In this document: positions 1 to 64,000 of the stretch, piece after piece | How positions within the stretch are numbered: the stretch's first letter is position 1 | How the letters are laid out: every line of letters begins with the position of its first letter | Notes under the pieces: generated by a model | The model's database searches: none | Seen by the model: only the letters and a program-made list of their open reading frames with translations | Told to the model about the DNA's origin: nothing | Position numbers and translations under genes: made by a program | Origin: Lachnospiraceae bacterium | GTDB lineage: Bacteria > Bacillota > Clostridia > Lachnospirales > Lachnospiraceae | Assembly: GCA_015057325.1 (NCBI GenBank) | Contig: SVEQ01000001.1 | Coordinates: 62,001 to 126,000 of the forward strand | DNA length: 64,000 nucleotides | Direction of reading: 5' to 3'

Positions 1-1953
1 CTTAGATACGGTTGCAACATTTTTGTTGGCTGAAAGATTCTTTTTGCTTGCGGACTTAAAGTTTTTCTTTAAGGAGTATTGCAATTCGTAGCCGTCTACA
101 CCATCTAACTTTTTCCATGTTGCTTTAAAGGACTTTTTGCCTTTTGTTAATTTTAGGTTCTTAGGTGCTGCTAATGTTACGGTCACAGTTACAGTCGGTT
201 CAGCACTGATTATCTGACTGGCGTCGTTTTTCTGAGAGTTGTTTCCGTTAGTCTTTGTGTCTTGAGTTTCCTGTTTCTGTTGATTGTTTTGATTCTCCTG
301 TTGTTTATTAGGATCTTCCTTGTTTTCTTGTTCCTTATAAACTACAGTAACATTGATAGCCGTTTCGGATCTTGCTGCAACAATATCATCGACTGCTTTC
401 TGAGCCGCCTCTACTGTTTTATAAAGTGTATCATTAACAGTCCAGCCTGAGAACTCGTAGCCTTCCTTTTTCGGTGCACTTGGAATAGTATAATCTGCAC
501 TTGTGTAGGTTTCGGCATAGACGGTTGTTTGAGTGCTGTTTCCGTTATTGTCAATTGTGTTGATGATAATTGGCTGTGCCAATTTCAGCGTCTTTCCGGA
601 AATCTCTTTCAAAACATCGCCTGTAATGGAACCCGAATAGATTTTTTGACCGTCTGTCAGGGCTTTTCCCTCGGGGATAACAACCGAACCACATGTGTAC
701 TCATTTTCGTTGTATGTTACTATATTTGCTTTTGTATTAGCATCTGCAAAATCAAGCGTTATTGTTCCGTCATTTTTACCGGATGTTTTGCCGGTTGCTT
801 TGACCACACCTTCTACCTGTCCTGCATACTGTGTATAGTTACTGCAAAAGATCTCGCCGGATGATATAAATTTTCCTGTACCGTTTGCGTCGACAGGTTT
901 CGTAATAGTAATATCACAAGTTTTGGATTCTTCGGTGAGGTCTTCTTTACCATAAGTTGACTTCAGGGTAGCATCATCAGCAAGAATTAGAGTGACGCCG
1001 TCCTTATTAAAAAACATAAATTTTTTCAAATCAACATTACCTGTAACATAGTAAACACGGTGTGACAGGAATTTTTCATTTATTACAGTGTTTTCATCGA
1101 GTAAAATCGCTGTGTTTTTCTCGCTTGCCTGACCATTTGCTGTCACATAGGTGATCTGAGTGGCAGGTAATCCCGAAAGTGTAACTGGATCTTTTATAAC
1201 ATTTCCGTCAGCATTAAAGATTCTATACGAATATTCATCTTCTAGTTTGCCAAAAGAATAACCCGTAGGGAGATACTGGCTTAACTCTGCTAAAACAGTT
1301 TCTTCATCGCTACCTGACAACAGTACGTTATTCATTATTACAAATGATGTTTCATCAATACTAAAATCAAAAGGGTCAGAATACCAGCCGTTGAAATATG
1401 CATTTCCGTTGAGAACCATTGTACTCCCGTTTTTGATTTCAATATGATCTGCCATCCATGAAATACCCTGACTATATTCATCCTCCGCTTCCGGAGTATT
1501 CAGTACCGCATTATCAAGTGTGAGTGCAGCATAATAGTTGTTTTCATTATTAATAACGCAATTAAGCGTGCCGTTCTTTATTGTGAGACTATAATTTGTG
1601 GCAAATGTGCGGAATGTAGCTGTATGACCATTTAGATCAATTATAATGTTTTTATTATACCAACCCCAGGTCTGATCAGAGCCGAGATCTACCTCGGGTT
1701 CATCCACGTCAGCATATAATGTAATCAATTCATTATTGTTTGCCTCATCGATAGCCGCTTTTAGAGAATCAAATTTCTTATCTCCAACAGTTGCAACAGG
1801 GTTTGTGTTTTGGGATTCCGGTGACTGGTCTGATGCAGCCTTTGCTAAAAATGATGTTTTTTCAAATATCTGCGTAAATGGTTGGATAGGTACACTACCC
1901 ATAGCGATTAGCAGAATCGAAATCGCTACTAATTTCTTAAATTGTGCTTTCAT
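1..1953 (-). CDS. Secreted multidomain repeat protein (InlB-like and FN3-like domains), 3' end outside window
   Basis: The minus-strand frame stays open from an ATG at 1953 to the window edge (651 codons seen). AGGAG lies 10 bases before the ATG. The N-terminus is a signal peptide: basic MKAQFKK, a hydrophobic run, and probable cleavage after AKA near residue 39. The next ~470 residues are beta-rich, with an early segment (about residues 90-180) resembling a right-handed beta-helix. Near residue 500 there is an InlB/Listeria-Bacteroides-like repeat (GYEFSGWTVN), then a Q/N-rich linker, then a lysine-rich fibronectin type III-like domain (TWKKLDGVDGYELQYS) running off the window. This architecture is common in Lachnospiraceae cell-surface or secreted proteins; ligand and anchoring are unknown because the C-terminus is missing. 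A possible promoter on the minus strand is TTGACT (2040-2045) with TAAAGA (2017-2022). Confidence 0.8.
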   Translation of the reverse strand, partial: MKAQFKKLVAISILLIAMGSVPIQPFTQIFEKTSFLAKAASDQSPESQNTNPVATVGDKKFDSLKAAIDEANNNELITLYADVDEPEVDLGSDQTWGWYNKNIIIDLNGHTATFRTFATNYSLTIKNGTLNCVINNENNYYAALTLDNAVLNTPEAEDEYSQGISWMADHIEIKNGSTMVLNGNAYFNGWYSDPFDFSIDETSFVIMNNVLLSGSDEETVLAELSQYLPTGYSFGKLEDEYSYRIFNADGNVIKDPVTLSGLPATQITYVTANGQASEKNTAILLDENTVINEKFLSHRVYYVTGNVDLKKFMFFNKDGVTLILADDATLKSTYGKEDLTEESKTCDITITKPVDANGTGKFISSGEIFCSNYTQYAGQVEGVVKATGKTSGKNDGTITLDFADANTKANIVTYNENEYTCGSVVIPEGKALTDGQKIYSGSITGDVLKEISGKTLKLAQPIIINTIDNNGNSTQTTVYAETYTSADYTIPSAPKKEGYEFSGWTVNDTLYKTVEAAQKAVDDIVAARSETAINVTVVYKEQENKEDPNKQQENQNNQQKQETQDTKTNGNNSQKNDASQIISAEPTVTVTVTLAAPKNLKLTKGKKSFKATWKKLDGVDGYELQYSLKKNFKSASKKNLSANKNVATVSK

Positions 1954-2270
1954 AAAAAACTCCTATACTAATATGATATTTTCCAAGCCGATAGATAAAC
2001 ATGGCTATTACTTTATTCTTTAACACTTCAAAGGGTAAAAGTCAATATAATTTACGTTGCTCTTTCTATTTGTGGATAAAAGTACATAACTTTATGTACT
2101 TTTATTTTAAATTATGTATTTTTGTTCAAAATTAGCAAGCAAATGTACAAACTCTCCGAAATTCTCTTAAATTTTTCAAAGAAATTCCATTGATGTTCAT
2201 AATTTCCTGCCCTAGAATTATTGTATTGAACGTACGTTGAAAATAATTCTACCAAGGAACGGAACATTTA
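1954..2270. other. Intergenic region between divergent genes
   Basis: No coding sequence is visible. The region holds the probable promoter and RBS of the minus-strand secreted protein, an A/T hairpin at 2088-2112 (AAAGTACATA paired with TATGTACTTT), and a perfect palindrome at 2229-2238 that resembles a LexA box ahead of the Rpn gene. Confidence 0.5.
2228..2239 (+). promoter_or_regulatory. LexA/DinR-like box upstream of the Rpn gene
   Basis: The site GAACGTACGTTG matches the Gram-positive LexA consensus GAACRNRYGTTY at 11 of 12 positions and contains the perfect palindrome AACGTACGTT. It lies 31 bases before the start codon of the Rpn-type nuclease gene. A short palindrome can arise by chance, so SOS control is only a suggestion. 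Confidence 0.35.
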
Positions 2271-3352
2271 ATGATAGGAGAAAATTTAATAGATATTAAG
2301 AAGGAGTTAGAAACTTTACCTACGGGTGAACTGCGTTATACGATGCGTAACGACTATATGTTTAAGGCCGTGTTACAGGATAACGAGTATGCGCTACGAG
2401 GTCTGCTTGCGGCACTTCTTGAAATGCCAGTGGACAGTATAATTGATGTAGAGACGCTTAATCCAATAGAACTTGGGCAGGCGGTCGACGATAAGACGTG
2501 TATACTAGATTTGAAACTGAAGCTTAATAATTCCAGAATTATCAACATTGAATTACAGGTGTCATATTTTAAAGACTGGATTGACCGTTCACTTGTATAT
2601 CTATGCCGAATCTTTGATAATCTGTCGGCAGGTGAAGGATATGGTAAAGTGTTGCCGACGTATCACATAGGAATACTTGATTTCTGGCTTCCAAATAAGG
2701 CTCATGATTTCTACTCGGAGTACGTGTTCATGAACCGTAAGAATCATGAAATATATAGTGACAAGATGTCTATACGTGTGTTAAACTGTAACTGTTCAGA
2801 GTCAAGCAATTTCAAGAATAATAGGACGGAGAGTGCTCGTATTCGACAGTGCTATTATTCTTGAAATTATTTGGCGGATACGCCACATCGAGTAAAACCT
2901 TTGGTTTTGCGAGATTGGACGCTGAACAGTTGAACGTGATAAATAAGGAATTGTATGAGTGGGCCAAGTTTTTCAAAGCCACAACGTGGGAGGAGATCAA
3001 GATGCTTGCACAGAATAATGAGTATATAGCAGGAACGGTGTTACGTCTTAAGAAACTTTCAGATGATGAGAAGATACGCATGCAGTGTGAGGCAAGGCAG
3101 GATTATGAGCGTACTATTGCATCGTACAGAGCGGATGGAATTCGTGTTGGAAGAGAAGAAGGAAAAGCAGAACAACTTCTTAGATTAATCTGCAAAAAAC
3201 TTGTCAAAGGCAAATCCCTTGAAGAGATAGCAGATGACCTAGAAGAAGATGTTGATACTATCAAGCCGATGTATGATGTGGCTGTTAAGTTCTCGCCTGA
3301 TTACGATGTAGATAAGATATTTGAAGAATATAAGAATGAGATGAATAGTTAA
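2271..3352 (+). pseudogene. Rpn-type PD-(D/E)XK nuclease/putative transposase gene, interrupted
   Basis: The first part (2271 to about 2792) encodes the conserved N-terminal nuclease domain of Rpn (recombination-promoting nuclease) family proteins: RNDYMFKAVLQD, then ILDLKL and INIELQV, which look like the D and E-x-Q/K positions of the PD-(D/E)XK core, followed by RSLVYLCRIFD. The second part (about 2927-3352) is in another frame and encodes the usual C-terminal region (ELYEWAKFFKATTWEEIKM ... GREEGKAEQLLRLI). Between them sits a ~134-143 bp palindromic insertion that shifts frame and brings in stop codons. Removing about 134 bp (2793-2926) restores a single frame reading VLNCNQLNVINKEL across the joint and a protein of about 315 aa, normal for the family. 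The gene is therefore probably inactive; a truncated 197-aa product could still be made. Confidence 0.8.
2790..2931. mobile_element. Small palindromic (MITE-like) insertion inside the Rpn gene
   Basis: Terminal inverted repeats AACTGTTCAG (2790-2799) and CTGAACAGTT (2922-2931) bound the segment. Inside are a second inverted repeat (2807-2824 with 2852-2869, 17 of 18 bases paired), a hairpin TGGCG-GATA-CGCCA (about 2872-2885) and a hairpin AAAACC-TTT-GGTTTT (about 2894-2908). It has no coding potential and breaks a conserved gene, so it is an inserted element. No clear target duplication longer than 2-3 bases is visible. Confidence 0.6.
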
Positions 3353-3373
3353 TATTAAAAGAAGTAGCTTACG

Positions 3374-3416
3374 AAGAGAGGTTTTCAGATTAAGATAATC
3401 TGTATCCTCTCTTTTT
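3374..3416 (+). terminator. Rho-independent terminator after the Rpn gene
   Basis: AAGAGAGG pairs with CCTCTCTT, with an inner CAGATT/AATCTG stem, followed by a T run. It lies 22 bases after the stop codon of the Rpn gene. Confidence 0.75.
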
Positions 3417-3527
3417 ATGTGTTCACATATAGACGGAAAATATTCCTTAAGTTACTACACAGTGACACATTATGTCATATCAAATATCTATAATAAGAGT
3501 ACAAAAGAGAAAAAGGAGGAAAGAAGT

Positions 3528-3857
3528 ATGGTAGAAAAAACTATGTCGGAAGTTTTATCTTTACTACAGCAACACAGGACTCATTTGAATCAAATATATA
3601 ATGAGTCTCGCGAAGAGAATGTTGGAGCATTATCATGGAATCAGATAAGGCATCTAAAGAGGAGCAGGAAAATAGTAGATAGACTGATTATGATAGCAGC
3701 TTATATACAGGATAATCCTGAGTGTTTCACCGATGAGGACAAACAACAAATTATAGATAATGAATCCTCAATAAAAGATTTAATGATAGATATAAATAGA
3801 ACATATGAGGTTGGACAAGAAACAAGAGAAGAGCGTCGAATAATGAAATTTTTCTAA
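3528..3857 (+). CDS. Small hypothetical protein (109 aa)
   Basis: The start at 3528 is set by a strong AAGGAGG ribosome site 8 bases upstream, although the frame is open further upstream. The product is charged, without signal peptide or membrane segment, and probably helical: MSEVLSLLQQHRTHLNQIYN, then a basic RHLKRSRKIVDRLIMIAAY helix and an acidic C-terminal half. I do not recognise the family. Upstream are an imperfect palindrome TGACA-CATTA-TGTCA and a CTATAATAA -10-like box near 3490. It stands alone between a terminator and a remnant-rich stretch, so context gives no clear role. Confidence 0.6.
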   Translation: MVEKTMSEVLSLLQQHRTHLNQIYNESREENVGALSWNQIRHLKRSRKIVDRLIMIAAYIQDNPECFTDEDKQQIIDNESSIKDLMIDINRTYEVGQETREERRIMKFF

Positions 3858-3949
3858 CTTTTCATAGTATATCTTGTAAGTAGGATTACTAATCGTGGCA
3901 AATCAGTGTAATAAATGATGAGTATCTAAATGCAAGGAGGATGATTAAA

Positions 3950-4141
3950 ATGGATGCATATGATTTTTTTGTTGCAAAACATCGTCGGGATATTGTCTGG
4001 GACAATATATCGAAATTAAGGTGTGCATATCATTATAAGCAGTTTGGTAAATATTATCCGACAGCCATCCGGTATCTGGAGAAGAATATGCTGTTTGGGA
4101 TTGGATTGAACCGGTTGATGATATACCGAAAGGATATTTAG
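3950..4141 (+). CDS. Short hypothetical ORF, probably a frameshifted remnant
   Basis: An AAGGAGG site at 3934-3940 points to the ATG at 3950 (63 codons; MDAYDFFVAKHRRDIVWDN). The later part may be out of frame: the +1 frame from about 4050 to 4141 reads SHPVSGEEYAVWDWIEPVDD followed by IPKGYLGY and a stop, which looks more like a real protein C-terminus than the annotated frame. One base lost or gained around 4040-4070 would join the two. Either this is a real 63-aa peptide or a decayed small gene. I do not recognise the family. Confidence 0.4.
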   Translation: MDAYDFFVAKHRRDIVWDNISKLRCAYHYKQFGKYYPTAIRYLEKNMLFGIGLNRLMIYRKDI

Positions 4142-4218
4142 GGTATTGATTCTCCAACTTGAAAAATCCTCACCCCGGATGCTATAATTACTTTACCAAA
4201 AATCGGAGGTGACATCCA

Positions 4219-4528
4219 TGCAATCAGAAGAACCTGTATTCAAACCTCAAATCCCAAAAAAGATTTTATAATGTGATGGCGGTTGTTGCACTTTTGGTTT
4301 GCTGGTTTAATTATACGCCGCCGGTTATAATAAGCAGCAGCGGGATGTGATAACATTATGCGACTTGGATTTTCACTAATGGCAATGATGCCAATCGGTA
4401 ATCTTCCACTCATCCAGTCGGAGAAAATGGGAGAGGATACGACACTTTTGTCAAAAGCAATCGCAGTTACAACACTTGTGTCGATGTTTACGATTACAGT
4501 ATTGATGATATTGTTTACGAGGATATAA
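4219..4528 (+). pseudogene. Remnants, including the tail of an AEC-type (auxin efflux carrier family) permease
   Basis: From 4358 to 4528 the frame reads MRLGFSLMAMMPIGNLPLIQ and on to LLSKAIAVTTLVSMFTITVL and a stop. This matches the last one to two membrane helices of AEC/MdcF-type transporters, where a GxxLP-type motif precedes a final helix. Nothing upstream encodes the other helices. The preceding piece (about 4219-4350) starts MQSEEPVFKPQIPKK, is frameshifted at an A run near 4255, and then reads as another hydrophobic segment (NVMAVVALLVCWFNYTPPVI). The stretch is best read as decayed fragments. Assignment to AEC rests on a short tail and is only moderately secure. Confidence 0.45.
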
Positions 4529-4564
4529 AACTTTTGTATTACAAGATAAAGAGAGGTGTATTTT

Positions 4565-5008
4565 TTGGAGGAGTTTATAGTATTAAATGACACATATTTG
4601 CCGGAAATGGTTAGATTATATAAGTCTGCGTTTTATGGTGAGCCTTGGAATGATGACTGGAGCGATGAGAAGCAATTGACTGAATACATAAAAGAAAAGT
4701 CAGGAGGTTTTCATGCTATCAATTACGGATTGATAATAGATGGTGTTCTTGTAGCAATATCATTAGGACAGATTACTCACTGGTGGGAAGGGACCAATTA
4801 TGTTCTGGATGAGTTGTGCGTGTCACCGGATTTGCAGGGAAACGGAGTTGGGACACGGTTTATGGAACTGATAGAAGAAGATCTTAAGAAACGTGACGTA
4901 AAAGGTATTTTCTTGCAAACAGATAGCGACAAGCCGGCTTACAATTATTATCATAAAAACGGGTTTAAAGATGTTTCAAAGCATGTAAGTTTGTTTAAAG
5001 GGTTCTGA
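4565..5008 (+). CDS. GNAT family N-acetyltransferase
   Basis: The 147-aa product has a compact GNAT fold. VLDELCVSPDLQGNGVGTRF contains beta-4 and the acetyl-CoA pyrophosphate loop (Q-x-x-G-x-G), and GIFLQTDSDKPAYNYYHKNG matches the typical beta-5/alpha-4 end with the Y-N-Y-Y-x-x-x-G-F motif. The enzyme would transfer an acetyl group from acetyl-CoA to an amine; the substrate cannot be read from sequence. The chosen start is TTG at 4565, 7 bases after AGAGAGGTG; a GTG at 4556 overlaps that ribosome site and is less likely. No partner gene is evident; the next gene follows after 34 bases and may share a transcript. Confidence 0.8.
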   Translation: MEEFIVLNDTYLPEMVRLYKSAFYGEPWNDDWSDEKQLTEYIKEKSGGFHAINYGLIIDGVLVAISLGQITHWWEGTNYVLDELCVSPDLQGNGVGTRFMELIEEDLKKRDVKGIFLQTDSDKPAYNYYHKNGFKDVSKHVSLFKGF

Positions 5009-5042
5009 TAAAAAACTATTTTTTATATAGGAGGAAGAAAAT

Positions 5043-5717
5043 ATGAAAAAAAGAATAATTACAGTATTTATTGTTTTGGCGGCGCTGTTCTGTTTTATAC
5101 CGAAATGCTCGTCGGAGGCGGCCGGAAAGATTACAAAAAAGAAAGCCTATAAGGCATATTACAAATGGATGGAGAGCGATGAAGCCAAAACAGAGGTGTA
5201 TAACAGAAAAACAAAAGAATACAGTAAAATATATTATACGGAGTATGCACTTTTAGATATTAATGGTGACAAAGTTAAGGAGTTAATAGCATTATATAAA
5301 GATAGAGAAGGTACCCATATAAATAGATATGTAATATGTCATTTCAACGGGAAGAAAGTTAACACCTTAATAGCGTCTTCGGGCGTTTCCGGAGTTGGTG
5401 GTTACAGGGGAGGTACAGTAGCTGTACCACCTAAAGGAGTAATAGCCGCACATTCCATCTCGTCAGGCACAGGTTCTAAATATGACACTTATTATAAAAT
5501 GACAAAAGCTGGATTTAAGGAAATATATAGTCTCACTTATGATCGGAGTTATACAATGGAAGGCGAAACTATTTCATATATTATTAACCATAAGAAAGCA
5601 AGCAAGAAGGAATACAATAAACTTAAAAAGAAATTGGATAAGAAATACAGTAATGAAAAGGATATTGATGACCTTAAGTATGTTTCAAGAAAGAAGATGC
5701 TAAAAAAACTTAAATGA
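5043..5717 (+). CDS. Secreted lysine-rich protein of unknown function (224 aa)
   Basis: A strong AGGAGG site precedes ATG 5043. The N-terminus is a signal peptide (MKKRIITVFIVLAALFCFIP, then a probable cleavage site around SSEAAG). The mature part begins with lysine-rich helices (KITKKKAYKAYYKWMESDEA), followed by a domain with YALLDINGDKVKELIALY, a pattern seen in many Clostridia exported proteins where a D-x-N-x-D-x-x-E/D loop suggests calcium or other metal binding. The C-terminus is again very basic. It would act outside the membrane. I cannot name a function. Confidence 0.7.
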   Translation: MKKRIITVFIVLAALFCFIPKCSSEAAGKITKKKAYKAYYKWMESDEAKTEVYNRKTKEYSKIYYTEYALLDINGDKVKELIALYKDREGTHINRYVICHFNGKKVNTLIASSGVSGVGGYRGGTVAVPPKGVIAAHSISSGTGSKYDTYYKMTKAGFKEIYSLTYDRSYTMEGETISYIINHKKASKKEYNKLKKKLDKKYSNEKDIDDLKYVSRKKMLKKLK

Positions 5718-5899
5718 TATGATATCAATCAGTTTCGGATGATAGATGAACATATATGGCCAAATGACAATATCTGAAATAGATGACATGACGGAGACGA
5801 CTTTTCAAAATAAAATCTCAAAATGTTTGTATTATAGTACACATAAATATTGAATGGTGTTATAATACTATTGTATAGTTGGATTTCGGGAGGATTAAT

Positions 5900-6229
5900 A
5901 TGTTTTCAGATGATATTAAGGAAGAATTGATAGCCGGTTTAATTGATATCATGATTAATAAACTGGATAAAATAATATTATATGGTTCTATTGCACGAGG
6001 CGACTCGACAAAGGAGAGTGATGTTGATATTGCTCTAATATTACATGCTGATCTGGAAGAAGACGAAAAGAACAGGTTTATCCATTGGAACGCAGAGATG
6101 GATTTGAAATACGGAATGGTCTTTTCGATAGTTGATATTGAAAAAGATAATCTTGAAAAATGGGGAAATGTACTTCCGTTTTATAAAAATATTCAAGATG
6201 AGGGGATTGTGTTATGGAAGGCAGCATAA
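5900..6229 (+). CDS. MNT-type minimal nucleotidyltransferase (antitoxin-like)
   Basis: The 109-aa product has the minimal nucleotidyltransferase core: GSIARGDSTKESDVDIAL with the G-S motif from residue 29 and catalytic D41 and D43. Proteins of this size pair with HEPN-domain RNases in MNT-HEPN toxin-antitoxin systems, where MNT blocks the HEPN toxin by AMP transfer. The ATG at 5900 follows GGGAGGA by 5 bases; an upstream TTG overlaps nothing useful. TATAAT at 5860-5865 may be the -10 box. The usual downstream HEPN gene is reduced to an 11-codon stub overlapping this gene's end, so the MNT stands alone. A third metal ligand further on is not certain from reading. Confidence 0.75.
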   Translation: MFSDDIKEELIAGLIDIMINKLDKIILYGSIARGDSTKESDVDIALILHADLEEDEKNRFIHWNAEMDLKYGMVFSIVDIEKDNLEKWGNVLPFYKNIQDEGIVLWKAA

Positions 6230-6246
6230 AAGATCTTGATTTGTAA
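6214..6246 (+). pseudogene. Stub of a HEPN-domain partner gene
   Basis: An ATG overlapping the end of the MNT gene by 16 bases opens MEGSIKDLDL then stops. Overlap of this kind and a start like M-x-G-x-I-K-x-L are typical for HEPN partners of MNT proteins, whose next residues are usually Y-R-x-x-K-A. The rest (about 100 codons) is missing; a terminator begins 35 bases later. This is an inference from position and a ten-residue match. Confidence 0.4.
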
Positions 6247-6280
6247 GAAAATATAAAATAATATTGTTTGGTATATTTTG

Positions 6281-6313
6281 GGTGTTGGATTATTATAGTC
6301 CAACACCTTTTTA
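6281..6313 (+). terminator. Rho-independent terminator after the MNT gene
   Basis: GGTGTTGGA pairs with TCCAACACC across an 8-base loop, followed by TTTTT. Confidence 0.85.
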
Positions 6314-6335
6314 TGTTTTAGAGAGGTGATGAAAG

Positions 6336-6611
6336 ATGAGGTACAATTTTAATGATGAAAAATGGGATATAGTTGAAGTGAAGGGTGTCAGATGTCTGTT
6401 CTGTGACATAAGAATAGATAGAAACACGATTCCGGAAGGAATGATTATGTATGAAGTGGATGAGGGTGACACTATCTATCTAAGTGAGGATGATTGGAAT
6501 TATATAGATGACGAGATTATAAGAGAACAAGAATGCAAGATACAAGAAAGGCATGAAAAGGAATGGAAGGATAGGAGTTTCATTAATAGGTTAATAAGAA
6601 TAAAAAAATAA
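6336..6611 (+). CDS. Small acidic protein with an LPD28-like pattern (91 aa)
   Basis: GAGAGGTGAT precedes the ATG by 5 bases. The central part VRCLFCDIRIDRNTIPEGMI followed by MYEVDEGD resembles the LPD28-type domain (large polyvalent protein-associated) found in conjugative and phage polyvalent proteins, where a F/C-x-D-x-R-I-D-R-x-T-x-P-E-G-x-x-x-Y-E-V pattern recurs. Here it is a stand-alone protein with a charged helical C-terminus (EIIREQECKIQERHEKEWKD). No signal peptide or membrane segment. The domain match is from memory of the pattern and needs a profile search; function unknown. Confidence 0.6.
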   Translation: MRYNFNDEKWDIVEVKGVRCLFCDIRIDRNTIPEGMIMYEVDEGDTIYLSEDDWNYIDDEIIREQECKIQERHEKEWKDRSFINRLIRIKK

Positions 6612-6698
6612 TAAAATCTTTCAGTTAACACCTTACAATTGAAAAAATATGCAGTAAAATTACTAATGCTATGTTTGCGATTGAGGAGGTGGAGCAAT

Positions 6699-7259
6699 AT
6701 GATATGGAATGAGAAAGAAATCCGAGAAGAAATGCAGCGGCTTGATAAGATTACAGGAAAAAGTGGAAGCGAATTACCGATTTATTTTGATAACAGTCAG
6801 AGAAAATTAGGCTGTTTTTGGCCTAAAGAAATGGAATTTACCTTTTCCAATTATTATTTCAAGGATGATGAATGGTCAATAGAATGTGCTTTGGATGTTA
6901 TAAGACATGAATATGCGCATTATCTTGATGTGGTATTATATGGAAATTGTGGACATGGCCGTACATGGAAGATGTGTTGTGGAATAGTAGGTGCACGACC
7001 GGAGCGATTATATAATGATGCCCAAGATGAATATTATAAAAAGAAGCATAGAAAAGAAGAGGCATTATTGGAGGAAATAGAGATGATAAGTAAAAAATAC
7101 ATCAAGGGCAATAAGATTATTCACCCCCAATTCGGTACCGGTGTCATTTTAGGAGTTTTAGGTTCGGGTATTAATAGAAGAGTTAACATATTATTTGACG
7201 ATTCGGTAAACAAAGAATTTTCTTTAAAATGGATAGATGAGAGATGTAAATGTTGTTAA
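6699..7259 (+). CDS. SprT-like zinc metalloprotease domain protein
   Basis: The 186-aa product carries an HEYAH zinc motif (residues 70-74) and a downstream third ligand region CGHGRTWKMCC (H86), the typical SprT/Spartan arrangement of H-E-x-x-H followed by G-H-G-x-x-W. The C-terminal ~50 residues (IIHPQFGTGVILGV and onward) form a small beta domain resembling the RNA-polymerase-binding or Tudor-like tails seen on CarD or UvrD-type proteins. ATG 6699 follows GAGGAGGTGGAG; the frame is open earlier (6639) but without a ribosome site. SprT-like enzymes in eukaryotes act on DNA-protein crosslinks; the bacterial role is less clear. Catalysis is likely since zinc ligands and Glu are present. Confidence 0.75.
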   Translation: MIWNEKEIREEMQRLDKITGKSGSELPIYFDNSQRKLGCFWPKEMEFTFSNYYFKDDEWSIECALDVIRHEYAHYLDVVLYGNCGHGRTWKMCCGIVGARPERLYNDAQDEYYKKKHRKEEALLEEIEMISKKYIKGNKIIHPQFGTGVILGVLGSGINRRVNILFDDSVNKEFSLKWIDERCKCC

Positions 7260-7350
7260 TCTAAAGAGAGATAAGTATATGTCATAGTCTTGACACTTCT
7301 GTTCTAAAGCTGAATTGGGCAGATATATAAGATAGATATTATTTTTGTCT

Positions 7351-7398
7351 GATGTAAAAAACATCCATATAAAAAAATTGTTAATTATATGAGGATGT
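7351..7398 (+). promoter_or_regulatory. Alternative hairpins in the leader of the DUF2779 gene
   Basis: ACATC (7361-7365) can pair either with upstream GATGT (7351-7355, loop of A residues) or, as ACATCC plus ATATAA, with TTATAT and GGATGT downstream (7385-7398). The two hairpins are mutually exclusive. A TTGACA box lies at 7290-7295 but the expected -10 position is weak. Confidence 0.3.
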
Positions 7399-7459
7399 GT
7401 TAAAATTATTCTTGATTTGTATTAATTTTGTCGTAATAATATATGCTTCGGAGGTTTTA

Positions 7460-8938
7460 ATGAGCGATTATCATTTGACAAAAACAAAATATTGCAACGG
7501 GGTACAATGCCCCAAGATGCTCTGGCTGATGAGAAATAAGCCTGAAGAAGCACTTGTTTCCATGAATGGAGCGGTAATTGAAAACGGAAACATAGTTGGG
7601 CGTGCTGCAAGAAACTATTTTGGAGAATACACGCTTATACAGTATTCTGAAGATAAAGCACAGATGGTATCTGATACGAAAAATGCTATGGAATCCGGAG
7701 CGGAGAATATTGCTGAAGCCGGATTTATATATGACGGACTTTACTGTGCAGTGGATATCCTTCATCGTAATGGGGCTGGATGGGATATCGTTGAGGTAAA
7801 AAGCTCAACCGGCGTAAAGCCTATTCATGTTGATGACATGTCTTTTCAGTATTATGTTCTTAAAAGTGCAGGAATCAATGTAAAAAATGTATATATATTA
7901 TATATCAATAATCAATACGTCCGGCACGGCGAGCTGGATCTTAAACAGCTGTTCCACATTGAAAACTATACAGAGAAAGCTATTGAAAAACAGGCGGAGA
8001 TACAAGAGAAGATCGCAGAGCTTAAAGAGTATATTAAGAAGTCCGAGGAACCTGAGATGAAGATCGGTACTTTCTGCGAAGAACCGTATGAGTGTGCTTT
8101 TATGAAATATTGCAGGGGCGACCTTCCAAGTCCTTCCGTATTTGATATTTTGCTAATCGGTAAAAAGGCCTATGAACTGTATCATCAGGGAATTATAAGC
8201 TTTGAAGATATTGAAAAAAATAAAATAAAGCTGACAGATAATCAGATGCATCAGGTGACGAGTTATCTGGAAGATAAAGATGTCTTTGATAAAAAAGTAA
8301 CTTGTGAATTCCTGGATACATTAACATATCCGATTTATCATTTGGATTTTGAGACATTCCAGCAGGCTGTTCCGGAATATGAAGGCGGAAAACCTTATGC
8401 TCAGATACCATTTCAGTATTCACTTCATATAGAATATGAAAACGGGCATCTGGATCATAAAGAGTTTCTTGCAAAAGAAGGAACAGATCCAAGAAGAGCG
8501 ATAGCTGAAAGTCTTTGCAGGGATATTCCGATGGGAGTTTGTTCGCTGGCATTTAACATGGGATTTGAAAAAGGAAGGATAAAGGATTTGGCTGAACAAT
8601 TTCCGGATCTAGAGGATCACCTTATGGACATACATAAAAATATGCACGATCTCATGATTCCATTCCAAAAGAAAGCATATTACGTCAATGATATGGAAGG
8701 CTCATATTCAATTAAGCATGTGCTTCCTGCTTTGTATCCAAATGATCCTGAACTTGACTATCACAGTCTCGATCAGGTTCATAACGGCGGCGAAGCATCT
8801 GAAGCGTTCCTTACAATGGCGCAGAAGAGTCCGGAAGAGATTGCAGAGCTTAGAGAAAATCTCCTCAAGTACTGTGGCCTTGATACTTATGCGATGGTGA
8901 AGGTGTTGAGGAAGTTGAGGGAAGTGGTAAAACAATAG
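7460..8938 (+). CDS. DUF2779 domain protein, RecB/Cas4-like nuclease plus DEDD-like domain
   Basis: The 492-aa protein starts at ATG 7460 after TCGGAGG; the frame is open 63 bases earlier without a ribosome site. The N-terminal half begins with LTKTKYCNGVQCPKMLWL (first cysteines) and contains AVDILHR ... WDIVEVKSSTGVK, the D...E-x-K core of a Cas4/RecB-type PD-(D/E)XK nuclease, then CAFMKYC with further cysteines that could complete an iron-sulfur cluster. The C-terminal DUF2779 half starts IYHLDFETFQ, an exonuclease-like D-x-E motif, and ends near LLKYCGLDTYAMVKVL, a typical last D of a DEDD fold. Such proteins are predicted DNA nucleases and often lie in defence islands, as here just before mcrBC. 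Exact role unknown. Confidence 0.8.
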   Translation: MSDYHLTKTKYCNGVQCPKMLWLMRNKPEEALVSMNGAVIENGNIVGRAARNYFGEYTLIQYSEDKAQMVSDTKNAMESGAENIAEAGFIYDGLYCAVDILHRNGAGWDIVEVKSSTGVKPIHVDDMSFQYYVLKSAGINVKNVYILYINNQYVRHGELDLKQLFHIENYTEKAIEKQAEIQEKIAELKEYIKKSEEPEMKIGTFCEEPYECAFMKYCRGDLPSPSVFDILLIGKKAYELYHQGIISFEDIEKNKIKLTDNQMHQVTSYLEDKDVFDKKVTCEFLDTLTYPIYHLDFETFQQAVPEYEGGKPYAQIPFQYSLHIEYENGHLDHKEFLAKEGTDPRRAIAESLCRDIPMGVCSLAFNMGFEKGRIKDLAEQFPDLEDHLMDIHKNMHDLMIPFQKKAYYVNDMEGSYSIKHVLPALYPNDPELDYHSLDQVHNGGEASEAFLTMAQKSPEEIAELRENLLKYCGLDTYAMVKVLRKLREVVKQ

Positions 8939-8967
8939 AAATAAAACTCTGATAAATATGGAGGGGT

Positions 8968-9162
8968 TATGAGTGTGCATTTATGAAATATTGCAGGGGA
9001 GATATTCCGAGTCCTTCGGCATTTGATATTTCCCGGATTGGAAAAAAGGCTTATGAACTGTATCATTTGGATTTTGAAACTTTCCGGCAGGTGGTTCCCG
9101 AGTTTGAAGGTGCAAGACCATTTGTTTCGTATATAATAAACCAAACCAAAAGAGATTTATAA
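8968..9162 (+). pseudogene. Fragment of a second DUF2779 gene with internal deletion
   Basis: The frame reads YECAFMKYCRGDIPSPSAFD, IGKKAYELYH and then LDFETFRQVVPEFEGARPF, all nearly identical in order to segments of the preceding gene. Between KKAYELYH and LDFETF the intact gene has about 54 extra residues; here they are deleted. There is no start region and the frame ends at TAA 9160-9162, 16 bases before mcrB. It is a decayed tandem paralogue, probably left by duplication followed by deletion. Confidence 0.85.
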
Positions 9163-9178
9163 GGAGTGAGGAAAACTT

Positions 9179-11434
9179 ATGATTAAATCAATCGATACAC
9201 TTAAAGAAATATGGAAAAAATATGAAAAAAAGCCAGGTGAGGAAGATAGAAAAGATCCACACATTGAAAAATGGGAGGAATGGAAAAAGGCGATTGAGGG
9301 TTTTTCGAGAGACGGTGATTCGAAAAAGGCGATTGAGGATTTTTCGGGAGACGGTGATTCGAAAAAGGCGATTGAGGATTTTTCGGGAGACGGTGATTCG
9401 AAAAAGGCGATTGAGGATTTTTCGGGAGACGGTGATTCGAAAAAGGCGATTCTGGATCCTTCGGGAGACAATGCTTCGAAAAAGATAGATATTAATAATT
9501 ACCAGTTAAACAAGGTTTATATGCCTAAAAAGATTAAAAAATGGGAGAGTAAGGAGAAAAAGAATAAATATGAAGAGGCCTATAAGTCTTTTTATGATGA
9601 AAATTTAAAAAAATGCAACGATGATTTTTATAATTCATTTGGGTATTTTTTGTTATTAGGAAGTAGTGGATATTTTGGTGCGGGTCAGAATAAAGTATTG
9701 GGATTACTGAAAAATAGAGAGGTTATTTTTATAAATGAAAGTTGTGAATTTGAATTAAATGAAGTATATCAAAAACGCGAAAGAGGATTTAATTATGATG
9801 ATATAAAAGATGAAGACGCAATAGACGAATTGGATAAGGACATAAAAGCGATTAAAGAAATTATCGATATCAAAGACGTTAATAAATTAGCGGAAATAGA
9901 GAAAAATAAAGGAAGGTTTCTAAATTACCCGAGACACAAATTAATGGTTTTAGCTTCATTATCAGAAGATGCGCTAGCTGATTTAAAGTTTAAATTGCCA
10001 TTCAAAGCTGAAATCGGTAAACAGATGTTTGAAGATTTCTGTGATTTGGCAGAAAAAGAAGGAGATGATTATAAGAATATTCTTATTGATTTAGTTTCCG
10101 AGAAATCCGGAGAGTCAATAAAGTTTGAGGATGCAAGAAAAAAAGGTGCTAATAATTGGGTCATAAAAGGTGCATTTGTTATCAATTTTCTGTATAAATG
10201 CTTAGAACTTGATAGGAGCGTATCATATGATACAACATCAAGATTGTCAGAAATGTTGTGGAAGTTGGACAAAGCAAAAGAATTTGAAGATATTGACAAA
10301 TATTGGCAAATTGTTTACACAGGAGCCCCGGGAACAGGTAAAACGTATGGGATTAAAGATTATGTAAAGATTAACTGTTTAGAGAATCCGCTGGAAGATG
10401 ATGTTATTAAAAAAATACTTGAGGATAAAATGCTGAGGGAAAAAGGTAACGAAACAGTTACTGATGAAATGATAAATGATTGGAAGAAGAAACAGCAAAA
10501 ATTCGTTCAATTTCATTCATCATATGATTATTCTGATTTTGTTGAAGGCATACGTCCGATTCAACTGGAGAATAAAAAAGAACCCACTTTTGTTAGAATG
10601 GATGGCGTGTTTAAGGAATTCTGCAGAAATGTAGTTGAATATAATAAAAAATACAAAGAAGTACATAATAACAAAGAAGTCTCTTCGGTTATAGAAGATT
10701 ATAAAAATGGTAAAACTAATGAAGGTTGTCCGGTGCCACACTTTTATTTTATTATAGACGAAATAAACAGAGCTGATATAGGAAAAGTGTTTGGAGAGTT
10801 GATGTTCGGACTTGAGGAAACATACAGGGGTGAAGAGAATGCTTTTGATACTCAATATATGAATATGCCGACATATGTTATCAGAAATAAAAAAGCACAT
10901 GAATTATCAGACGATGAAGATGTCTTTAAAAAAGGATTTTATGTTCCTGAAAATGTTCATATAATCGGAAGCATGAACAATATTGACCGAAGTGTGGAAA
11001 CATTTGATTTTGCTCTAAGAAGAAGATTTCAATGGAAAGATATTAAGGCAAATAATATGCTAGAACCGGTTTTAAGCGCTGTTTTGAGGGATAAACCGGA
11101 AGCGATGGAGAATTTAAATGACATTATTACAAAAATTAAAAATATGAATAATGTGATAGATAAAGGTGTAGGAAGTGAATGCGGCCTTGATGAAAACTAT
11201 CATATTGGTCCGGCATATTTTAGAAATTATGATGGTTCAGAGGTATCTTTATCTATTATTTGGGATGAGAAAATTGAGCCAATTTTGCGAGAATATGTAA
11301 GAGGAAGAGCAAAAGAGAAGGTGGATGAATTTATCAGAGCATGTAAAGAAGCTCTGGGAGTTAATGAATCTGAAAAAACCGGTGATGAAACAGAGGACCA
11401 CGAAGATAACGAGGTGGCTGTTAATGGCGAATAA
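9179..11434 (+). CDS. mcrB: McrB-type AAA+ GTPase of a type IV restriction system
   Basis: The 751-aa protein has Walker A GAPGTGKT near residue 382, Walker B FYFIIDEINRADIGKVFGEL, and the McrB GTPase signature MNNIDRS (canonical MNTADRS), followed by DFALRRRFQW with the arginine finger region. McrB forms a GTP-driven ring that moves on DNA and activates the McrC nuclease to cut modified DNA. The N-terminal ~370 residues replace the usual 5-methylcytosine-binding domain by a different module that may set target specificity; residues 35-99 are five 13-aa tandem repeats. Residues 150-300 contain helices with RGFNYDDIKDED and PRHKLMVLA. The gene overlaps mcrC by 11 bases, so both are translated from one mRNA. 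Confidence 0.88.
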   Translation: MIKSIDTLKEIWKKYEKKPGEEDRKDPHIEKWEEWKKAIEGFSRDGDSKKAIEDFSGDGDSKKAIEDFSGDGDSKKAIEDFSGDGDSKKAILDPSGDNASKKIDINNYQLNKVYMPKKIKKWESKEKKNKYEEAYKSFYDENLKKCNDDFYNSFGYFLLLGSSGYFGAGQNKVLGLLKNREVIFINESCEFELNEVYQKRERGFNYDDIKDEDAIDELDKDIKAIKEIIDIKDVNKLAEIEKNKGRFLNYPRHKLMVLASLSEDALADLKFKLPFKAEIGKQMFEDFCDLAEKEGDDYKNILIDLVSEKSGESIKFEDARKKGANNWVIKGAFVINFLYKCLELDRSVSYDTTSRLSEMLWKLDKAKEFEDIDKYWQIVYTGAPGTGKTYGIKDYVKINCLENPLEDDVIKKILEDKMLREKGNETVTDEMINDWKKKQQKFVQFHSSYDYSDFVEGIRPIQLENKKEPTFVRMDGVFKEFCRNVVEYNKKYKEVHNNKEVSSVIEDYKNGKTNEGCPVPHFYFIIDEINRADIGKVFGELMFGLEETYRGEENAFDTQYMNMPTYVIRNKKAHELSDDEDVFKKGFYVPENVHIIGSMNNIDRSVETFDFALRRRFQWKDIKANNMLEPVLSAVLRDKPEAMENLNDIITKIKNMNNVIDKGVGSECGLDENYHIGPAYFRNYDGSEVSLSIIWDEKIEPILREYVRGRAKEKVDEFIRACKEALGVNESEKTGDETEDHEDNEVAVNGE
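9281..9475 (+). repeat. Five tandem 39-bp units inside mcrB
   Basis: Units encode 13 residues each: WKKAIEGFSRDGD, then three identical SKKAIEDFSGDGD, then SKKAILDPSGDNA. The three central units are identical at the DNA level, and the outer units differ slightly, as expected for expansion by slippage or recombination. Unit length is a multiple of three, so copy changes would alter protein length but not the frame. Confidence 0.95.
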
Positions 11435-13133
11435 TACAATCAATCAAGTGGAATATACTGTTTACTCATATGGCGATATTACTTCTGAAAACATAGAATA
11501 TCATGGAAATACAGAAGATATATTTAAACAGGGTAATATGCACCTTTCAAACTGTCTAAAGAATTGTGATGAGGAAAGCAGAGTTAAAATTAAAAATGCG
11601 CTGTATGAGAATCTTTTGACAAGTGTTTTGGACAGAATCAACAAGAGCATTGAAGAAAATAATGGAATAGTTGTAGGATGCAGTGAAATAACCAGAGAGA
11701 AGAATAAGGGTAAGATTTATGTTGCGGATCCAAAATCTAATAATAGAATTTCAGGAGTGATAGGGGCAGTATCTTGTGAAATAGATAAACTTGATCTTTA
11801 TTATGATAATAAAAAATATCAACTGGTAAAAAGGACCCAAGTTAAAGTGAAATTTGAATCACATATAGATAAAAGTAGGAATGGAGAAAAATTATATTTT
11901 GCAGCCAATCTTCTTACATATGGTGAATTCAGTTCATTGAGCAACAACAATGTAGATTGTGATGATAATAATCTGTTTGATTTTTTACTTGTCGATCTTT
12001 TGACAAGAAAACTGGATGTGGCAAGGTATAAAGGGATTTACAGGACGTATCGACAATTTGAGAGTAATGATGAGAATCTTAAAGGAAGCATCGATGTATC
12101 CAGACATATTAAATTGAATGCCGGATTAAAAAATGGAAGAATTGCATCGAAATATCGGGAAAATACTGCAAATAACTTTTTGAATATTTTGCTGATAAAA
12201 ACATACCAATATATAAAACGAAAGTATCCGGAACTGATAGAAAAGAAAATTGATAATAATTTGGAACTGAGAGGGCTGATTAATCAACTTCAAAATGAAG
12301 TTGAGGGTGGCAATATCTCAACATCGATGATCATATCCCGAAATATGAAGCCCATTTCTCATCCATATTATCATGAATATGAAGATGTTCGTAAGATATG
12401 TCTGAAAATTCTTCGGTCGGAAGGCGTGTCTATTTTTGAAACAAGCAATGACAATGTAAGTGGTTTTGTATACTATTTGCCGGATTTGTGGGAGAACTGT
12501 TGCCTAGATATATTAAAACGAACAATCAAAAATCAATGCGATGGTATTTATTCTATCACAGATCAGGAAACAATTCCTTTTATATCCAAGCGTGACGGTA
12601 AATATGGTTTTTGTGAGTCAAGACCGGATTTTGTTATAAGAGAGTATGATTCGGAGAAGGTGTGCATGATCTTGGATGCAAAAGCAAAACCGAAATGGTA
12701 TAAAGTATTGATGGTTGATTATGTTAAGTATTTTCAGGATGATTACGGTGAAGATATCAATAAATGCATTCGAGATATGGTCGTGTTTGGTGCAAAAAAA
12801 ACAGGAGTTGTATTCCCTGTTGAAAGGAAAGAAATATCAAAATTGCTAGAACTGATTTTTCCGGTTGAAGATAAAAACGATGATAGTTTTAATTATGATG
12901 AATATATAGAATCGCTCAAAGGTGCATATAAAGAAGCATATAGTAATGAAAATATTGTATATAAGCGAAAAATATCAGACCAAAATGATTATGAGTTTTG
13001 TATAATACCGTTTATTATTCCTGAATCAGAAAACCATAGTAATTTTAGTTCCTGGAAAAGAGAATATAATATTTCAAAAGAAATGCTATGCGAAACAATT
13101 GGAGAAAAGAATTTAAAACTATTTACACGGTAA
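11424..13133 (+). CDS. mcrC: McrC nuclease subunit of the McrBC system
   Basis: The 569-aa protein has the McrC plan: N-terminal beta-rich part, a central helical region (YRQFESNDENLKGSIDVSRH, typical of McrC), and a C-terminal PD-(D/E)XK domain with PDLWENCCLDILKR, SRPDFVI and MILDAKAKPKWYK giving the D...D-A-K catalytic core. It cleaves DNA when activated by McrB. ATG 11424 follows GAGGTGG; the frame is open earlier inside mcrB. The stop codon falls exactly at a recombination scar with homology to the next regulator gene, and the last few residues (KLFTR) may therefore not be the ancestral end. Confidence 0.87.
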   Translation: MANNTINQVEYTVYSYGDITSENIEYHGNTEDIFKQGNMHLSNCLKNCDEESRVKIKNALYENLLTSVLDRINKSIEENNGIVVGCSEITREKNKGKIYVADPKSNNRISGVIGAVSCEIDKLDLYYDNKKYQLVKRTQVKVKFESHIDKSRNGEKLYFAANLLTYGEFSSLSNNNVDCDDNNLFDFLLVDLLTRKLDVARYKGIYRTYRQFESNDENLKGSIDVSRHIKLNAGLKNGRIASKYRENTANNFLNILLIKTYQYIKRKYPELIEKKIDNNLELRGLINQLQNEVEGGNISTSMIISRNMKPISHPYYHEYEDVRKICLKILRSEGVSIFETSNDNVSGFVYYLPDLWENCCLDILKRTIKNQCDGIYSITDQETIPFISKRDGKYGFCESRPDFVIREYDSEKVCMILDAKAKPKWYKVLMVDYVKYFQDDYGEDINKCIRDMVVFGAKKTGVVFPVERKEISKLLELIFPVEDKNDDSFNYDEYIESLKGAYKEAYSNENIVYKRKISDQNDYEFCIIPFIIPESENHSNFSSWKREYNISKEMLCETIGEKNLKLFTR

Positions 13134-13227
13134 TTTGAGCAAATCACTTACTTCCGATGTCGTGAAGTTAATACAGGAAGAAGGCCTTCGTATGCTGAGA
13201 CATACTGAAAAGGAGAGAAATCAATAA
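13126..13227 (+). pseudogene. Fragment of an XRE-like regulator fused to the 3' end of mcrC
   Basis: Starting at the last codons of mcrC, another frame reads HGNLSKSLTSDVV ... LRHTEKERNQ and a stop at 13227. The first ~40 bases match the intact regulator gene at about 13535-13578 (HGNLSKPLTAEVI) at most positions. It is the broken end of a paralogous regulator, joined to mcrC by recombination. Confidence 0.65.
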
Positions 13228-13244
13228 GCATAGATTCAGACAGA

Positions 13245-13276
13245 AACACAATGAAATTTTGAAAACGCAAAATTTT
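13245..13276 (+). promoter_or_regulatory. Conserved 32-bp element, copy 1
   Basis: This AT-rich stretch matches 14351-14382 at 28 of 32 positions, with the shared core AAACGCAAAAT. In this copy AAATTTTG and CAAAATTT form an inverted repeat around AAAACG. It lies just upstream of a TTGACA box serving the regulator gene, so it may be an operator or an upstream promoter element. Confidence 0.55.
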
Positions 13277-13278
13277 AA

Positions 13279-13308
13279 TTGACAATACAAAATCGTGTAT
13301 GGTATTTT
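13279..13308 (+). promoter_or_regulatory. Promoter of the XRE-like regulator gene
   Basis: TTGACA at 13279-13284 and TATTTT at 13303-13308 are separated by 18 bases. It lies directly after the conserved 32-bp element and before an attenuator-like hairpin. Confidence 0.5.
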
Positions 13309-13309
13309 T

Positions 13310-13343
13310 AGGTTGAACAGATTGGTTTCTGTTCAACCTTTTT
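13310..13343 (+). terminator. Strong hairpin with T run between promoter and regulator start
   Basis: AGGTTGAACAG pairs perfectly with CTGTTCAACCT, followed by TTTTT. It may end mcrBC transcription or, since a promoter lies just upstream, act as an attenuator of the regulator gene whose RBS is 16 bases downstream. Confidence 0.7.
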
Positions 13344-13372
13344 ACTTCAGACAATATTCGGAGGCATTATTT

Positions 13373-14221
13373 GTGGATATGGAAGAACAATTCAAACAAA
13401 AATATATTCATGTCAGAGTTCCGGACAAGGCAATGCTGGCTATGTATATAAAGGAAGCAAAGGGAACGGATAGGAATATGGCCGAGTTCGCCAAGTGCTG
13501 CGGGACTCTGACGCCATCCTCTTTTTCAAGGATTATACACGGTAACTTGAGCAAACCGCTTACTGCCGAGGTGATACAGTCCATCGTAAGGAATGCGGAT
13601 CCCAAGGCTAAGCTTTCCTATATGGATATGATGTATGCCAATGGGATGGTTCCTGAAAATGATAACGGAGAATCCGAAACCGGTCGCGAAAGACGAATCT
13701 TTTCTGCTAAAACGAAAGATACAGAGATAAAGGTCAGAAATATCATTGTCGGAAGGCTGTTCGAACTGGGGAATATGCTGCTTGCAATGGAGAAATTCGG
13801 TCAGGGTGAACTTAATATCACCGAGAAAGTTTCGGGACTTAAGCAGGTAAAGAAAAGCAACAGAGGGTTTGGGATACCGGGAAGATTTACATTACGGATT
13901 CAGGGAATAGATCCCTTCTATTATAATTATGAGATTTTTGTTCCTGATCCGGAATGTGGTAAAGCGATTAATACATCAAGATTTCGTGATTATGAAGGGT
14001 TTTTCCTGCGTGATATGTGGGAATCGGACACACTGGAAGATATAATGCAGAATTTTGTATTTACTGAAAGGGAATATTATGATGCTTTTTGGGAGTTTCT
14101 TAAAGGAGTAAAGGTAAACAACTATATGGCTGCAATTTTAGTGGATACAGAACAGGAGAGTGTCGTCGAATATATGCAGATACCGAGAGTTGATGGAAAG
14201 AAGATAAAGAGCATCTATTAA
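13373..14221 (+). CDS. XRE-like DNA-binding regulator (282 aa)
   Basis: The start is GTG 13373, 8 bases after CGGAGG. Residues ~35-90 form a helix-turn-helix of the kind seen in Lachnospiraceae regulators: NMAEFAKCCGTLTPSSFSRI followed by IHGNLSKPLTAEVIQSI and an N-A-D-P-x-x-x-L-S/T motif with MMYANGM. The C-terminal ~190 residues have no domain I can name; they contain RFTLRIQGIDPFYYNYEIFV and end in an acidic/aromatic helix-rich part. It probably binds DNA and controls the neighbouring operon, since a 32-bp element occurs both upstream of this gene and upstream of the next ones. A strong terminator follows, so it is transcribed separately from the AAA+ operon. Confidence 0.75.
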   Translation: MDMEEQFKQKYIHVRVPDKAMLAMYIKEAKGTDRNMAEFAKCCGTLTPSSFSRIIHGNLSKPLTAEVIQSIVRNADPKAKLSYMDMMYANGMVPENDNGESETGRERRIFSAKTKDTEIKVRNIIVGRLFELGNMLLAMEKFGQGELNITEKVSGLKQVKKSNRGFGIPGRFTLRIQGIDPFYYNYEIFVPDPECGKAINTSRFRDYEGFFLRDMWESDTLEDIMQNFVFTEREYYDAFWEFLKGVKVNNYMAAILVDTEQESVVEYMQIPRVDGKKIKSIY

Positions 14222-14253
14222 TACTGCAAAAACAAAATTATATTAAACAAAAA

Positions 14254-14297
14254 CAAAAGTGTAAATCAGTGAATATTTCACAGATTTACACTTTTTT
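14254..14297 (+). terminator. Rho-independent terminator after the regulator gene
   Basis: AAAGTGTAAATC pairs perfectly with GATTTACACTTT, followed by a T run. It separates the regulator from the small-ORF/AAA+ operon. Confidence 0.9.
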
Positions 14298-14350
14298 GAT
14301 TTTTATTCGAGAAACTGTTTACAAAGCATATCTCAATATGTTATTGTACC

Positions 14351-14382
14351 AACACAATAAAATTTCGTAAACGCAAAATATT
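14351..14382 (+). promoter_or_regulatory. Conserved 32-bp element, copy 2
   Basis: Matches the element at 13245-13276 at 28 of 32 positions. Here it ends 24 bases before the ATG of the first small ORF. Upstream, TTTACA near 14318 and TATTGT near 14342 could be a promoter, placing the element at or after the transcription start, a position suited to repression. Confidence 0.55.
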
Positions 14383-14405
14383 TTTTTAATGAGGAGGACA
14401 AATTT

Positions 14406-14570
14406 ATGAATATTGAAAAGATGATGCTGATATCGGCAATAGTTGCTTGTCATTTAGCACAAACATTTTCCAGCATTGGGATTTCCGTGATTTCAAGCAG
14501 GAAGCCTGAGGAATTTTTCCTGGGAATCAAAGAACGGGAAGAAGAACAATTAAAAAATGTATCTGACTGA
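14406..14570 (+). CDS. Small hydrophobic protein (54 aa), first ORF of the AAA+/PolC-like operon
   Basis: A GAGGAGG site 8 bases upstream supports ATG 14406. The product begins MNIEKMMLISAIVACHLAQT, a likely membrane helix, then a charged tail (GIKEREEEQLKNVSD) before TGA. The reading frame remains open after this TGA for another 60 codons encoding more hydrophobic sequence, so this may be the first half of a membrane protein of about 115 aa split by a stop codon. No family recognised. Confidence 0.6.
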   Translation: MNIEKMMLISAIVACHLAQTFSSIGISVISSRKPEEFFLGIKEREEEQLKNVSD

Positions 14571-14588
14571 AATAATAAGCTCGGGTTT

Positions 14589-14753
14589 ATGTGGCTTGAT
14601 AACAGCTTTATTATTATTGCTTCGTGGGTTATTGCAGTTATGTATAGAGAAAGCTTAAACATTTTTATCAATGTTCTTTGCGGTTTTTTCACTGCATTTG
14701 TTCATACATGTGTGAGATACAGGAAAATAAAACGAGCATTATTTATTAACTAG
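14589..14753 (+). CDS. Small membrane protein (54 aa), in frame with the preceding ORF
   Basis: ATG 14589 lacks a good ribosome site. The product (MWLDNSFIIIASWVIAVMYR ... INVLCGFFTAFVHT) has two likely membrane helices and a basic end (RYRKIKRALFIN). It is in the same frame as the 14406 ORF, separated only by TGA 14568-14570 and six sense codons. Translation may depend on coupling or read-through. A competing ORF in another frame (ATG near 14554, MYLTEIISSGLCGLITALLL) is also hydrophobic, so which is used is unsettled. The AAA+ gene follows after 33 bases. Confidence 0.45.
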   Translation: MWLDNSFIIIASWVIAVMYRESLNIFINVLCGFFTAFVHTCVRYRKIKRALFIN

Positions 14754-14786
14754 AGACATTTAATTTAAGAAGAGAGGGACACGATT

Positions 14787-17669
14787 ATGAGATATTATGC
14801 AATGACACTTAAAACAAATAACGAGCTGATTGATAAAACTCAAAAAGTAAGACTTAAGGATTATGATTTTGATAGTGCTATAGCCGCAATGAATAATTAT
14901 GTATTTCATTGTATCCGAAATGATGTTAACTTCTTTGCGTATCGAGAGGAAAATAATACGGTGTTATCTGTTTTTTCCTACAATGAACAGGTGATTTCTT
15001 ATGACACAGCAATTTCTGAGCTTTCAGAGAATTTAAATAACTGCTTTGAATATAAAGGAATGTCATCAGATCCGTATGAGATAACTATGAATGAATACAT
15101 AGATGCTTTTATGGAGTGCAAGAGACGTGCATATAATATACATAATACTAATGCAGTATATAATAATGCAAAGCTGGGGTGGCTGTACGATTTTCATTTG
15201 AGAAATGATAATAGATTTCCAGGTCCTTTTGAGTATAAAGAATTAATTATATCAGATGGAAAGGCTGATATACAGGATATTTATGATGAGTCTTTAAAAA
15301 ATGAGCTGATTAATATCAGGGAGCATAGTGTAGAGGAAGACTATAGCGGAGTGATGGCTCATTATTTTGTATCTGCAGGCAGTTATAATGCAGCAGAGGA
15401 TATGATATGTGCTCTTGCTTTAGAATTGTACAATGCAGGACGTATTACCACAAAGCGAATAAACATTGTTTCTGATATGGTTCCCAACCTTTATTCCAGG
15501 GGGAATAATTTTGAAAATATAATAGAGAACAGTTATGGAGGAATGGTTGTTTACTATCTGAAAGAAAAGATGGGCCATGGTTCAAGTGCTTATGAAATGA
15601 ACTGTCAGTATATAAGCAAGCTCTTTAGGCAATATAGGAATAAATGTGTATTTGTCTTTGCTTATGAAAAAAACAACACAGGCTTTGCGTATAAACTGTT
15701 GCCGGGAATAAGAAAAAAAGCTATATGCGTAGAACTTAAGGAAGGTAAAGGAGATAAAAAAGCAGCAGAAAAATACTTAAGAAACATAGTAAAAAAATCT
15801 GAATTATCAGCTGATGCAGCTTCTGTAAAAGAGTTCATGAAACAATTTCCAAAGAAGCAGTATTCCCAAACCGATGTACTCGACGCATTTGACAGGTTCG
15901 ATACTTGGTGTCTTAACCGTAAAATGAAGGGAATGTATAGCTTTAATCAGGAAGAGAATTTCTTATTAGATCGTGACGTTGATGAAATATCTTCTTATGA
16001 CAAGCTTCAAAAGCTGATTGGTCTTAATAAGGTTAAGCAGCAAATTGACTGTGTGATAGCCTCAAATATGGTTGAAATGCAGCGAAGAAAATATGAAGGA
16101 AACGACTATGAGAGCGGAGCTTTGCATATGATATTTGCAGGTAATCCCGGAACTGCAAAAACAACAGTGGCAAGATTGTTTGCCGGTATAGCAAAGGAAA
16201 GAGGAATAATAAAAAGCGGTGTTTTTGTAGAAGTCGGTGGTATGGATCTGAATCTCATGCATCCAATATTTATGCGTGACAAATTTGACGAGGCTAAAGG
16301 CGGCGTACTTTTTGTTGATGAAGCGTATTCCTTGGACTTTCCATCATCAGTAGCTACATTTATCCAGGAGATGGAAAATCACAGGGATGAAGTGATAGTG
16401 ATTATGGCCGGCTATAACAAAAGGATGGAAGCTTTTCTAAAAGGAAACGAAGGTTTAAAGAGCAGGATTCCGCATTGGATAGATTTTCCCGATTATAATG
16501 CAGACGAACTTACGGAAATATTTCTTCTTATGGCAAAGGAACGCAATTTTACCGTTAAAGATGAGGCCCTACAGGAAGCTAAATATATCTTTAAAAAAGC
16601 AGGCTGTATAGAGAATTTCGGAAACGGAAGATACGTAAGGAATCTTATGGATCAGGCAATTCTTAATCAGGCTTCCAGACTCATGTTGAAATATAATGAT
16701 GTCTCTGATATTAAAAAAACCGCTCTCTTCACTTTAATAAAAGAAGATATTACAGCGCTTGACGAGAAACCCAATAGTAGTGATAAATCAACGGCTGAAG
16801 AAAGGAAAGCCGGAGATGCCGCTAAAGAGCTTGATAATATGATTGGATTAAAATCGGTAAAGGACATTATTCACAAGGCTGTTGCCAATGCAAGGCTTAA
16901 TAAGATTTGTATGGATAAGGGTATAAAAAGAGAAAAGACCTCTATGCATATGGTATTTAGCGGTAATCCCGGAACAGCAAAGACTACAGTAGCCAGACTT
17001 TTTGCTGAGATCATGAAGGATGAGAAGATACTTGACCTTGGTAAATTCGTAGAAGTAGGAAGGGCAGATCTTATTGGCTCTCATGTGGGTGAGACGGCAC
17101 CTATGGTAAAGGAAAAGTTTAAGGAAGCTCAGGGCGGTGTCCTTTTCATCGACGAAGCTTATTCCCTTGTTGATTATCACAAGAATAGTTTTGGCGATGA
17201 AGCAATAAACACTATAGTCCAGGAGATGGAAAACCAACGAGATAAAGTAGTTGTGATCTTTGCGGGGTACCCGGAGCCTATGAAGGAGTTCCTTGACAGA
17301 AATCCCGGTATGAAGTCCAGAATCGCATTTCAGGTCAACTTTGATGATTATTCAAAAGAAGAACTCTGTGATATTACAAAGCTGATGCTTTCTAAGAAAA
17401 GCTATACTTTGGCAAAAGAGGCTGTGGCAAAGATTGAGGATATCTTGGATAAGGTGATCGGCAGGGACGACTTTGGAAACGGTCGATTCGTTCGCAAAAT
17501 GATTGAAAAGGCTGAGCTGAATCTTGCTGAAAGATTGTCGTCTTTGACGGAAGAAGAGATAACCGAAGAGATGGTAACTACTTTAGAAGAAGGTGATATT
17601 CCCGGATATGATGAACTTGATCTGTCAGAAAATGATAAAAAGACATTTCAGTTTGGATTTACATGTTAG
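14787..17669 (+). CDS. Tandem CbxX/SpoVK-type AAA+ ATPase with unknown N-terminal region (960 aa)
   Basis: Two complete AAA+ modules of the CbxX/CfqX-SpoVK type are present. Module 1: Walker A GNPGTAKTT near residue 452, Walker B GGVLFVDEAYSL near 505, arginine region GLKSRIPHWIDF. Module 2: Walker A GNPGTAKTT near 726, Walker B GGVLFIDEAYSL, then GMKSRIAFQVNF. Both end in a lid with FGNGR(Y/F)VR. Residues 1-400 match nothing I know; residues ~235-375 may be a third, degenerate AAA+ module without Walker motifs. Relatives remodel proteins (for example CbbX on Rubisco). The ATG at 14787 follows AGAGAGGG. The gene begins an operon with a PolC-like protein and a 231-aa protein, suggesting that the ATPase acts on or with them. 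Confidence 0.85.
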   Translation: MRYYAMTLKTNNELIDKTQKVRLKDYDFDSAIAAMNNYVFHCIRNDVNFFAYREENNTVLSVFSYNEQVISYDTAISELSENLNNCFEYKGMSSDPYEITMNEYIDAFMECKRRAYNIHNTNAVYNNAKLGWLYDFHLRNDNRFPGPFEYKELIISDGKADIQDIYDESLKNELINIREHSVEEDYSGVMAHYFVSAGSYNAAEDMICALALELYNAGRITTKRINIVSDMVPNLYSRGNNFENIIENSYGGMVVYYLKEKMGHGSSAYEMNCQYISKLFRQYRNKCVFVFAYEKNNTGFAYKLLPGIRKKAICVELKEGKGDKKAAEKYLRNIVKKSELSADAASVKEFMKQFPKKQYSQTDVLDAFDRFDTWCLNRKMKGMYSFNQEENFLLDRDVDEISSYDKLQKLIGLNKVKQQIDCVIASNMVEMQRRKYEGNDYESGALHMIFAGNPGTAKTTVARLFAGIAKERGIIKSGVFVEVGGMDLNLMHPIFMRDKFDEAKGGVLFVDEAYSLDFPSSVATFIQEMENHRDEVIVIMAGYNKRMEAFLKGNEGLKSRIPHWIDFPDYNADELTEIFLLMAKERNFTVKDEALQEAKYIFKKAGCIENFGNGRYVRNLMDQAILNQASRLMLKYNDVSDIKKTALFTLIKEDITALDEKPNSSDKSTAEERKAGDAAKELDNMIGLKSVKDIIHKAVANARLNKICMDKGIKREKTSMHMVFSGNPGTAKTTVARLFAEIMKDEKILDLGKFVEVGRADLIGSHVGETAPMVKEKFKEAQGGVLFIDEAYSLVDYHKNSFGDEAINTIVQEMENQRDKVVVIFAGYPEPMKEFLDRNPGMKSRIAFQVNFDDYSKEELCDITKLMLSKKSYTLAKEAVAKIEDILDKVIGRDDFGNGRFVRKMIEKAELNLAERLSSLTEEEITEEMVTTLEEGDIPGYDELDLSENDKKTFQFGFTC

Positions 17670-17708
17670 AAGTTTAGGTAATTAAGTTAGGTGAAAGGAG
17701 AAAATATT

Positions 17709-19865
17709 ATGGGTAAAAACAATAAGGATAACAAGTTTAATAAGGTAGATGATAGAGAGATTACAATGGGCTTTACAGGTGATTTTAATACGGCAAAGAA
17801 ATATATGGAAGAGGGAAAGAAGGTGATTTTTGTAAAGTATGCAAGTACTATTTGCAGAATCTGGCCGGATGTAAACGAGGAGTATCTTGCGGATGATATG
17901 GGATGTAATAATTTCCTTTCAATATTGGTGGCTAAGAACAGAACCGGAATTAGAAGTATTAATAAGATAATTTCTTTTTCTTATCTGAACCATGAGATGG
18001 ATCCGGATGTCTTTACCGGTCCTTCCTGCAGCTGGGAACATATACTTGAGAACAGAGACGGATTGCTGGTGGGAAGGGTTCTCACCTGGGCATATATAAG
18101 AAAGCTGACAATGATGGAGCCGGATGATGATACACTGGATTATCTAATTGAACAAAAGTATGGTAAAGCAGATTTTGTTCAGGTAAGGGGAGAAAGGCTG
18201 ATGTACAATATTCCTGAGCTGGATGATGATGGTGAGCCGATACCGGAAAGCGAGGAGGATGGAATAATGCAGTATAAGACTGTATCCGTCACAGCAAAAG
18301 AATGCAGAGAGATGGAGAGCATGGCAATAAGAATCGTGAAAAGTCTTAAGAAGCTTGGGATTATCCTCATTGCTGATTTTAATACGGCAACAATATCTGA
18401 GGAGGATCTTAAGGATTATGAATTCTATGGGGAGTCTCTGGCCGGTGAGATAGTGACAGATAATATCAGAGTCCTTGCAAGTCAGGTTGAAGACTTTGAT
18501 CCGTTTCCTGAAAACGAGAAGGGGATACATATTCCGAATGCATATGAGGAATTGAAAAATCGCTGCTATTCAAAAATATATGAGTTGTTTGAAGAGGAAC
18601 CCCCGGTGCAGTATTTGAACAGATTGGAAGAGGAATTATCTATGATTAAAGCTTACGATCATGCTTCCTATTATCTCTTAGCATCTCTTGTTGCGGATAA
18701 ATGCAGGGAGCTTCATGTTCAGCATCTTGTAAGAGGATGTGCCGGCGGGTCACTTGTTGCTTACTTGTCAGGGATTACCCATACCAATCCGCTGCCGCCA
18801 CATTATTACTGTCCTTCCTGTGGATATACGGAATTTCTTTCTGACGGTGAGGTTTCTTCAGGATACGATCTGGTTAGCATTTATCAGTCAAAGGTTCATT
18901 GCCCTAAATGTGGAAGAGAGCTTGCAGGTGAAGGTCATGACATACCGTTTGAGGTATTTGCAGGTGCTGACGGAAGTAAGCGACCATATTTTGAGATGGA
19001 TGTTCCGGAGAGTGTAAAGAGTGAAATAGTGGATTATTTTGATGAGATATTCGGGAAGGACAAGGTGTATTACTCTGCAGGTAAGGAGCTTGCCGGTGGG
19101 GACAGCCAGGTTACCATGCCGGTCCGCCGGACTGATGAATTGATCATCGTTCCTGCGGATAACGAGATATATGATTATGCACCGGTTAGATATTACAGCA
19201 GATATTATAGAAATGCAGAGTGGGATAGGGCGGCAACAACTTATGAATGCTGGGAGCTCAAGGAGAGAGGAATGTATTTCCATATCAACAGTAATCCTGT
19301 TCTTGACACATTGCAGGAATTGTGGGTTGAAACTTCCGTGGATCCGGATGCAATTTCTATTGATAAAATAGATTATCATAGCTTTTTTGAAAAAGGTGAA
19401 CACAAGGATATTCCTCTTGGATGCGCGAAAAATATACCTGATGAAATGATAGAGAGTGTGTTTGTTTGTTCGTTCTCCGACGTTGTAAGACTTATGGGTT
19501 ACAGTAGTGTGTGGAAAAACAATGCGGAGACGGAATATCAAAAAAATATAACCGCCTGCGAGAAGACCATAGCTCACAGGGAAGATGTGATGAACACTTT
19601 GATCGGGCATGGCATAGAAAGAAAGGAAGCATATCGTATTATGGAGATAGTGAGAAAAGGTAAAGCTGCAAAGGAGCTTACTTCGAAGGATATCGAATAC
19701 CTCAAAGCCAGAGGCATCTCGGATGATTATATATCATCAATGATGAAGATACGATACCTGTTTCCAAAAGCACATGACACAGAGTATGCAGGACTGCTTC
19801 TGCGTTTGATGTGGTATAAGGTTAATTATCCGAAGGAGTATGAGGAGGTGGTTATTCATGGATAA
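17709..19865 (+). CDS. PolC-like protein lacking polymerase active-site aspartates (718 aa)
   Basis: The protein aligns by eye with Gram-positive DNA polymerase III PolC from the PHP region onward. Recognisable PolC segments are ILVAKNRTGIRSINKIISF (PHP start), GGSLVAYLSGITHTNPLPPH, the zinc ribbon C368-x2-C371 / C398-x2-C401, GHDIPFEVFAG, LIIVPADNEIYDYAPVRY, and near the end AYRIMEIVRKGK and SMMKIRYLFPKAH. The catalytic PDID of PolC reads PYFE here (Y427, E429), and the third aspartate in K-L-D-I-L-G reads Y-F-H-I-N-S (H525). PHP metal-ligand histidines and the N-terminal OB and exonuclease domains are absent. It should not polymerise DNA; it may bind DNA or a clamp. Start ATG 17709 follows AAAGGAG. 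Confidence 0.8.
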   Translation: MGKNNKDNKFNKVDDREITMGFTGDFNTAKKYMEEGKKVIFVKYASTICRIWPDVNEEYLADDMGCNNFLSILVAKNRTGIRSINKIISFSYLNHEMDPDVFTGPSCSWEHILENRDGLLVGRVLTWAYIRKLTMMEPDDDTLDYLIEQKYGKADFVQVRGERLMYNIPELDDDGEPIPESEEDGIMQYKTVSVTAKECREMESMAIRIVKSLKKLGIILIADFNTATISEEDLKDYEFYGESLAGEIVTDNIRVLASQVEDFDPFPENEKGIHIPNAYEELKNRCYSKIYELFEEEPPVQYLNRLEEELSMIKAYDHASYYLLASLVADKCRELHVQHLVRGCAGGSLVAYLSGITHTNPLPPHYYCPSCGYTEFLSDGEVSSGYDLVSIYQSKVHCPKCGRELAGEGHDIPFEVFAGADGSKRPYFEMDVPESVKSEIVDYFDEIFGKDKVYYSAGKELAGGDSQVTMPVRRTDELIIVPADNEIYDYAPVRYYSRYYRNAEWDRAATTYECWELKERGMYFHINSNPVLDTLQELWVETSVDPDAISIDKIDYHSFFEKGEHKDIPLGCAKNIPDEMIESVFVCSFSDVVRLMGYSSVWKNNAETEYQKNITACEKTIAHREDVMNTLIGHGIERKEAYRIMEIVRKGKAAKELTSKDIEYLKARGISDDYISSMMKIRYLFPKAHDTEYAGLLLRLMWYKVNYPKEYEEVVIHG

Positions 19866-20553
19866 TAAAAAATTACCATTTGAGGCAGCATTTTTTTGGG
19901 ATCGATATGAGAAGCTGGCACCTGTAATTGATGAGCTTTTCAGGTCCACTGATTCGGGAAAACTAATCTTTCCTCTCGACTATATCATTGAAGGAGTTGA
20001 AGAACTTGAGCTTGGTCTCCCGTTGGATTGCAGGAGGGAGCAGAAAGACGATGAGGAGGCTGTGGTCAATGATTCCTTTGGAGAGTTAAAGAGAAAACCG
20101 GAGAAAGAATGCGAGAATGATATTTTCGTACTCAAGGCTGATATTAACTGGGAGCTTAAGGATAAGGAGTATATTTCCTCAAAATTCAAGAAGCTGTACG
20201 GAACATTGATCCAACTGGCTTATAAGTATGATACGATCAAGACGGCGGAATTAACGGAAGAAGAGATCTATGTATGGGACACTTATATAAATAGGTATGA
20301 TAATAAGCATAAGTATCTTCTTAATGCAGACGAGATAAGAGCGCGCGTGGGAGGTAAAGCGGCAGCATGGGATCTTGCTTACTTCACTACACGGGTGTGC
20401 ATGATTTTTAACAGCTGCATTAAACATAATGATTTTATGTGTCTTAAACCTTTGCTCAATGCGCCCATTTATTATCTGATATTGGCATTAGTTCTTAATG
20501 CTTACGCTGACAGTGTTCAGATATCAAATGGATACTTTGACAATGGGGAATAA
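19858..20553 (+). CDS. Unknown 231-aa protein, third gene of the AAA+/PolC-like operon
   Basis: ATG 19858 overlaps the end of the PolC-like gene by 8 bases and follows GAGGAGGTGG, so the two are translationally linked. The product is acidic in its first half (residues ~60-95) and helical afterwards, with YISSKFKKLYGTLIQLAYKY, WDTYINRYDNKHKYLL and a hydrophobic C-terminal helix (PIYYLILALVLNAYADSV). No signal peptide; the C-terminal helix is short and may be buried rather than in the membrane. I recognise no family. Tight overlap argues for a role in the same complex as the upstream proteins. Confidence 0.75.
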   Translation: MDNKKLPFEAAFFWDRYEKLAPVIDELFRSTDSGKLIFPLDYIIEGVEELELGLPLDCRREQKDDEEAVVNDSFGELKRKPEKECENDIFVLKADINWELKDKEYISSKFKKLYGTLIQLAYKYDTIKTAELTEEEIYVWDTYINRYDNKHKYLLNADEIRARVGGKAAAWDLAYFTTRVCMIFNSCIKHNDFMCLKPLLNAPIYYLILALVLNAYADSVQISNGYFDNGE

Positions 20554-20634
20554 ATGTGTATCATGTTGCTGTGGAGATTTGTATATTTCTATTGAATTTA
20601 ATAATGAGATTATGTATATTATATATACTATTGA

Positions 20635-20672
20635 AAGCGGTCATTGGGGAAGACCTGATACCGCTTATTTTC
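20635..20672 (+). terminator. Probable terminator after the AAA+/PolC-like operon
   Basis: AAGCGGT (20635-20641) pairs with ACCGCTT (20660-20666), followed by ATTTTCT. The T run is imperfect. The preceding ~80 bases are AT-rich and appear non-coding. Confidence 0.55.
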
Positions 20673-20772
20673 TCATTATGAATCGTGAAATATTATAACA
20701 TTCATTATGACTTGTTCGTATAGATTTAGACAGTTTCGGTTAGTTTGATTTTGAAATGAGAGAGGTGCTTTT

Positions 20773-22782
20773 ATGCAATCTGAACAAAGTATATTCAAAC
20801 TTCATGCCCCCTTTGAACCCACAGGTGACCAGCCTCAGGCGATAGATGAACTGGTCAAGGGCTTTAAGGAAGGCAATCAATTTGAAACTTTGCTGGGTGT
20901 TACCGGTTCCGGTAAGACATTTACGATGGCGAATGTCATCGCAAAGCTTAATAAGCCGACTATAGTAATAGCGCACAATAAAACGCTGGCGGCCCAGTTA
21001 TACAGTGAGTTCAAGGAATTCTTCCCTGAGAATGCAGTGGAGTATTTTGTATCGTACTACGACTACTACCAGCCGGAGGCGTACGTGCCCTCGACTGACA
21101 CTTATATAGAGAAGGACTCTTCGATAAATGATGAGATTGATAAATTAAGACACTCGGCTACGGCTGCCCTTATAGAGCGTCGCGACGTTATAGTTATTTC
21201 GTCGGTGTCCTGCATTTACAATATCGGTTCGCCGGACAACTACGCGGAAATGATGCTCACAATTAGGACGGGCATGACTTACGAGTGGGATGATTTGATT
21301 AGTGACCTGATAGACATTCAGTATGAGAGGAACGAGATGGACTTCAAACGAGGAACATTTCGTGTTCATGGAGACGTACTCGAGATTCTTCCGGTTTCAA
21401 CTTTTGAGGATGCTATAAGAATCGAGTTCTTCGGTGATGAGATTGACAGAATTGTTGAGTTTGACCCACTTACAGGTGAGGTTAAGCGAAGCATCAGCTG
21501 TGCATTTATTTTCCCTGCATCTCACTATGTTGTGCCGCAGGAAAGAATTGAGGCGGCAGCAAAGGAAATTGAGGCAGAGCTTGAAGAAAGAGTTCAGTAT
21601 TTCAAGGAAAATGATAAGCTACTCGAGGCTCAACGTATAAGTGAGCGTACGCATTTTGACATGGAAATGTTGAAGGAAACAGGGTTCTGTTCGGGTATAG
21701 AGAATTATTCGAGAGTGTTGGCAGGTCTTGAGCCGGGCGCGACACCTAATACGTTGCTTGAGTTTTTCAAGGACGATTTTCTTATGATAATAGACGAGTC
21801 GCACATGACGGTTCCGCAGATTCGAGGTATGTATGCGGGTGACCGTTCGAGAAAACAGACGCTTGTTGATTTCGGTTTCAGACTTCCGTCAGCCATGGAT
21901 AACCGTCCACTTAGGTTTGACGAGTTTGAGGACAAATTAGATCAGGTGCTTTTCGTATCTGCGACACCTTCCGACTACGAGAGTGAGCATGAGTTGTTAA
22001 GGACAGAGCAGTTGATTCGTCCGACAGGACTTCTTGATCCGAAGATTGAAGTTAAACCGGTTGCCGGACAGGTGGACGACCTGCTTTCTGAAATTAACAA
22101 AGAGGTCGGTGGCGGACACAAAGTGCTTGTCACAACGCTCACCAAACGTATGGCGGAGGATCTTACCGACTATCTTCGTGAGCATGATGTGAAGGTCAAA
22201 TATCTTCATTCGGATATAGATACTTTGGAACGAATTGAGATAGTACGAGATCTTCGAATGGGCGTGTTTGATGTTCTTGTTGGAATCAACCTTCTTCGAG
22301 AGGGACTTGATATTCCGGAGATAACGCTTGTGGCAATTCTTGATGCCGACAAGGAAGGCTTCCTGCGTTCGGAGACGTCGCTTGTTCAGACGATAGGTCG
22401 TGCGGCGCGTAACAGCGAAGGTCGTGTAATAATGTATGCGGACACAATTACCGGCTCTATGCGTGTGGCAATTGATGAGACGAACCGCCGACGCGAGATT
22501 CAGGATGCATATAACAAGGAGCATGGTATTACTCCGACAACAATTGAGAAATCTATTCGTGACTTGATTACGACAGAAACGGATGATGATATAGATGCGT
22601 TAAATGCAAGGCTTAAGGAGAAAGATGTTGAGTCAATGTCCATGAAAGAACTCAAAGAGGAGATTAAGAAGTACACCAAGAAAATGGAAACTGCCGCAGC
22701 TGAACTTAACTTTGAAATGGCAGCGGAATATCGTGATAGGTTGAAAGAACTCAAGGTGGCACTTAGGGATTATGATGATTAA
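20773..22782 (+). CDS. uvrB: UvrABC excinuclease subunit B
   Basis: The 669-aa product is a full-length UvrB. Features: [11 protein letters not shown]-motif, Walker A GVTGSGKT (residues 42-49), the beta-hairpin [20 protein letters not shown] that inserts between strands, helicase motif II DESH, motif [11 protein letters not shown], and the C-terminal UVR domain ([20 protein letters not shown]) that binds UvrC. UvrB verifies lesions delivered by UvrA and positions UvrC for incision. ATG 20773 follows GAGAGAGGTG. uvrA lies 1.3 kb downstream but not in the same transcript, as a nitroreductase on the other strand intervenes. No clear LexA box is visible upstream. Confidence 0.97.
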
Positions 22783-22806
22783 CGAGGAGTGTGTGAAATA
22801 CAAAAT

Positions 22807-23301
22807 ATGAAAAATCCTGAAATAAAAGATTTTTATATTAACAACAAGAAAAAATTCAAAAAACTTAGCATCGTCTCTGGCATTCTGCTTGCAGTATTTT
22901 TGCTGATGGCAGTTGTGTTTTATGTTCTGAGTTATAATCAGCATCTATCATACAAAGTAGTTCAAGTGAATGTTATCAGTGTTGATATCGCGAATCCTCT
23001 GTCCAAGATTGACAAAGATAAAGTAGTTGTAGAATACAATGGCAAGAATTATGAGGTGGAAAACCTCATGACTAATGAAACACTCAAATATCATACATAC
23101 TTAAACAGTCAAAAACCTGCTGATGCATACTTTGCGAATGGAAGAATCTTTGCAAACGTTGACGGTATCAGAACTACTACTGTGATTGGAATGATTTATT
23201 TTGTCTTTCTCTTTGGAACATTAATCCTGATATTCACCACAGCCATTCTAATTGGTTGCGTTGTAGAAGCAAACAAAAGGGAGAAAGGAATCTACACATA
23301 A
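22807..23301 (+). CDS. Two-helix membrane protein, DUF3592-like layout
   Basis: The 164-aa product has one membrane helix near residues 20-42 (GILLAVFLLMAVVFYVLSY), an extracytoplasmic beta domain of ~80 residues (VVEYNGKNYEVEN, TYLNSQKPADAYF) and a second helix near 128-155 (VIGMIYFVFLFGTLILIFTT). This helix-domain-helix plan resembles DUF3592 proteins, but identity is uncertain. The start is unclear: ATG 22807 lies 17 bases after AGGAG, whereas a GTG at 22789 overlaps that site. It follows uvrB by 24 bases and is probably co-transcribed. Confidence 0.65.
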   Translation: MKNPEIKDFYINNKKKFKKLSIVSGILLAVFLLMAVVFYVLSYNQHLSYKVVQVNVISVDIANPLSKIDKDKVVVEYNGKNYEVENLMTNETLKYHTYLNSQKPADAYFANGRIFANVDGIRTTTVIGMIYFVFLFGTLILIFTTAILIGCVVEANKREKGIYT

Positions 23302-23303
23302 TA

Positions 23304-23345
23304 AAGGTCTCCTTAAAGTATTTATATTTTACCTTAGGAGACCTT
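23304..23345. terminator. Bidirectional terminator between convergent genes
   Basis: AAGGTCTCCT pairs perfectly with AGGAGACCTT. It lies between the end of the membrane protein gene (plus) and the end of the nitroreductase gene (minus) and has A/T runs on both sides, so it can serve both. Confidence 0.75.
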
Positions 23346-23361
23346 AATAATACATAGTTAT

Positions 23362-23904
23362 TTATAATACTCTCATCAACTCTTCTGTTGTCTTTCTCTT
23401 AGGTGCAGCACATTCCTGATCGGGATATCCGATTGCAATAAGTGCGGCAACCTTCTCTCCTTCCGGAAGAGAAACTGCTTTGGAAACAATGTCCTCATCA
23501 AAGATTCCCATGATTACACTTCCGATACCCATATCATGAGCTGCAAGACAGAAGGTCTGACTTGCGATTCCTGCATCGAACATTTCCCAACGGTCTTCTT
23601 TGGAGGTTGTGAAACTTCCGTCTTTTTCGTAACCGCAACGTTTGCCAATCATGCTGACAACTACCAGCTGTGGGGCACCATTTATTATATCGCGGTTATG
23701 CTCAAAGCCCAAAGTTGCGTTTGTTGCAATGTCGTTTTTGATGTCTGCATTTTCCACGATGTTATAACGTGCAATCTGCGTGTTTTTCCATGATGGAGCC
23801 ATTGATGCAGCCTCTACGATAGCTGTCAATGTTTCCTTTGAAACAGGTGTGTCTGTAAATTTGCGAATACTGCGTCTTGTCTTGATACATTCTAAAGCTT
23901 CCAT
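23362..23904 (-). CDS. Nitroreductase family FMN-dependent oxidoreductase
   Basis: The 180-aa product starts with the family hallmark CIKTRRSIRKFTDTPVS, has the APSWKNTQ substrate/FMN loop, the middle GIASQTFCLAAHDMGIGSV helix and the final AALIAIGYPDQE strand. Such dimeric flavoenzymes reduce nitro compounds, quinones or flavins with NAD(P)H in the cytoplasm. The C-terminus ends PKRKTTEELMRVL, a common version in Clostridia. RBS AAAGGACGG precedes the start on the minus strand. The gene is divergent from uvrA; a TGGAAT-GTT-ATTCCA palindrome at 24007-24021 lies between them. Confidence 0.9.
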   Translation of the reverse strand: MEALECIKTRRSIRKFTDTPVSKETLTAIVEAASMAPSWKNTQIARYNIVENADIKNDIATNATLGFEHNRDIINGAPQLVVVSMIGKRCGYEKDGSFTTSKEDRWEMFDAGIASQTFCLAAHDMGIGSVIMGIFDEDIVSKAVSLPEGEKVAALIAIGYPDQECAAPKRKTTEELMRVL

Positions 23905-24023
23905 AAGTTGTCCGTCCTTTCGATTATTTGTGCTTATAAGTATAACATAGCAGATGTGAAATTACTAATTTAATTATACTCGTTATTCCCTTCGTCATGG
24001 GTATAATGGAATGTTATTCCAAT

Positions 24024-24036
24024 CGAAAGTTTGTTC
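24024..24036. promoter_or_regulatory. LexA-like box upstream of uvrA
   Basis: CGAAAGTTTGTTC has the CGAA-N5-GTTC half-sites of the Gram-positive LexA consensus (CGAACRNRYGTTY), with two internal mismatches. It lies 74 bases before the uvrA start. A separate perfect palindrome TGGAAT-GTT-ATTCCA sits at 24007-24021, and an AAGACCT...AGGTCTT hairpin near 24045-24075 lies in the leader. Confidence 0.35.
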
Positions 24037-24109
24037 TGTACATTTAAGACCTTATCTGCTATACTGATTAGGTCTTTTGTTTATCAGTTTTTTTGAAAGG
24101 ATGATTGGG

Positions 24110-26944
24110 ATGAATCAGTACATCACAATTAAGGGTGCGCGTGAGCACAACCTGAAAAATATAGATGTTAAAATACCGAGAAATGAGATGGTAGTTCTTA
24201 CAGGACTTTCGGGTTCGGGTAAGAGCTCGCTTGCTTTTGATACGATATATGCCGAAGGTCAGCGACGATACATGGAGTCCCTCTCTTCTTATGCACGCCA
24301 GTTTTTGGGTCAGGCAGAAAAGCCGGAGGTTGACAAGATTGAAGGTCTTTCTCCTGCAATATCAATAGATCAGAAATCGACAAACCGTAATCCGCGTTCG
24401 ACGGTAGGAACCGTTACAGAGATATATGATTACTTCCGTCTGTTATACGCAAGAATCGGTGTTCCACACTGTCCGGAATGTGGACGAGAGATTTCCAGAC
24501 AGACCGTGGATCAAATGGTTGATACGGTTATGGCACTTCCTGAAGGCACGAAGTTTCAGCTTCTGGCCCCCGTTGTTCGCGGAAGAAAGGGACGTCATGA
24601 GAAGGTGCTTGCGCAGGCAAAACGAAGCGGCTATGTGCGCGTGATGGTGGACGGCTCGCAGTACGATTTGTCGGAAGAGATTGAACTTGATAAGAATAAG
24701 AAGCATGACATTTCAATTATCGTTGACAGACTTGTTGTCAAAGAGGGAATACGTAGAAGATTAAATGATTCCATAGAGGCAGTTATGAAGCTTGCGGAAG
24801 GAACTATGATAGTTGATGTAATTGGCGGCAAGGCAATTAACATGAGTAACAGTTTTGCTTGTCCTGATTGTGGAATCAGCATTGATGAGATAGAACCGAG
24901 AAGTTTCTCATTTAACAATCCTTTCGGTGCGTGCCCGACCTGTTACGGACTTGGATATAAGATGGAGTTTGATATAGATTTGATGATTCCTGACAAGAGT
25001 CTTTCCATTGATGAGGGTGCAATTGTTGTTACCGGATGGCAGTCGTGTACGGATGAGAAGTCCTATACAAGAGCGATATTAAATGCTCTTGCCAAGGAGT
25101 ATAAGTTCAAATTAAGTACTCCATTTAACAAGCTATCAGACAAGGCGAAGGATATCCTTATTAACGGAACCGACGGACATGAGGTGAAGGTGACCTACAA
25201 GAGCCAGCGTGGTGAGGGTGTCTATGATGTTGCGTTTGAAGGTCTTATTAAGAATGTTCAGCGACGTTATCGCGAGGCAAGCTCAGAATCCATGAAGGAG
25301 GATTATGAGAGCTTCATGACAATCACGCCTTGTGATGAGTGTGACGGAAGACGCCTTAAAAGAGAGTCGCTCGCAGTTACAATTGCGGACAAGAATATAT
25401 ATGAAATAACTCAGATGTCGATTGATAAACTTGTTGAGTTCCTCGAGGAAATTGAACTTACTGACAGACAGAAGTTTATCGGTGGCGGCATTTTAAAGGA
25501 GATCAAGGCAAGGCTTCATTTCCTGTTGGATGTGGGTCTTAATTACCTTGCACTTTACAGACCGACAGGAACACTTTCGGGTGGTGAGGCACAAAGAATC
25601 AGACTTGCTACGCAGATCGGTTCGGGGCTTGTCGGAGTTGCATACATTCTTGATGAGCCAAGTATCGGTCTTCATCAGAGAGATAATGACAAATTAATCG
25701 CAACGCTTAAGCACCTGCGTGATCTTGGCAATACTCTGATTGTTGTTGAGCATGACGAGGATACTATGCTTGCAGCAGACCATATAGTAGATATCGGTCC
25801 GGGTGCGGGAGAGCATGGCGGTGAGGTTATTGCACAGGGTACGGCGCAGGAGATAATGGCAAATCCCGATTCGATAACCGGAGCGTATCTGTCCGGCCGT
25901 ATTAAGATTCCGGTGCCAAAGGAAAGAAAAGAGCCGACAGGCTGGATAACCGTTAAGGGTGCTCGCGTTAACAACTTGAAAAATATAGATGTGGCATTTC
26001 CACTTGGGGTGATGACTTGTGTGACAGGTGTGTCGGGTTCGGGTAAGAGCTCGCTTGTAAATGAGATAATGTACAAACATCTTGCAAGAGACTTAAACCG
26101 TGCAAGATTAAAGCCGGGAGACCATGATGGAATAGAGGGCATGGAGCAACTTGATAAGGTTATCAATATAGATCAGTCGCCGATTGGAAGAACGCCTCGT
26201 TCAAACCCTGCGACATACTGCGGTGTGTTTGATATGATTCGTGATTTGTTTGCAGGAACGAAGGATGCGAAGGCGAGAGGATACAAGAAGGGAAGATTCT
26301 CATTTAATGTGTCGGGTGGACGATGCGAGGCATGTAAAGGTGACGGAATACTTAAGATAGAGATGCACTTCCTTCCTGATGTGTACGTGCCTTGTGAGGT
26401 GTGCGGCGGTAAGCGTTACAACCGTGAGACATTAGAGGTTACCTACAAAGGAAAGAACATTTATGATGTGCTTGATATGACAGTTGATGAGGCATGTGAG
26501 TTCTTTGAGAATGTGCCTTCAATACTTAGGAAGATAGAGACTCTTAAGGAAGTCGGACTTGGATATATCAGACTTGGTCAGCCGTCAACAACGTTATCCG
26601 GTGGTGAGGCACAGCGTGTTAAGCTTGCAACGGAGCTTTCAAGAAGAAGCACAGGTAAGACGGTTTATATACTGGATGAACCAACGACAGGTCTTCATTT
26701 TGCAGACGTACACAAGCTTGTAGACATACTTCACAGACTTTCGGATGGCGGTAACACGGTTATTGTAATCGAGCACAACCTTGAGGTAATCAAGACTGCC
26801 GACTACATTATAGATATCGGGCCTGAGGGCGGCGATATGGGAGGTACTGTTGTTGCAGCGGGAACTCCTGAGGAGATTGCAAAGAAGAAAAAGAGTTACA
26901 CCGGACAGTATCTTAAGAAGATGTTGAAAAGCAGCGATAAGTAG
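24110..26944 (+). CDS. uvrA: UvrABC excinuclease subunit A
   Basis: The 944-aa product is a complete UvrA. It begins [20 protein letters not shown], has two ABC ATPase modules (Walker [14 protein letters not shown] and [13 protein letters not shown]; signatures [12 protein letters not shown] and [12 protein letters not shown]; Walker B ILDEP in both), and zinc modules [19 protein letters not shown]...CPTCYGLGY and CEACKGDG...CEVCGGKRY. UvrA dimers scan DNA for distortions and load UvrB. ATG 24110 is preferred over 24101 because AAAGG directly abuts the latter. The gene stands alone with its own upstream region. A LexA-like box suggests DNA-damage control, but that is tentative. Confidence 0.97.
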
Positions 26945-27008
26945 TAGTTGAAATATTACCAACACGGTTTTAGAATAAGCATAGATAGATAAGATTATGG
27001 AGATGCAA

Positions 27009-28406
27009 ATGATAAAAAAAGAGAAAGTTATAAGCAGACTAATTAGAATTTGTTATACATTTACGTTTTTAATATTTGTATGTACTTTAATGCCACAGCA
27101 TGTCTATGCTTTTGACTACAACGCATGGCTTACTGCAGAGCAGGCGAAATATCCTGCAGGTAAATATTGGAACCATGTCGGTATGGCAACGGACAATTCC
27201 GAGGGTTATACTGATAGTCCGTGTACATTGCACGGAGCTTCAGGCGTAGACCATGTTGCCGGAACTAACGGTTGTACATGTAATCATTTCCGTGATCCCG
27301 ATGCAGGCAGTAGTAGTGCGGTTTATCCTGCAGTGTGGCATTTGTCGGCATCACAGTGTATGGGATTTGCCAACAAGCTTGGTTATGATATGTTTGGTTC
27401 CACGAAATGGAGCAGAATAACATCAGCAAGTGATTCCAATTATGCTGCCAATATTCGTGTTGGCGACATTGTACGTATTAGTGGTCATTCAGCATTTGTC
27501 ATTTCTAAAACAACGGACAATAAAATAACAGTAGGTGAGTGTAATTATGTTGCACGCTCAAGCGGTCAGGGATGCCTTATTGCATGGGGACGAGCAATTG
27601 ACCTTACAACTACAACGATTGAGTATTACGAACGTGCTCAGAATTATGACGGCATTGTTGCGGGAACAATTGCACCTGTAGTTGTTTCTACAGAGCAACC
27701 GACAACTCAACAGACAACTACTGAGGCACAGCCAGCATATACAGGTTGGCAGGAAACAGAAGACGGAAGACATTACATTTATCTTAAAAAGGGCGTTAAG
27801 CAGACCAAGAAATGGATAACCGTCAAGAAAAAAGAATACTACGTTGATAATGACGGTTACAGGGTAACAGGGCTTTACAAGATTAACAAAAAACTATATT
27901 ACTTTAACGGTTCGGGCGTTCTTCAAAAGAATAAATGGATAACCAATAATAGCAAGAATTATTACATTGGAACTTACGGTTATGCATTGAGTTCACAGTG
28001 GATATACAAAGGGAAAACTTTGATGTATGTTAAGTCTGACTGCGCGATGGCCAAGTCAGAGCTTGTCAAAATCTATGGAAGCACTTATCTGTTCAATGCC
28101 AAGGGCAAGCGTTCGCAAGGCTTTAAGAAACTTGGTAAGAAGTATTATTACTGTAATGCTAACGGAATCATTTACAAAAAACAGTGGATTACCAAAGGAA
28201 AGAAACGTTATTACGTTGATAAGAAGGGTGTTCGCGCACAGAACAAGCTCGTGAAAATCCAGGGTGCGAAGTACTATTTCAATTCTAAAGGTGTTATGCA
28301 GAAGAACAAGGAAGTTGAGTACGACGGCAAGATATATAAGGCGGATGCTTCCGGGCGATGCAAGTTTATAGATTATGTAGAAGAAGAGGATACAGAGGAC
28401 GAATGA
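27009..28406 (+). CDS. Secreted CHAP/NlpC-like amidase with cell-wall-binding repeats
   Basis: The 465-aa product has a signal peptide (up to HVYA, about residue 34). Residues ~35-205 form a cysteine-peptidase-like module: SASQCMGFANKLGYD provides a candidate catalytic cysteine, VGDIVRISGHSAFVISK the histidine, and ITVGECNY a polar third residue, an order like CHAP/NlpC enzymes that cleave peptidoglycan peptides or amides. A T/Q-rich linker (TTQQTTTEAQ) leads to about eight aromatic repeats of the cell-wall/glucan-binding type (KEYYVDNDGYR, KLYYFNGSGV, KRYYVDKKGV), which attach the enzyme to the envelope. ATG 27009 follows GGAGA by 5 bases; an in-frame ATG at 26997 is less likely. Confidence 0.75.
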   Translation: MIKKEKVISRLIRICYTFTFLIFVCTLMPQHVYAFDYNAWLTAEQAKYPAGKYWNHVGMATDNSEGYTDSPCTLHGASGVDHVAGTNGCTCNHFRDPDAGSSSAVYPAVWHLSASQCMGFANKLGYDMFGSTKWSRITSASDSNYAANIRVGDIVRISGHSAFVISKTTDNKITVGECNYVARSSGQGCLIAWGRAIDLTTTTIEYYERAQNYDGIVAGTIAPVVVSTEQPTTQQTTTEAQPAYTGWQETEDGRHYIYLKKGVKQTKKWITVKKKEYYVDNDGYRVTGLYKINKKLYYFNGSGVLQKNKWITNNSKNYYIGTYGYALSSQWIYKGKTLMYVKSDCAMAKSELVKIYGSTYLFNAKGKRSQGFKKLGKKYYYCNANGIIYKKQWITKGKKRYYVDKKGVRAQNKLVKIQGAKYYFNSKGVMQKNKEVEYDGKIYKADASGRCKFIDYVEEEDTEDE

Positions 28407-28428
28407 TGTCGCCCTCTGTAATTTTTTT
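28391..28428 (+). terminator. Terminator overlapping the end of the cell-wall-binding gene
   Basis: TACAGAGG (28391-28398, within the last codons) pairs with CCTCTGTA (28413-28420), followed by ATTTTTTT. Confidence 0.8.
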
Positions 28429-28517
28429 GGGAAATTTAGAAGAGGATTACGGCTATACTGTCTGCGCATTCCTTTCTATAATCAAAGTAAATGATTTTTG
28501 ATAGGGAGGCTATGGGC

Positions 28518-29141
28518 ATGAACGAACCATATTATACAATTAAGGAAGCGGCGGAAAAGGTGGGTGTGGAAACTCATGTGCTGCGCTATTGGGAAGAAGA
28601 ACTTAAGATGGAAATCCACCGCAATCAAATGGGCCACAGATACTATACCGAACATGATGTGGACTTGCTTTGCATGGTCAGAAAACTTAAGGATAAAGGG
28701 ATGCAGCTTAAGGCAATAAGAAGCTACATAGACAAGCGTTGTGCAGAAAGTAAAAATGAGCTCGTTCCGGTTAAGGCAAACAGCGGCATCATGTCGAATG
28801 AAGAGAAGCTCGCACAGTTTCAGCGTGTTATGAACCGCATTTTGTCAAATGCAATCAAGGAAAATAACGAGTTGATTGGGCGCTCGGCAGGGGAGCATGC
28901 GGCGGATGCAGTTGTTACAAGAATCCAGGGTATGACCAAGGAGCAGGAGGAGCGACAGGAAGAAAGATTTCGTAAGCTTGACCAGACGCTTCGAGAGATT
29001 CAACTTGCAAGAAAGGAGGCGGCTGCGACAAGACCGATAGACAGAAGACGTCAGCAGCGTCTGAAGAGAAAGGGAAAACAGCAGTATCAGGAATGTGTGA
29101 CGGAGGAAGAAACAAAAGAAATTGCGGCTGAAAAAAATTAA
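28518..29141 (+). CDS. MerR family transcriptional regulator
   Basis: The 207-aa product has an N-terminal MerR winged helix (YTIKEAAEKVGVETHVLRYW followed by EEEL and GHRYYTEHDVDLL), then a long charged coiled-coil tail (QEERQEERFRKLDQTLREIQ) and a basic C-terminus (RRRQQRLKRKGKQQ). This architecture is common in Clostridia for uncharacterised MerR-like proteins without a ligand domain. ATG 28518 is 8 bases after AGGGAGG; ATG 28512 is too close. It probably binds DNA as a dimer; the target is unknown. TATAAT near 28474 may be its -10 box. Confidence 0.85.
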   Translation: MNEPYYTIKEAAEKVGVETHVLRYWEEELKMEIHRNQMGHRYYTEHDVDLLCMVRKLKDKGMQLKAIRSYIDKRCAESKNELVPVKANSGIMSNEEKLAQFQRVMNRILSNAIKENNELIGRSAGEHAADAVVTRIQGMTKEQEERQEERFRKLDQTLREIQLARKEAAATRPIDRRRQQRLKRKGKQQYQECVTEEETKEIAAEKN

Positions 29142-29149
29142 AGTTTGTA

Positions 29150-29179
29150 TTGCATTTAACATAGCAGATTATATATAAT
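29150..29179 (+). promoter_or_regulatory. Promoter of the carbamoyltransferase gene
   Basis: TTGCAT (29150-29155) and TATAAT (29174-29179) are separated by 18 bases, 52 bases before the start codon. Confidence 0.6.
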
Positions 29180-29230
29180 GTAACATGTTAGAATTATTTT
29201 GTAAGGAAATCGGAAAGAAGGTCACAAACG

Positions 29231-30160
29231 ATGAAACATATGATTAATTTTGAGAACTTCAGCAAGGAAGAACTTAATGAGATTCTTGACCTTGCATATG
29301 ATATGAAGAAGAATCCGGACAAATATTCGGAGACGCTTAAGGGCAAGAAGTTATATACCTTGTTTGAGAAAACATCTACAAGAACATTCTTGTCATTTAC
29401 AACAGGTATTACAGAGCTTGGCGGAAGCTATTACAATCAGGTTTGGGAGGATTCCAATTTTGTATTGGGCGAGCCTGTTTCAGAACTCAAATATGTTTGC
29501 CGTAATGTAGATATTATCATGGCACGTCTTATTAAGAATGAAACAGTTAACCTCTTTAGCAAACATTCAACAGTTCCTTTCATTAACGGTTGTGACTCTA
29601 CATATCATCCGTGTCAGATACTTGCTGATGCACTTACACTTAAGGAACATTTCGGTGGCCTTAACGTTAAGATGTTATATATAGGTGCTAAGAATAATGT
29701 ATTTAATTCTTTGGTAGAGTTCTTCTCAAAGATGGAAGAGGGAACCATTTACGGTCTTACACCACTTGTTAATGAGACAGCAGTTTCGGCTGATTTCTAT
29801 GAGAAGGCCAAAGCGAGCGGTCATTATATTGAATTAGATCCTTCAATGTCTATGGAGGAGGCAAGAAAATATGCTTCCACAATGGACGTGCTTTACACAG
29901 ATACATGGGTTGATATGGAGTTCTTCAACAACCCTGCATACCAGAAGCAGAAGGAAGAGACACTTGCCAAAATGATGCCTTACCAGATTAACAAGGAATT
30001 CCTTGGTGGCGGTAACGCGAAGGTAATGCATGATATGCCAATGCATGTTGGATACGAGATTAGTCAGGAAATCGTTGACGAGAATCTTGATTTCATATTA
30101 GATCAGGCGGAGAATAGACGTCACGCTGAGAAAGCGGTCATGGTAACGCTACTTAAATAA
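29231..30160 (+). CDS. Ornithine carbamoyltransferase-like enzyme with altered acceptor motifs
   Basis: The 309-aa protein has the transcarbamylase fold. Carbamoyl-phosphate site: FEKTSTRTFLSF (S-T-R-T kept, following Arg replaced by Phe), ARL in the middle, and YHPCQILAD (H-P-x-Q kept). The regions that bind the amino acceptor differ from ornithine carbamoyltransferase: D-x-W-x-S-M-G is DTWVDMEFF, and H-C-L-P is HDMP (VMHDMPMHVGYEIS). So the enzyme probably carbamoylates another amine or amino acid, or has another use. It stands between a strong promoter and a strong terminator, directly ahead of the pyrB-pyrI cluster but not in that operon. No arginine biosynthesis or deiminase genes are nearby. 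Confidence 0.8.
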   Translation: MKHMINFENFSKEELNEILDLAYDMKKNPDKYSETLKGKKLYTLFEKTSTRTFLSFTTGITELGGSYYNQVWEDSNFVLGEPVSELKYVCRNVDIIMARLIKNETVNLFSKHSTVPFINGCDSTYHPCQILADALTLKEHFGGLNVKMLYIGAKNNVFNSLVEFFSKMEEGTIYGLTPLVNETAVSADFYEKAKASGHYIELDPSMSMEEARKYASTMDVLYTDTWVDMEFFNNPAYQKQKEETLAKMMPYQINKEFLGGGNAKVMHDMPMHVGYEISQEIVDENLDFILDQAENRRHAEKAVMVTLLK

Positions 30161-30173
30161 CCAATGTAATAAC

Positions 30174-30221
30174 AATCCTGTCAGGAACAAGTTAATCACC
30201 AAAGCCTGACAGGATTTTTAT
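30174..30221 (+). terminator. Rho-independent terminator after the carbamoyltransferase gene
   Basis: AATCCTGTCAGG pairs perfectly with CCTGACAGGATT, followed by TTTTAT. Confidence 0.92.
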
Positions 30222-30241
30222 TGAGTAGATATATGGAGTGA

Positions 30242-30748
30242 ATGGAATTGAAAACAGAGGTAATACTTAACGCCTTGGCGATTATTCTGTTTCTGGGCTT
30301 CGGAACGGCGTGCGTGATTGCATTTACTACGCTCGACAAGCAGAAAGAGATAGTGATACCGAGCCGTTACGGAAGACAGGTCGGCCCGCTTGAGATAGTG
30401 TACGTTAATGTGGCACTTGTGTTGGTTGCGGCTATGCTGTATTTCCAAAACTACAGATTCCTTCCGTCAATAATTGCCTTCGTGCTTTTGATATTTTTCA
30501 ACAGCCGAATGAGCAGCGGGATAAGCCACGGAGGAGTTTTTATCGGATTTAATTATCTTGAGTGGAACAGGATTGCCGGATACAGAATAATAAATGATGA
30601 GATTAGCACGGTACAGATTCGTGTATATGCTAATAAGAAACAGTATGTAATCAGATGCGATAAAGAAATGCGCAAAGACGCAGAGCATCTTTTTATAGAA
30701 AACGGAATTGAGCTAAAAAGGGAGGAAAACAATGAAGCATTTAATTGA
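30242..30748 (+). CDS. Membrane protein of unknown function ahead of pyrB
   Basis: The 168-aa product has an N-terminal helix ([20 protein letters not shown]), two further helices near residues 52-88 ([29 protein letters not shown]), and a C-terminal cytoplasmic part ([20 protein letters not shown]) like the PH-like tail of DUF5673-type membrane proteins. The match is approximate. ATG 30242 lies close to GGAG; TTG 30248 has better spacing and may be the true start. The gene overlaps pyrB by 17 bases, so it is part of the same transcript, but no pyrimidine role is implied by its sequence. Confidence 0.65.
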
Positions 30749-31652
30749 CCCAATGGATTTGACAGTAGAGGAGATAGATGAACTTCTCGATCTTGCGGAT
30801 GACATCATTGAAAACAGAGAAAAGTACAGCAAGAAGTGCGAGGGCAAGAAGCTTGCAACACTGTTTTTTGAACCAAGTACAAGAACACGATTAAGTTTTG
30901 AAGCAGCTATGATGGAGCTTGGCGGTAATGTTTTGGGATTTTCTTCTTCCGATTCATCTTCGGCTGCCAAGGGTGAAAGCGTTGCCGATACGGTTAAAGT
31001 TGTATCCTGCTACGCAGATATCATAGCAATGAGACATCCAAAGGAGGGTGCACCGTGTCTTGCATCCATGAAAGCGGATGCCCCTATAATAAATGCAGGA
31101 GATGGCGGACACAATCATCCGACACAGACGCTTACAGACTTACTTACAATTAGAAGAGAGAAAGGCAGACTTGATAATCTTACAATCGGATGTTGCGGTG
31201 ATCTTAAGTTTGGACGTACCGTACATTCTCTTATTAAGGCAATGTCAAGATACGCAAACATTCATTTTATAATGATTTCACCTCAGGAGTTGGAGATTCC
31301 TGATTATCTTGTTGAGGAAGTATTCTCAGATGGCAAACTTCAATATGAGCAGGTAAGAACAATAGATGAGGTTATTGACCGTTTAGATGTTTTATATATG
31401 ACAAGAGTTCAGAGAGAGCGTTTCTTCAATGAGGCCGACTACATAAGATTGAAGGATACATACATTTTGGATACAAAGAAGCTCAAGAAGGCAAAGGCAG
31501 ACTTAAGTATTCTTCACCCGCTTCCGAGAGTTAACGAGATATCGGTAGAGGTTGATGATGATCCAAGAGCATGTTATTTCAGACAGGCACTTAACGGCAA
31601 ATACGTGCGTATGGCACTTATATTGAAATTACTTGAGGAGGCAGGCAAATGA
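30732..31652 (+). CDS. pyrB: Aspartate carbamoyltransferase catalytic subunit
   Basis: The 306-aa product catalyses carbamoyl phosphate plus aspartate to N-carbamoylaspartate, the committed step of pyrimidine synthesis. Carbamoyl-phosphate motif [15 protein letters not shown], the 80s loop [12 protein letters not shown] with Ser and Lys, [17 protein letters not shown], the 240s loop region RVQRERF, and HPLPRVNEI are all intact. ATG 30732 follows AGGGAGG. The overlap with pyrI (ATGA) fits the usual dodecameric holoenzyme. Confidence 0.97.
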
Positions 31653-32086
31653 ATATAGATAGTATACAGAACGGAATTGTTTTAGATCATATCACAGCTG
31701 GCAAAGCAATGCTCATTTACAAGTATTTGGGACTTGATGAACTCGATTGCTCGGTTGCCATTATCAAAAATGTTACAAGTCGCAAGATGGGACGTAAGGA
31801 TATACTTAAGATTGACCATCCTGATTATGATATTAATCTCGATGTGTTAGGTTATGTTGATCCCGGTATTTCAGTCAGTTTCATTAAAGATGGTAATACC
31901 GTTGAAAAGAAGAAGGTTGACCTTCCTGATCAGATAGTTAATATTGTAAAGTGCAAAAACCCAAGATGTATAACAACGACGGAGCAGGGAATTAAACAGA
32001 TTTTCAAACTTACAGACCGTGCTAAGAGAACTTATCGTTGTATGTATTGCGAGGCCGAAAATCAAGGTGAAGTTATACATTGGTAG
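31649..32086 (+). CDS. pyrI: Aspartate carbamoyltransferase regulatory subunit
   Basis: The 145-aa product begins with the nucleotide-binding domain ([29 protein letters not shown]) and ends with the zinc domain: [13 protein letters not shown] provides two cysteines and YRCMYCEAE the other two. PyrI dimers bridge PyrB trimers and pass on inhibition by CTP and activation by ATP. The start codon overlaps the stop of pyrB (ATGA), giving balanced translation. Spacing and motifs are normal for Clostridia PyrI. Confidence 0.96.
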
Positions 32087-32138
32087 CCGTATAAAATAAC
32101 TAATCTTACAAAATTCTTAAGATAAAACACAAAAAACA

Positions 32139-32166
32139 TTTACAAATCCATGAATCATGATATAAT
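32139..32166 (+). promoter_or_regulatory. Promoter of murA
   Basis: TTTACA (32139-32144) and TATAAT (32161-32166) are 16 bases apart, 70 bases before the start codon. Confidence 0.6.
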
Positions 32167-32235
32167 ATGATAGATTGAGTCTTGAAGTTTGTTGTGGGAA
32201 TATGCTCACAATAAGCGATATTTAGAGGTGCAATA

Positions 32236-33537
32236 ATGGATCAATATGTAATAAAAGGTGGAAACCCACTGGTGGGAGAGGTTTCTATCGCAGGAGCTAA
32301 AAATGCAGCACTTGGAATACTTGCTGCAGCAATTATGACTGATGAAGAGGTTGTAGTTGAGAACGTTCCTAACGTAAGAGATACAAGAGTGCTTTTGCAG
32401 GCAATTGAAGGAATTGGTGCAAGGGTCAATTATATAGATGAGCATACAGTGCGTATATGCGGAGGGACAATTAATCCGGCAGCGGATAATTGTGTTGATG
32501 ACGAATTTATTCGTAAGATTCGTGCGTCTTATTATCTTCTTGGTGCCATGCTTGGCAAGTACAAGAAGTCTTCTGTGGCGCTTCCCGGTGGTTGTAACAT
32601 TGGAAGCCGTCCTATAGATTTGCATATCAAAGGCTTTAAGGCACTTGGTGCCAAAGTCAATATCCACAGCAGTATGATACATGTTCAGGCGGACAAGTTA
32701 ACGGGTAATCACATTTATATGGATGTGGTTTCTGTTGGTGCGACCATTAATGTCATGATGGCAGCAGTACTTGCAGAGGGTAAGACAACTATCGAGAATG
32801 CGGCAAAAGAGCCTCATATCGTTGATGTTGCCAACTTCCTCAATAGTATGGGTGCCAATATTAAGGGTGCCGGTACTGATGTTATCAGAATTCGTGGTGT
32901 TGAGAAGCTCAAAGGTACAGAATATTCAATTATCCCTGACCAGATTGAAGCAGGAACATTTATGGTAGCGGCTGCTGCAACTAAGGGTGATATTACTATT
33001 AAGAACGTTATTCCTAAGCATTTAGAGGCAATCTCATCAAAACTTAAAGAGATTGGTGCCGTTGTTATGGAATATGATGACGCAGTAAGAGTAGTGAGCA
33101 ATCACAGATTGGGTTCTACCAATATTAAGACTTTGCCATATCCCGGATTTCCAACGGATATGCAGCCTCAGATGGCTGTAGTACTTGCTCTTTCTGAGGG
33201 TACTTCTATTATTACGGAAAGCATTTTCGAAAACAGATTTAAGTATGTTGACGAGTTGTTCCGTATGGGCGGTCAGATCAAAGTAGAAGGCAATACTGCA
33301 ATTATTGATGGTGTTGAGGGCTTTACGGGTGCCGGTGTTGTTGCACCTGATCTTCGTGCGGGAGCAGCTCTCGTTATTGCAGGATTAGTTGCTGATGGTT
33401 TCACTGTTGTTGAGGATATCAAGTACATCCAGAGAGGTTACGAGGCTTTTGATGAAAAACTTCGTGCACTTGGTGGTCAGATCGAGATAGTTGAAACAGA
33501 CAAAGAGATTCAGAAATTTAAACTTAAAGTCGGCTGA
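32236..33537 (+). CDS. murA: UDP-N-acetylglucosamine 1-carboxyvinyltransferase
   Basis: The 433-aa product transfers enolpyruvate from PEP to UDP-GlcNAc, the first committed step of peptidoglycan synthesis. It has the EPSP-synthase-like fold with AGAKNAALGILAAAIMTDE near the start, PGGCNIGSRPIDLH with the active-site Cys120 (the residue alkylated by fosfomycin), and GFPTDMQPQMAVVLALSEGT and ENRFKYVDELFRMG near the substrate site. With Cys present the enzyme should be fosfomycin-sensitive. RBS TAGAGGTG precedes ATG 32236. Neighbours are unrelated; it is probably monocistronic, with a terminator at its end. Confidence 0.96.
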   Translation: MDQYVIKGGNPLVGEVSIAGAKNAALGILAAAIMTDEEVVVENVPNVRDTRVLLQAIEGIGARVNYIDEHTVRICGGTINPAADNCVDDEFIRKIRASYYLLGAMLGKYKKSSVALPGGCNIGSRPIDLHIKGFKALGAKVNIHSSMIHVQADKLTGNHIYMDVVSVGATINVMMAAVLAEGKTTIENAAKEPHIVDVANFLNSMGANIKGAGTDVIRIRGVEKLKGTEYSIIPDQIEAGTFMVAAAATKGDITIKNVIPKHLEAISSKLKEIGAVVMEYDDAVRVVSNHRLGSTNIKTLPYPGFPTDMQPQMAVVLALSEGTSIITESIFENRFKYVDELFRMGGQIKVEGNTAIIDGVEGFTGAGVVAPDLRAGAALVIAGLVADGFTVVEDIKYIQRGYEAFDEKLRALGGQIEIVETDKEIQKFKLKVG

Positions 33538-33597
33538 TAATTGACGGTTTCTTAAGCATTTCAGTGGGTGCTTGCCGTATCAGCCGAATTCATTTTT
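33531..33597 (+). terminator. Terminator overlapping the murA stop codon
   Basis: CGGCTGATA (33531-33539) pairs with TATCAGCCG (33578-33586); an inner hairpin AAGCA/TGCTT extends it, and CATTTTTTC follows. Confidence 0.75.
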
Positions 33598-33702
33598 TCA
33601 CATAATTCCTATTTAATCCATTTTATTTCCAACTTTATTAGTAACCTGTTCACGAACAGTTTATGTTCTACAATTCTATCTATTTACAAAGGAGGCAAGT
33701 GT

Positions 33703-34377
33703 TTGGACGAAGTGCTGATGATTCGCGACAATACTTGGGATGAGTGTCGCGTTTTGGAGTACCTTAAGATCAGCAATTTTAAGGTGACCGAAGTAAGTCC
33801 TGTGGAGAAGGATATTGCTTATTTGTTACCCGGCAAGGCGGTAGTCCTTGTAGTGAGTAACGATTCGGCGGTTTGTTTTGAAAAGTGTGAGCAATTAAGA
33901 AAGTGTACGGAGGTTCCGATTATTGTGGTGTCAGATTCGGATGATGAATGGACAAGAATCAAGATGCTGCAGATGGGGGCGGATGATTATATAACGACTC
34001 CATACAGGGAAATGATTCTGGTTGCAACAATCCAGACGAGGATTGAACAATTCAGAAGATTGACCAGACTGTTTGGATATATAAGGGTGCGTGATTTGGT
34101 TATAGAGATTATTAACAGACGTGTTTTTCTTAATGGGCGTGAAATCAACCTGACGATAAAAGAATTTGATGTGCTTGTCTTCCTTGCACAACGCCCAAAC
34201 AGAATAATTTCGAGAGAAGAGATATACAGCGGTGTGTGGCATGACAAGGGAACGGAATATAATTTATACTGCGTTTCAACCTATGTTAAGAAAATAAGAA
34301 AAAAGATCGAAGATGAATATGACAACCCGCAATTCATAGAAACTGTTTGGGGTGTGGGGTATCGTTTTGTGGCATGA
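33703..34377 (+). CDS. OmpR-family regulator with degenerate receiver domain
   Basis: The 224-aa protein starts at TTG 33703, 7 bases after AAAGGAGG; upstream in-frame codons lack a ribosome site. The N-terminal ~110 residues have a receiver fold, ending in VPIIVVSDSDDE ... MGADDYITTPY, but the usual phospho-acceptor aspartate after beta-3 appears replaced (AVVLVVSNDSA) and the conserved beta-5 lysine is threonine. The C-terminus is a normal OmpR/PhoB winged helix (REINLTIKEFDVLVFLAQRP, TYVKKIRKKIEDEY, FIETVWGVGYRF). No histidine kinase lies nearby. It probably works without phosphorylation. Confidence 0.85.
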   Translation: MDEVLMIRDNTWDECRVLEYLKISNFKVTEVSPVEKDIAYLLPGKAVVLVVSNDSAVCFEKCEQLRKCTEVPIIVVSDSDDEWTRIKMLQMGADDYITTPYREMILVATIQTRIEQFRRLTRLFGYIRVRDLVIEIINRRVFLNGREINLTIKEFDVLVFLAQRPNRIISREEIYSGVWHDKGTEYNLYCVSTYVKKIRKKIEDEYDNPQFIETVWGVGYRFVA

Positions 34378-34439
34378 TAATATATCTTGTTGCCATGTTT
34401 TAAAAATTGTGGTTTAATGCAATCAAGGAGGAGATGTCA

Positions 34440-35141
34440 ATGAATATTCCTATATTACATGAAGATGATGACATTCTTGTATGCGTTAAGCCGCAGGGAG
34501 TTCCGGTGCAGGCGGATAAAAGCCGTGATACCGATATGATGTCATATCTTAAAAATCACATTTTTGAAAATGAGCAAAGAGACGAGGAGCCTTATCTGGC
34601 GCTGATACATAGATTAGACAGACCTGTTGGTGGTGTTATGGTATTTGCCAAAAATCAGAAAGCAGCGGCAGATTTATCCGATCAGGTTCAGGAAGGAACT
34701 ATGATAAAGTTCTATCAGGCGGTGCTTACGGGTGAACTTCCGGATGAATGCGGAACGCTTACGGATTACCTGTTAAAGGACGGCAAAACCAATATGTCTA
34801 AGGTTGTGAGCAAAGACACCAAAGGAGCTAAGAAAGCAGAACTTGATTATGAAGTGTTGGATGTTATGGAGACAGATGACGGTGTGCTTTCTTATGTGTT
34901 GATTCAGCTTATTACGGGAAGACATCATCAGATACGTGTCCAGACATCAAGCAGAAATGCCGGAATATACGGAGATACCAAGTATAATCCGAAGTTTACC
35001 AACACTAAGAAGAAGTATCAGCAGATAGCACTTTACGCAACCAGACTTGAGTTTGAACATCCTACTACGAAGGAGCATTTGGTGTTTAAGAGAGAGCCTG
35101 AAGGCGATGTGTTTGATGTAATCGAACTTGATGAGTTTTAA
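34440..35141 (+). CDS. RluA-family pseudouridine synthase
   Basis: The 233-aa product has LHEDDDILVCVKPQGVPVQA, the catalytic HRLDRPVGGVMVFAKN (Asp in H-R-L-D) and LITGRHHQIRVQTSS. It isomerises specific uridines in rRNA or tRNA to pseudouridine. It lacks an N-terminal S4 domain, so it resembles the short RluA/YhcT-type members; the exact site is not predictable. ATG 34440 follows AAGGAGG; ATG 34434 is too close to it. It is 62 bases after the regulator gene and may share its transcript. Confidence 0.9.
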   Translation: MNIPILHEDDDILVCVKPQGVPVQADKSRDTDMMSYLKNHIFENEQRDEEPYLALIHRLDRPVGGVMVFAKNQKAAADLSDQVQEGTMIKFYQAVLTGELPDECGTLTDYLLKDGKTNMSKVVSKDTKGAKKAELDYEVLDVMETDDGVLSYVLIQLITGRHHQIRVQTSSRNAGIYGDTKYNPKFTNTKKKYQQIALYATRLEFEHPTTKEHLVFKREPEGDVFDVIELDEF

Positions 35142-35165
35142 TTTTTCAAAAATATAATATTTTTA

Positions 35166-35194
35166 TTGCAAGTTGGCAGTGAAAATGCTAGAAT
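35166..35194 (+). promoter_or_regulatory. Promoter of proS
   Basis: TTGCAA (35166-35171) and TAGAAT (35189-35194) are separated by 17 bases. The leader to the start codon is about 90 bases and contains the hairpin at 35220-35260. Confidence 0.5.
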
Positions 35195-35219
35195 TCACTT
35201 GCTGATTTTAGGAAAAACA

Positions 35220-35260
35220 AAAGACAGAAGACTTAATCAGCGATTAGGTTTTCTGTCTTT
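35220..35260 (+). promoter_or_regulatory. Hairpin in the proS leader
   Basis: AAAGACAGAA pairs with TTCTGTCTTT, with an inner ACTTAATC/GATTAGGT stem. It could be a weak terminator for the upstream gene or an attenuator; no T-box consensus (AGGGTGGNACCGCG) is visible. Confidence 0.5.
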
Positions 35261-35293
35261 GTAATGTAGAAACATGTAAAAAGGAGAACGACA

Positions 35294-36727
35294 ATGGCTA
35301 ATGAAAAGAAGATGGTTGAGCAGATAACTTCAATGGAGGAAGATTTTGCACAATGGTATACGGATGTTGTGCTTAAGGCTGATCTCATTGATTATACAAG
35401 TGTTAAGGGCTGTATGGTTATCAAACCCGCAGGCTATGCTATATGGGAAAGAATACAGCAGGAGCTTGACAGAAGATTTAAGGAAACAGGCGTAGAGAAT
35501 GTTTACCTTCCTATGTTTATTCCTGAAAGCCTGCTCCAGAAGGAAAAGGATCATGTTGAAGGTTTTGCACCTGAAGTTGCGTGGGTGACTCATGGTGGAC
35601 TTAATCCTTTGCAGGAGAGACTTTGTGTAAGACCAACTTCTGAGACATTGTTCTGTGATTTCTATAAAAATGAGGTAGAGTCGTACAGAGACCTTCCTAA
35701 AGTATATAACCAGTGGTGTTCTGTCGTAAGATGGGAGAAAGAGACAAGACCTTTCCTTCGTTCAAGAGAGTTCTTGTGGCAGGAAGGACATACTGCACAT
35801 GCAACTGCCGAAGAAGCAGAAGAGAGAACAGTTCAGATGCTTAATGTATATGCAGACTTTTGTGAGCAGGTGCTTGCAATACCTGTAATTAAGGGTCAGA
35901 AATCAGAGAAAGAGAAGTTTGCGGGTGCAGAAGCTACTTATACTATAGAGGCACTTATGCATGACGGTAAGGCATTACAGTCAGGAACAAGCCATAACTT
36001 CGGAGACGGATTTGCAAAAGCATTTGGCATTCAGTATACAAGCAAAGATAATAAGCTTGAGTATGTTCATCAGACCTCATGGGGAATGACAACAAGACTT
36101 ATCGGTGCAATTATTATGGTTCACGGTGATAATTCAGGACTTGTGCTTCCACCAAGAGTTGCTCCTACTCAGGTTATGATAGTACCTATTATGCAGAAGA
36201 AGGAAGGGGTGCTTGAGGCAGCCGCTGCACTTAAGGATAAACTTTCTTCGTACAGAGTTAAGATTGATGATTCGGATAAGAATCCGGGTTGGAAGTTTGC
36301 TGAGCAGGAGATGCGTGGAATCCCTCTTCGTGTAGAGATTGGACCTAGAGATATCGAGGCAGGTAAGGCACTTGTTGTTCGTCGTGATACAGGAGAAAAG
36401 ATTGAGGTATCATTAGATGAGATAGATGCTAAGATTGGAGAACTTCTTGAAACAATTCAGAAGGATATGTTTGAGCGTGCACTTAAGCATAGAGAAGAGA
36501 ATACACACGTTGCAAACAACTGGGACGAGTTTAAGGATATAATCGAGAACAAGCAGGGCTTTGTTAAAGCTATGTGGTGTGGCGAGACTTCTTGTGAGGA
36601 GGCAATCAAGGAGGAAACATCTGCCACAACAAGATGTATGCCGTTTGCACAGGAAAAACTCGGTGATGTATGTGTTCACTGCGGTAAGCCTGCAACAAAA
36701 ATGATGTATTTCGGAAAGGCATATTAA
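35294..36727 (+). CDS. proS: Prolyl-tRNA synthetase, short (archaeal/eukaryotic-like) type
   Basis: The 477-aa product charges tRNA-Pro with proline. It lacks the ~180-aa editing insertion of the long bacterial type and has class II motifs: [15 protein letters not shown] (motif 1), [20 protein letters not shown] (motif 2) and [20 protein letters not shown] (motif 3). The anticodon-binding domain follows, then a C-terminal zinc-like domain ([10 protein letters not shown] ... CVHCGKPA) seen in Thermus-type ProRS. RBS AAAGGAG precedes ATG 35294. A 591-bp inverted-repeat element begins 2 bases after its stop. Confidence 0.96.
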
Positions 36728-36728
36728 A

Positions 36729-37319
36729 TTGCTGTTTAGTTACATTTTAAGAGCGAAACTTTATGTGTCTTTAATGCGTCTCATATGATTGCAGTTCCAA
36801 CGCAGGCACGCTTCCGCCCGTTTTGAGCGCAACGGTACTAAACTCGCATTTCATGCTCATTAAGTACCGGCGGTCAAAAAGGACCTGCTTATGGATACTG
36901 CAACATAATTCGACGCATGATATACGCTATGAAGTTTCGCATGAAAATGTCCCTAAACGGACGCTAGACGCGACTCGCCGCAAGCGGCTCGCATCATCGC
37001 GAACGCTACGTGTTGACTGTTTATGCACATTTTGAACCAACAGACAGCATACTTGGTTTTAATGTATTATGATTCATGTTTGACATTTGGTAGGATATTA
37101 GAGTTACTTGGTATTACGATGAATATACAGTGGCTGCCGAACATGGATGTTCGGCATGTTCCTTTGAGACAGGATGTCGAATAGGAACAGTGCCGCGTAA
37201 TATAAGAAAACTTTTCCGTAATAACTAGAAACTCTTATATCCGGACAATCAGGCATACATGAACATGATACATTTAAAAATAAGTATGCGTCCGTTCTCA
37301 AAATGTAACTAAACAGCAA
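36729..37319. mobile_element. 591-bp non-coding element with 20-bp terminal inverted repeats and three cruciforms
   Basis: The ends TTGCTGTTTAGTTACATTTT (36729-36748) and its exact reverse complement (37300-37319) are perfect 20-bp inverted repeats, 26 of 29 if extended. Inside are three successive imperfect hairpins: A, 36753-36940 (GCGAAACTT/AAGTTTCGC, TGCGTC/GACGCA, TTGCAGT/ACTGCAA, CGGTACT/AGTACCG); B, 36944-37034 (AAAATGT/ACATTTT, GCCGC-AA-GCGGC at the tip); C, 37047-37289 (GCATACTT/AAGTATGC, with TGCCGAACA-TGGA-TGTTCGGCA inside). Composition differs from neighbours, particularly the GC-rich middle. No long ORF. No target duplication is evident. Best read as a MITE-like non-autonomous element or large structured RNA. 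Confidence 0.75.
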
Positions 37320-37341
37320 GTTTGATTGAAGGAGAAAGTTA

Positions 37342-38778
37342 ATGACGGAAAATAACACAATTATAGAGTTGAAAAGTATATCCAAGTCCTTTGACGGTAC
37401 AACAATGGTTATAGATAATTTGAACCTTGAGATAAAGAAGGGTGAGTTTGTAACACTTCTTGGTCCGTCAGGTTGCGGTAAAACAACAATTCTTCGAATG
37501 ATCGGTGGCTTTGAAACTCCGACAAAAGGACAGATTTTTCTGGATGGACAGGATATCAGTAAACTTCCTCCAAATAAGAGACCGATTAATACGGTGTTTC
37601 AGAAATATGCGTTATTTCCAAGTATGAATATATATGACAATATCGCATTTGGTCTAAAAATTAAAAAGTTAGATAAGAAAACAATAGATGAGAAGGTGAA
37701 ACGTGCTCTTGAGATAGTTGACCTTGAGGGCTTTGAGAAGCGTGGAGTTGCTACTCTTTCAGGAGGACAGCAGCAGCGTATCGCAATTGCAAGAGCGATT
37801 GTAAATGAGCCCGAGATACTACTTCTTGATGAGCCGCTCGGTGCACTTGACTACAAGATGCGCAAAGAGATGCAGCTTGAGCTTAAAGAGATGCACAGAG
37901 AGTTGGGAATAACATTTATATTCGTAACTCACGATCAGGAGGAAGCACTTACCATGTCGGATAAAATTGTGGTAATGGCTGACGGAAAGATTCAGCAGGT
38001 GGGAACTCCTGAAGAAATATACGATACACCTTCTAATGTGTTCGTAGCCGATTTCATCGGTGAGAGCAACATTTTCAATGGTAAAATGACAGGCTCCGGC
38101 AAGGTTAAGTTTTGTGATACGGAGTTTGAGTGCGTAGATGATTATCCTGTTGGCACCAAGATTGAGGCGATGGTGCGTCCGGAGAATGTTCACCTTGTAC
38201 CACCTTCGGAAGGTATGCTTACGGGTAACGTTTATTCTTCTATTTTCAAGGGAATATATTACGAGATACTTATAATGCACGGAAAGAATGAGTTCACGGC
38301 GCAGAGCCAGAAGGAAATTCCTGCGGGGACTGAAGTTGGTATTTCCATAGACCCTGACGGAATTCATGTGGTACCTTACAATATTAATAAGAACCATTAT
38401 ACCGGTATTATTGATGATGAGTTAAAGATTCGTTTTGTTGACTTCTCGGTTAAGATTGATGTTGCAAAACTGTTCGACCAGGCAACAGAAAAGGACGGAG
38501 TGCTCTACGATAATAAGGGCGAAGCTATTGATACTGAGGGCGTTAAGGTAGATGCATACTTTGAGCCGGAAATAGCGGACCTTTCCGATTCACCGGAAGA
38601 CGGTATTGTGGCAGGACATATTATTTCGATTATCTACAAGGGTGACCATTACAGTTACATAGTCCGAAGCAGGAATGATAAGGACTATTATGTTGATGAT
38701 GATTGGCTTTGGAATATCGGAGATTATGTCAGTGTAATAGTACCGGAAGATAAGATCGAGTACAAATTGATAGGCTAA
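37342..38778 (+). CDS. potA: Spermidine/putrescine ABC transporter ATP-binding protein with long C-terminus
   Basis: The 478-aa product has Walker A GPSGCGKTT, Q-loop VFQKYALFP, signature LSGGQQQRIAIARA, Walker B LLLDEPLGALD and H-loop FVTHDQEEAL. After the ATPase (to ~residue 235) comes a TOBE-like domain (FIGESNIFNG ... AMVRPENVHLVP), then about 130 extra residues with a second TOBE-like stretch (GIVAGHIISIIYKGDHYSYI) not usual in PotA (~350-370 aa). The extra part could bind the regulatory ligand. It starts 22 bases after the inverted-repeat element, with GAAGGAGAAAG as RBS. First gene of the pot operon. Confidence 0.92.
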   Translation: MTENNTIIELKSISKSFDGTTMVIDNLNLEIKKGEFVTLLGPSGCGKTTILRMIGGFETPTKGQIFLDGQDISKLPPNKRPINTVFQKYALFPSMNIYDNIAFGLKIKKLDKKTIDEKVKRALEIVDLEGFEKRGVATLSGGQQQRIAIARAIVNEPEILLLDEPLGALDYKMRKEMQLELKEMHRELGITFIFVTHDQEEALTMSDKIVVMADGKIQQVGTPEEIYDTPSNVFVADFIGESNIFNGKMTGSGKVKFCDTEFECVDDYPVGTKIEAMVRPENVHLVPPSEGMLTGNVYSSIFKGIYYEILIMHGKNEFTAQSQKEIPAGTEVGISIDPDGIHVVPYNINKNHYTGIIDDELKIRFVDFSVKIDVAKLFDQATEKDGVLYDNKGEAIDTEGVKVDAYFEPEIADLSDSPEDGIVAGHIISIIYKGDHYSYIVRSRNDKDYYVDDDWLWNIGDYVSVIVPEDKIEYKLIG

Positions 38779-38807
38779 TATATCCCTGACATGGAAAGGA
38801 TAACAAT

Positions 38808-39599
38808 ATGAAATTTACAAGAAGCAAGCTGGCAATCCCATACATTATATACATGATATTGTTTGTGGTACTGCCACTTCTTGTTGTGTGCTACTATGCA
38901 TTTACCGGCAAGGATGGCAAATTAACCATGGACAATTTTCGTTTGTTCTTCACAAACGGCAAAACCATGGGAACTCTTTTTTACAGCGTGGTTATAGCAT
39001 TTGCTACAACTGTGTTTTGTCTTATACTGGCATATCCGACAGCTTATATTCTCGCAAAGGGACCATTTAAGCGCTCGGACGTATTGCTGGTTGTTTTTGT
39101 GATGCCTATGTGGATTAACTTCACATTAAGAATCACAGCTCTTAAGGAAGTCTTGAGCCTTTTGGAAGGCAATCTTGCGTATTACCCGTTTTTTAATACA
39201 GTACTTTGTATGACGTATGATTTTATGCCTTTTATGATTATGCCGTTATACAATTCGTTGTCAAAACTTGATGATAACGTAATAGAGGCGGCGGCAGACC
39301 TTGGCGCGAGACCGATCCAGATTCTTTTTAAGCTGGTCATTCCGATGTCTATGCCCGGCATTATCAGTGGTGTGACGATGGTATTTCTACCGGCAATGAC
39401 CAACTATGTAGTGCTTGATATGGTATATAACAGCACATTTATTATGGGAAGTCTTATCGGAAGTTATTTCAGTTCTTACGATTGGCATAACGGTTCGATG
39501 ATTTCCGTAATCCTGCTTATGCTTATCGTTATAATAACGGCTATAAGTTCAAGGCTTACAAAAGATAATCAGGGAAAGCGGGGTAATGTTGCAATATGA
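38808..39599 (+). CDS. potB: Spermidine/putrescine ABC transporter permease PotB
   Basis: The 263-aa product has six membrane helices and the permease EAA loop: IEAAADLGARPIQILFKLVIP, which docks onto PotA. The first helix is SKLAIPYIIYMILFVVLPLL. It lies 29 bases after potA and overlaps the fused potC-potD gene by 4 bases (ATGA). With PotC it forms the channel for polyamine uptake. Length and motif order are standard. Confidence 0.93.
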   Translation: MKFTRSKLAIPYIIYMILFVVLPLLVVCYYAFTGKDGKLTMDNFRLFFTNGKTMGTLFYSVVIAFATTVFCLILAYPTAYILAKGPFKRSDVLLVVFVMPMWINFTLRITALKEVLSLLEGNLAYYPFFNTVLCMTYDFMPFMIMPLYNSLSKLDDNVIEAAADLGARPIQILFKLVIPMSMPGIISGVTMVFLPAMTNYVVLDMVYNSTFIMGSLIGSYFSSYDWHNGSMISVILLMLIVIITAISSRLTKDNQGKRGNVAI

Positions 39600-41836
39600 A
39601 AAAGAAACTTCAATGTTTGTGGCTTGCCTTTGTATTGGCATTCCTTTATCTTCCGATTGTCATTTTAATGGTATATAGTTTTACGAAGTCAACGACGATA
39701 GGCGCACTTCGCGGTTTCTCTTTGCACAATTACGTAACACTTTTTACGACAGATGATTTGCGTGCGATGATATGGGGAACTATTTCACTTGCGGTTATGG
39801 TGTCGATGATCTCAACGCTTCTTGGAACGTTAGGCGCGATTGGTATGTTCTACAGCAAAAAGCACGTTAGGACAGGCGTGGAAATGATGAATCAGATTCC
39901 TGTTATAAATGCTGATGTTGTGACAGGTTTTTCTGTGTGTATTTTGCTTATCGTTTTCTTTAATATGGATAAAGATACATATATCCCTCTTGTTGTGGGA
40001 CTTACATCATTGTGCACGCCGTTTGTATATCTTTCGGTTATGCCGAGACTTAAGCAAATGGACCCTAACTTGTACGAGGCTGCACTCGACCTTGGTTGTA
40101 CACCTTTTAAAGCACTTCGTAAGGTTGTGCTTCCGGAGTTGTTCCCGGGAATCCTTTCGGGATTTATGACTTCAATAACACTTACACTTGATGATTATTT
40201 CATTACGACATATACAAAGCCTGCTGTGTTTGACACAATCAGTACTTATGTTGTCAATGCGACAAAGGGTGCGCAGACAGAGATTAAGACTGCGTTATGG
40301 GCTTTATCTACAGTGATATTTGTTGTTGTCATTGTTTCCGTAATTGCCATGAACGTAATACCGGGTGGTATCGACAGCATAGGCAAAAAAGGAAGCTGGA
40401 AAGTATATAGAAGAGAACACAAAAAACACGCAAGTGCCGTGAAATGTCTTCTTGTATTGTTCCTTTTGGGAATTACAATGACCTGTACTGCTTGTGGCAG
40501 TGAGAAAAAAGATACGCTTGTACTTCGTATTGCCAATTGCGAGGAATATATCGATGAGGGCGATTGGGGTGAGGACGAGCTTATAGAACTTGACAACGGA
40601 GCAGAGATTATTGGAGAAAACAGTCTGGTTGACGATTTCTGTACATGGTATGAGGAAACATATGGTGAGAAGATAGAGGTTGAATATTCCACTTACGGTA
40701 CTAATGAGGACTTGTACAATCAGCTTGTTCTCGGTAATGAGTTTGACCTTGTGTGTCCTTCAGAATATATGGTTATGAAGTTTATGGAGGAGGGCAGGCT
40801 TGCACCTTATTCCGAAGACTTCTTTGATGCCCAAAAAGAGAATAATTACTATGCAAAGGGAGTATCTCCTTATATCAAGTCTGTTTTTGAGGATCTAAGT
40901 TTTGGTGATGAGCCCGTATCAAAATACGGAGCAGGATATATGTGGGGCAATATGGGTCTTGTGTATAACCCGGAGTATGTTGATGAGGAAGCTCTTAAAC
41001 ACTGGGATGTATTGCTCAACCCAGACTATTCAAAACGAGTAACGATGAAGGATGGAGTCAGAGATTCCTATTTTATTGCACTGGGAATTTTAAACGCGGA
41101 TAAAATTCAATCAAAGGATTTTCTTGAAGCGGAAGATTACAGTGAGCGTCTTGCAGACGTAATGAATGATACAAGCAATGAAACAATTGTTAAGGCCGAA
41201 GATATCTTGTCTGAAATGAGAAAGAATGCATACTCACTTGAGACGGATAGCGGTAAAGCAGACATGATAACCGGCAAGGTTGTTGCCAACATGCAATGGT
41301 CGGGAGATGCAGTGTATACTATGGACCAGGCAGAAGAAGATGGAGCAGAGCTTTGCTATGCCGTACCTGATGAGTGTACTAACCTCTGGTTTGATGCATG
41401 GGTAATGTTAAAAGACGGCCTTAAAGAGGATTCGAGAAAGAAGCAGGCAGCAGAAGCATTTGTCAACTTTATTTCAAGACCGGATAATGTTGTAAGGAAT
41501 ATGTATTATATAGGATATACTTCTGCAATAGCAGGTGGCGACGACGATACGGTATGGCAGTATCTTAATTATTGCTATGGTGCCGAAGACGAAGAAAATG
41601 CAGTGGAATATCCGGTTGGATATTTCTTCAAAGGCTTCGATTATGTCGATGATGAAGAATACACATTATATGTTGATGAGGAACAGCTTCACAGACAGTT
41701 GTATGCGCAATACCCGACACCGGAAACAATCAAACGAAGTGCGGTTATGAAGTGTTATGACAAGGAAGCCAATGAAAGAATATCTCAGATGTGGATTAAT
41801 ATAAGATGTTATGATATGAAGGATTTGTTTAAATGA
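39596..41836 (+). CDS. potCD: Fused PotC permease and PotD polyamine-binding protein
   Basis: The 746-aa product joins two normally separate proteins. Residues 1-265 are PotC: six helices and the EAA loop YEAALDLGCTPFKALRKVVL. Near residue 282 another hydrophobic segment (VKCLLVLFLLGITMTCTACG) ends in a lipobox-like T-A-C-G, showing where PotD's lipoprotein signal used to be; in the fusion it acts as an extra membrane helix that brings the binding domain outside. Residues ~305-746 are a PotD-type periplasmic-binding fold (EYSTYGTNEDLYNQLVLGNE, FDLVCPSEYMVMKFMEEGRL, NMQWSGDAVY, VPDECTNLWFDAWVM). The substrate is probably spermidine or putrescine. It overlaps both neighbours by ATGA. Confidence 0.93.
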   Translation: MKKKLQCLWLAFVLAFLYLPIVILMVYSFTKSTTIGALRGFSLHNYVTLFTTDDLRAMIWGTISLAVMVSMISTLLGTLGAIGMFYSKKHVRTGVEMMNQIPVINADVVTGFSVCILLIVFFNMDKDTYIPLVVGLTSLCTPFVYLSVMPRLKQMDPNLYEAALDLGCTPFKALRKVVLPELFPGILSGFMTSITLTLDDYFITTYTKPAVFDTISTYVVNATKGAQTEIKTALWALSTVIFVVVIVSVIAMNVIPGGIDSIGKKGSWKVYRREHKKHASAVKCLLVLFLLGITMTCTACGSEKKDTLVLRIANCEEYIDEGDWGEDELIELDNGAEIIGENSLVDDFCTWYEETYGEKIEVEYSTYGTNEDLYNQLVLGNEFDLVCPSEYMVMKFMEEGRLAPYSEDFFDAQKENNYYAKGVSPYIKSVFEDLSFGDEPVSKYGAGYMWGNMGLVYNPEYVDEEALKHWDVLLNPDYSKRVTMKDGVRDSYFIALGILNADKIQSKDFLEAEDYSERLADVMNDTSNETIVKAEDILSEMRKNAYSLETDSGKADMITGKVVANMQWSGDAVYTMDQAEEDGAELCYAVPDECTNLWFDAWVMLKDGLKEDSRKKQAAEAFVNFISRPDNVVRNMYYIGYTSAIAGGDDDTVWQYLNYCYGAEDEENAVEYPVGYFFKGFDYVDDEEYTLYVDEEQLHRQLYAQYPTPETIKRSAVMKCYDKEANERISQMWINIRCYDMKDLFK

Positions 41837-43164
41837 AGATTAACATGCCGGAAAATGCCAACAGAATAATACACACGTTAAATGATGCCGGATACGAGGC
41901 ATACATTGTGGGTGGCTGTGTCAGAGATGCAATACTCGGCAAGGAGCCTGATGATTGGGACATCACAACTTCTGCAAAACCGGAGGATGTAAAAAGGCTT
42001 TTTGACAGAACGATAGATACCGGGATTGCTCATGGAACGGTTACCGTTATGTTTGGCAAAGAGGGCTATGAGGTTACCACCTATCGTGTGGACGGCGAGT
42101 ATACAGATCACCGAAGACCGAATACGGTTACTTATACCTCTGAACTTGTAGAAGATATGAAGCGCAGAGATTTTACAATCAATGCGATGGCATACAATGA
42201 TGACGATGGACTTGTCGATAAGTTTGACGGCGTTAAGGATCTTGAGGCACATATTATAAGATGCGTCGGTGAACCGTCGGAGAGATTTGACGAGGATGCT
42301 CTTAGAATACTTCGAGCTGTTCGTTTCTCTGCTCAGCTTAATTTTGAGATAGAAGATAAGACAAAGGAAAGCATTCGCAAGCAGGCAAAGTTCCTGAAGG
42401 ATATTAGTGCAGAAAGAATACAGGTAGAACTCACCAAACTTCTTATGTCTGATAATCCAAGTAAACTTATCGATGCATATGAACTAGGGGTTACTGCGAT
42501 AATTCTTCCTGAGTTTGATGTGATGATGGAGACGCCGCAAGTTAACAAGCATCACGCATATAATGTCGGTGTCCACACAATCAAGGTTGTGGAAAATGTT
42601 CCCAAGGACAAAGCACTTCGACTTGCGGCACTTTTGCATGATGTTGCAAAGCCGGCAACCAAAACCAATGACGGAGAGTGGGATCATTTCTACGGACATA
42701 ATGAAGCCGGAGTGGAAATGGCAGGTAAGATACTTAAAAGACTTAAGTATGACAATGCAACCATAAGCAAGGTTAAAAGACTTGTGCTCTGGCATGATTT
42801 CGGAATGGGCGACCTTCCAAAGATTAAAACATTCAGACGTTCTCTTTCCAAAATGGGCGCGGACTTGTTTGAGGATTTTACCTATATCAAGCGTGCGGAT
42901 ATTCTCGCACAAAGTGATTATAAGCGTGAAGAGAAGTTAGAAAAACTTGAAGCGCTTAGGGGTTATTATGATGAGGTTATGAGTAATAATCAGTGCATCT
43001 CACTAAAGGAACTTGCGATAACCGGAAGTGATTTGATTGCCCTTGGTTTAAAGCCGGGTCCTGAAATTGGCGAGGTTCTTAACGGGTTGCTTGACAAGGT
43101 TATAGATGATCCGTCGCTTAACGATAAGGACAAATTAATTGAGATATTTAATAATAGAAAATAG
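41833..43164 (+). CDS. cca: CCA-adding tRNA nucleotidyltransferase with HD domain
   Basis: The 443-aa product has the class II nucleotidyltransferase head: GGCVRDAILGKEPDDWDITT with the D-x-D pair, TVMFGKEGYEVTTYRVDGEY, RRDFTINAMAYN and EDALRILRAVRFSAQL. The C-terminal part contains an HD domain (LLHDVAKP, H269-D270; HNEAG; LVLWHD), like E. coli Cca but shorter. It adds or repairs the 3' CCA of tRNAs. The start overlaps the potCD stop (ATGA), an odd pairing of transport and tRNA genes that may simply reflect shared transcription. Confidence 0.93.
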   Translation: MKINMPENANRIIHTLNDAGYEAYIVGGCVRDAILGKEPDDWDITTSAKPEDVKRLFDRTIDTGIAHGTVTVMFGKEGYEVTTYRVDGEYTDHRRPNTVTYTSELVEDMKRRDFTINAMAYNDDDGLVDKFDGVKDLEAHIIRCVGEPSERFDEDALRILRAVRFSAQLNFEIEDKTKESIRKQAKFLKDISAERIQVELTKLLMSDNPSKLIDAYELGVTAIILPEFDVMMETPQVNKHHAYNVGVHTIKVVENVPKDKALRLAALLHDVAKPATKTNDGEWDHFYGHNEAGVEMAGKILKRLKYDNATISKVKRLVLWHDFGMGDLPKIKTFRRSLSKMGADLFEDFTYIKRADILAQSDYKREEKLEKLEALRGYYDEVMSNNQCISLKELAITGSDLIALGLKPGPEIGEVLNGLLDKVIDDPSLNDKDKLIEIFNNRK

Positions 43165-43242
43165 TGATATTTTTATCCTCTTCTTCATATGATGAACAAT
43201 GAGTATTAGATACCAAAGTCATATGAGGGAGGGGATTGTTTT

Positions 43243-44406
43243 ATGTCTGAGAAGCTAGCGGAGGTTTATGAACAGTATGAAATGAAAATATCAGATTTAA
43301 AAAAGGGGAGAGGTTCGACCATTTTATGGACTGATGTTGGTATGAGGATTCTTGAACCTTTCCGTGGAAGCATGGTTCGATTAGAGCAGGAGTATGTGTT
43401 AAAGGAACTTCTTAAGGAAAAGGGCATGAACAATCTCGACTACATAATTCCGAACAAAGATGGTCAGCTGCTTACATGCGACAAGTACAGACAGCCCTAT
43501 GTATTGAAAATGCATTATGACGGGGGTGAGTGCAATATGAACGAGCCGGCAGATGTGTCAAGGGCGGTTAAGGCAATGGCTGACTTTCATTTGTATGGTA
43601 AGCAGATTTCAAGAGATTTTGAAGTTAAATGGAATGAGAATTGCAGAAAAAAGGAACAGCGTCGTGTAGAGGAAATCCGTCAGGTTATGGAGGACGGGGA
43701 AGAGATGGAGAGGATATCTTATCTTTATGAGATAAGCAGAAGTGCGCTTGAAAAAGCTCTTTCAAAGGAAGAAAATGCGTCTATGGATATAGATTCTTCG
43801 TTGGAAGATGTTTGCGGAAAGTTTGCAAGACACAACGCGCAGATAAGAAAGATAGGCAGATTTGTCGGCGGCGTTAAAAGAAAAAATGCATTCGAAAATC
43901 TCTATCTTAAGGTATATCCCGATTTTTATGAACAGGGCGTTACATGTGCGCAGATGCTTTGCGAAAAAACAGATACCGTAAAAAAGGTTTCAAAAGCTCA
44001 TTACGGCATTTGTCACGGAAGCTTTAACCAGCACAACGTTATACTTTGTAAAGACCTTACAGCAATAGTTCATTTTGAAAGATTTTCAAGAGGAAATCAA
44101 TTAAATGATTTATACCAGTTTGCAAGAAAGGTTATGGAGAAGAATCATTTTGACTTTGGACTTCTTAGAGTTCTGTTAGAAGAATATGGAAATGTTGTCG
44201 AACTTGATAAGGATGATTATAAGTATTTGTATGTTTTGTTTTCGTATCCTGAAAAATTCTGGAAGATCGCAAACAGTTACTACAATACCAACAAGGCTTT
44301 TTTGTCGCCGAAATTCCTAGAAAAATTAGAGACGGTCATACTTTCGGAGAAGGAGAAGCAGGAGATGCTTGCTAAGCTGAAAAATATTGTGTTTGATAAG
44401 GTTTAA
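43243..44406 (+). CDS. CotS-like spore coat kinase-fold protein
   Basis: The 387-aa product is related to the CotS/CotI/YutH group of spore coat proteins with an aminoglycoside-phosphotransferase-like fold. Markers: TDVGMRILEPFRGSMVRL near the start (nucleotide-lobe strands), YRQPYVLKMHYDGGECNM, the catalytic-loop equivalent ICHGSFNQHNVILCKDL (H-G-x-x-N-x-H-N), and IVHFERFSRGNQLNDLYQFARK where the metal-binding D of kinases is F/E-type. Some family members phosphorylate other coat proteins; activity here is uncertain. AGGGAGGGG precedes the ATG. Presence suggests the organism, or an ancestor, forms spores. Confidence 0.75.
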   Translation: MSEKLAEVYEQYEMKISDLKKGRGSTILWTDVGMRILEPFRGSMVRLEQEYVLKELLKEKGMNNLDYIIPNKDGQLLTCDKYRQPYVLKMHYDGGECNMNEPADVSRAVKAMADFHLYGKQISRDFEVKWNENCRKKEQRRVEEIRQVMEDGEEMERISYLYEISRSALEKALSKEENASMDIDSSLEDVCGKFARHNAQIRKIGRFVGGVKRKNAFENLYLKVYPDFYEQGVTCAQMLCEKTDTVKKVSKAHYGICHGSFNQHNVILCKDLTAIVHFERFSRGNQLNDLYQFARKVMEKNHFDFGLLRVLLEEYGNVVELDKDDYKYLYVLFSYPEKFWKIANSYYNTNKAFLSPKFLEKLETVILSEKEKQEMLAKLKNIVFDKV

Positions 44407-44423
44407 TGGTACAATTAGTTGAA

Positions 44424-44439
44424 AAATGCCCGGGCATTT
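44424..44439. promoter_or_regulatory. Perfect 16-bp palindrome
   Basis: AAATGCCCGGGCATTT lies 17 bases after the CotS-like gene and 24 bases before the PEGA lipoprotein start. It may be a short terminator-like hairpin or an operator. Confidence 0.4.
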
Positions 44440-44463
44440 AATTTAAGGTAATGGAGAGTACTT

Positions 44464-45837
44464 ATGAAGGTTTTTAATAAAAACAGAATAATATATCTTC
44501 TTCCCATACTTTTGATTTTGTCACTGTCGGCATGCGGAAAGAAACCCACGATTCCGACTTATGATGACGAGATTGATCCGGTTGATGAGATAGAAATGTT
44601 TGGAATGGTAAGTGGTATAGATGAGGTCAACGGCAAGATTAGTATTCGTTCGATCGGTTATACCACGGACAAAGAGTTCTCGTTTACGGGGTCTGCTGAT
44701 ATTCAGGACAAGTTTGGCAATTACATTGCCATGGAAAGTGTGCCGCTTGGAGCGATTGTTAATTTGACTTATGACGGCAACAGGGACAAATTGATGTCAC
44801 TTCATCTTACCAAGGATGAAACCGTTGAGAAGTTAGAGGGGATATCCGGTGCGCGAATCGATTATCTTGAAAATACAATCACGATAGGAAGCAAGACTTA
44901 TCAAATGAGTAAGAACACATCGGTCTTTTCCGACAACAAGGAGATTGGACTTGATGAAATCTGTTCTGAGGATCAGCTTAGTGTGTGGCTTTATAACAAC
45001 ATGGTTTGTTCAATTTATGTTGAACTTGGACATGGCTATGTCAAGCTTACCGATTATGCTTCGTATATGGGCGGCATGGTGGAGATAGGCTATGACGTCA
45101 TAGTTCCGGTAACGGAAGACATGTTGCTAACTGTTAGAGAGGGTACATATACGCTTCGCATTTCAAAAGGAAAAGATACCGGAAGCAAGCAGGTGACGGT
45201 TGAGAAGAACAAGGAGCAGACTATATCGCTTGCAGACCTTGTTGTTGAACCTAAGCAGGTGGGGTCAATCTTGTTTAAGATTACGCCTTCGGATGCGGCA
45301 GTCTATATAGACAAAGTCAGAATTAACACAGAGGGTGCCGTAGATATTGTATACGGCAAACACAGAATAGATATCGTCAAGGACGGTTACGACACGATAA
45401 GCGGAACGATAAGTGTCAAGGAAGCGTACAAGATAAAAGAGTTTACAATGAAGAAGACGGACGAGGATAATAACGACAAGAGTTCGTCAAAAAATGATAA
45501 GACTACATCGTCAAGTACAAGAAGCTCTTCAACAACGGAAACTTCGACAGAAACTACGACTGAAAACTCTACAGAAAAAGACGTTAACACGGAAACGGGT
45601 ACTAAAACCAAGCAGAAAGTAACGGTCAAAACACCTGATGGTGCCAGCGTTTACTTTGACGGAGAATATATAGGAATTGCTCCGATTTCCTTTACAAAAG
45701 TAACGGGAAGTCATATAATTACACTTAGCAAAACGGGCTGTTTGTCTAAGAGTTATACGGTAACATTTACTGATGACGGCCAGGACAAAGAACTTACATA
45801 TGATGAGCTTGTAACCATATCAAGCCTTATTGAGTAG
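44464..45837 (+). CDS. PEGA-domain lipoprotein
   Basis: The 457-aa product starts with a lipoprotein signal (LLPILLILSLSACGKK, lipobox L-S-A-C near residue 24), so it is anchored on the outer face of the membrane. Residues ~40-260 form a beta-rich domain without clear family. Two PEGA domains follow: GSILFKITPSDAAVYIDKVR and, after a Ser/Thr-rich linker (residues ~335-380), VTVKTPDGASVYFDGEYIGI. PEGA domains are common in surface proteins of Gram-positive anaerobes. RBS ATGGAGAG precedes ATG 44464. Function is likely envelope-related; no ligand is known. Confidence 0.8.
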   Translation: MKVFNKNRIIYLLPILLILSLSACGKKPTIPTYDDEIDPVDEIEMFGMVSGIDEVNGKISIRSIGYTTDKEFSFTGSADIQDKFGNYIAMESVPLGAIVNLTYDGNRDKLMSLHLTKDETVEKLEGISGARIDYLENTITIGSKTYQMSKNTSVFSDNKEIGLDEICSEDQLSVWLYNNMVCSIYVELGHGYVKLTDYASYMGGMVEIGYDVIVPVTEDMLLTVREGTYTLRISKGKDTGSKQVTVEKNKEQTISLADLVVEPKQVGSILFKITPSDAAVYIDKVRINTEGAVDIVYGKHRIDIVKDGYDTISGTISVKEAYKIKEFTMKKTDEDNNDKSSSKNDKTTSSSTRSSSTTETSTETTTENSTEKDVNTETGTKTKQKVTVKTPDGASVYFDGEYIGIAPISFTKVTGSHIITLSKTGCLSKSYTVTFTDDGQDKELTYDELVTISSLIE

Positions 45838-45901
45838 CAACAATTACATAGTAGTGAAGCGCTCGAATATAATATACTTTGCAATCAGAAAGGAGATTAC
45901 A

Positions 45902-47638
45902 ATGGACTATAAGAAGATTTATGAGGAGTGGATTAGCAATCCGTATTTTGATGAGGATACGAAGAAAGAACTTCAGGCTATAAGCGGTGATGACAAGGAG
46001 ATTAAGGAACGTTTTTCAATGGACCTTGAGTTTGGTACAGCCGGACTTCGTGGTATTATCGGTGCGGGCGTTAACCGCATGAACATATACGTTGTAAGAC
46101 GTGCAACACAAGGACTTGCCAACTACATCAAGAAAATGGGTGGCGAAGAAAAGGGAGTTGTTATCGCATACGATTCAAGAAGAATGTCACCGGAGTTTTC
46201 AGAGGAGGCTGCACTTTGTCTTGCAGCTAACGGAATCAAGGCTTATCGTTTTGAGTCGTTAAGACCTACACCGGAGCTTTCATATGCGGTAAGACATCTT
46301 GGTTGTATTGCCGGAATAAATGTTACGGCAAGTCATAATCCACCGGAGTACAACGGATACAAAGTATATTGGGAGGACGGTGCCCAGATTACACCACCAC
46401 ACGATTCAGGAATTATGTCTGAGGTTAAGGCAATCTCGGATTTATCAACTTGCAAGACTATGAGCAGAGAGGACGCCGAGAAGGCAGGACTTTTTGTTAC
46501 TATCGGTAAGGAAGTTGATGATACATATATAGAAGAACTTAAGAAGCTTGTTCTTCATCAGGATTGCATAGATAAGTATGGCAAAGATTTGAAGATAGTT
46601 TACACACCACTTCATGGAACAGGTAATATTCCTGCAAGACGTGTGCTTAAGGAAATAGGATTTGAGAATGTATATGTTGTTCCTGAACAGGAACTTCCGG
46701 ATGGAGAGTTCCCAACCGTCAGCTATCCAAACCCTGAGGCTGCGGAAGCATTTGAACTCGCATTAAAACTTGCAAAAGAAAAGGATGCAGACCTTGTACT
46801 TGCAACCGACCCTGATGCAGACAGACTTGGTGTGTACGTTAAGGATAGCAAGAGTGGAGAATATATAACTCTTACAGGTAACATGTCAGGTTGTCTTCTT
46901 GCTGAATATGAGATTAGCCAGAAGAAAGCTATCGAAGGATCACTTCCTGCAGATGGTGCGCTTATTAAGACTATTGTTACTTCTAACCTTGCAGATGAGA
47001 TTGCAAAGGGATATGACATAAGACTTATCGAAGTGCTTACAGGATTTAAGTACATCGGTCAGCAGATTCTTGGTTTTGAGCAGAGCGGCAAGGGTACATA
47101 TCTTTTCGGTTTTGAGGAGAGTTACGGATGTCTTATCGGAACACATGCAAGAGACAAAGATGCGATTGTTGCTACAATGGCACTTTGTGAGGCTGCTGCC
47201 TACTATAAGAGCCAGGGCAAGACATTGTGGGATGCAATGCTTGACATGTACAATAAGTACGGCTTCTACCTTGATGCTATACAGTCAGTAGGATTCAAGG
47301 GATTAGAGGGACTTGAGAAGATTCAGTCCATAATGAATACATTAAGAAATGAACCACCTGTTAAGATTGGTAAGTATGAAGTGCTTTCAGCAAGAGATTA
47401 CAAGGCAGACACAATTAAAGATCTCAAAACAGGCGAGACCACAACAACCGGACTTCCATCGTCAAATGTTCTTTATTACGACATGAACGATGGCGCATGG
47501 CTTTGCGTTCGTCCTTCGGGAACAGAGCCAAAAGTTAAGTTCTACTATGGTGTTAAGGGAAGCTCGTTAGAGGATGCAAAAGCACTTTCTGAAGAGCTTG
47601 GCAAAGAAGTGTTAGCAATGATAGACAAAATGGTATAA
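45902..47638 (+). CDS. pgcA: Phosphoglucomutase/phosphomannomutase (alpha-D-phosphohexomutase family)
   Basis: The 578-aa product interconverts hexose 1- and 6-phosphates. It has EFGTAGLRGIIGAGVNRMN, the phospho-serine loop NVTASHNPPEYNGYKVYWED (Ser144), the metal loop TDPDADRLGVYV, sugar loop FGFEESYG, and the phosphate-binding loop RPSGTEPKVKFYY near the end. Length fits the long PgcA-like type of Firmicutes, which makes glucose 1-phosphate for polysaccharide and envelope glycolipid synthesis. ATG 45902 follows AGAAAGGAG; the frame is open 72 bases earlier without a ribosome site. The gene has its own terminator. Confidence 0.93.
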   Translation: MDYKKIYEEWISNPYFDEDTKKELQAISGDDKEIKERFSMDLEFGTAGLRGIIGAGVNRMNIYVVRRATQGLANYIKKMGGEEKGVVIAYDSRRMSPEFSEEAALCLAANGIKAYRFESLRPTPELSYAVRHLGCIAGINVTASHNPPEYNGYKVYWEDGAQITPPHDSGIMSEVKAISDLSTCKTMSREDAEKAGLFVTIGKEVDDTYIEELKKLVLHQDCIDKYGKDLKIVYTPLHGTGNIPARRVLKEIGFENVYVVPEQELPDGEFPTVSYPNPEAAEAFELALKLAKEKDADLVLATDPDADRLGVYVKDSKSGEYITLTGNMSGCLLAEYEISQKKAIEGSLPADGALIKTIVTSNLADEIAKGYDIRLIEVLTGFKYIGQQILGFEQSGKGTYLFGFEESYGCLIGTHARDKDAIVATMALCEAAAYYKSQGKTLWDAMLDMYNKYGFYLDAIQSVGFKGLEGLEKIQSIMNTLRNEPPVKIGKYEVLSARDYKADTIKDLKTGETTTTGLPSSNVLYYDMNDGAWLCVRPSGTEPKVKFYYGVKGSSLEDAKALSEELGKEVLAMIDKMV

Positions 47639-47659
47639 CAATATATAGCTTTTAATAGT

Positions 47660-47694
47660 AAAAATGCCCACCAATTTTCTTGGCGGGCATTTTG
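47660..47694 (+). terminator. Rho-independent terminator after pgcA
   Basis: AAAATGCCC...CC pairs with GG...GGGCATTTT, followed by T residues. Confidence 0.88.
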
Positions 47695-47844
47695 CTATAT
47701 AATAATTGCACAAAAGAATTTTTAAACAGAACATTAAAATATCAAAATATACATTAAAAAGACAAAGTGGCTTGCGCATATATATTATATTGGTCTCACA
47801 ACAAAGAGAAAAATGTAATGTGTTTGCATGGAAAGGAGGAAGTT

Positions 47845-48867
47845 ATGAAACTGGAGAGAGGGGTCAATCTTGGAGGTTATTTATCACAATGTGAGCATAG
47901 CAGAAAGCATTATGAGGAGTTTATCAACAGATCAGACATCGAGAAGATTTCAACATGGGGTTTCGATCATGTAAGACTGCCAATCGATTACGAAGTATTA
48001 GAGCAGGAAGACGGAACACCTATTGAAGAGGGATATGCCATTGTAGAGCGCGCGGTTAAATGGTGTGAAGAATTCGGTCTCTCGATCGTGTTAGACCTTC
48101 ATAAGGCATTCGGCTATGATTTCAATGATGCCGGAGACGCAGAAAAGAACAATTTGTTCCAAAGCGAAGAACTTCAGGCTAGATTTGTTAATCTCTGGGA
48201 CAAGATATCCTCTCGTTTTTGCGGGTACGACAACGTTTCATTTGAATTATTAAATGAAGTTGTCGAGGAAAATAATGCCGAAGCATGGAACAAGCTTATT
48301 GCACAGACGGTTAAGGCAATAAGAAGCAATGCCCCTGATTCATATATCATTTACGGCGGCATTCAGTGGAATAGTGCTAAGACTCTTAAGCTTCTTGAGA
48401 AGCCTAATGATGATAAGATTATTTTCACCTTCCATTTCTACGAGCCACTTTTGTTCACACACCAGAAAGCTTATTGGGTTCCTACCATGGATCCTGCTTG
48501 GAATATAGAATATCCGGGAGATATTGATGACTATATCGCCAAGTCGAAGATAATCGGAGACCAGGGTAAAGCTGTAGTTGAGTGTGGTTTGGACAAAATA
48601 GGAGTTCAGCTTATTGATGACCTTGTTCAGGATGCGATAAATGCTGCAAAGAATGCAGGCGTAGGTCTGTATTGTGGAGAGTTCGGTGTTATTGACAGAG
48701 CGCCCGTTGAGGATACTAAAAGATGGTTTGACGACGTTAACGAAGTATTCTCTAAGTATGGGATTAGATTCTGTATCTGGAACTACAAGGAGAAAGACTT
48801 TGGTTTAGCTGGTTCACATTATGATAGTGTCCGTGATGAATTGTTAAACATCTGGAATAAGAAGTAA
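47845..48867 (+). CDS. GH5 family glycoside hydrolase, cytoplasmic
   Basis: The 340-aa product has no signal peptide. GH5 features: GVNLGGYLSQ at strand 1, FDHVRLPIDYEVLE, ELLNEVVEE with the acid/base E138, IIYGGIQWNSAKT, FTFHFYEPLLFTHQKAYW, and YCGEFGVIDR with the nucleophile E279. The likely substrates are short beta-glucan oligosaccharides imported into the cell; the histidine- and aromatic-rich loops fit exo- or oligosaccharide-acting enzymes. ATG 47845 follows AAAGGAGGAAG. The next gene encodes a secreted GH16 enzyme, so the pair may cut beta-glucan outside and inside the cell. Confidence 0.85.
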   Translation: MKLERGVNLGGYLSQCEHSRKHYEEFINRSDIEKISTWGFDHVRLPIDYEVLEQEDGTPIEEGYAIVERAVKWCEEFGLSIVLDLHKAFGYDFNDAGDAEKNNLFQSEELQARFVNLWDKISSRFCGYDNVSFELLNEVVEENNAEAWNKLIAQTVKAIRSNAPDSYIIYGGIQWNSAKTLKLLEKPNDDKIIFTFHFYEPLLFTHQKAYWVPTMDPAWNIEYPGDIDDYIAKSKIIGDQGKAVVECGLDKIGVQLIDDLVQDAINAAKNAGVGLYCGEFGVIDRAPVEDTKRWFDDVNEVFSKYGIRFCIWNYKEKDFGLAGSHYDSVRDELLNIWNKK

Positions 48868-48904
48868 TGTTAACTAGAGTTAAGATTATATCCTTATTCC
48901 AGTA

Positions 48905-48928
48905 ATATCTACATTTTGGTGTAGATAT
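48905..48928 (+). promoter_or_regulatory. Hairpin just ahead of the GH16 gene RBS
   Basis: ATATCTACA pairs perfectly with TGTAGATAT over a 6-base loop, 5 bases before GGAAAGGA. There is no T run, so it is less like a terminator and more like a leader structure. Confidence 0.4.
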
Positions 48929-48950
48929 AATTCGGAAAGGATGAATCAAA

Positions 48951-51900
48951 ATGACTAGAAATAGATTAATCGGTAAAAAGATTTGTGCTGTTGTATTGTC
49001 GGCGTCGCTTGCTATGGGTGTATTTGCACCTTCTATTGATGCACAGGCAGCGGCTAAAATAAAGTCAGTTAAAGTTACCAATGTTGCCGGAAAAAAATTG
49101 GTATTGAAAAAGGGCAAAAAATTTAAAATTAAAACTAAGGTAATTGCTGTGGGTAAGGTTGATAAGACACTTACCTATAAGAGTAGTAATAAAAAGATTG
49201 CAAGTGTAAGCAAAAAAGGTGTTATCAAAGCTAAGAAGAATGGAACAGCTACTATTACAGTAAAGAGTGTTGCTAAAAAGAACAAAAAATGTTCATTCGT
49301 AGTTCAGGTAGGAACACCTGTTAAATCGATTACGCTTGATAAGACAGAGTTGAACGGTAAAGTCGGCGATGTGTTGACTATAACAGCTACAGTTAATCCA
49401 AATAAAGCAAGTTATAAGGACTTGTCTTATGAAAGTAGCGATGAAAAGATAGTAACTGTGGATTCAAAGGGAAATGTTACTTGCGTAGCAGAGGGAACAG
49501 CAAAAGTTAACGTTCGTGCTCTTGATGGAAGTGGCAAGAAAGCTACTTGTACGGTGACTGTTGCAGCAGCTCCTGCACAGAATCCTACAGTTAATCCTGA
49601 ACCGACAAATCCTAAAAAGGATGAGCCTAAAAAGGAAGAACCCAAAAAAGAAGATCCTAAGCAGGAGGAACAGCAAAAAGATTTATCTTATGAGGGTTAT
49701 ACAGAGAAATGGCACGACGATTTTGATGGCGATGAATTAAACAGAGATGATTGGAATGTTGAACTTCACCCGGCAAGATGGGTAAATGATGAGTGGCAGC
49801 AGTATGTTGATTCAGATGATAATATATATGTGAAAAACGGCAAACTCTACCTTGTTCCGATTAAGAGTGGTGAGGGAGAGGATGCGACCTATACATCAGG
49901 AAGAGTTAACACTCAAGGAAAACATGACTATACATATGGTATGTTTGAGGCAAGAGTTAAAGTTCCTGCTGGCAAGGGTTATCTTCCTGCATTTTGGATG
50001 ATGCCTACAGATGAGAATTTGTACGGACAATGGCCAAGATGTGGTGAGATAGATGCCATGGAAATATGGAGTCAGGAAAACAATAAAGTATATGGAACAA
50101 TTCATTATGGTAATCCACAGGCTGAAAGCCAGGGAACTTATACGCTTTCAGAAGGAAACTTCACTGATGAGTTCCATACATTCACTTGTGAATGGGAGCC
50201 GGGAAAAATCACATGGTATGTAGATGGAATCAAATACCACGAAGAAAGTGATTGGTATTCTGCAACAGAGGGTCAGGGAACTGTTTCTTATCCGGCACCG
50301 TTTGACCAGCCATATTACATGATACTTAATCTTGCAGTTGGTAATGAGTGGGCAGGTCGTCCTGATGAGAATACTCGTTACGGAGAAGAAAATGCATTAG
50401 TTGTTGATTATGTTAAGGTATATCAGAAAGACAGCTATGATGAGAATGTTACACGACCTGTAAAAGAGGTTGTTTTAAGAGACCCTGATACAAATGGAAA
50501 TTATATCAACAATGGTGATTTTGCAACAGTTGAAGATTTGACAGACAATGCTGATTGGAAGTTCCTTACTGCAAACGGAGGAGAAGCAACAGCAGCGATA
50601 GCTGACGGAAAAATCGAGATTGATACTACTAATGCAGGTACAGTTGATTACAGTGTTCAGCTTGTTCAAGCCGGTTTACCGTTTGAAAAGGGTGCAAAGT
50701 ATAAGGTTACATTTGATGCTTATGCGGACGAGGCAAGAACAATGGGCGTTGCAGTAAAAGCCCCTGATCGCGGTTACATGGAATACATGAAATCGACAAC
50801 GGTTTCACTTGGAACTACACCGGATACATATACATATGAATTCACAATGAAGTCTGATTCGGATGCAAACGGAAGACTTGAGTATAATATGGGAGCTGCA
50901 GGTTCAACAGCAGCAATTCATATAAATAATGTTAAAGTTGAAAAAACTGCTAATTATGATCCTACACAGCCGGAAGTTAAAGAAGTACTCGCTGACGGAA
51001 ATAGCGTATACAATGGTGCTTTCCGTGAGGGCACAGGACGTATGGGCTACTGGGATGTTGAAGTTGCAGATGATGTTGAGGCAACAACAGGCGTAGAAAA
51101 GAAGGGTACAGATACAAAATTCAAAGCTGTAGTAGGCGAATCTGATTTAGAAGATGTAAAATTGGTACAGAAGCAGATAGCATTAGAGGGCGGAATTGAG
51201 TATGCCGTAAGTTTTGATGCAGCGTCAAGTGTTGCAAAAGAAATTAAAGTACTTATTGATGGTAAAGAATTGGCTGTAAACGTAGCTGCTTACGATGATG
51301 AGGTATCACTTACTCATTATATGGCAACATTTACGTCAGGAGATACTACAGAATTTTCTGATATAAAATTCTTACTCGGTGGTGCGGGTATAGTATATCT
51401 AGACAATGTAAGAGTTGAAGAGAATAAACTTATTAAGAATGGTTCGTTTGATGCCGGTACAACAGGCTACGAGTTCTATACAGACTCCACGGCATCTGCA
51501 AATTTTGTAGTTGATTCGTTGTCTGAGAAAAATGCGGCTGATATCACGGTAAATAAAACAGCTGATGAAGATTACAAGATCCAGCTTAAGCAGAATAATG
51601 TTAAGCTTGTTAAGGATAAGTGGTATAAACTTGTATTTAAGGCAAAATCATCAAGAACAAGAAAAATAAGAGTAATTATGCAGGGCGGAGAAAGCCGCGG
51701 ATGGCCTGTATACTCAAATGACAATATTGTTTCACTTACAGCAGGCAAAGACTATATTACATATACAGATGTGTTTAAGATGAGTGCGAACACAGACGAG
51801 GCTGCATTTTTAAGTATTTGCCTTGGTAAGGTTGGCGAAGTAATTAATGAACAGCACAGAGTTTGTATTGATGATATAAGTCTTGAAGAGATTGATGCAC

Positions 51901-52829
51901 TTCCTGAAGCAAATACGAATATTTTGGTAGCACCAGCTGTTGAAAATGGTAGTGTAAATAACTGGACATCATATGTTGATGGAGCTGCTTCGGCAACCGT
52001 TGCGGGTGTTGAAGGTGGTGTGAAATATACTATTACAAACGCAGGTACAGCAGAGTGGAATATCCATATGAAGCAGGGTGTATTGTTAAAGTCCGGAAAG
52101 ACATATTCTCTTACTTATGATGTTGAATCAACTGTTGACAGAAAAATTCAGGGAATAGTCCAGGATAATGCAGATAGCGGAACTGCTTACAATGGTTGGG
52201 AAAATGCAACAGTAAGTCTTGAAGCAAACACGAAAAAATCTGTATCACAGACATTTGTAATGCCTCATGCGGCAGATGCATCATTTACATTGTCATTAGG
52301 TAATTCTTCAAATACAACATATGATGCGCACAGTGTTACAATAACCAATGTTGTTCTTAAAGAGATTATTCCTGATAACTTGCTTACAAATGCTGATTTT
52401 GCAGGAAATAGCACAGCCGGATGGGGAGTAAATGTAAGTGCTCCTAATACATACAGTGTTGCAAATGGTGAAATAACAATCGTCATTTCTGATGTAGGGG
52501 AAAACGATTGGGACGTTAAACTTGCTAAAGATGGTATAACACTTGAAGCAGGTGTAGAATATCAAGTATCATTTGATATTGTTTCGACAGAATCCAGAAG
52601 TATAAAGGCATGTATGATGAGTGCGGATTACTCAAAGTGGTATGGCGGATATGGAGACAATCCACCTTATGCACTTACAGCCAATGAAAAAGCAACGGTT
52701 ACATATACCGTATTTGCAGAAGATGGTGATGATACTGCTAATTTTGGAATATCTATGGGTAAAATAGCAGGGTATAACACACCGGGGTCAACAATTACAA
52801 TATCAAACCTCAAACTTGTTAAGAAATAA
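48951..52829 (+). CDS. Secreted GH16 laminarinase-like enzyme with Big2 and CBM modules (1292 aa)
   Basis: A signal peptide ends near AQAAA (residue ~30). Residues 30-210 are two Big2-like domains (YKSSNKKIASVSKKGVIKAK; YESSDEKIVTVDSKGNVTCV), then a P/K/E linker. Residues ~245-500 are the GH16 catalytic domain: WHDDFDGDELNRDDWNVELH, GEIDAMEIW with nucleophile E366 and acid/base E371, and NLAVGNEWAG. The form E-I-D-x-x-E matches endo-beta-1,3(4)-glucanases. Residues ~510-1290 hold about five CBM4/9-like beta-sandwich modules (NGDFATVEDLTDNADWKF, NGAFREGTGRMGYWDVEV, NGSFDAGTTGYEFYTDST, NADFAGNSTAGWGVNVSA). No sortase signal, so it is probably released or held by its carbohydrate-binding modules. 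Confidence 0.9.
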   Translation: MTRNRLIGKKICAVVLSASLAMGVFAPSIDAQAAAKIKSVKVTNVAGKKLVLKKGKKFKIKTKVIAVGKVDKTLTYKSSNKKIASVSKKGVIKAKKNGTATITVKSVAKKNKKCSFVVQVGTPVKSITLDKTELNGKVGDVLTITATVNPNKASYKDLSYESSDEKIVTVDSKGNVTCVAEGTAKVNVRALDGSGKKATCTVTVAAAPAQNPTVNPEPTNPKKDEPKKEEPKKEDPKQEEQQKDLSYEGYTEKWHDDFDGDELNRDDWNVELHPARWVNDEWQQYVDSDDNIYVKNGKLYLVPIKSGEGEDATYTSGRVNTQGKHDYTYGMFEARVKVPAGKGYLPAFWMMPTDENLYGQWPRCGEIDAMEIWSQENNKVYGTIHYGNPQAESQGTYTLSEGNFTDEFHTFTCEWEPGKITWYVDGIKYHEESDWYSATEGQGTVSYPAPFDQPYYMILNLAVGNEWAGRPDENTRYGEENALVVDYVKVYQKDSYDENVTRPVKEVVLRDPDTNGNYINNGDFATVEDLTDNADWKFLTANGGEATAAIADGKIEIDTTNAGTVDYSVQLVQAGLPFEKGAKYKVTFDAYADEARTMGVAVKAPDRGYMEYMKSTTVSLGTTPDTYTYEFTMKSDSDANGRLEYNMGAAGSTAAIHINNVKVEKTANYDPTQPEVKEVLADGNSVYNGAFREGTGRMGYWDVEVADDVEATTGVEKKGTDTKFKAVVGESDLEDVKLVQKQIALEGGIEYAVSFDAASSVAKEIKVLIDGKELAVNVAAYDDEVSLTHYMATFTSGDTTEFSDIKFLLGGAGIVYLDNVRVEENKLIKNGSFDAGTTGYEFYTDSTASANFVVDSLSEKNAADITVNKTADEDYKIQLKQNNVKLVKDKWYKLVFKAKSSRTRKIRVIMQGGESRGWPVYSNDNIVSLTAGKDYITYTDVFKMSANTDEAAFLSICLGKVGEVINEQHRVCIDDISLEEIDALPEANTNILVAPAVENGSVNNWTSYVDGAASATVAGVEGGVKYTITNAGTAEWNIHMKQGVLLKSGKTYSLTYDVESTVDRKIQGIVQDNADSGTAYNGWENATVSLEANTKKSVSQTFVMPHAADASFTLSLGNSSNTTYDAHSVTITNVVLKEIIPDNLLTNADFAGNSTAGWGVNVSAPNTYSVANGEITIVISDVGENDWDVKLAKDGITLEAGVEYQVSFDIVSTESRSIKACMMSADYSKWYGGYGDNPPYALTANEKATVTYTVFAEDGDDTANFGISMGKIAGYNTPGSTITISNLKLVKK

Positions 52830-52861
52830 CATTTTCTTAGTTTCATATATATCCCCCTCCC

Positions 52862-52898
52862 GAGTGGCGGCAGTCCCGACTGTCGTCACTCTTTTTTT
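52862..52898 (+). terminator. Rho-independent terminator after the GH16 gene
   Basis: GAGTGGCGGCAGTC pairs with GACTGTCGTCACTC through a short loop, followed by TTTTTTT. Confidence 0.9.
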
Positions 52899-53037
52899 CT
52901 AAATTTTTTCAATGCAATATTTCAGATAATAGTGTATAATTGACGATATATATTAATGAGACTTTTTGTCGTACAGTTATATGAAAGGGAATTTGTGTAA
53001 CGGGAAACTAAGATGTATTTGAAGGAGGACTATGCTT

Positions 53038-56000
53038 ATGAAACAGAGGACAAAACGTGTTGTAACAGCGTGGATTATGACGTTGTTGATGGTGCTCTCG
53101 GTGGTTGTGATACCGGGAGGGGTTGCAAAGGCTGATAGTAATGACGCTAATGTGGAGTTTTATGATGCGGTTTTAGATGTGTCAGATACAGATAATAAAA
53201 CTCTCGTTGTTACGATTGACGGGAAGCAGATTAAGGTTCAATTGGGAAAGAAGAATAATAATGGACAATTTGAACCGATAACATTTGGCGGAAAAAACGT
53301 TAATGACAGATATGAGGTTAGCTGTCAGAATGTAACAGATTATTATTTGTACATAGACAATTCATCTAATGCAAACTACAGCATGAAGGTAGCAAATTAT
53401 GATGAATCTGTTGACAATTCCGGTTATTTTCAATTTAAAAATGCGGGTAGTGCTGGTGTAATATCCGTTCAGTTTTTTGGCCAGAACAATGGCGGTGGCA
53501 ATGATAACCCCAACCAAAACAACCCGGGTAAATTGTCATTTTTATGCCAGGGCTTTATATTAACCGGTGGAGATATTTATTACAAATTAGGAGATGCGAC
53601 TGACTTTACTAAGGTATCGCCTACACAGGATAACAGTAATTATGAAGATGTAGATTTGTCTAATGCTACAAGCATTACATTAAGGTTTGTTGCAAATAAC
53701 GGTTTTAAACTTGACGATACAAGAGGAATTACTTTGAGGGTGAATGGAGGATCTGAATATGCTCAGAATGGGAGCAATATAACTTCTTTTACCTCGAAGG
53801 ATGGATATACATTTACAGATTTGACGTTTAATGGCAAAGTTAATACTGCTAACGCTTCGTACCAGTTGGAATTTGGCTGGGAGAATGGAAATGGTGGTGG
53901 ACCGGCACCGGATACAAAGACCAATATTTCCATAAGGAAAGGCACTGTCACAACTGAAATTGTAAATGATGGTGAACTTGTAGAAAACGTAGGTGAGGCA
54001 TACTTTTTGACAGAGGTTGGAACAGGAGAATATGATGAGGAAGGGAACGAAATTACGAAAATAGCATTCTCTCCTAAATATAATAGGGCCTATGAAGGAA
54101 TTGGTTTACAACAGGGTCAACATGGTTATGTTTTGATTATTGACGGATTTGAGGATGCTGATGCAGAATTAATTATTAACGGCAACGGAGTGTCAATAGA
54201 AAGTGCAGGTACTAATTCGTTTAAGTCTATTGTGCTTGGTGAAAGGACGAATTTGGAGGTGCGACCCGGCAGTTCTCTTCCAAGTGATAATGAGAACAAT
54301 AATCAAGAGCCATATGATTGGGACGCACACCAAAATGAACCGACAACAACTGTTAAACTTAATGTTGGTGTGTATTCAGAGGGTGGCACTGCTGACAGAT
54401 TTGCATTAAGGGATGATGTTAAACTTATCATTGGCAAAGATGGTAAAGTAGAAGACGCTTTTAAGGATATCAATACCGTTGAACTTTATAATTATGATTT
54501 CCATAAACATGGTAATTATGATAATAATGAAATATATGCCACTAATGCATTTGCTAATGTAGGTGTCGTTGAGTGTTACTACTCATACACAAAGATAACG
54601 GCCATCAATCTTTTTTCGGGAAGTGTTACTACTTATGATGGCCCTAATGAAATAGTATTAAAGGGAACATTTGAGGTATTTCAGGAGGCACAGCTTACAT
54701 ATAATAAGGATATTGCAATTCAAGAAGGTGCAAAGATAATAGACAGATACTATGATCATTATCCTGATAATTCAAAGCCTTTTGAAGGTGAGACAAAAAA
54801 TGCCGGAATAATTGCATTTGATGAGGAAGATGAAAAAGGATTGTTTGTTCAGACAATTGATTTGACAACCATTGCAAAAGCAGATATGACATCGGAATCA
54901 GTAACTGACAATGACCACTTTTATACAATTAAAAAGAATCAGGATGATAGTATCAGAACTATTACATCTACGGATCCAATTATTTATTCCGTAATGTACA
55001 AAGTCGATCAGAATCTTGATGAGAAAACACTACAATACAAAGATGAGCAAGGCAACGATAAAGAAATAAAACTTACAAATGGTAATTGCGGACAGGTAGA
55101 GATGAAGGACTTTACCAAAGGATATTATGTCAAAGATGGTTCGCATGGAAAATTCGAGGCATGGATTGCTGCGGATCAAGAAGTCACGGTTGTTTTGATG
55201 CCTGATGCAGGATATCAGTATGTTGGAAATACACTTAACATTAATGGTACGGTTATAACGGGTATTGCACCAAGTAATGAGGTCGGACATTATACATTTA
55301 GTATGATCAGGAGTGCAGGACATATCAGTGCGGGATTTATTAAGACAGAAGACGTGATTAAAGTTAATGACGATTTGGATCTTGGGGCAAAACTTAATGC
55401 CGAAGAAGGAGCCATTAAGAATGGTAATGCAAAGCTTGAAGTCGAAAAATATAAAGGCGATGAAGAAGAGCAACAAAAAGTATTCAACGAAATTGGTGAT
55501 TGTATAGATAGTCAGTTTGTTGATATATCTTTAAGTGAATATGTTGTTCAGAATTATGTTGAGGGTGCTGCTGACCAGCAGGCATGGGAAACAAAGCAGA
55601 GTGAATTGGATGCACCTGTTAATATTACATTAGAAATGTTAGACGGGGCAGATAATAATGCAAATGTAACATATGATGTTGCTCGTGTGCATTACAAGGA
55701 TGGCGAGCAAGAGCCTGAAATTACAGTCCTTGATACGACATATGATAAAGATGATAACTCTGTTTCATTTGCAACGGACAAATTCTCAACGTATGTAATT
55801 GTTAAGAGGTCACTTGGACAATTTGACGACGAGGTTAATAAAGTTGCTGTGCTTATAAGCGAAACACTTCTTCCGATTGATGCAACGAAGATTACAGCAG
55901 ATGATGAGGCGAAGGTTAAGACAGCCAGAGCAGCATTTGATAAGTTGACTCCGGAACAGCAGACGAAAGTTGATAAGGACTGTGTTGATAAACTTCTTGA

Positions 56001-56775
56001 ATTAGAAAAGGCAATTGCTGCTAAAAAAGCAGAAGCAGACAAACCTGCACCTGTAACGCCTGCACCTGTAACACCGACTCCTTCAGAGGTAGGTACAACT
56101 GTCACAGATAAAACCAACTCCAATTCTTCATATGTAGTTAGTGAAAAAGCAACAGGTACAGACGGCGTTGGTGAGGCTACTTATACAGGTGAAAATGCCG
56201 GAAGTAATGCTGCTAAGGTGACTATACCGGATACATTTACAGGTTCTGACGGAGTTACATATGCGGTTACTAAAGTTGAGGATGGAGCACTTAAAAATAA
56301 TACATCAGTAACGGAAGTAACAGTAGGTGATAACGTTGAAGAGATTGGAACCGGAGCTTTCCAAAATGCATCGAATTTAACTACAGTTAAACTTGGTAAG
56401 AAAGTTAAGAAAGTCGGAAAGAATGCATTTAACGGATGTAAGAAACTTAAGACTTTTAAGACAAATGGAACGGAACTTACAACTGTTGAAGAGGCTGCAT
56501 TTAAAAATGATACATCTCTTGCAAGTGTAGACTTTAGCAAGAGTAAAATCAAGAAGTTTGGAAAGAATGCATTTTACGGATGTAAGAAGCTTAGCAAACT
56601 TAAATTTAATGGTAACTACGTTACTAAGGCTGAAAAAGGAGCGTTTGGCGGAATTAAGAAAAACGCAGTATTTACAATCTGTGCTAAGAATAAGACAAAG
56701 TATAATAAGGTCAAGAAACTCTTTAAGAAAGCAGGCGCATCGAAGGCGAAATTTAAGTTCAAAAAACAGAAATAA
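53038..56775 (+). CDS. Large secreted protein with BspA-type leucine-rich repeats (1245 aa)
   Basis: ATG 53038 is 9 bases after AAGGAGG; ATG 53032 is closer and less likely. The signal peptide ends near VAKAD. The first ~900 residues are acidic, beta-rich and unfamiliar, with N-rich stretches (NNGGGNDNPNQNNPG). Residues ~930-1000 are helical (TPEQQTKVDKDCVDKLLELE), a FIVAR-like spacer common in surface proteins, followed by a P-rich linker (PVTPAPVTPTPSE). Residues ~1060-1240 are BspA/LRR_5 repeats (VEEIGTGAFQNASNLTTVKL, VKKVGKNAFNGCKKLKTF, IKKFGKNAFYGCKKLSKL), known to bind host or polymer ligands. No LPxTG motif is visible. Confidence 0.85.
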   Translation: MKQRTKRVVTAWIMTLLMVLSVVVIPGGVAKADSNDANVEFYDAVLDVSDTDNKTLVVTIDGKQIKVQLGKKNNNGQFEPITFGGKNVNDRYEVSCQNVTDYYLYIDNSSNANYSMKVANYDESVDNSGYFQFKNAGSAGVISVQFFGQNNGGGNDNPNQNNPGKLSFLCQGFILTGGDIYYKLGDATDFTKVSPTQDNSNYEDVDLSNATSITLRFVANNGFKLDDTRGITLRVNGGSEYAQNGSNITSFTSKDGYTFTDLTFNGKVNTANASYQLEFGWENGNGGGPAPDTKTNISIRKGTVTTEIVNDGELVENVGEAYFLTEVGTGEYDEEGNEITKIAFSPKYNRAYEGIGLQQGQHGYVLIIDGFEDADAELIINGNGVSIESAGTNSFKSIVLGERTNLEVRPGSSLPSDNENNNQEPYDWDAHQNEPTTTVKLNVGVYSEGGTADRFALRDDVKLIIGKDGKVEDAFKDINTVELYNYDFHKHGNYDNNEIYATNAFANVGVVECYYSYTKITAINLFSGSVTTYDGPNEIVLKGTFEVFQEAQLTYNKDIAIQEGAKIIDRYYDHYPDNSKPFEGETKNAGIIAFDEEDEKGLFVQTIDLTTIAKADMTSESVTDNDHFYTIKKNQDDSIRTITSTDPIIYSVMYKVDQNLDEKTLQYKDEQGNDKEIKLTNGNCGQVEMKDFTKGYYVKDGSHGKFEAWIAADQEVTVVLMPDAGYQYVGNTLNINGTVITGIAPSNEVGHYTFSMIRSAGHISAGFIKTEDVIKVNDDLDLGAKLNAEEGAIKNGNAKLEVEKYKGDEEEQQKVFNEIGDCIDSQFVDISLSEYVVQNYVEGAADQQAWETKQSELDAPVNITLEMLDGADNNANVTYDVARVHYKDGEQEPEITVLDTTYDKDDNSVSFATDKFSTYVIVKRSLGQFDDEVNKVAVLISETLLPIDATKITADDEAKVKTARAAFDKLTPEQQTKVDKDCVDKLLELEKAIAAKKAEADKPAPVTPAPVTPTPSEVGTTVTDKTNSNSSYVVSEKATGTDGVGEATYTGENAGSNAAKVTIPDTFTGSDGVTYAVTKVEDGALKNNTSVTEVTVGDNVEEIGTGAFQNASNLTTVKLGKKVKKVGKNAFNGCKKLKTFKTNGTELTTVEEAAFKNDTSLASVDFSKSKIKKFGKNAFYGCKKLSKLKFNGNYVTKAEKGAFGGIKKNAVFTICAKNKTKYNKVKKLFKKAGASKAKFKFKKQK

Positions 56776-56785
56776 TGTAACAATG

Positions 56786-56818
56786 AAAGGGGGTATCCTA
56801 AGCGGATACCCCCTTTTT
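56786..56818 (+). terminator. Rho-independent terminator after the BspA-like gene
   Basis: AGGGGGTATCC pairs with GGATACCCCCT over a 5-base loop, followed by TTTTT. It lies between convergent genes. Confidence 0.93.
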
Positions 56819-56828
56819 GAATTCGAAA

Positions 56829-57161
56829 CTAAGCCTGCTTGATTTTTGATTTTTTTTGTTTTTCGCGTGCTGGTTCGCAGGAGAAAACTATGTTAAAAGT
56901 CCAATCCATTTTTTGAGCAATGTCATAAAGGAAAGTTACTGTAGGGTTGTAATCGCCACTTTCTAATTTAGATACCATTGCCTGCGTGACACCGAGTTTC
57001 TCTGCTAAATCTTGTTGCTTTAGGTTGTGTTCTGCTCTGTATTTAATGAATTCACTTGCAATGTCGACCAGCATGTTGGATTTGTTAAGTTCATGGCACA
57101 TTTCTTGATTTTCATTGTCAAAAAAAGAGTGTGCTTTAACGAGTTTTGTAGTGCTTGTCAT
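56829..57161 (-). CDS. XRE-family transcriptional regulator (antitoxin-like)
   Basis: The 110-aa product has a central helix-turn-helix: LKQQDLAEKLGVTQAMVSKL followed by ESGDYNPTVTFLYDIAQKM. The N-terminal region (NKSNMLVDIASEFIKYRAEH) and short basic C-terminus (REKQKKSKIKQA) resemble HigA-type antitoxins, but no toxin gene adjoins it. RBS AAAGGAGGCG precedes the start. It has a near-perfect promoter whose spacer is covered by an inverted repeat, so it probably represses itself. Confidence 0.87.
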   Translation of the reverse strand: MTSTTKLVKAHSFFDNENQEMCHELNKSNMLVDIASEFIKYRAEHNLKQQDLAEKLGVTQAMVSKLESGDYNPTVTFLYDIAQKMDWTFNIVFSCEPAREKQKKSKIKQA

Positions 57162-57256
57162 AATTATTCGCCTCCTTTAGATAATATTTCTGTTTTTCTT
57201 GATAAGGCTTGTTGGATTGCTTTGCTATAATCTTTTATTTTTGTTTCAATGAAATA

Positions 57257-57285
57257 ATTATATAACCTATAAGTTATATTGTCAA
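57257..57285 (-). promoter_or_regulatory. Consensus promoter with operator for the XRE gene
   Basis: On the minus strand TTGACA (57280-57285) and TATAAT (57257-57262) are exactly 17 bases apart. An inverted repeat TATAAC-N6-GTTATA (57261-57278) fills the spacer, a classic place for a repressor. Confidence 0.8.
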
Positions 57286-57459
57286 CCAGACTAATATTTT
57301 CATTTATTGTTTTAATAAAAAACTGTATTTGTTGGAATTAATCACAATAAGAGAAAAGACTCGTTAGATATTTAAAAGTACATAAGACATTTTAATGAAT
57401 ATGTTCACATCATAAATAAAGTTGGGTTATATGTCAAGAAAAAAGTGGTAAATGCTGCT

Positions 57460-57489
57460 TTGCAGTACAAACAACATTTGTGATATAAT
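57460..57489 (+). promoter_or_regulatory. Promoter of the Big2/NHL protein gene
   Basis: TTGCAG (57460-57465) and TATAAT (57484-57489) are separated by 18 bases, 42 bases before the start codon. Confidence 0.65.
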
Positions 57490-57530
57490 AAGCCTAGTTT
57501 ATTTTTGTAATAATGAGGAGGGATTACACT

Positions 57531-60500
57531 ATGACAAGAATGAAAAAGATTATTGCATGGTTAATGTGTTTTGCACTTGTTTTGTCATTTATGCCTGCAG
57601 GTAATGTTAATGCGGCAACAAAGATGAGTAAATGCAAGATTAAACTTGCAAAAACTACTTACACATACACCAAGAAGGCGATTAAGCCTAAGGTGGTTGT
57701 GAAGAACAAGACAAAAACACTTAAGAACAAAAAGAATTATACCGTCAAATACAAGAACAATAAGAAAGTCGGTACTGCTACGGTTGAAGTTACAGGTAAG
57801 GGCACTTACAATGGAACGGTTAAAAAGAAGTTTAAAATTGTGCCAAAACTTTCTGCAACATCGCTTTCCGTTGAGGAAGGTAAGACGTGTACGCTCACGG
57901 CAACGAGTTCTTCAAAGGTAACATTTACATGTAGTGATACTTCTGTTGCGACGGTGGATGCGGCCGGAGTGATAACCGGTATGAAGGAAGGAACGGCAAC
58001 GATAACCGCGACTTCGAATAAAGTGAGTAACACATGTAAACTGACGGTTGTCAAAGGAAGTGTGACACCGGACCCTGCACAGGTTAATTATACATTATCC
58101 GATACCAACAAGACTATAAATGTTGGCGACAACACAGCAAGTATAAGCATTGTGAATTATACAGGAAACAATGCGACTGCAGTAAGTAGCAATGAGTCAT
58201 TAATCCATGCAAGATATATCGGAAGCGGTGTGATAGAACTCTATGCACATAGCGTTGGTGAGGCGGATGTTACGGTTACTGTTGAGGGCAGAACATTGAT
58301 GTGTCATGTTACTGCCGTGATGTCACAAGGCGGCGACGGTGGTAACGTCAGATGTGAAATGGGTGACGGACATGTATATGTCGGATATGCAACTTCGGTT
58401 TCGTGGAATGATTCGAGCAATGCGCAGAACGGACTTCCTGCTAACATTGATCACTCGAAGATTAAATGGTCCGCTGATGATGAGGACATGGTAATAATCA
58501 AACCATACAGCAAGGAAGCGAAGGAATCTCACAACACCATTTCGGATGGTGATATATATGTTGACGTTGTTAAAGCAGGAGATACGTATATAAGAGCTTC
58601 TTATAACGGTGTGGAGCAGGCTTATCATTTGATGGCTTATTCCGTTACAGACGGCGAATATATAAGCGTCAATCGTAACGAAGGAAATAAATATTCAAGA
58701 CTGGAAGATTGCACAGAAGAAGACGAGGGCTTGTCGTATGGCAAAGAAGCCCAAAGTGTTTTGGGAAGTGCAGGTTTGGAGAAAACGGTTAGTGGTTCTG
58801 AAGAAGACTATGGTGGATTTAACCATGTGAGCGGAATGGCGTATTATAAGAAGGGCGATACGGTGTATTATGCGCTTTGCGATGTATGGAACTCGAGAGT
58901 TCTTATATACAAAGGCAATTCGATAAAGGATGCCACAAGTAAAGGACCTGTTACGGTTCTTGGACAAAAGGATTATACGTCATCCGTACCGGGATACACG
59001 CTTGATAAAATGAATTATCCGATGGACTGTGCTGTTGATCCTGATAAGGGTACGCTTATTGTGACGGATTCTCATAATGACAGACTTCTTGTGTTTGATA
59101 ATATTGCAGTTATTGCTGATAAGGGCGAGAAAGGAATTGAAGCTAAGTATGTCATCAATTGGTTTGCAGGAGAGCATAAGAGTAACTCGACTCATATCGT
59201 TAATCCTTGGGGTGTCAACATAGAAAAAGTCGATGGCAAAACCAAGATGATTGTTGGAAATCTCGGAAGAAACAACCTGCTTATATGGAATGAACTTCCT
59301 GAAACTTGGGAAGAGTTTAAGAATTCTGAAAATAAAGAAAAAGGGATTTACACCGAGAATTATTACCCTGACCTTGTCCTTACTGTCGAACAGGGAGCAA
59401 CGCCTCGTTCTATAACATGGACAGGAAAGCAGCTTATAGTCGGTGATGAGAATATCCAATCGGCGGATGGTAGTAACCGTTCATGTTATAGAGTGTTTGA
59501 CGGTTTCCCGACAGTTGAGGGGATGGAAGCAAAGGTTGCCCGGTACAATGCTGAAAATGGGGCATTAGAAGAGGATGAAAAGAAGTTCAAAGAGACGACG
59601 ACAGAATACAAGGTCGCTTCGGACGGAACAACTCAAACACAGTACACATTTTCACAGACGGTTGCCGGATATATAGATGATTTCATATACGCTGACACCT
59701 ACGGTGAGGGCGCTATGATAAATAATCGCTTATACCTTGTATGCCATGGTGGTATATATATATACAATGACGGCGAGATTGATAATGCTGACGATGCCGG
59801 AGATTTACGCATGTGGAACACTCATGAAAATGCATACATAGGATATAACGGTAAGCAGGTCGGATATTACGTGTGTGGCGGTGGAATGGGACAGCTTTTC
59901 TATGAGGCAGATAAAGATGTTCTGTGGTATGGTGCATTTAATGATAATCAGCTTGTGGGCTGGAGTAAGCCTAAAGAATTATTTGATAAAGCTACGAAGG
60001 CTTCGGGAGAGTTTGCGACAGATGTGCGTGCATGTCCGATTCCTGATATCACGGTAGGAGCAGACACATATAATATTAACAGCACCAAAGCATCATCAAA
60101 GATTGCATTTATGCACAACCCTGTTCCTGAATCTGACGGGAAACATTTTGTAGTATTAGATGACCTTGACGGACAACTTCGTGTGTATAACGACATTCCT
60201 TGCTCGTCCGGAGCACTTCCTGATTATTCGTACGAGTTCAATCATGAGCTTGGCGATGTGAAACTTTATAAGGACAACAAGGGTAAAGTTACCATGATAG
60301 TTACCGAGAGAACTATGCGACTTATTCATATATGGAATGATTATAAGTTTGACGGTGCTATGCCGGATGTGACAATAGGAAAGAGAATTGGTTCCGAGTA
60401 TCTTACCGGAGAAGTGACAAATGTTGAATATGACGGTACATACTTCTACTTAACTACCGGCACCCATTCATCGGAGAGTGGAAGACTCAAGGTGCTGGTA

Positions 60501-61217
60501 TATAAAGGCATACCGACGAAGGAATCTGAACCTGTGGCTGTGATTACGGGAGAAGATTTTAGTGCGACTTATTACGGACAGGTATCATCAAACGGAAACT
60601 ATGTGATTGTCAATCCAAACGGTACGAAGGTTCTTGTGTATAGGACTTCGCAGTTTGAGGGAGGTAAAACGACAAGGATACTTTCTTCTAGCCGTAATGG
60701 TGATGCTAGTGGCCCTGAAAATGTGATAGATACTGTTAATGTTGGCGAGGAGATTAACGAAACCAATGATCCTGACAACGAGAAATATGGTATAGATTAT
60801 TCAGGTTCAAACAAGAATCAGCATTTCAACTTGTATCCTTATGAGTATTACGATTCATCTGTTGGTGGCAATGTCACAAAGACAATGTACGAGCGCACAA
60901 CTATAACCAGTATGTATGATATGCTTATTACGCCTGACAACATGCTTGTAATAACCAATATGGGTGATAACCGCGTAGTAATTTGGAATGATATCGACGA
61001 CGCAATTGAAGGAAACTCGGTAACGACAATAATCGGTCATTCCGAAAAATCATATGACACGAATGATTTGTACGGTATATATGATTATCACGCACCTGTA
61101 GGTACTTTGTATAATAATACATTATATATGCCAAACAAGCTTTGCTTTGACGGTAAGAACCTTTGGGTTGGAGAATACAAATGGTCAAACAGACTGTTAA
61201 GATTCAGGGTAAAATAG
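57531..61217 (+). CDS. Large secreted Big2 and NHL-propeller protein (1228 aa)
   Basis: ATG 57531 is 9 bases after GAGGAGG. The signal peptide ends near VNAAT (residue ~25). A lysine-rich module follows (NYTVKYKNNKKVGTATVEVT, a YDG-like beta repeat), then a Big2 domain (TFTCSDTSVATVDAAGVITG) and another Ig-like part. From about residue 430 the protein has NHL-type beta-propeller repeats: YPMDCAVDPDKGTLIVTDSH with NDRLLVFDN, WGVNIEKVDGKTKMIVGNL with RNNLLIWN, and DMLITPDNMLVITNMGDNRV with VIWNDI. The propeller probably binds protein or polysaccharide outside the cell. No sortase motif is seen and there is no clear terminator before pckA. Confidence 0.85.
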   Translation: MTRMKKIIAWLMCFALVLSFMPAGNVNAATKMSKCKIKLAKTTYTYTKKAIKPKVVVKNKTKTLKNKKNYTVKYKNNKKVGTATVEVTGKGTYNGTVKKKFKIVPKLSATSLSVEEGKTCTLTATSSSKVTFTCSDTSVATVDAAGVITGMKEGTATITATSNKVSNTCKLTVVKGSVTPDPAQVNYTLSDTNKTINVGDNTASISIVNYTGNNATAVSSNESLIHARYIGSGVIELYAHSVGEADVTVTVEGRTLMCHVTAVMSQGGDGGNVRCEMGDGHVYVGYATSVSWNDSSNAQNGLPANIDHSKIKWSADDEDMVIIKPYSKEAKESHNTISDGDIYVDVVKAGDTYIRASYNGVEQAYHLMAYSVTDGEYISVNRNEGNKYSRLEDCTEEDEGLSYGKEAQSVLGSAGLEKTVSGSEEDYGGFNHVSGMAYYKKGDTVYYALCDVWNSRVLIYKGNSIKDATSKGPVTVLGQKDYTSSVPGYTLDKMNYPMDCAVDPDKGTLIVTDSHNDRLLVFDNIAVIADKGEKGIEAKYVINWFAGEHKSNSTHIVNPWGVNIEKVDGKTKMIVGNLGRNNLLIWNELPETWEEFKNSENKEKGIYTENYYPDLVLTVEQGATPRSITWTGKQLIVGDENIQSADGSNRSCYRVFDGFPTVEGMEAKVARYNAENGALEEDEKKFKETTTEYKVASDGTTQTQYTFSQTVAGYIDDFIYADTYGEGAMINNRLYLVCHGGIYIYNDGEIDNADDAGDLRMWNTHENAYIGYNGKQVGYYVCGGGMGQLFYEADKDVLWYGAFNDNQLVGWSKPKELFDKATKASGEFATDVRACPIPDITVGADTYNINSTKASSKIAFMHNPVPESDGKHFVVLDDLDGQLRVYNDIPCSSGALPDYSYEFNHELGDVKLYKDNKGKVTMIVTERTMRLIHIWNDYKFDGAMPDVTIGKRIGSEYLTGEVTNVEYDGTYFYLTTGTHSSESGRLKVLVYKGIPTKESEPVAVITGEDFSATYYGQVSSNGNYVIVNPNGTKVLVYRTSQFEGGKTTRILSSSRNGDASGPENVIDTVNVGEEINETNDPDNEKYGIDYSGSNKNQHFNLYPYEYYDSSVGGNVTKTMYERTTITSMYDMLITPDNMLVITNMGDNRVVIWNDIDDAIEGNSVTTIIGHSEKSYDTNDLYGIYDYHAPVGTLYNNTLYMPNKLCFDGKNLWVGEYKWSNRLLRFRVK

Positions 61218-61252
61218 AGGGCGGATTCCTTCTTTTATAAAGTAGTTTTTTC

Positions 61253-61281
61253 TTGACTTATGAATAAATAATAATTATACT
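61253..61281 (+). promoter_or_regulatory. Promoter of pckA
   Basis: TTGACT (61253-61258) and TATACT (61276-61281) are 17 bases apart, giving a leader of about 105 bases. Confidence 0.75.
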
Positions 61282-61284
61282 AGT

Positions 61285-61360
61285 TGTGTCGTGCGAAAAG
61301 CACGGTAATACGTACACAATCAAAGTCTTATCTGATTCATTTATCATTTGATGGACTTTG
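61285..61360 (+). promoter_or_regulatory. Structured leader of pckA
   Basis: Two hairpins lie between promoter and RBS: GTGT...ACAC enclosing CGTGC-GAAAA-GCACG (61286-61316) and CAAAGTC/GACTTTG (61321-61360), followed by an A-rich stretch and AGAAGAGAGG. No known riboswitch consensus was recognised. Confidence 0.45.
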
Positions 61361-61391
61361 AAAAAATAAAAAAGAAGAGAGGTAATTCAAG

Positions 61392-63005
61392 ATGGCAAAC
61401 ATTGATTTGACAAAGTACGGTATCACAGGTACTACAGAGATCGTTCACAATCCTTCATTTGAAGATCTCTACAAGGAAGAGACCAAAGAAGGTCTTACAG
61501 GTTATGAAGTAGGTCAGGAGACAGAGCTTGGTGCTGTTAACGTTATGACAGGTATTTACACAGGTCGTTCTCCTAAAGATAAATTCATCGTTATGGATGA
61601 GAATTCTAAGGACACTGTATGGTGGACATCAGATGAGTATCCTAATGACAACCATCCGGCATCAGAAGAGGCATGGGCTGCAGTTAAGGAAATCGCTAAG
61701 AAAGAGCTTTCTGATAAGAAGCTTTTCGTAGTAGATGCTTTCTGTGGTGCTAACGAAGATACAAGAATGGCAGTTCGTTTCATCGTAGAGGTTGCTTGGC
61801 AGGCACATTTCATCAAGAACATGTTCATCCAGCCAACAGCTGAAGAGCTTGAGAAGTTCGAGCCTGATTTCGTAGTATATAACGCTTCAAAGGCAAAAGT
61901 TGAGAACTACAAGGAGCTTGGTCTTAACTCAGAGACAGCTGTAGTATTCAACATCACAAGCCGTGAGCAGGTTATCATCAACACATGGTATGGTGGAGAG
62001 ATGAAGAAGGGTATGTTCTCAATGATGAACTACTACTTACCTCTTAAGGGTATTGCTTCAATGCATTGCTCAGCTAACACAGATATGGAAGGTAAGAACA
62101 CAGCAATCTTCTTCGGTCTTTCAGGAACAGGTAAGACTACACTTTCTACAGATCCTAAGAGACTTCTTATCGGTGATGATGAGCACGGTTGGGATGACAA
62201 TGGCGTATTCAACTTCGAGGGTGGATGCTACGCTAAGGTTATCGGTCTTGACAAAGAGTCAGAGCCTGATATCTACAACGCTATCAAGAGAGATGCTCTT
62301 CTTGAGAACGTAACAGTTGATAATGCTGGTAAGATTGATTTCGATGATAAGTCAGTTACAGAGAATACTCGTGTATCATATCCTATTGATCACATCAACA
62401 ATATCGCTCTTAAGGTAAATGGCAAGTCTTCAGGTCCTGATGCAGAGAATGTTATCTTCTTGTCAGCAGATGCATTCGGAGTACTTCCTCCTGTATCAAT
62501 CCTTACACCTGAGCAGACACAGTACTACTTCCTTTCAGGATTTACTGCTAAGCTTGCTGGTACAGAGCGTGGAATCACAGAGCCTACACCTACATTCTCA
62601 GCATGCTTCGGTCAGGCATTCTTAGAGCTTCATCCTACAAAGTACGGTGAGGAACTTGTTAAGAAAATGGAGAAGAACGGCGCTAAGGCATATCTTGTTA
62701 ACACAGGATGGAACGGAACAGGTAAGCGTATTTCAATCCCTGATACACGTGGAATTATTGATGCTATCTTAAACGGAGACATCAAGAAGGCTCCTACAAA
62801 GAAGATTCCTTACTTCGATTTCGAGGTTCCTACAGAGCTTCCTGGAGTTAGCACAGAGATTCTTGATCCTAGAGATACATATGCTAATGCTTCTGAGTGG
62901 GAAGAGAAAGCAAAAGATCTTGCAGGAAGATTCATCAAGAACTTCAAGAAATATGAGACAAATGATGCTGGTAAGGCACTCGTTGAGGCTGGTCCAAAGC
63001 TTTAA
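61392..63005 (+). CDS. pckA: Phosphoenolpyruvate carboxykinase (ATP)
   Basis: The 537-aa product interconverts oxaloacetate plus ATP with PEP, CO2 and ADP. Markers: [14 protein letters not shown] near the start, [16 protein letters not shown], kinase loop [13 protein letters not shown] (from residue 242), [20 protein letters not shown] with metal ligands, and [10 protein letters not shown] and GWNGTGKRI. Length is normal. Codon use is strongly biased (CTT for Leu, few rare codons), unlike its neighbours, as expected for very high expression. In fermenting Clostridia the enzyme often runs in the CO2-fixing direction toward oxaloacetate and makes ATP. It has its own promoter, structured leader and terminator. 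Confidence 0.97.
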
Positions 63006-63027
63006 TTAGAATACTTAATTAAGATAC

Positions 63028-63061
63028 AAATCGCGAGGTTTAATACCTCGCGATTTTTTTG
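63028..63061 (+). terminator. Rho-independent terminator after pckA
   Basis: AAATCGCGAGG pairs perfectly with CCTCGCGATTT, followed by a T run. Confidence 0.95.
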
Positions 63062-63117
63062 TGGGTTTGAATGCTGCAATACACGAGTGAAAATATGACA
63101 AATTATACAATTCTTTC

Positions 63118-63146
63118 TTGCTAAATTGTCAAAATTTTATTATAAT
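63118..63146 (+). promoter_or_regulatory. Promoter of the last gene
   Basis: TTGCTA (63118-63123) and TATAAT (63141-63146) are separated by 17 bases, 71 bases before the start codon. Confidence 0.6.
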
Positions 63147-63217
63147 TTATGTAAGTTGATGCTTAATTTGGGGAAGTGCCAGCATCTATTTCATGGATGA
63201 AATGAGGGGTGTAGTAT

Positions 63218-64000
63218 ATGAGGGGAGACGTTATTACATATTTCGAAAACTATTCTCCTGTAGGGGACATCATAGTGCTTGCCTTGGGTTTTGTTATTAT
63301 TATTCTTATCAAGGAAGCCTATATCAACAAGACAAGAAGCTTTAAGATATTTGAAACGATGGTTGGTTCCATTCTTATTGCTGCATGTCTTGGTATTTTT
63401 TACAGGATTGGACTTAACATGTTGGACTCGTGTCCGCATGCACTTATATATTTTTTCCGTATTGGATATCGAATGGCTCTTTATTCGAATCTATACATGT
63501 ATTTAGGCTATGTACTTCTTCCACTTCAATTGGATTGGAAGAATGCACTGCATTATCATATCCTTCCTACAATCGTGTATGTCGGTCTGATTCTTCATGA
63601 GATAGTAACGACTACGTTCCGGTTCGGTTTCTACATTAGGGAGGATAATACTATACACAAAGGAGTGGATGTATTTGTGTATGGTTATGCGTTCTTTGTC
63701 TTATATATAGTTATCGTTGTCATAAGGAACCGAAAGAGATTGATAAAGCCGCTATATTGCAGTATTCTTGCAAGTTTTGGCGTGTCGGTTCTGATTATGC
63801 TTATTCAGGGGTATTTCAAACAGATTTCATATACAACAGCTACATTTATGTTCCCGGTAATTACGCTTCTTTATCTTGTGCACGCGAATCCGTATGATTT
63901 GGAAATCGGCGCGGTTAACGTGACCGCATTTGAAGATACAATAGAGTATAACCGTGCACGTAATAATAAGTTGCTCATGATGAGTATGTACATGCATGAC
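63218..64000 (+). CDS. Membrane sensor part of a probable GGDEF/EAL protein, 3' end outside window
   Basis: The frame runs from ATG 63218 to the window edge (261 codons). It contains about seven membrane helices (DIIVLALGFVIIILIKEAY, VGSILIAACLGIFYRIGL, YLGYVLLPLQLDW, VFVYGYAFFVLYIVIVVI, CSILASFGVSVLIMLIQG, TATFMFPVITLLYLVHA) and then a soluble segment starting NPYDLEIGAVNVTAFEDTIE and ending NKLLMMSMYMHD. In Lachnospiraceae this type of helical module and following sequence usually precede a GGDEF and/or EAL domain for cyclic-di-GMP turnover. The catalytic part is not in the window, so this is from experience of the family. An upstream GATGCT/AGCATC hairpin lies in the leader. The start has only a weak ribosome site (GAGGGGTG). 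Confidence 0.65.
   Translation, partial: MRGDVITYFENYSPVGDIIVLALGFVIIILIKEAYINKTRSFKIFETMVGSILIAACLGIFYRIGLNMLDSCPHALIYFFRIGYRMALYSNLYMYLGYVLLPLQLDWKNALHYHILPTIVYVGLILHEIVTTTFRFGFYIREDNTIHKGVDVFVYGYAFFVLYIVIVVIRNRKRLIKPLYCSILASFGVSVLIMLIQGYFKQISYTTATFMFPVITLLYLVHANPYDLEIGAVNVTAFEDTIEYNRARNNKLLMMSMYMHD

Follow-up and report, generated by a model that had tools for sequence, protein, structure and literature searches.

The window analysed here, a 64,000-nucleotide stretch of the genome of a gut-type bacterium of the Lachnospiraceae, contains at 14787..20553 the operon that a preliminary description had picked out, and this observation was confirmed (Table 1). Its three genes lie in a variable island with a conserved DUF2779 gene as left border (82.4% identical to L042 by blastn); relatives of this gene were found in 5 of the 54 loci collected for the AAA+ family and also near an AAA+ homologue of Selenomonas. 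The gene before McrC owes its name McrB to that position. Neither an NCBIfam match nor a Pfam match above cut-off was obtained for the HTH-like protein upstream of the operon, relatives of which occur in 11 of the 54 loci, all three loci with a dead PolC among these (identity 45% in L042 and 40% in L041). An Rfam scan of 9000-24000 gave no match at gathering score.

Table 1. Features of the operon and its surroundings (positions in the window)
Feature	Position	Strand	Remarks
DUF2779 protein with Cas4-like nuclease region	7397..8938	+	Pfam DUF2779 E 1.5e-46, Cas_Cas4 E 7.5e-6
McrB-like AAA_5 protein	9179..11434	+	Pfam AAA_5 E 1.7e-7; neighbour, outside the core
McrC-like protein	11325..13133	+	Pfam McrBC E 1.5e-23; neighbour, outside the core
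HTH-like putative regulator	13295..14221	+	HTH read from the sequence by eye
AAA+ protein, 960 aa	14787..17669	+	Pfam AAA and AAA_lid_6; NCBIfam spore_V_K E 1.2e-137
Dead AAA domain, residues 149-392	15231..15962	+	Walker A and Walker B absent
Walker motifs of both intact AAA domains and SRI motif of the second	16140..17324	+	Motif positions
C-terminal FGF, residues 956-958	17652..17660	+	Counterpart of the IGF-type tail of the AAA+ family
Junction	17661..17708	+	Shared with the congener at the DNA level through GGTGAAAGGAG; the identity stops before the next start codon
Dead PolC derivative, 718 aa	17709..19865	+	Alignment with the host's own PolC
Codons Y427 to E429	18987..18995	+	First two catalytic aspartate positions
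Codon H525	19281..19283	+	Third catalytic aspartate position
Orphan protein, 231 aa	19858..20553	+	8-bp overlap with the PolC-like gene; no Pfam or PADLOC match
Gene presumably UvrB-like, from the look of its sequence	20773..22782	+	Closes the island on the right and is conserved; DNA 81.2% identical to the congener

In the 960-aa protein an N-terminal region is followed by the dead AAA domain, then by two intact ones of the SpoVK/CbbX type and finally by the FGF tail. Walker A and Walker B begin at residues 452 and 505 in the first intact domain and at 726 and 783 in the second, which also has an SRI motif from 842. AAA domains with AAA_lid_6 and Walker A/B motifs place the protein in the SpoVK/CbbX type, and the NCBIfam models for CbbX and EccA match it as well. 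The dN/dS of the gene is 0.18. PADLOC 2.0.0 returned only weak AAA matches for it (IetA 1.3e-9, TRIP13 2.3e-9). At least 36 loci of the family were found by two peptide patterns, and many loci are cut off at contig ends.

A C-terminal hydrophobic-Gly-Phe (hGF) tripeptide was found in 42 of 45 non-redundant family members, where about 1.3% would be expected by chance, with IGF in 23, MGF in 9, LGF in 5, FGF in 3 and VGF and YGF in one each; the window protein and L042 share the FGF variant. These 45 remained from 57 family ORFs after removal of 6 with cut C-termini and then 6 of the other 51 as redundant, L154 and L155 (duplicates), L172 and L173 having been left out beforehand, and ClpP was the route to two of the 45, which lie in L170. 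Two of the three exceptions are 5' pieces of frame-broken genes, the 3' pieces of which carry the tripeptide, and the third ends in YGL. The homologue on a Selenomonas plasmid also ends in IGF. Among 24 control AAA_lid_6 proteins outside the N-terminal model of the family the tail was missing from 22, 20 of them full-length frames of 482-533 aa, and was present in two (L109 and L110, both cut at the front), so it also occurs beyond the family as drawn here. By sequence, a docking tripeptide of the IGF/LGF/VGF type is shared with ClpX and ClpA, whereas its placement is unlike that of ClpX, which carries IGF in a loop and not at the C-terminus, and the AAA domains belong to another clade. ClpX uses a hydrophobic-Gly-Phe tripeptide to dock to ClpP, and passages of PMC9035409 describe docking of IGF loops to the H sites of ClpP.

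A likeness to ClpX/ClpA-ClpP also lies in the neighbouring genes of some loci. ClpP genes are present in 7 of the 54 loci, one of them housekeeping-like, and adjoin the AAA+ gene, or are separated from it by a single gene, in 4 of the 37 loci that AAA+ sequence had led to (L046, L064, L071 and L075, with L064 and L071 being near duplicates) and in two further loci, L170 and L171, both reached via ClpP itself. The ClpP of L046 has Asn in place of the catalytic Asp. The ClpP of L059, four genes away and beside a 777-aa gene that probably encodes Lon, was not scored as linked. In the congener, DNA identity by blastn amounts to 85.8% over 14724 to 17700, covering the AAA+ gene up to the next Shine-Dalgarno sequence, and past this shared sequence a ClpP gene stands in place of the dead PolC and 231-aa genes. 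The gene behind AAA+ is exchangeable with a ClpP paralogue at this one site. With ClpP in 7 and a PolC-like gene in 3 of the 54 loci, neither accompanies most members of the family.

Alignment of the 718-aa protein with the host's own PolC (DNA polymerase III alpha, C family) bore out the earlier proposal of a dead PolC scaffold: the fold is kept, the three palm aspartates are replaced by Y427, E429 and H525, the embedded 3'-5' exonuclease is missing from the alignment, and the front and the end of PolC, the latter with the clamp motif, are gone. At the PHP site the comparison centred on the first histidine motif, which the window copy lacks. Two further copies, 40% and 30% identical, allowed the catalytic positions to be compared in homologues, as had been suggested, and the triplets read Y-E-H, H-E-Y and D-E-T; in all three copies the third Asp is lost and the second changed to Glu, and the Lys two residues before the third Asp is replaced by Y, G and S. 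The window copy lacks the stretch RTTGQHPGG, of which the other two have QHP or HPG left. The further copies, and a dN/dS near 0.2 for one pair of copies whose dS is close to saturation, support a scaffold that is maintained. Judged from these alignments, the 718-aa protein is a PolC paralogue that has lost polymerase aspartates, exonuclease and clamp-motif end and kept the fold. In passages of two surveys of C-family polymerases (PMC12926913, PMC3919608), a PolC whose polymerase site is dead is not mentioned. ImuB, a catalytically inactive homologue of Y-family polymerases, is likewise a dead polymerase kept as an accessory, as described in part of PMC12926913, but belongs to another polymerase family and has ImuA and DnaE2 as partners instead of a SpoVK-type AAA+ protein.

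The dead PolC lies beside the AAA+ gene in all three loci found, namely the window, L058 (= G024:C40) and L056, in both gene orders, which fits the proposed linkage; L056 was reached through the AAA+ search, so that the unbiased linkage comprises the window and G024:C40 only. These two stood out in the PolC-based search (2 of 194 genomes), as did one of 397 genomes in a second set. As the queries match real PolC in 188/194 and 384/397 genomes, respectively, and only the best match was listed, a dead copy was told apart by a score higher than that of the real PolC, and weaker dead copies or second matches may have been missed. In L058 a sigma-70 region 4 domain is fused to the dead PolC (Pfam E 7e-8), and a gene beside AAA+ in L047 combines the same domain (blastp 9e-13) with a PolC-derived remnant. 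The score of this remnant against L058 was reached in 0/500 shuffles, against the window copy, in another region, in 6/500 and against L189 in 23/500; no match emerged against own PolC (134/500) or L056 (433/500).

A phage origin of the dead PolC was considered and rejected. The dead-PolC alignment, run against viral contigs, found no relative; L189, a viral contig, encodes a truncated 683-aa PolC-like protein with a similar end and a shortened stretch between the catalytic motifs that still has D-D-D. A tree including L189 had very long branches and left its kinship to the dead PolC without resolution. In a phage collection, the best 15 of 30 records found by tblastn were 24.6-32.1% identical, unannotated and perhaps ordinary PolC.

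From the tail, the ClpP neighbours and the exchange in the congener, we tentatively favour, at somewhat less than even confidence, an operon of a ClpP-docking unfoldase of the SpoVK/CbbX clade and a non-catalytic PolC-derived partner. The C-terminal tails would extend beyond the final AAA ring and insert into hydrophobic pockets on ClpP, which would be the host's own in the window and the linked one elsewhere. The dead PolC may serve as adaptor or lure, leading proteins associated with DNA or the replisome, from host or invader, to the unfoldase to be degraded or remodelled; recruitment of replication proteins is suggested by its ancestry alone. Against this reading count the loop position of IGF in ClpX, the FGF variant of the window and L042, the Asn in the ClpP of L046 and the many AAA+ loci with neither ClpP nor a PolC-like gene. 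We infer docking, targeting and any antiphage role, and confidence is slightly lowered because one of the three linkages follows from the way its locus was found and the tail also occurs outside the family. The AAA+ protein, earlier proposed as a switch, is here taken for an unfoldase that probably docks to ClpP.

A rather unlikely alternative is a dedicated, non-proteolytic chaperone like CbbX or SpoVK, with the dead PolC as client or scaffold and hGF binding a target other than ClpP. It agrees with the spore_V_K, CbbX and EccA matches, and passages of Delerue et al. (PMC10659427) report no peptidase association for the SpoVK/CbbX/EccA clade and treat its described members as dedicated chaperones. 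AAA and AAA_lid_6 domains are common to both, but the 960-aa family adds the dead AAA domain, tandem AAA domains, the tail and ClpP neighbours, and the tail of 42/45 members against 0/20 full-length short SpoVK-like proteins, together with ClpP genes adjoining AAA+ in several loci, argues for the unfoldase.

It appears distinctly unlikely that the dead PolC serves as a dominant-negative toxin of replication whose level unfoldase and ClpP hold down and which is freed on protease disturbance as in SocB/ClpXP, with the HTH-like protein as possible antitoxin. The PolC scaffold may still bind DNA, all three copies have the HTH-like gene nearby, and replication-hitting toxins under Clp control, which share the link between replication and an AAA+ protease, are described for SocAB and RipAB in parts of PMC12795458 and PMC5422525. 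RipA, however, acts on the sliding clamp (PMC12795458, in part), and no QxxLF-type clamp motif was found in any of the three dead-PolC copies; moreover, ClpP itself replaces the dead PolC in the congener, and 8 loci without a blast-detectable dead PolC have the HTH-like gene as well. The lost motif likewise tells against the clamp sensing of the preliminary description, whose anti-phage system, in which the dead PolC would be sensor or decoy when a phage takes over the replisome and the AAA+ protein would be the switch, we regard as improbable. McrBC and DUF2779 in the variable island would suit it, and part exchange between congeners would be typical of conflict systems, but PADLOC 2.0.0 gave no match to known anti-phage systems for the 718- and 231-aa proteins and the neighbours of AAA+ relatives are mixed (108 of 241 neighbour proteins surveyed, in tandem-AAA loci only).

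The 231-aa protein was rejected as a conserved third part, and the three genes do not travel together as had been expected: it occurs in 1/194 genomes (its own), without a relative in the 193 others, among the proteins of the 53 other AAA+ loci with E values allowed up to 1, in viral contigs (six peptide patterns) or in plasmids. A resembling stretch in L047 was not significant (score reached in 88/1000 shuffles). This orphan, the rarity of the dead PolC and the constructed linkage of its third copy would fit PolC-like and 231-aa genes as mere cargo that replaced ClpP by chance and shares no function with AAA+, which is nevertheless highly improbable given three divergent open copies adjoining the AAA+ family in both gene orders and the sigma4 module common to the partners in L047 and L058. 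A polymerase still active through E429, D431 or other acids is scarcely credible, as E429 is kept in three copies but positions one and three read Y/H/D and H/Y/T, RTTGQHPGG is absent or reduced and the Lys two residues before the third Asp is lost.

Should the ClpP-docking reading be right, dead polymerase and unfoldase-protease pairing would both be new kinds of parts. It is possible, if on balance doubtful, that unfoldases of the SpoVK/CbbX clade docking ClpP by C-terminal IGF-type tails form a new class of regulated protease with exchangeable linked partners, including a domesticated dead polymerase that lures replication proteins of replisome or invader to degradation. If hGF docks ClpP, the regulated proteases would gain a partner-swapping AAA+ family, and in the dead PolC a replicative polymerase of the C family would have become a recruiter without catalysis.

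The preliminary description had read an operon of three genes, and all three were recovered on a single strand at its positions, with a 39 bp gap and an 8 bp overlap. Its view of the 718-aa product as a dead PolC also held, as both sequence and predicted fold support this ancestry: the predicted fold matched PolC residues 369-1304 (3f2c numbering), and alignment with the ordinary PolC of the same genome (G000, 24 contigs) revealed the absence of the exonuclease and the replacement of PDIDLNF by PYFEMDV and of LLKLDILG by GMYFHINS. The ordinary PolC carries QLSIF at residue 1460/1466; no QLSIF-type motif was detected in any of three dead PolC copies. The accessible portions of two C-family polymerase surveys (PMC12926913, PMC3919608) describe inactive PHP domains and do not mention dead polymerase domains in PolC.

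A search of 194 relatives with residues 191-448 led to two outstanding matches, G000 (1.5e-176) and G024:C40 from the same genus (2.0e-67; locus L058), the other matches listed being at E 1e-39 or weaker. With the three-copy alignment as query, G000 was the sole outlier among 397 family genomes, a set without G024. L056, the third copy, comes from an uncultured Lachnospiraceae and was reached via the AAA+ protein. The other two copies are 40% and 30% identical to the window copy. Catalytic decay is graded, since the catalytic positions read Y-E-H in the window, H-E-Y in L058 and D-E-T in L056, where the first Asp persists and the PHP domain can still be recognised (Pfam E 2.7e-8). A tree paired window and L058 (support 100/100) and left L056 and the viral-contig protein L189 on long branches, placed without resolution. 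Neighbours of the L189 gene are, judging from sequence appearance, presumably a MoxR-type ATPase and a VWA protein.

Features and their coordinates
Locus	Position	Feature
Window	7397-8938	DUF2779 protein, upstream of operon
Window	9300-9480	in-frame repeat, about DGDSKKAIEDFSG, close to start of the McrB-like protein, which lies upstream of operon
Window		McrC, upstream of operon
Window	13295-14221	HTH-like gene, upstream of operon
Window	14787-17669 (+)	AAA+ protein, 960 aa
Window	17709-19865 (+)	dead PolC, 718 aa
Window	19858-20553 (+)	231-aa protein
Window		UvrB-like gene, downstream of operon
L164	9689-11176	DUF2779 near AAA+ family
L168	5203-6684	DUF2779 near AAA+ family
L194	9298-11046	DUF2779 near AAA+ family
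L056	15296-16657	GIY-YIG (LEM-3-like) family
L058	5109-6464	GIY-YIG (LEM-3-like) family
L046 (= L042)	12900-13511 (= 12313-12924)	AAA+-linked ClpP paralogue, catalytic Asp172 to Asn (Asp kept in other linked ClpPs)
L073	13318-14517	behind AAA+ gene; weak gyrase subunit A match (E 3.5e-6, below cut-off); relatives in L066, L068, L072
L189	2782-4833	truncated PolC-like protein, 683 aa, D-D-D intact; 72.8-kb viral contig IMGVR_UViG_2556921664_000001
G105:C9	61622-63790	second PolC-like match, 1059-aa open frame, alongside a PolC-length one

In the AAA+ protein, an AAA fold without Walker motifs (residues 149-392) precedes two intact AAA domains with AAA_lid_6. Its N-terminal 400 residues occur in at least 36 loci of the genome collection, retrieved with two peptide patterns, in one viral contig, in 5/194 relatives and in 17/397 family genomes, many of the last encoding a class of shorter proteins (about 680-710 aa). 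A 700-aa Selenomonas plasmid homologue adjoins a metallophosphoesterase with a DUF2779 gene nearby, the metallophosphoesterase and one further gene lying between. A cluster with a calcineurin-like phosphoesterase representative (Pfam assignment from L048) also recurs at AAA+ loci, with 21 proteins in 14 loci (L048, L049, L051, L054, L055, L057, L060, L065, L066, L068, L073, L074, L076, L078).

This AAA+ family adjoins all three dead PolC copies, before or behind them, the linkage of L056 being by construction. The L058 copy bears a sigma-70 region 4 domain at its N-terminus, and in L047 (AAA+ protein 72%, HTH-like protein 79% identical to the window) the gene before AAA+ encodes the same domain together with a PolC-derived stretch of about 120 residues. 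Comparison with L058 identifies this stretch, whereas comparison with L056 or the ordinary PolC does not. This suggests a lineage of PolC partners with progressive erosion. The GIY-YIG family of the other dead-PolC loci had no relative in the clustered window part (7001-24000).

A natural partner swap was observed in G024. DNA identity to the window is 85.8% over the AAA+ gene (14724 to 17700; dN/dS 0.18), 82% for DUF2779 and 81% for UvrB. McrB, McrC and the HTH-like protein, in contrast, share just 35-45% identity. Identity stops just past a common GGTGAAAGGAG, behind which the window has the dead PolC and the 231-aa protein and G024 an unrelated ClpP gene. As the genes behind the shared AAA+ gene differ, the same unfoldase works with, or beside, either cassette. 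The 231-aa protein was confined to the window, without relatives in the other genomes of the 194 or among proteins of other AAA+ loci.

Of 57 family ORFs, 51 had an uncut C-terminus and 45 remained after a <90% identity filter; 42 of these carry [ILVMFYA]GF within the last 20 residues (chance about 1.3%), in 25 cases two residues from the end. The Selenomonas homologue ends AIGFIEE. The three exceptions are two front pieces of broken genes and one protein ending YGL. In a comparison of the AAA_lid_6 proteins from 40 genomes, the tail was present in 3/3 matches to the N-terminal model and absent from 22/24 others (the remaining two both front-cut), including 20/20 full-length short proteins. 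According to the available part of PMC9035409, the IGF loop of ClpX docks at hydrophobic sites of ClpP.

Among the 37 loci retrieved by AAA+ sequence, ClpP lies within one gene of AAA+ in L046, L064, L071 and L075, of which L064 and L071 are near duplicates. The additional loci L156-L169 have no ClpP at this distance; L170 and L171 do, but are not independent because they were reached through ClpP. All linked ClpPs have a Ser-His-Asp triad apart from that of L046, which has Ser-His-Asn. Additional ClpPs are present in the genomes of the first four loci, and G000 has two, both outside the window.

That the AAA+ protein is a plain chaperone stays alive as an explanation, because the known members of the SpoVK/CbbX clade have narrow targets and work with no peptidase, as far as the accessible text of PMC10659427 goes. 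A toxin role is possible by analogy with SocB or RipA, as partially accessible sources present them. Defence is possible but unproven, with PADLOC empty for the dead PolC and mixed neighbours at the AAA+ loci (n=108 surveyed). Among the titles and abstracts returned when an open-access library was searched for SpoVK or CbbX combined with ClpP, none described such a system. In the ClpP-docking explanation, which we prefer, the AAA+ unfoldase would dock to ClpP, in the window to that of the host, and the dead PolC may recruit DNA- or replisome-bound proteins.
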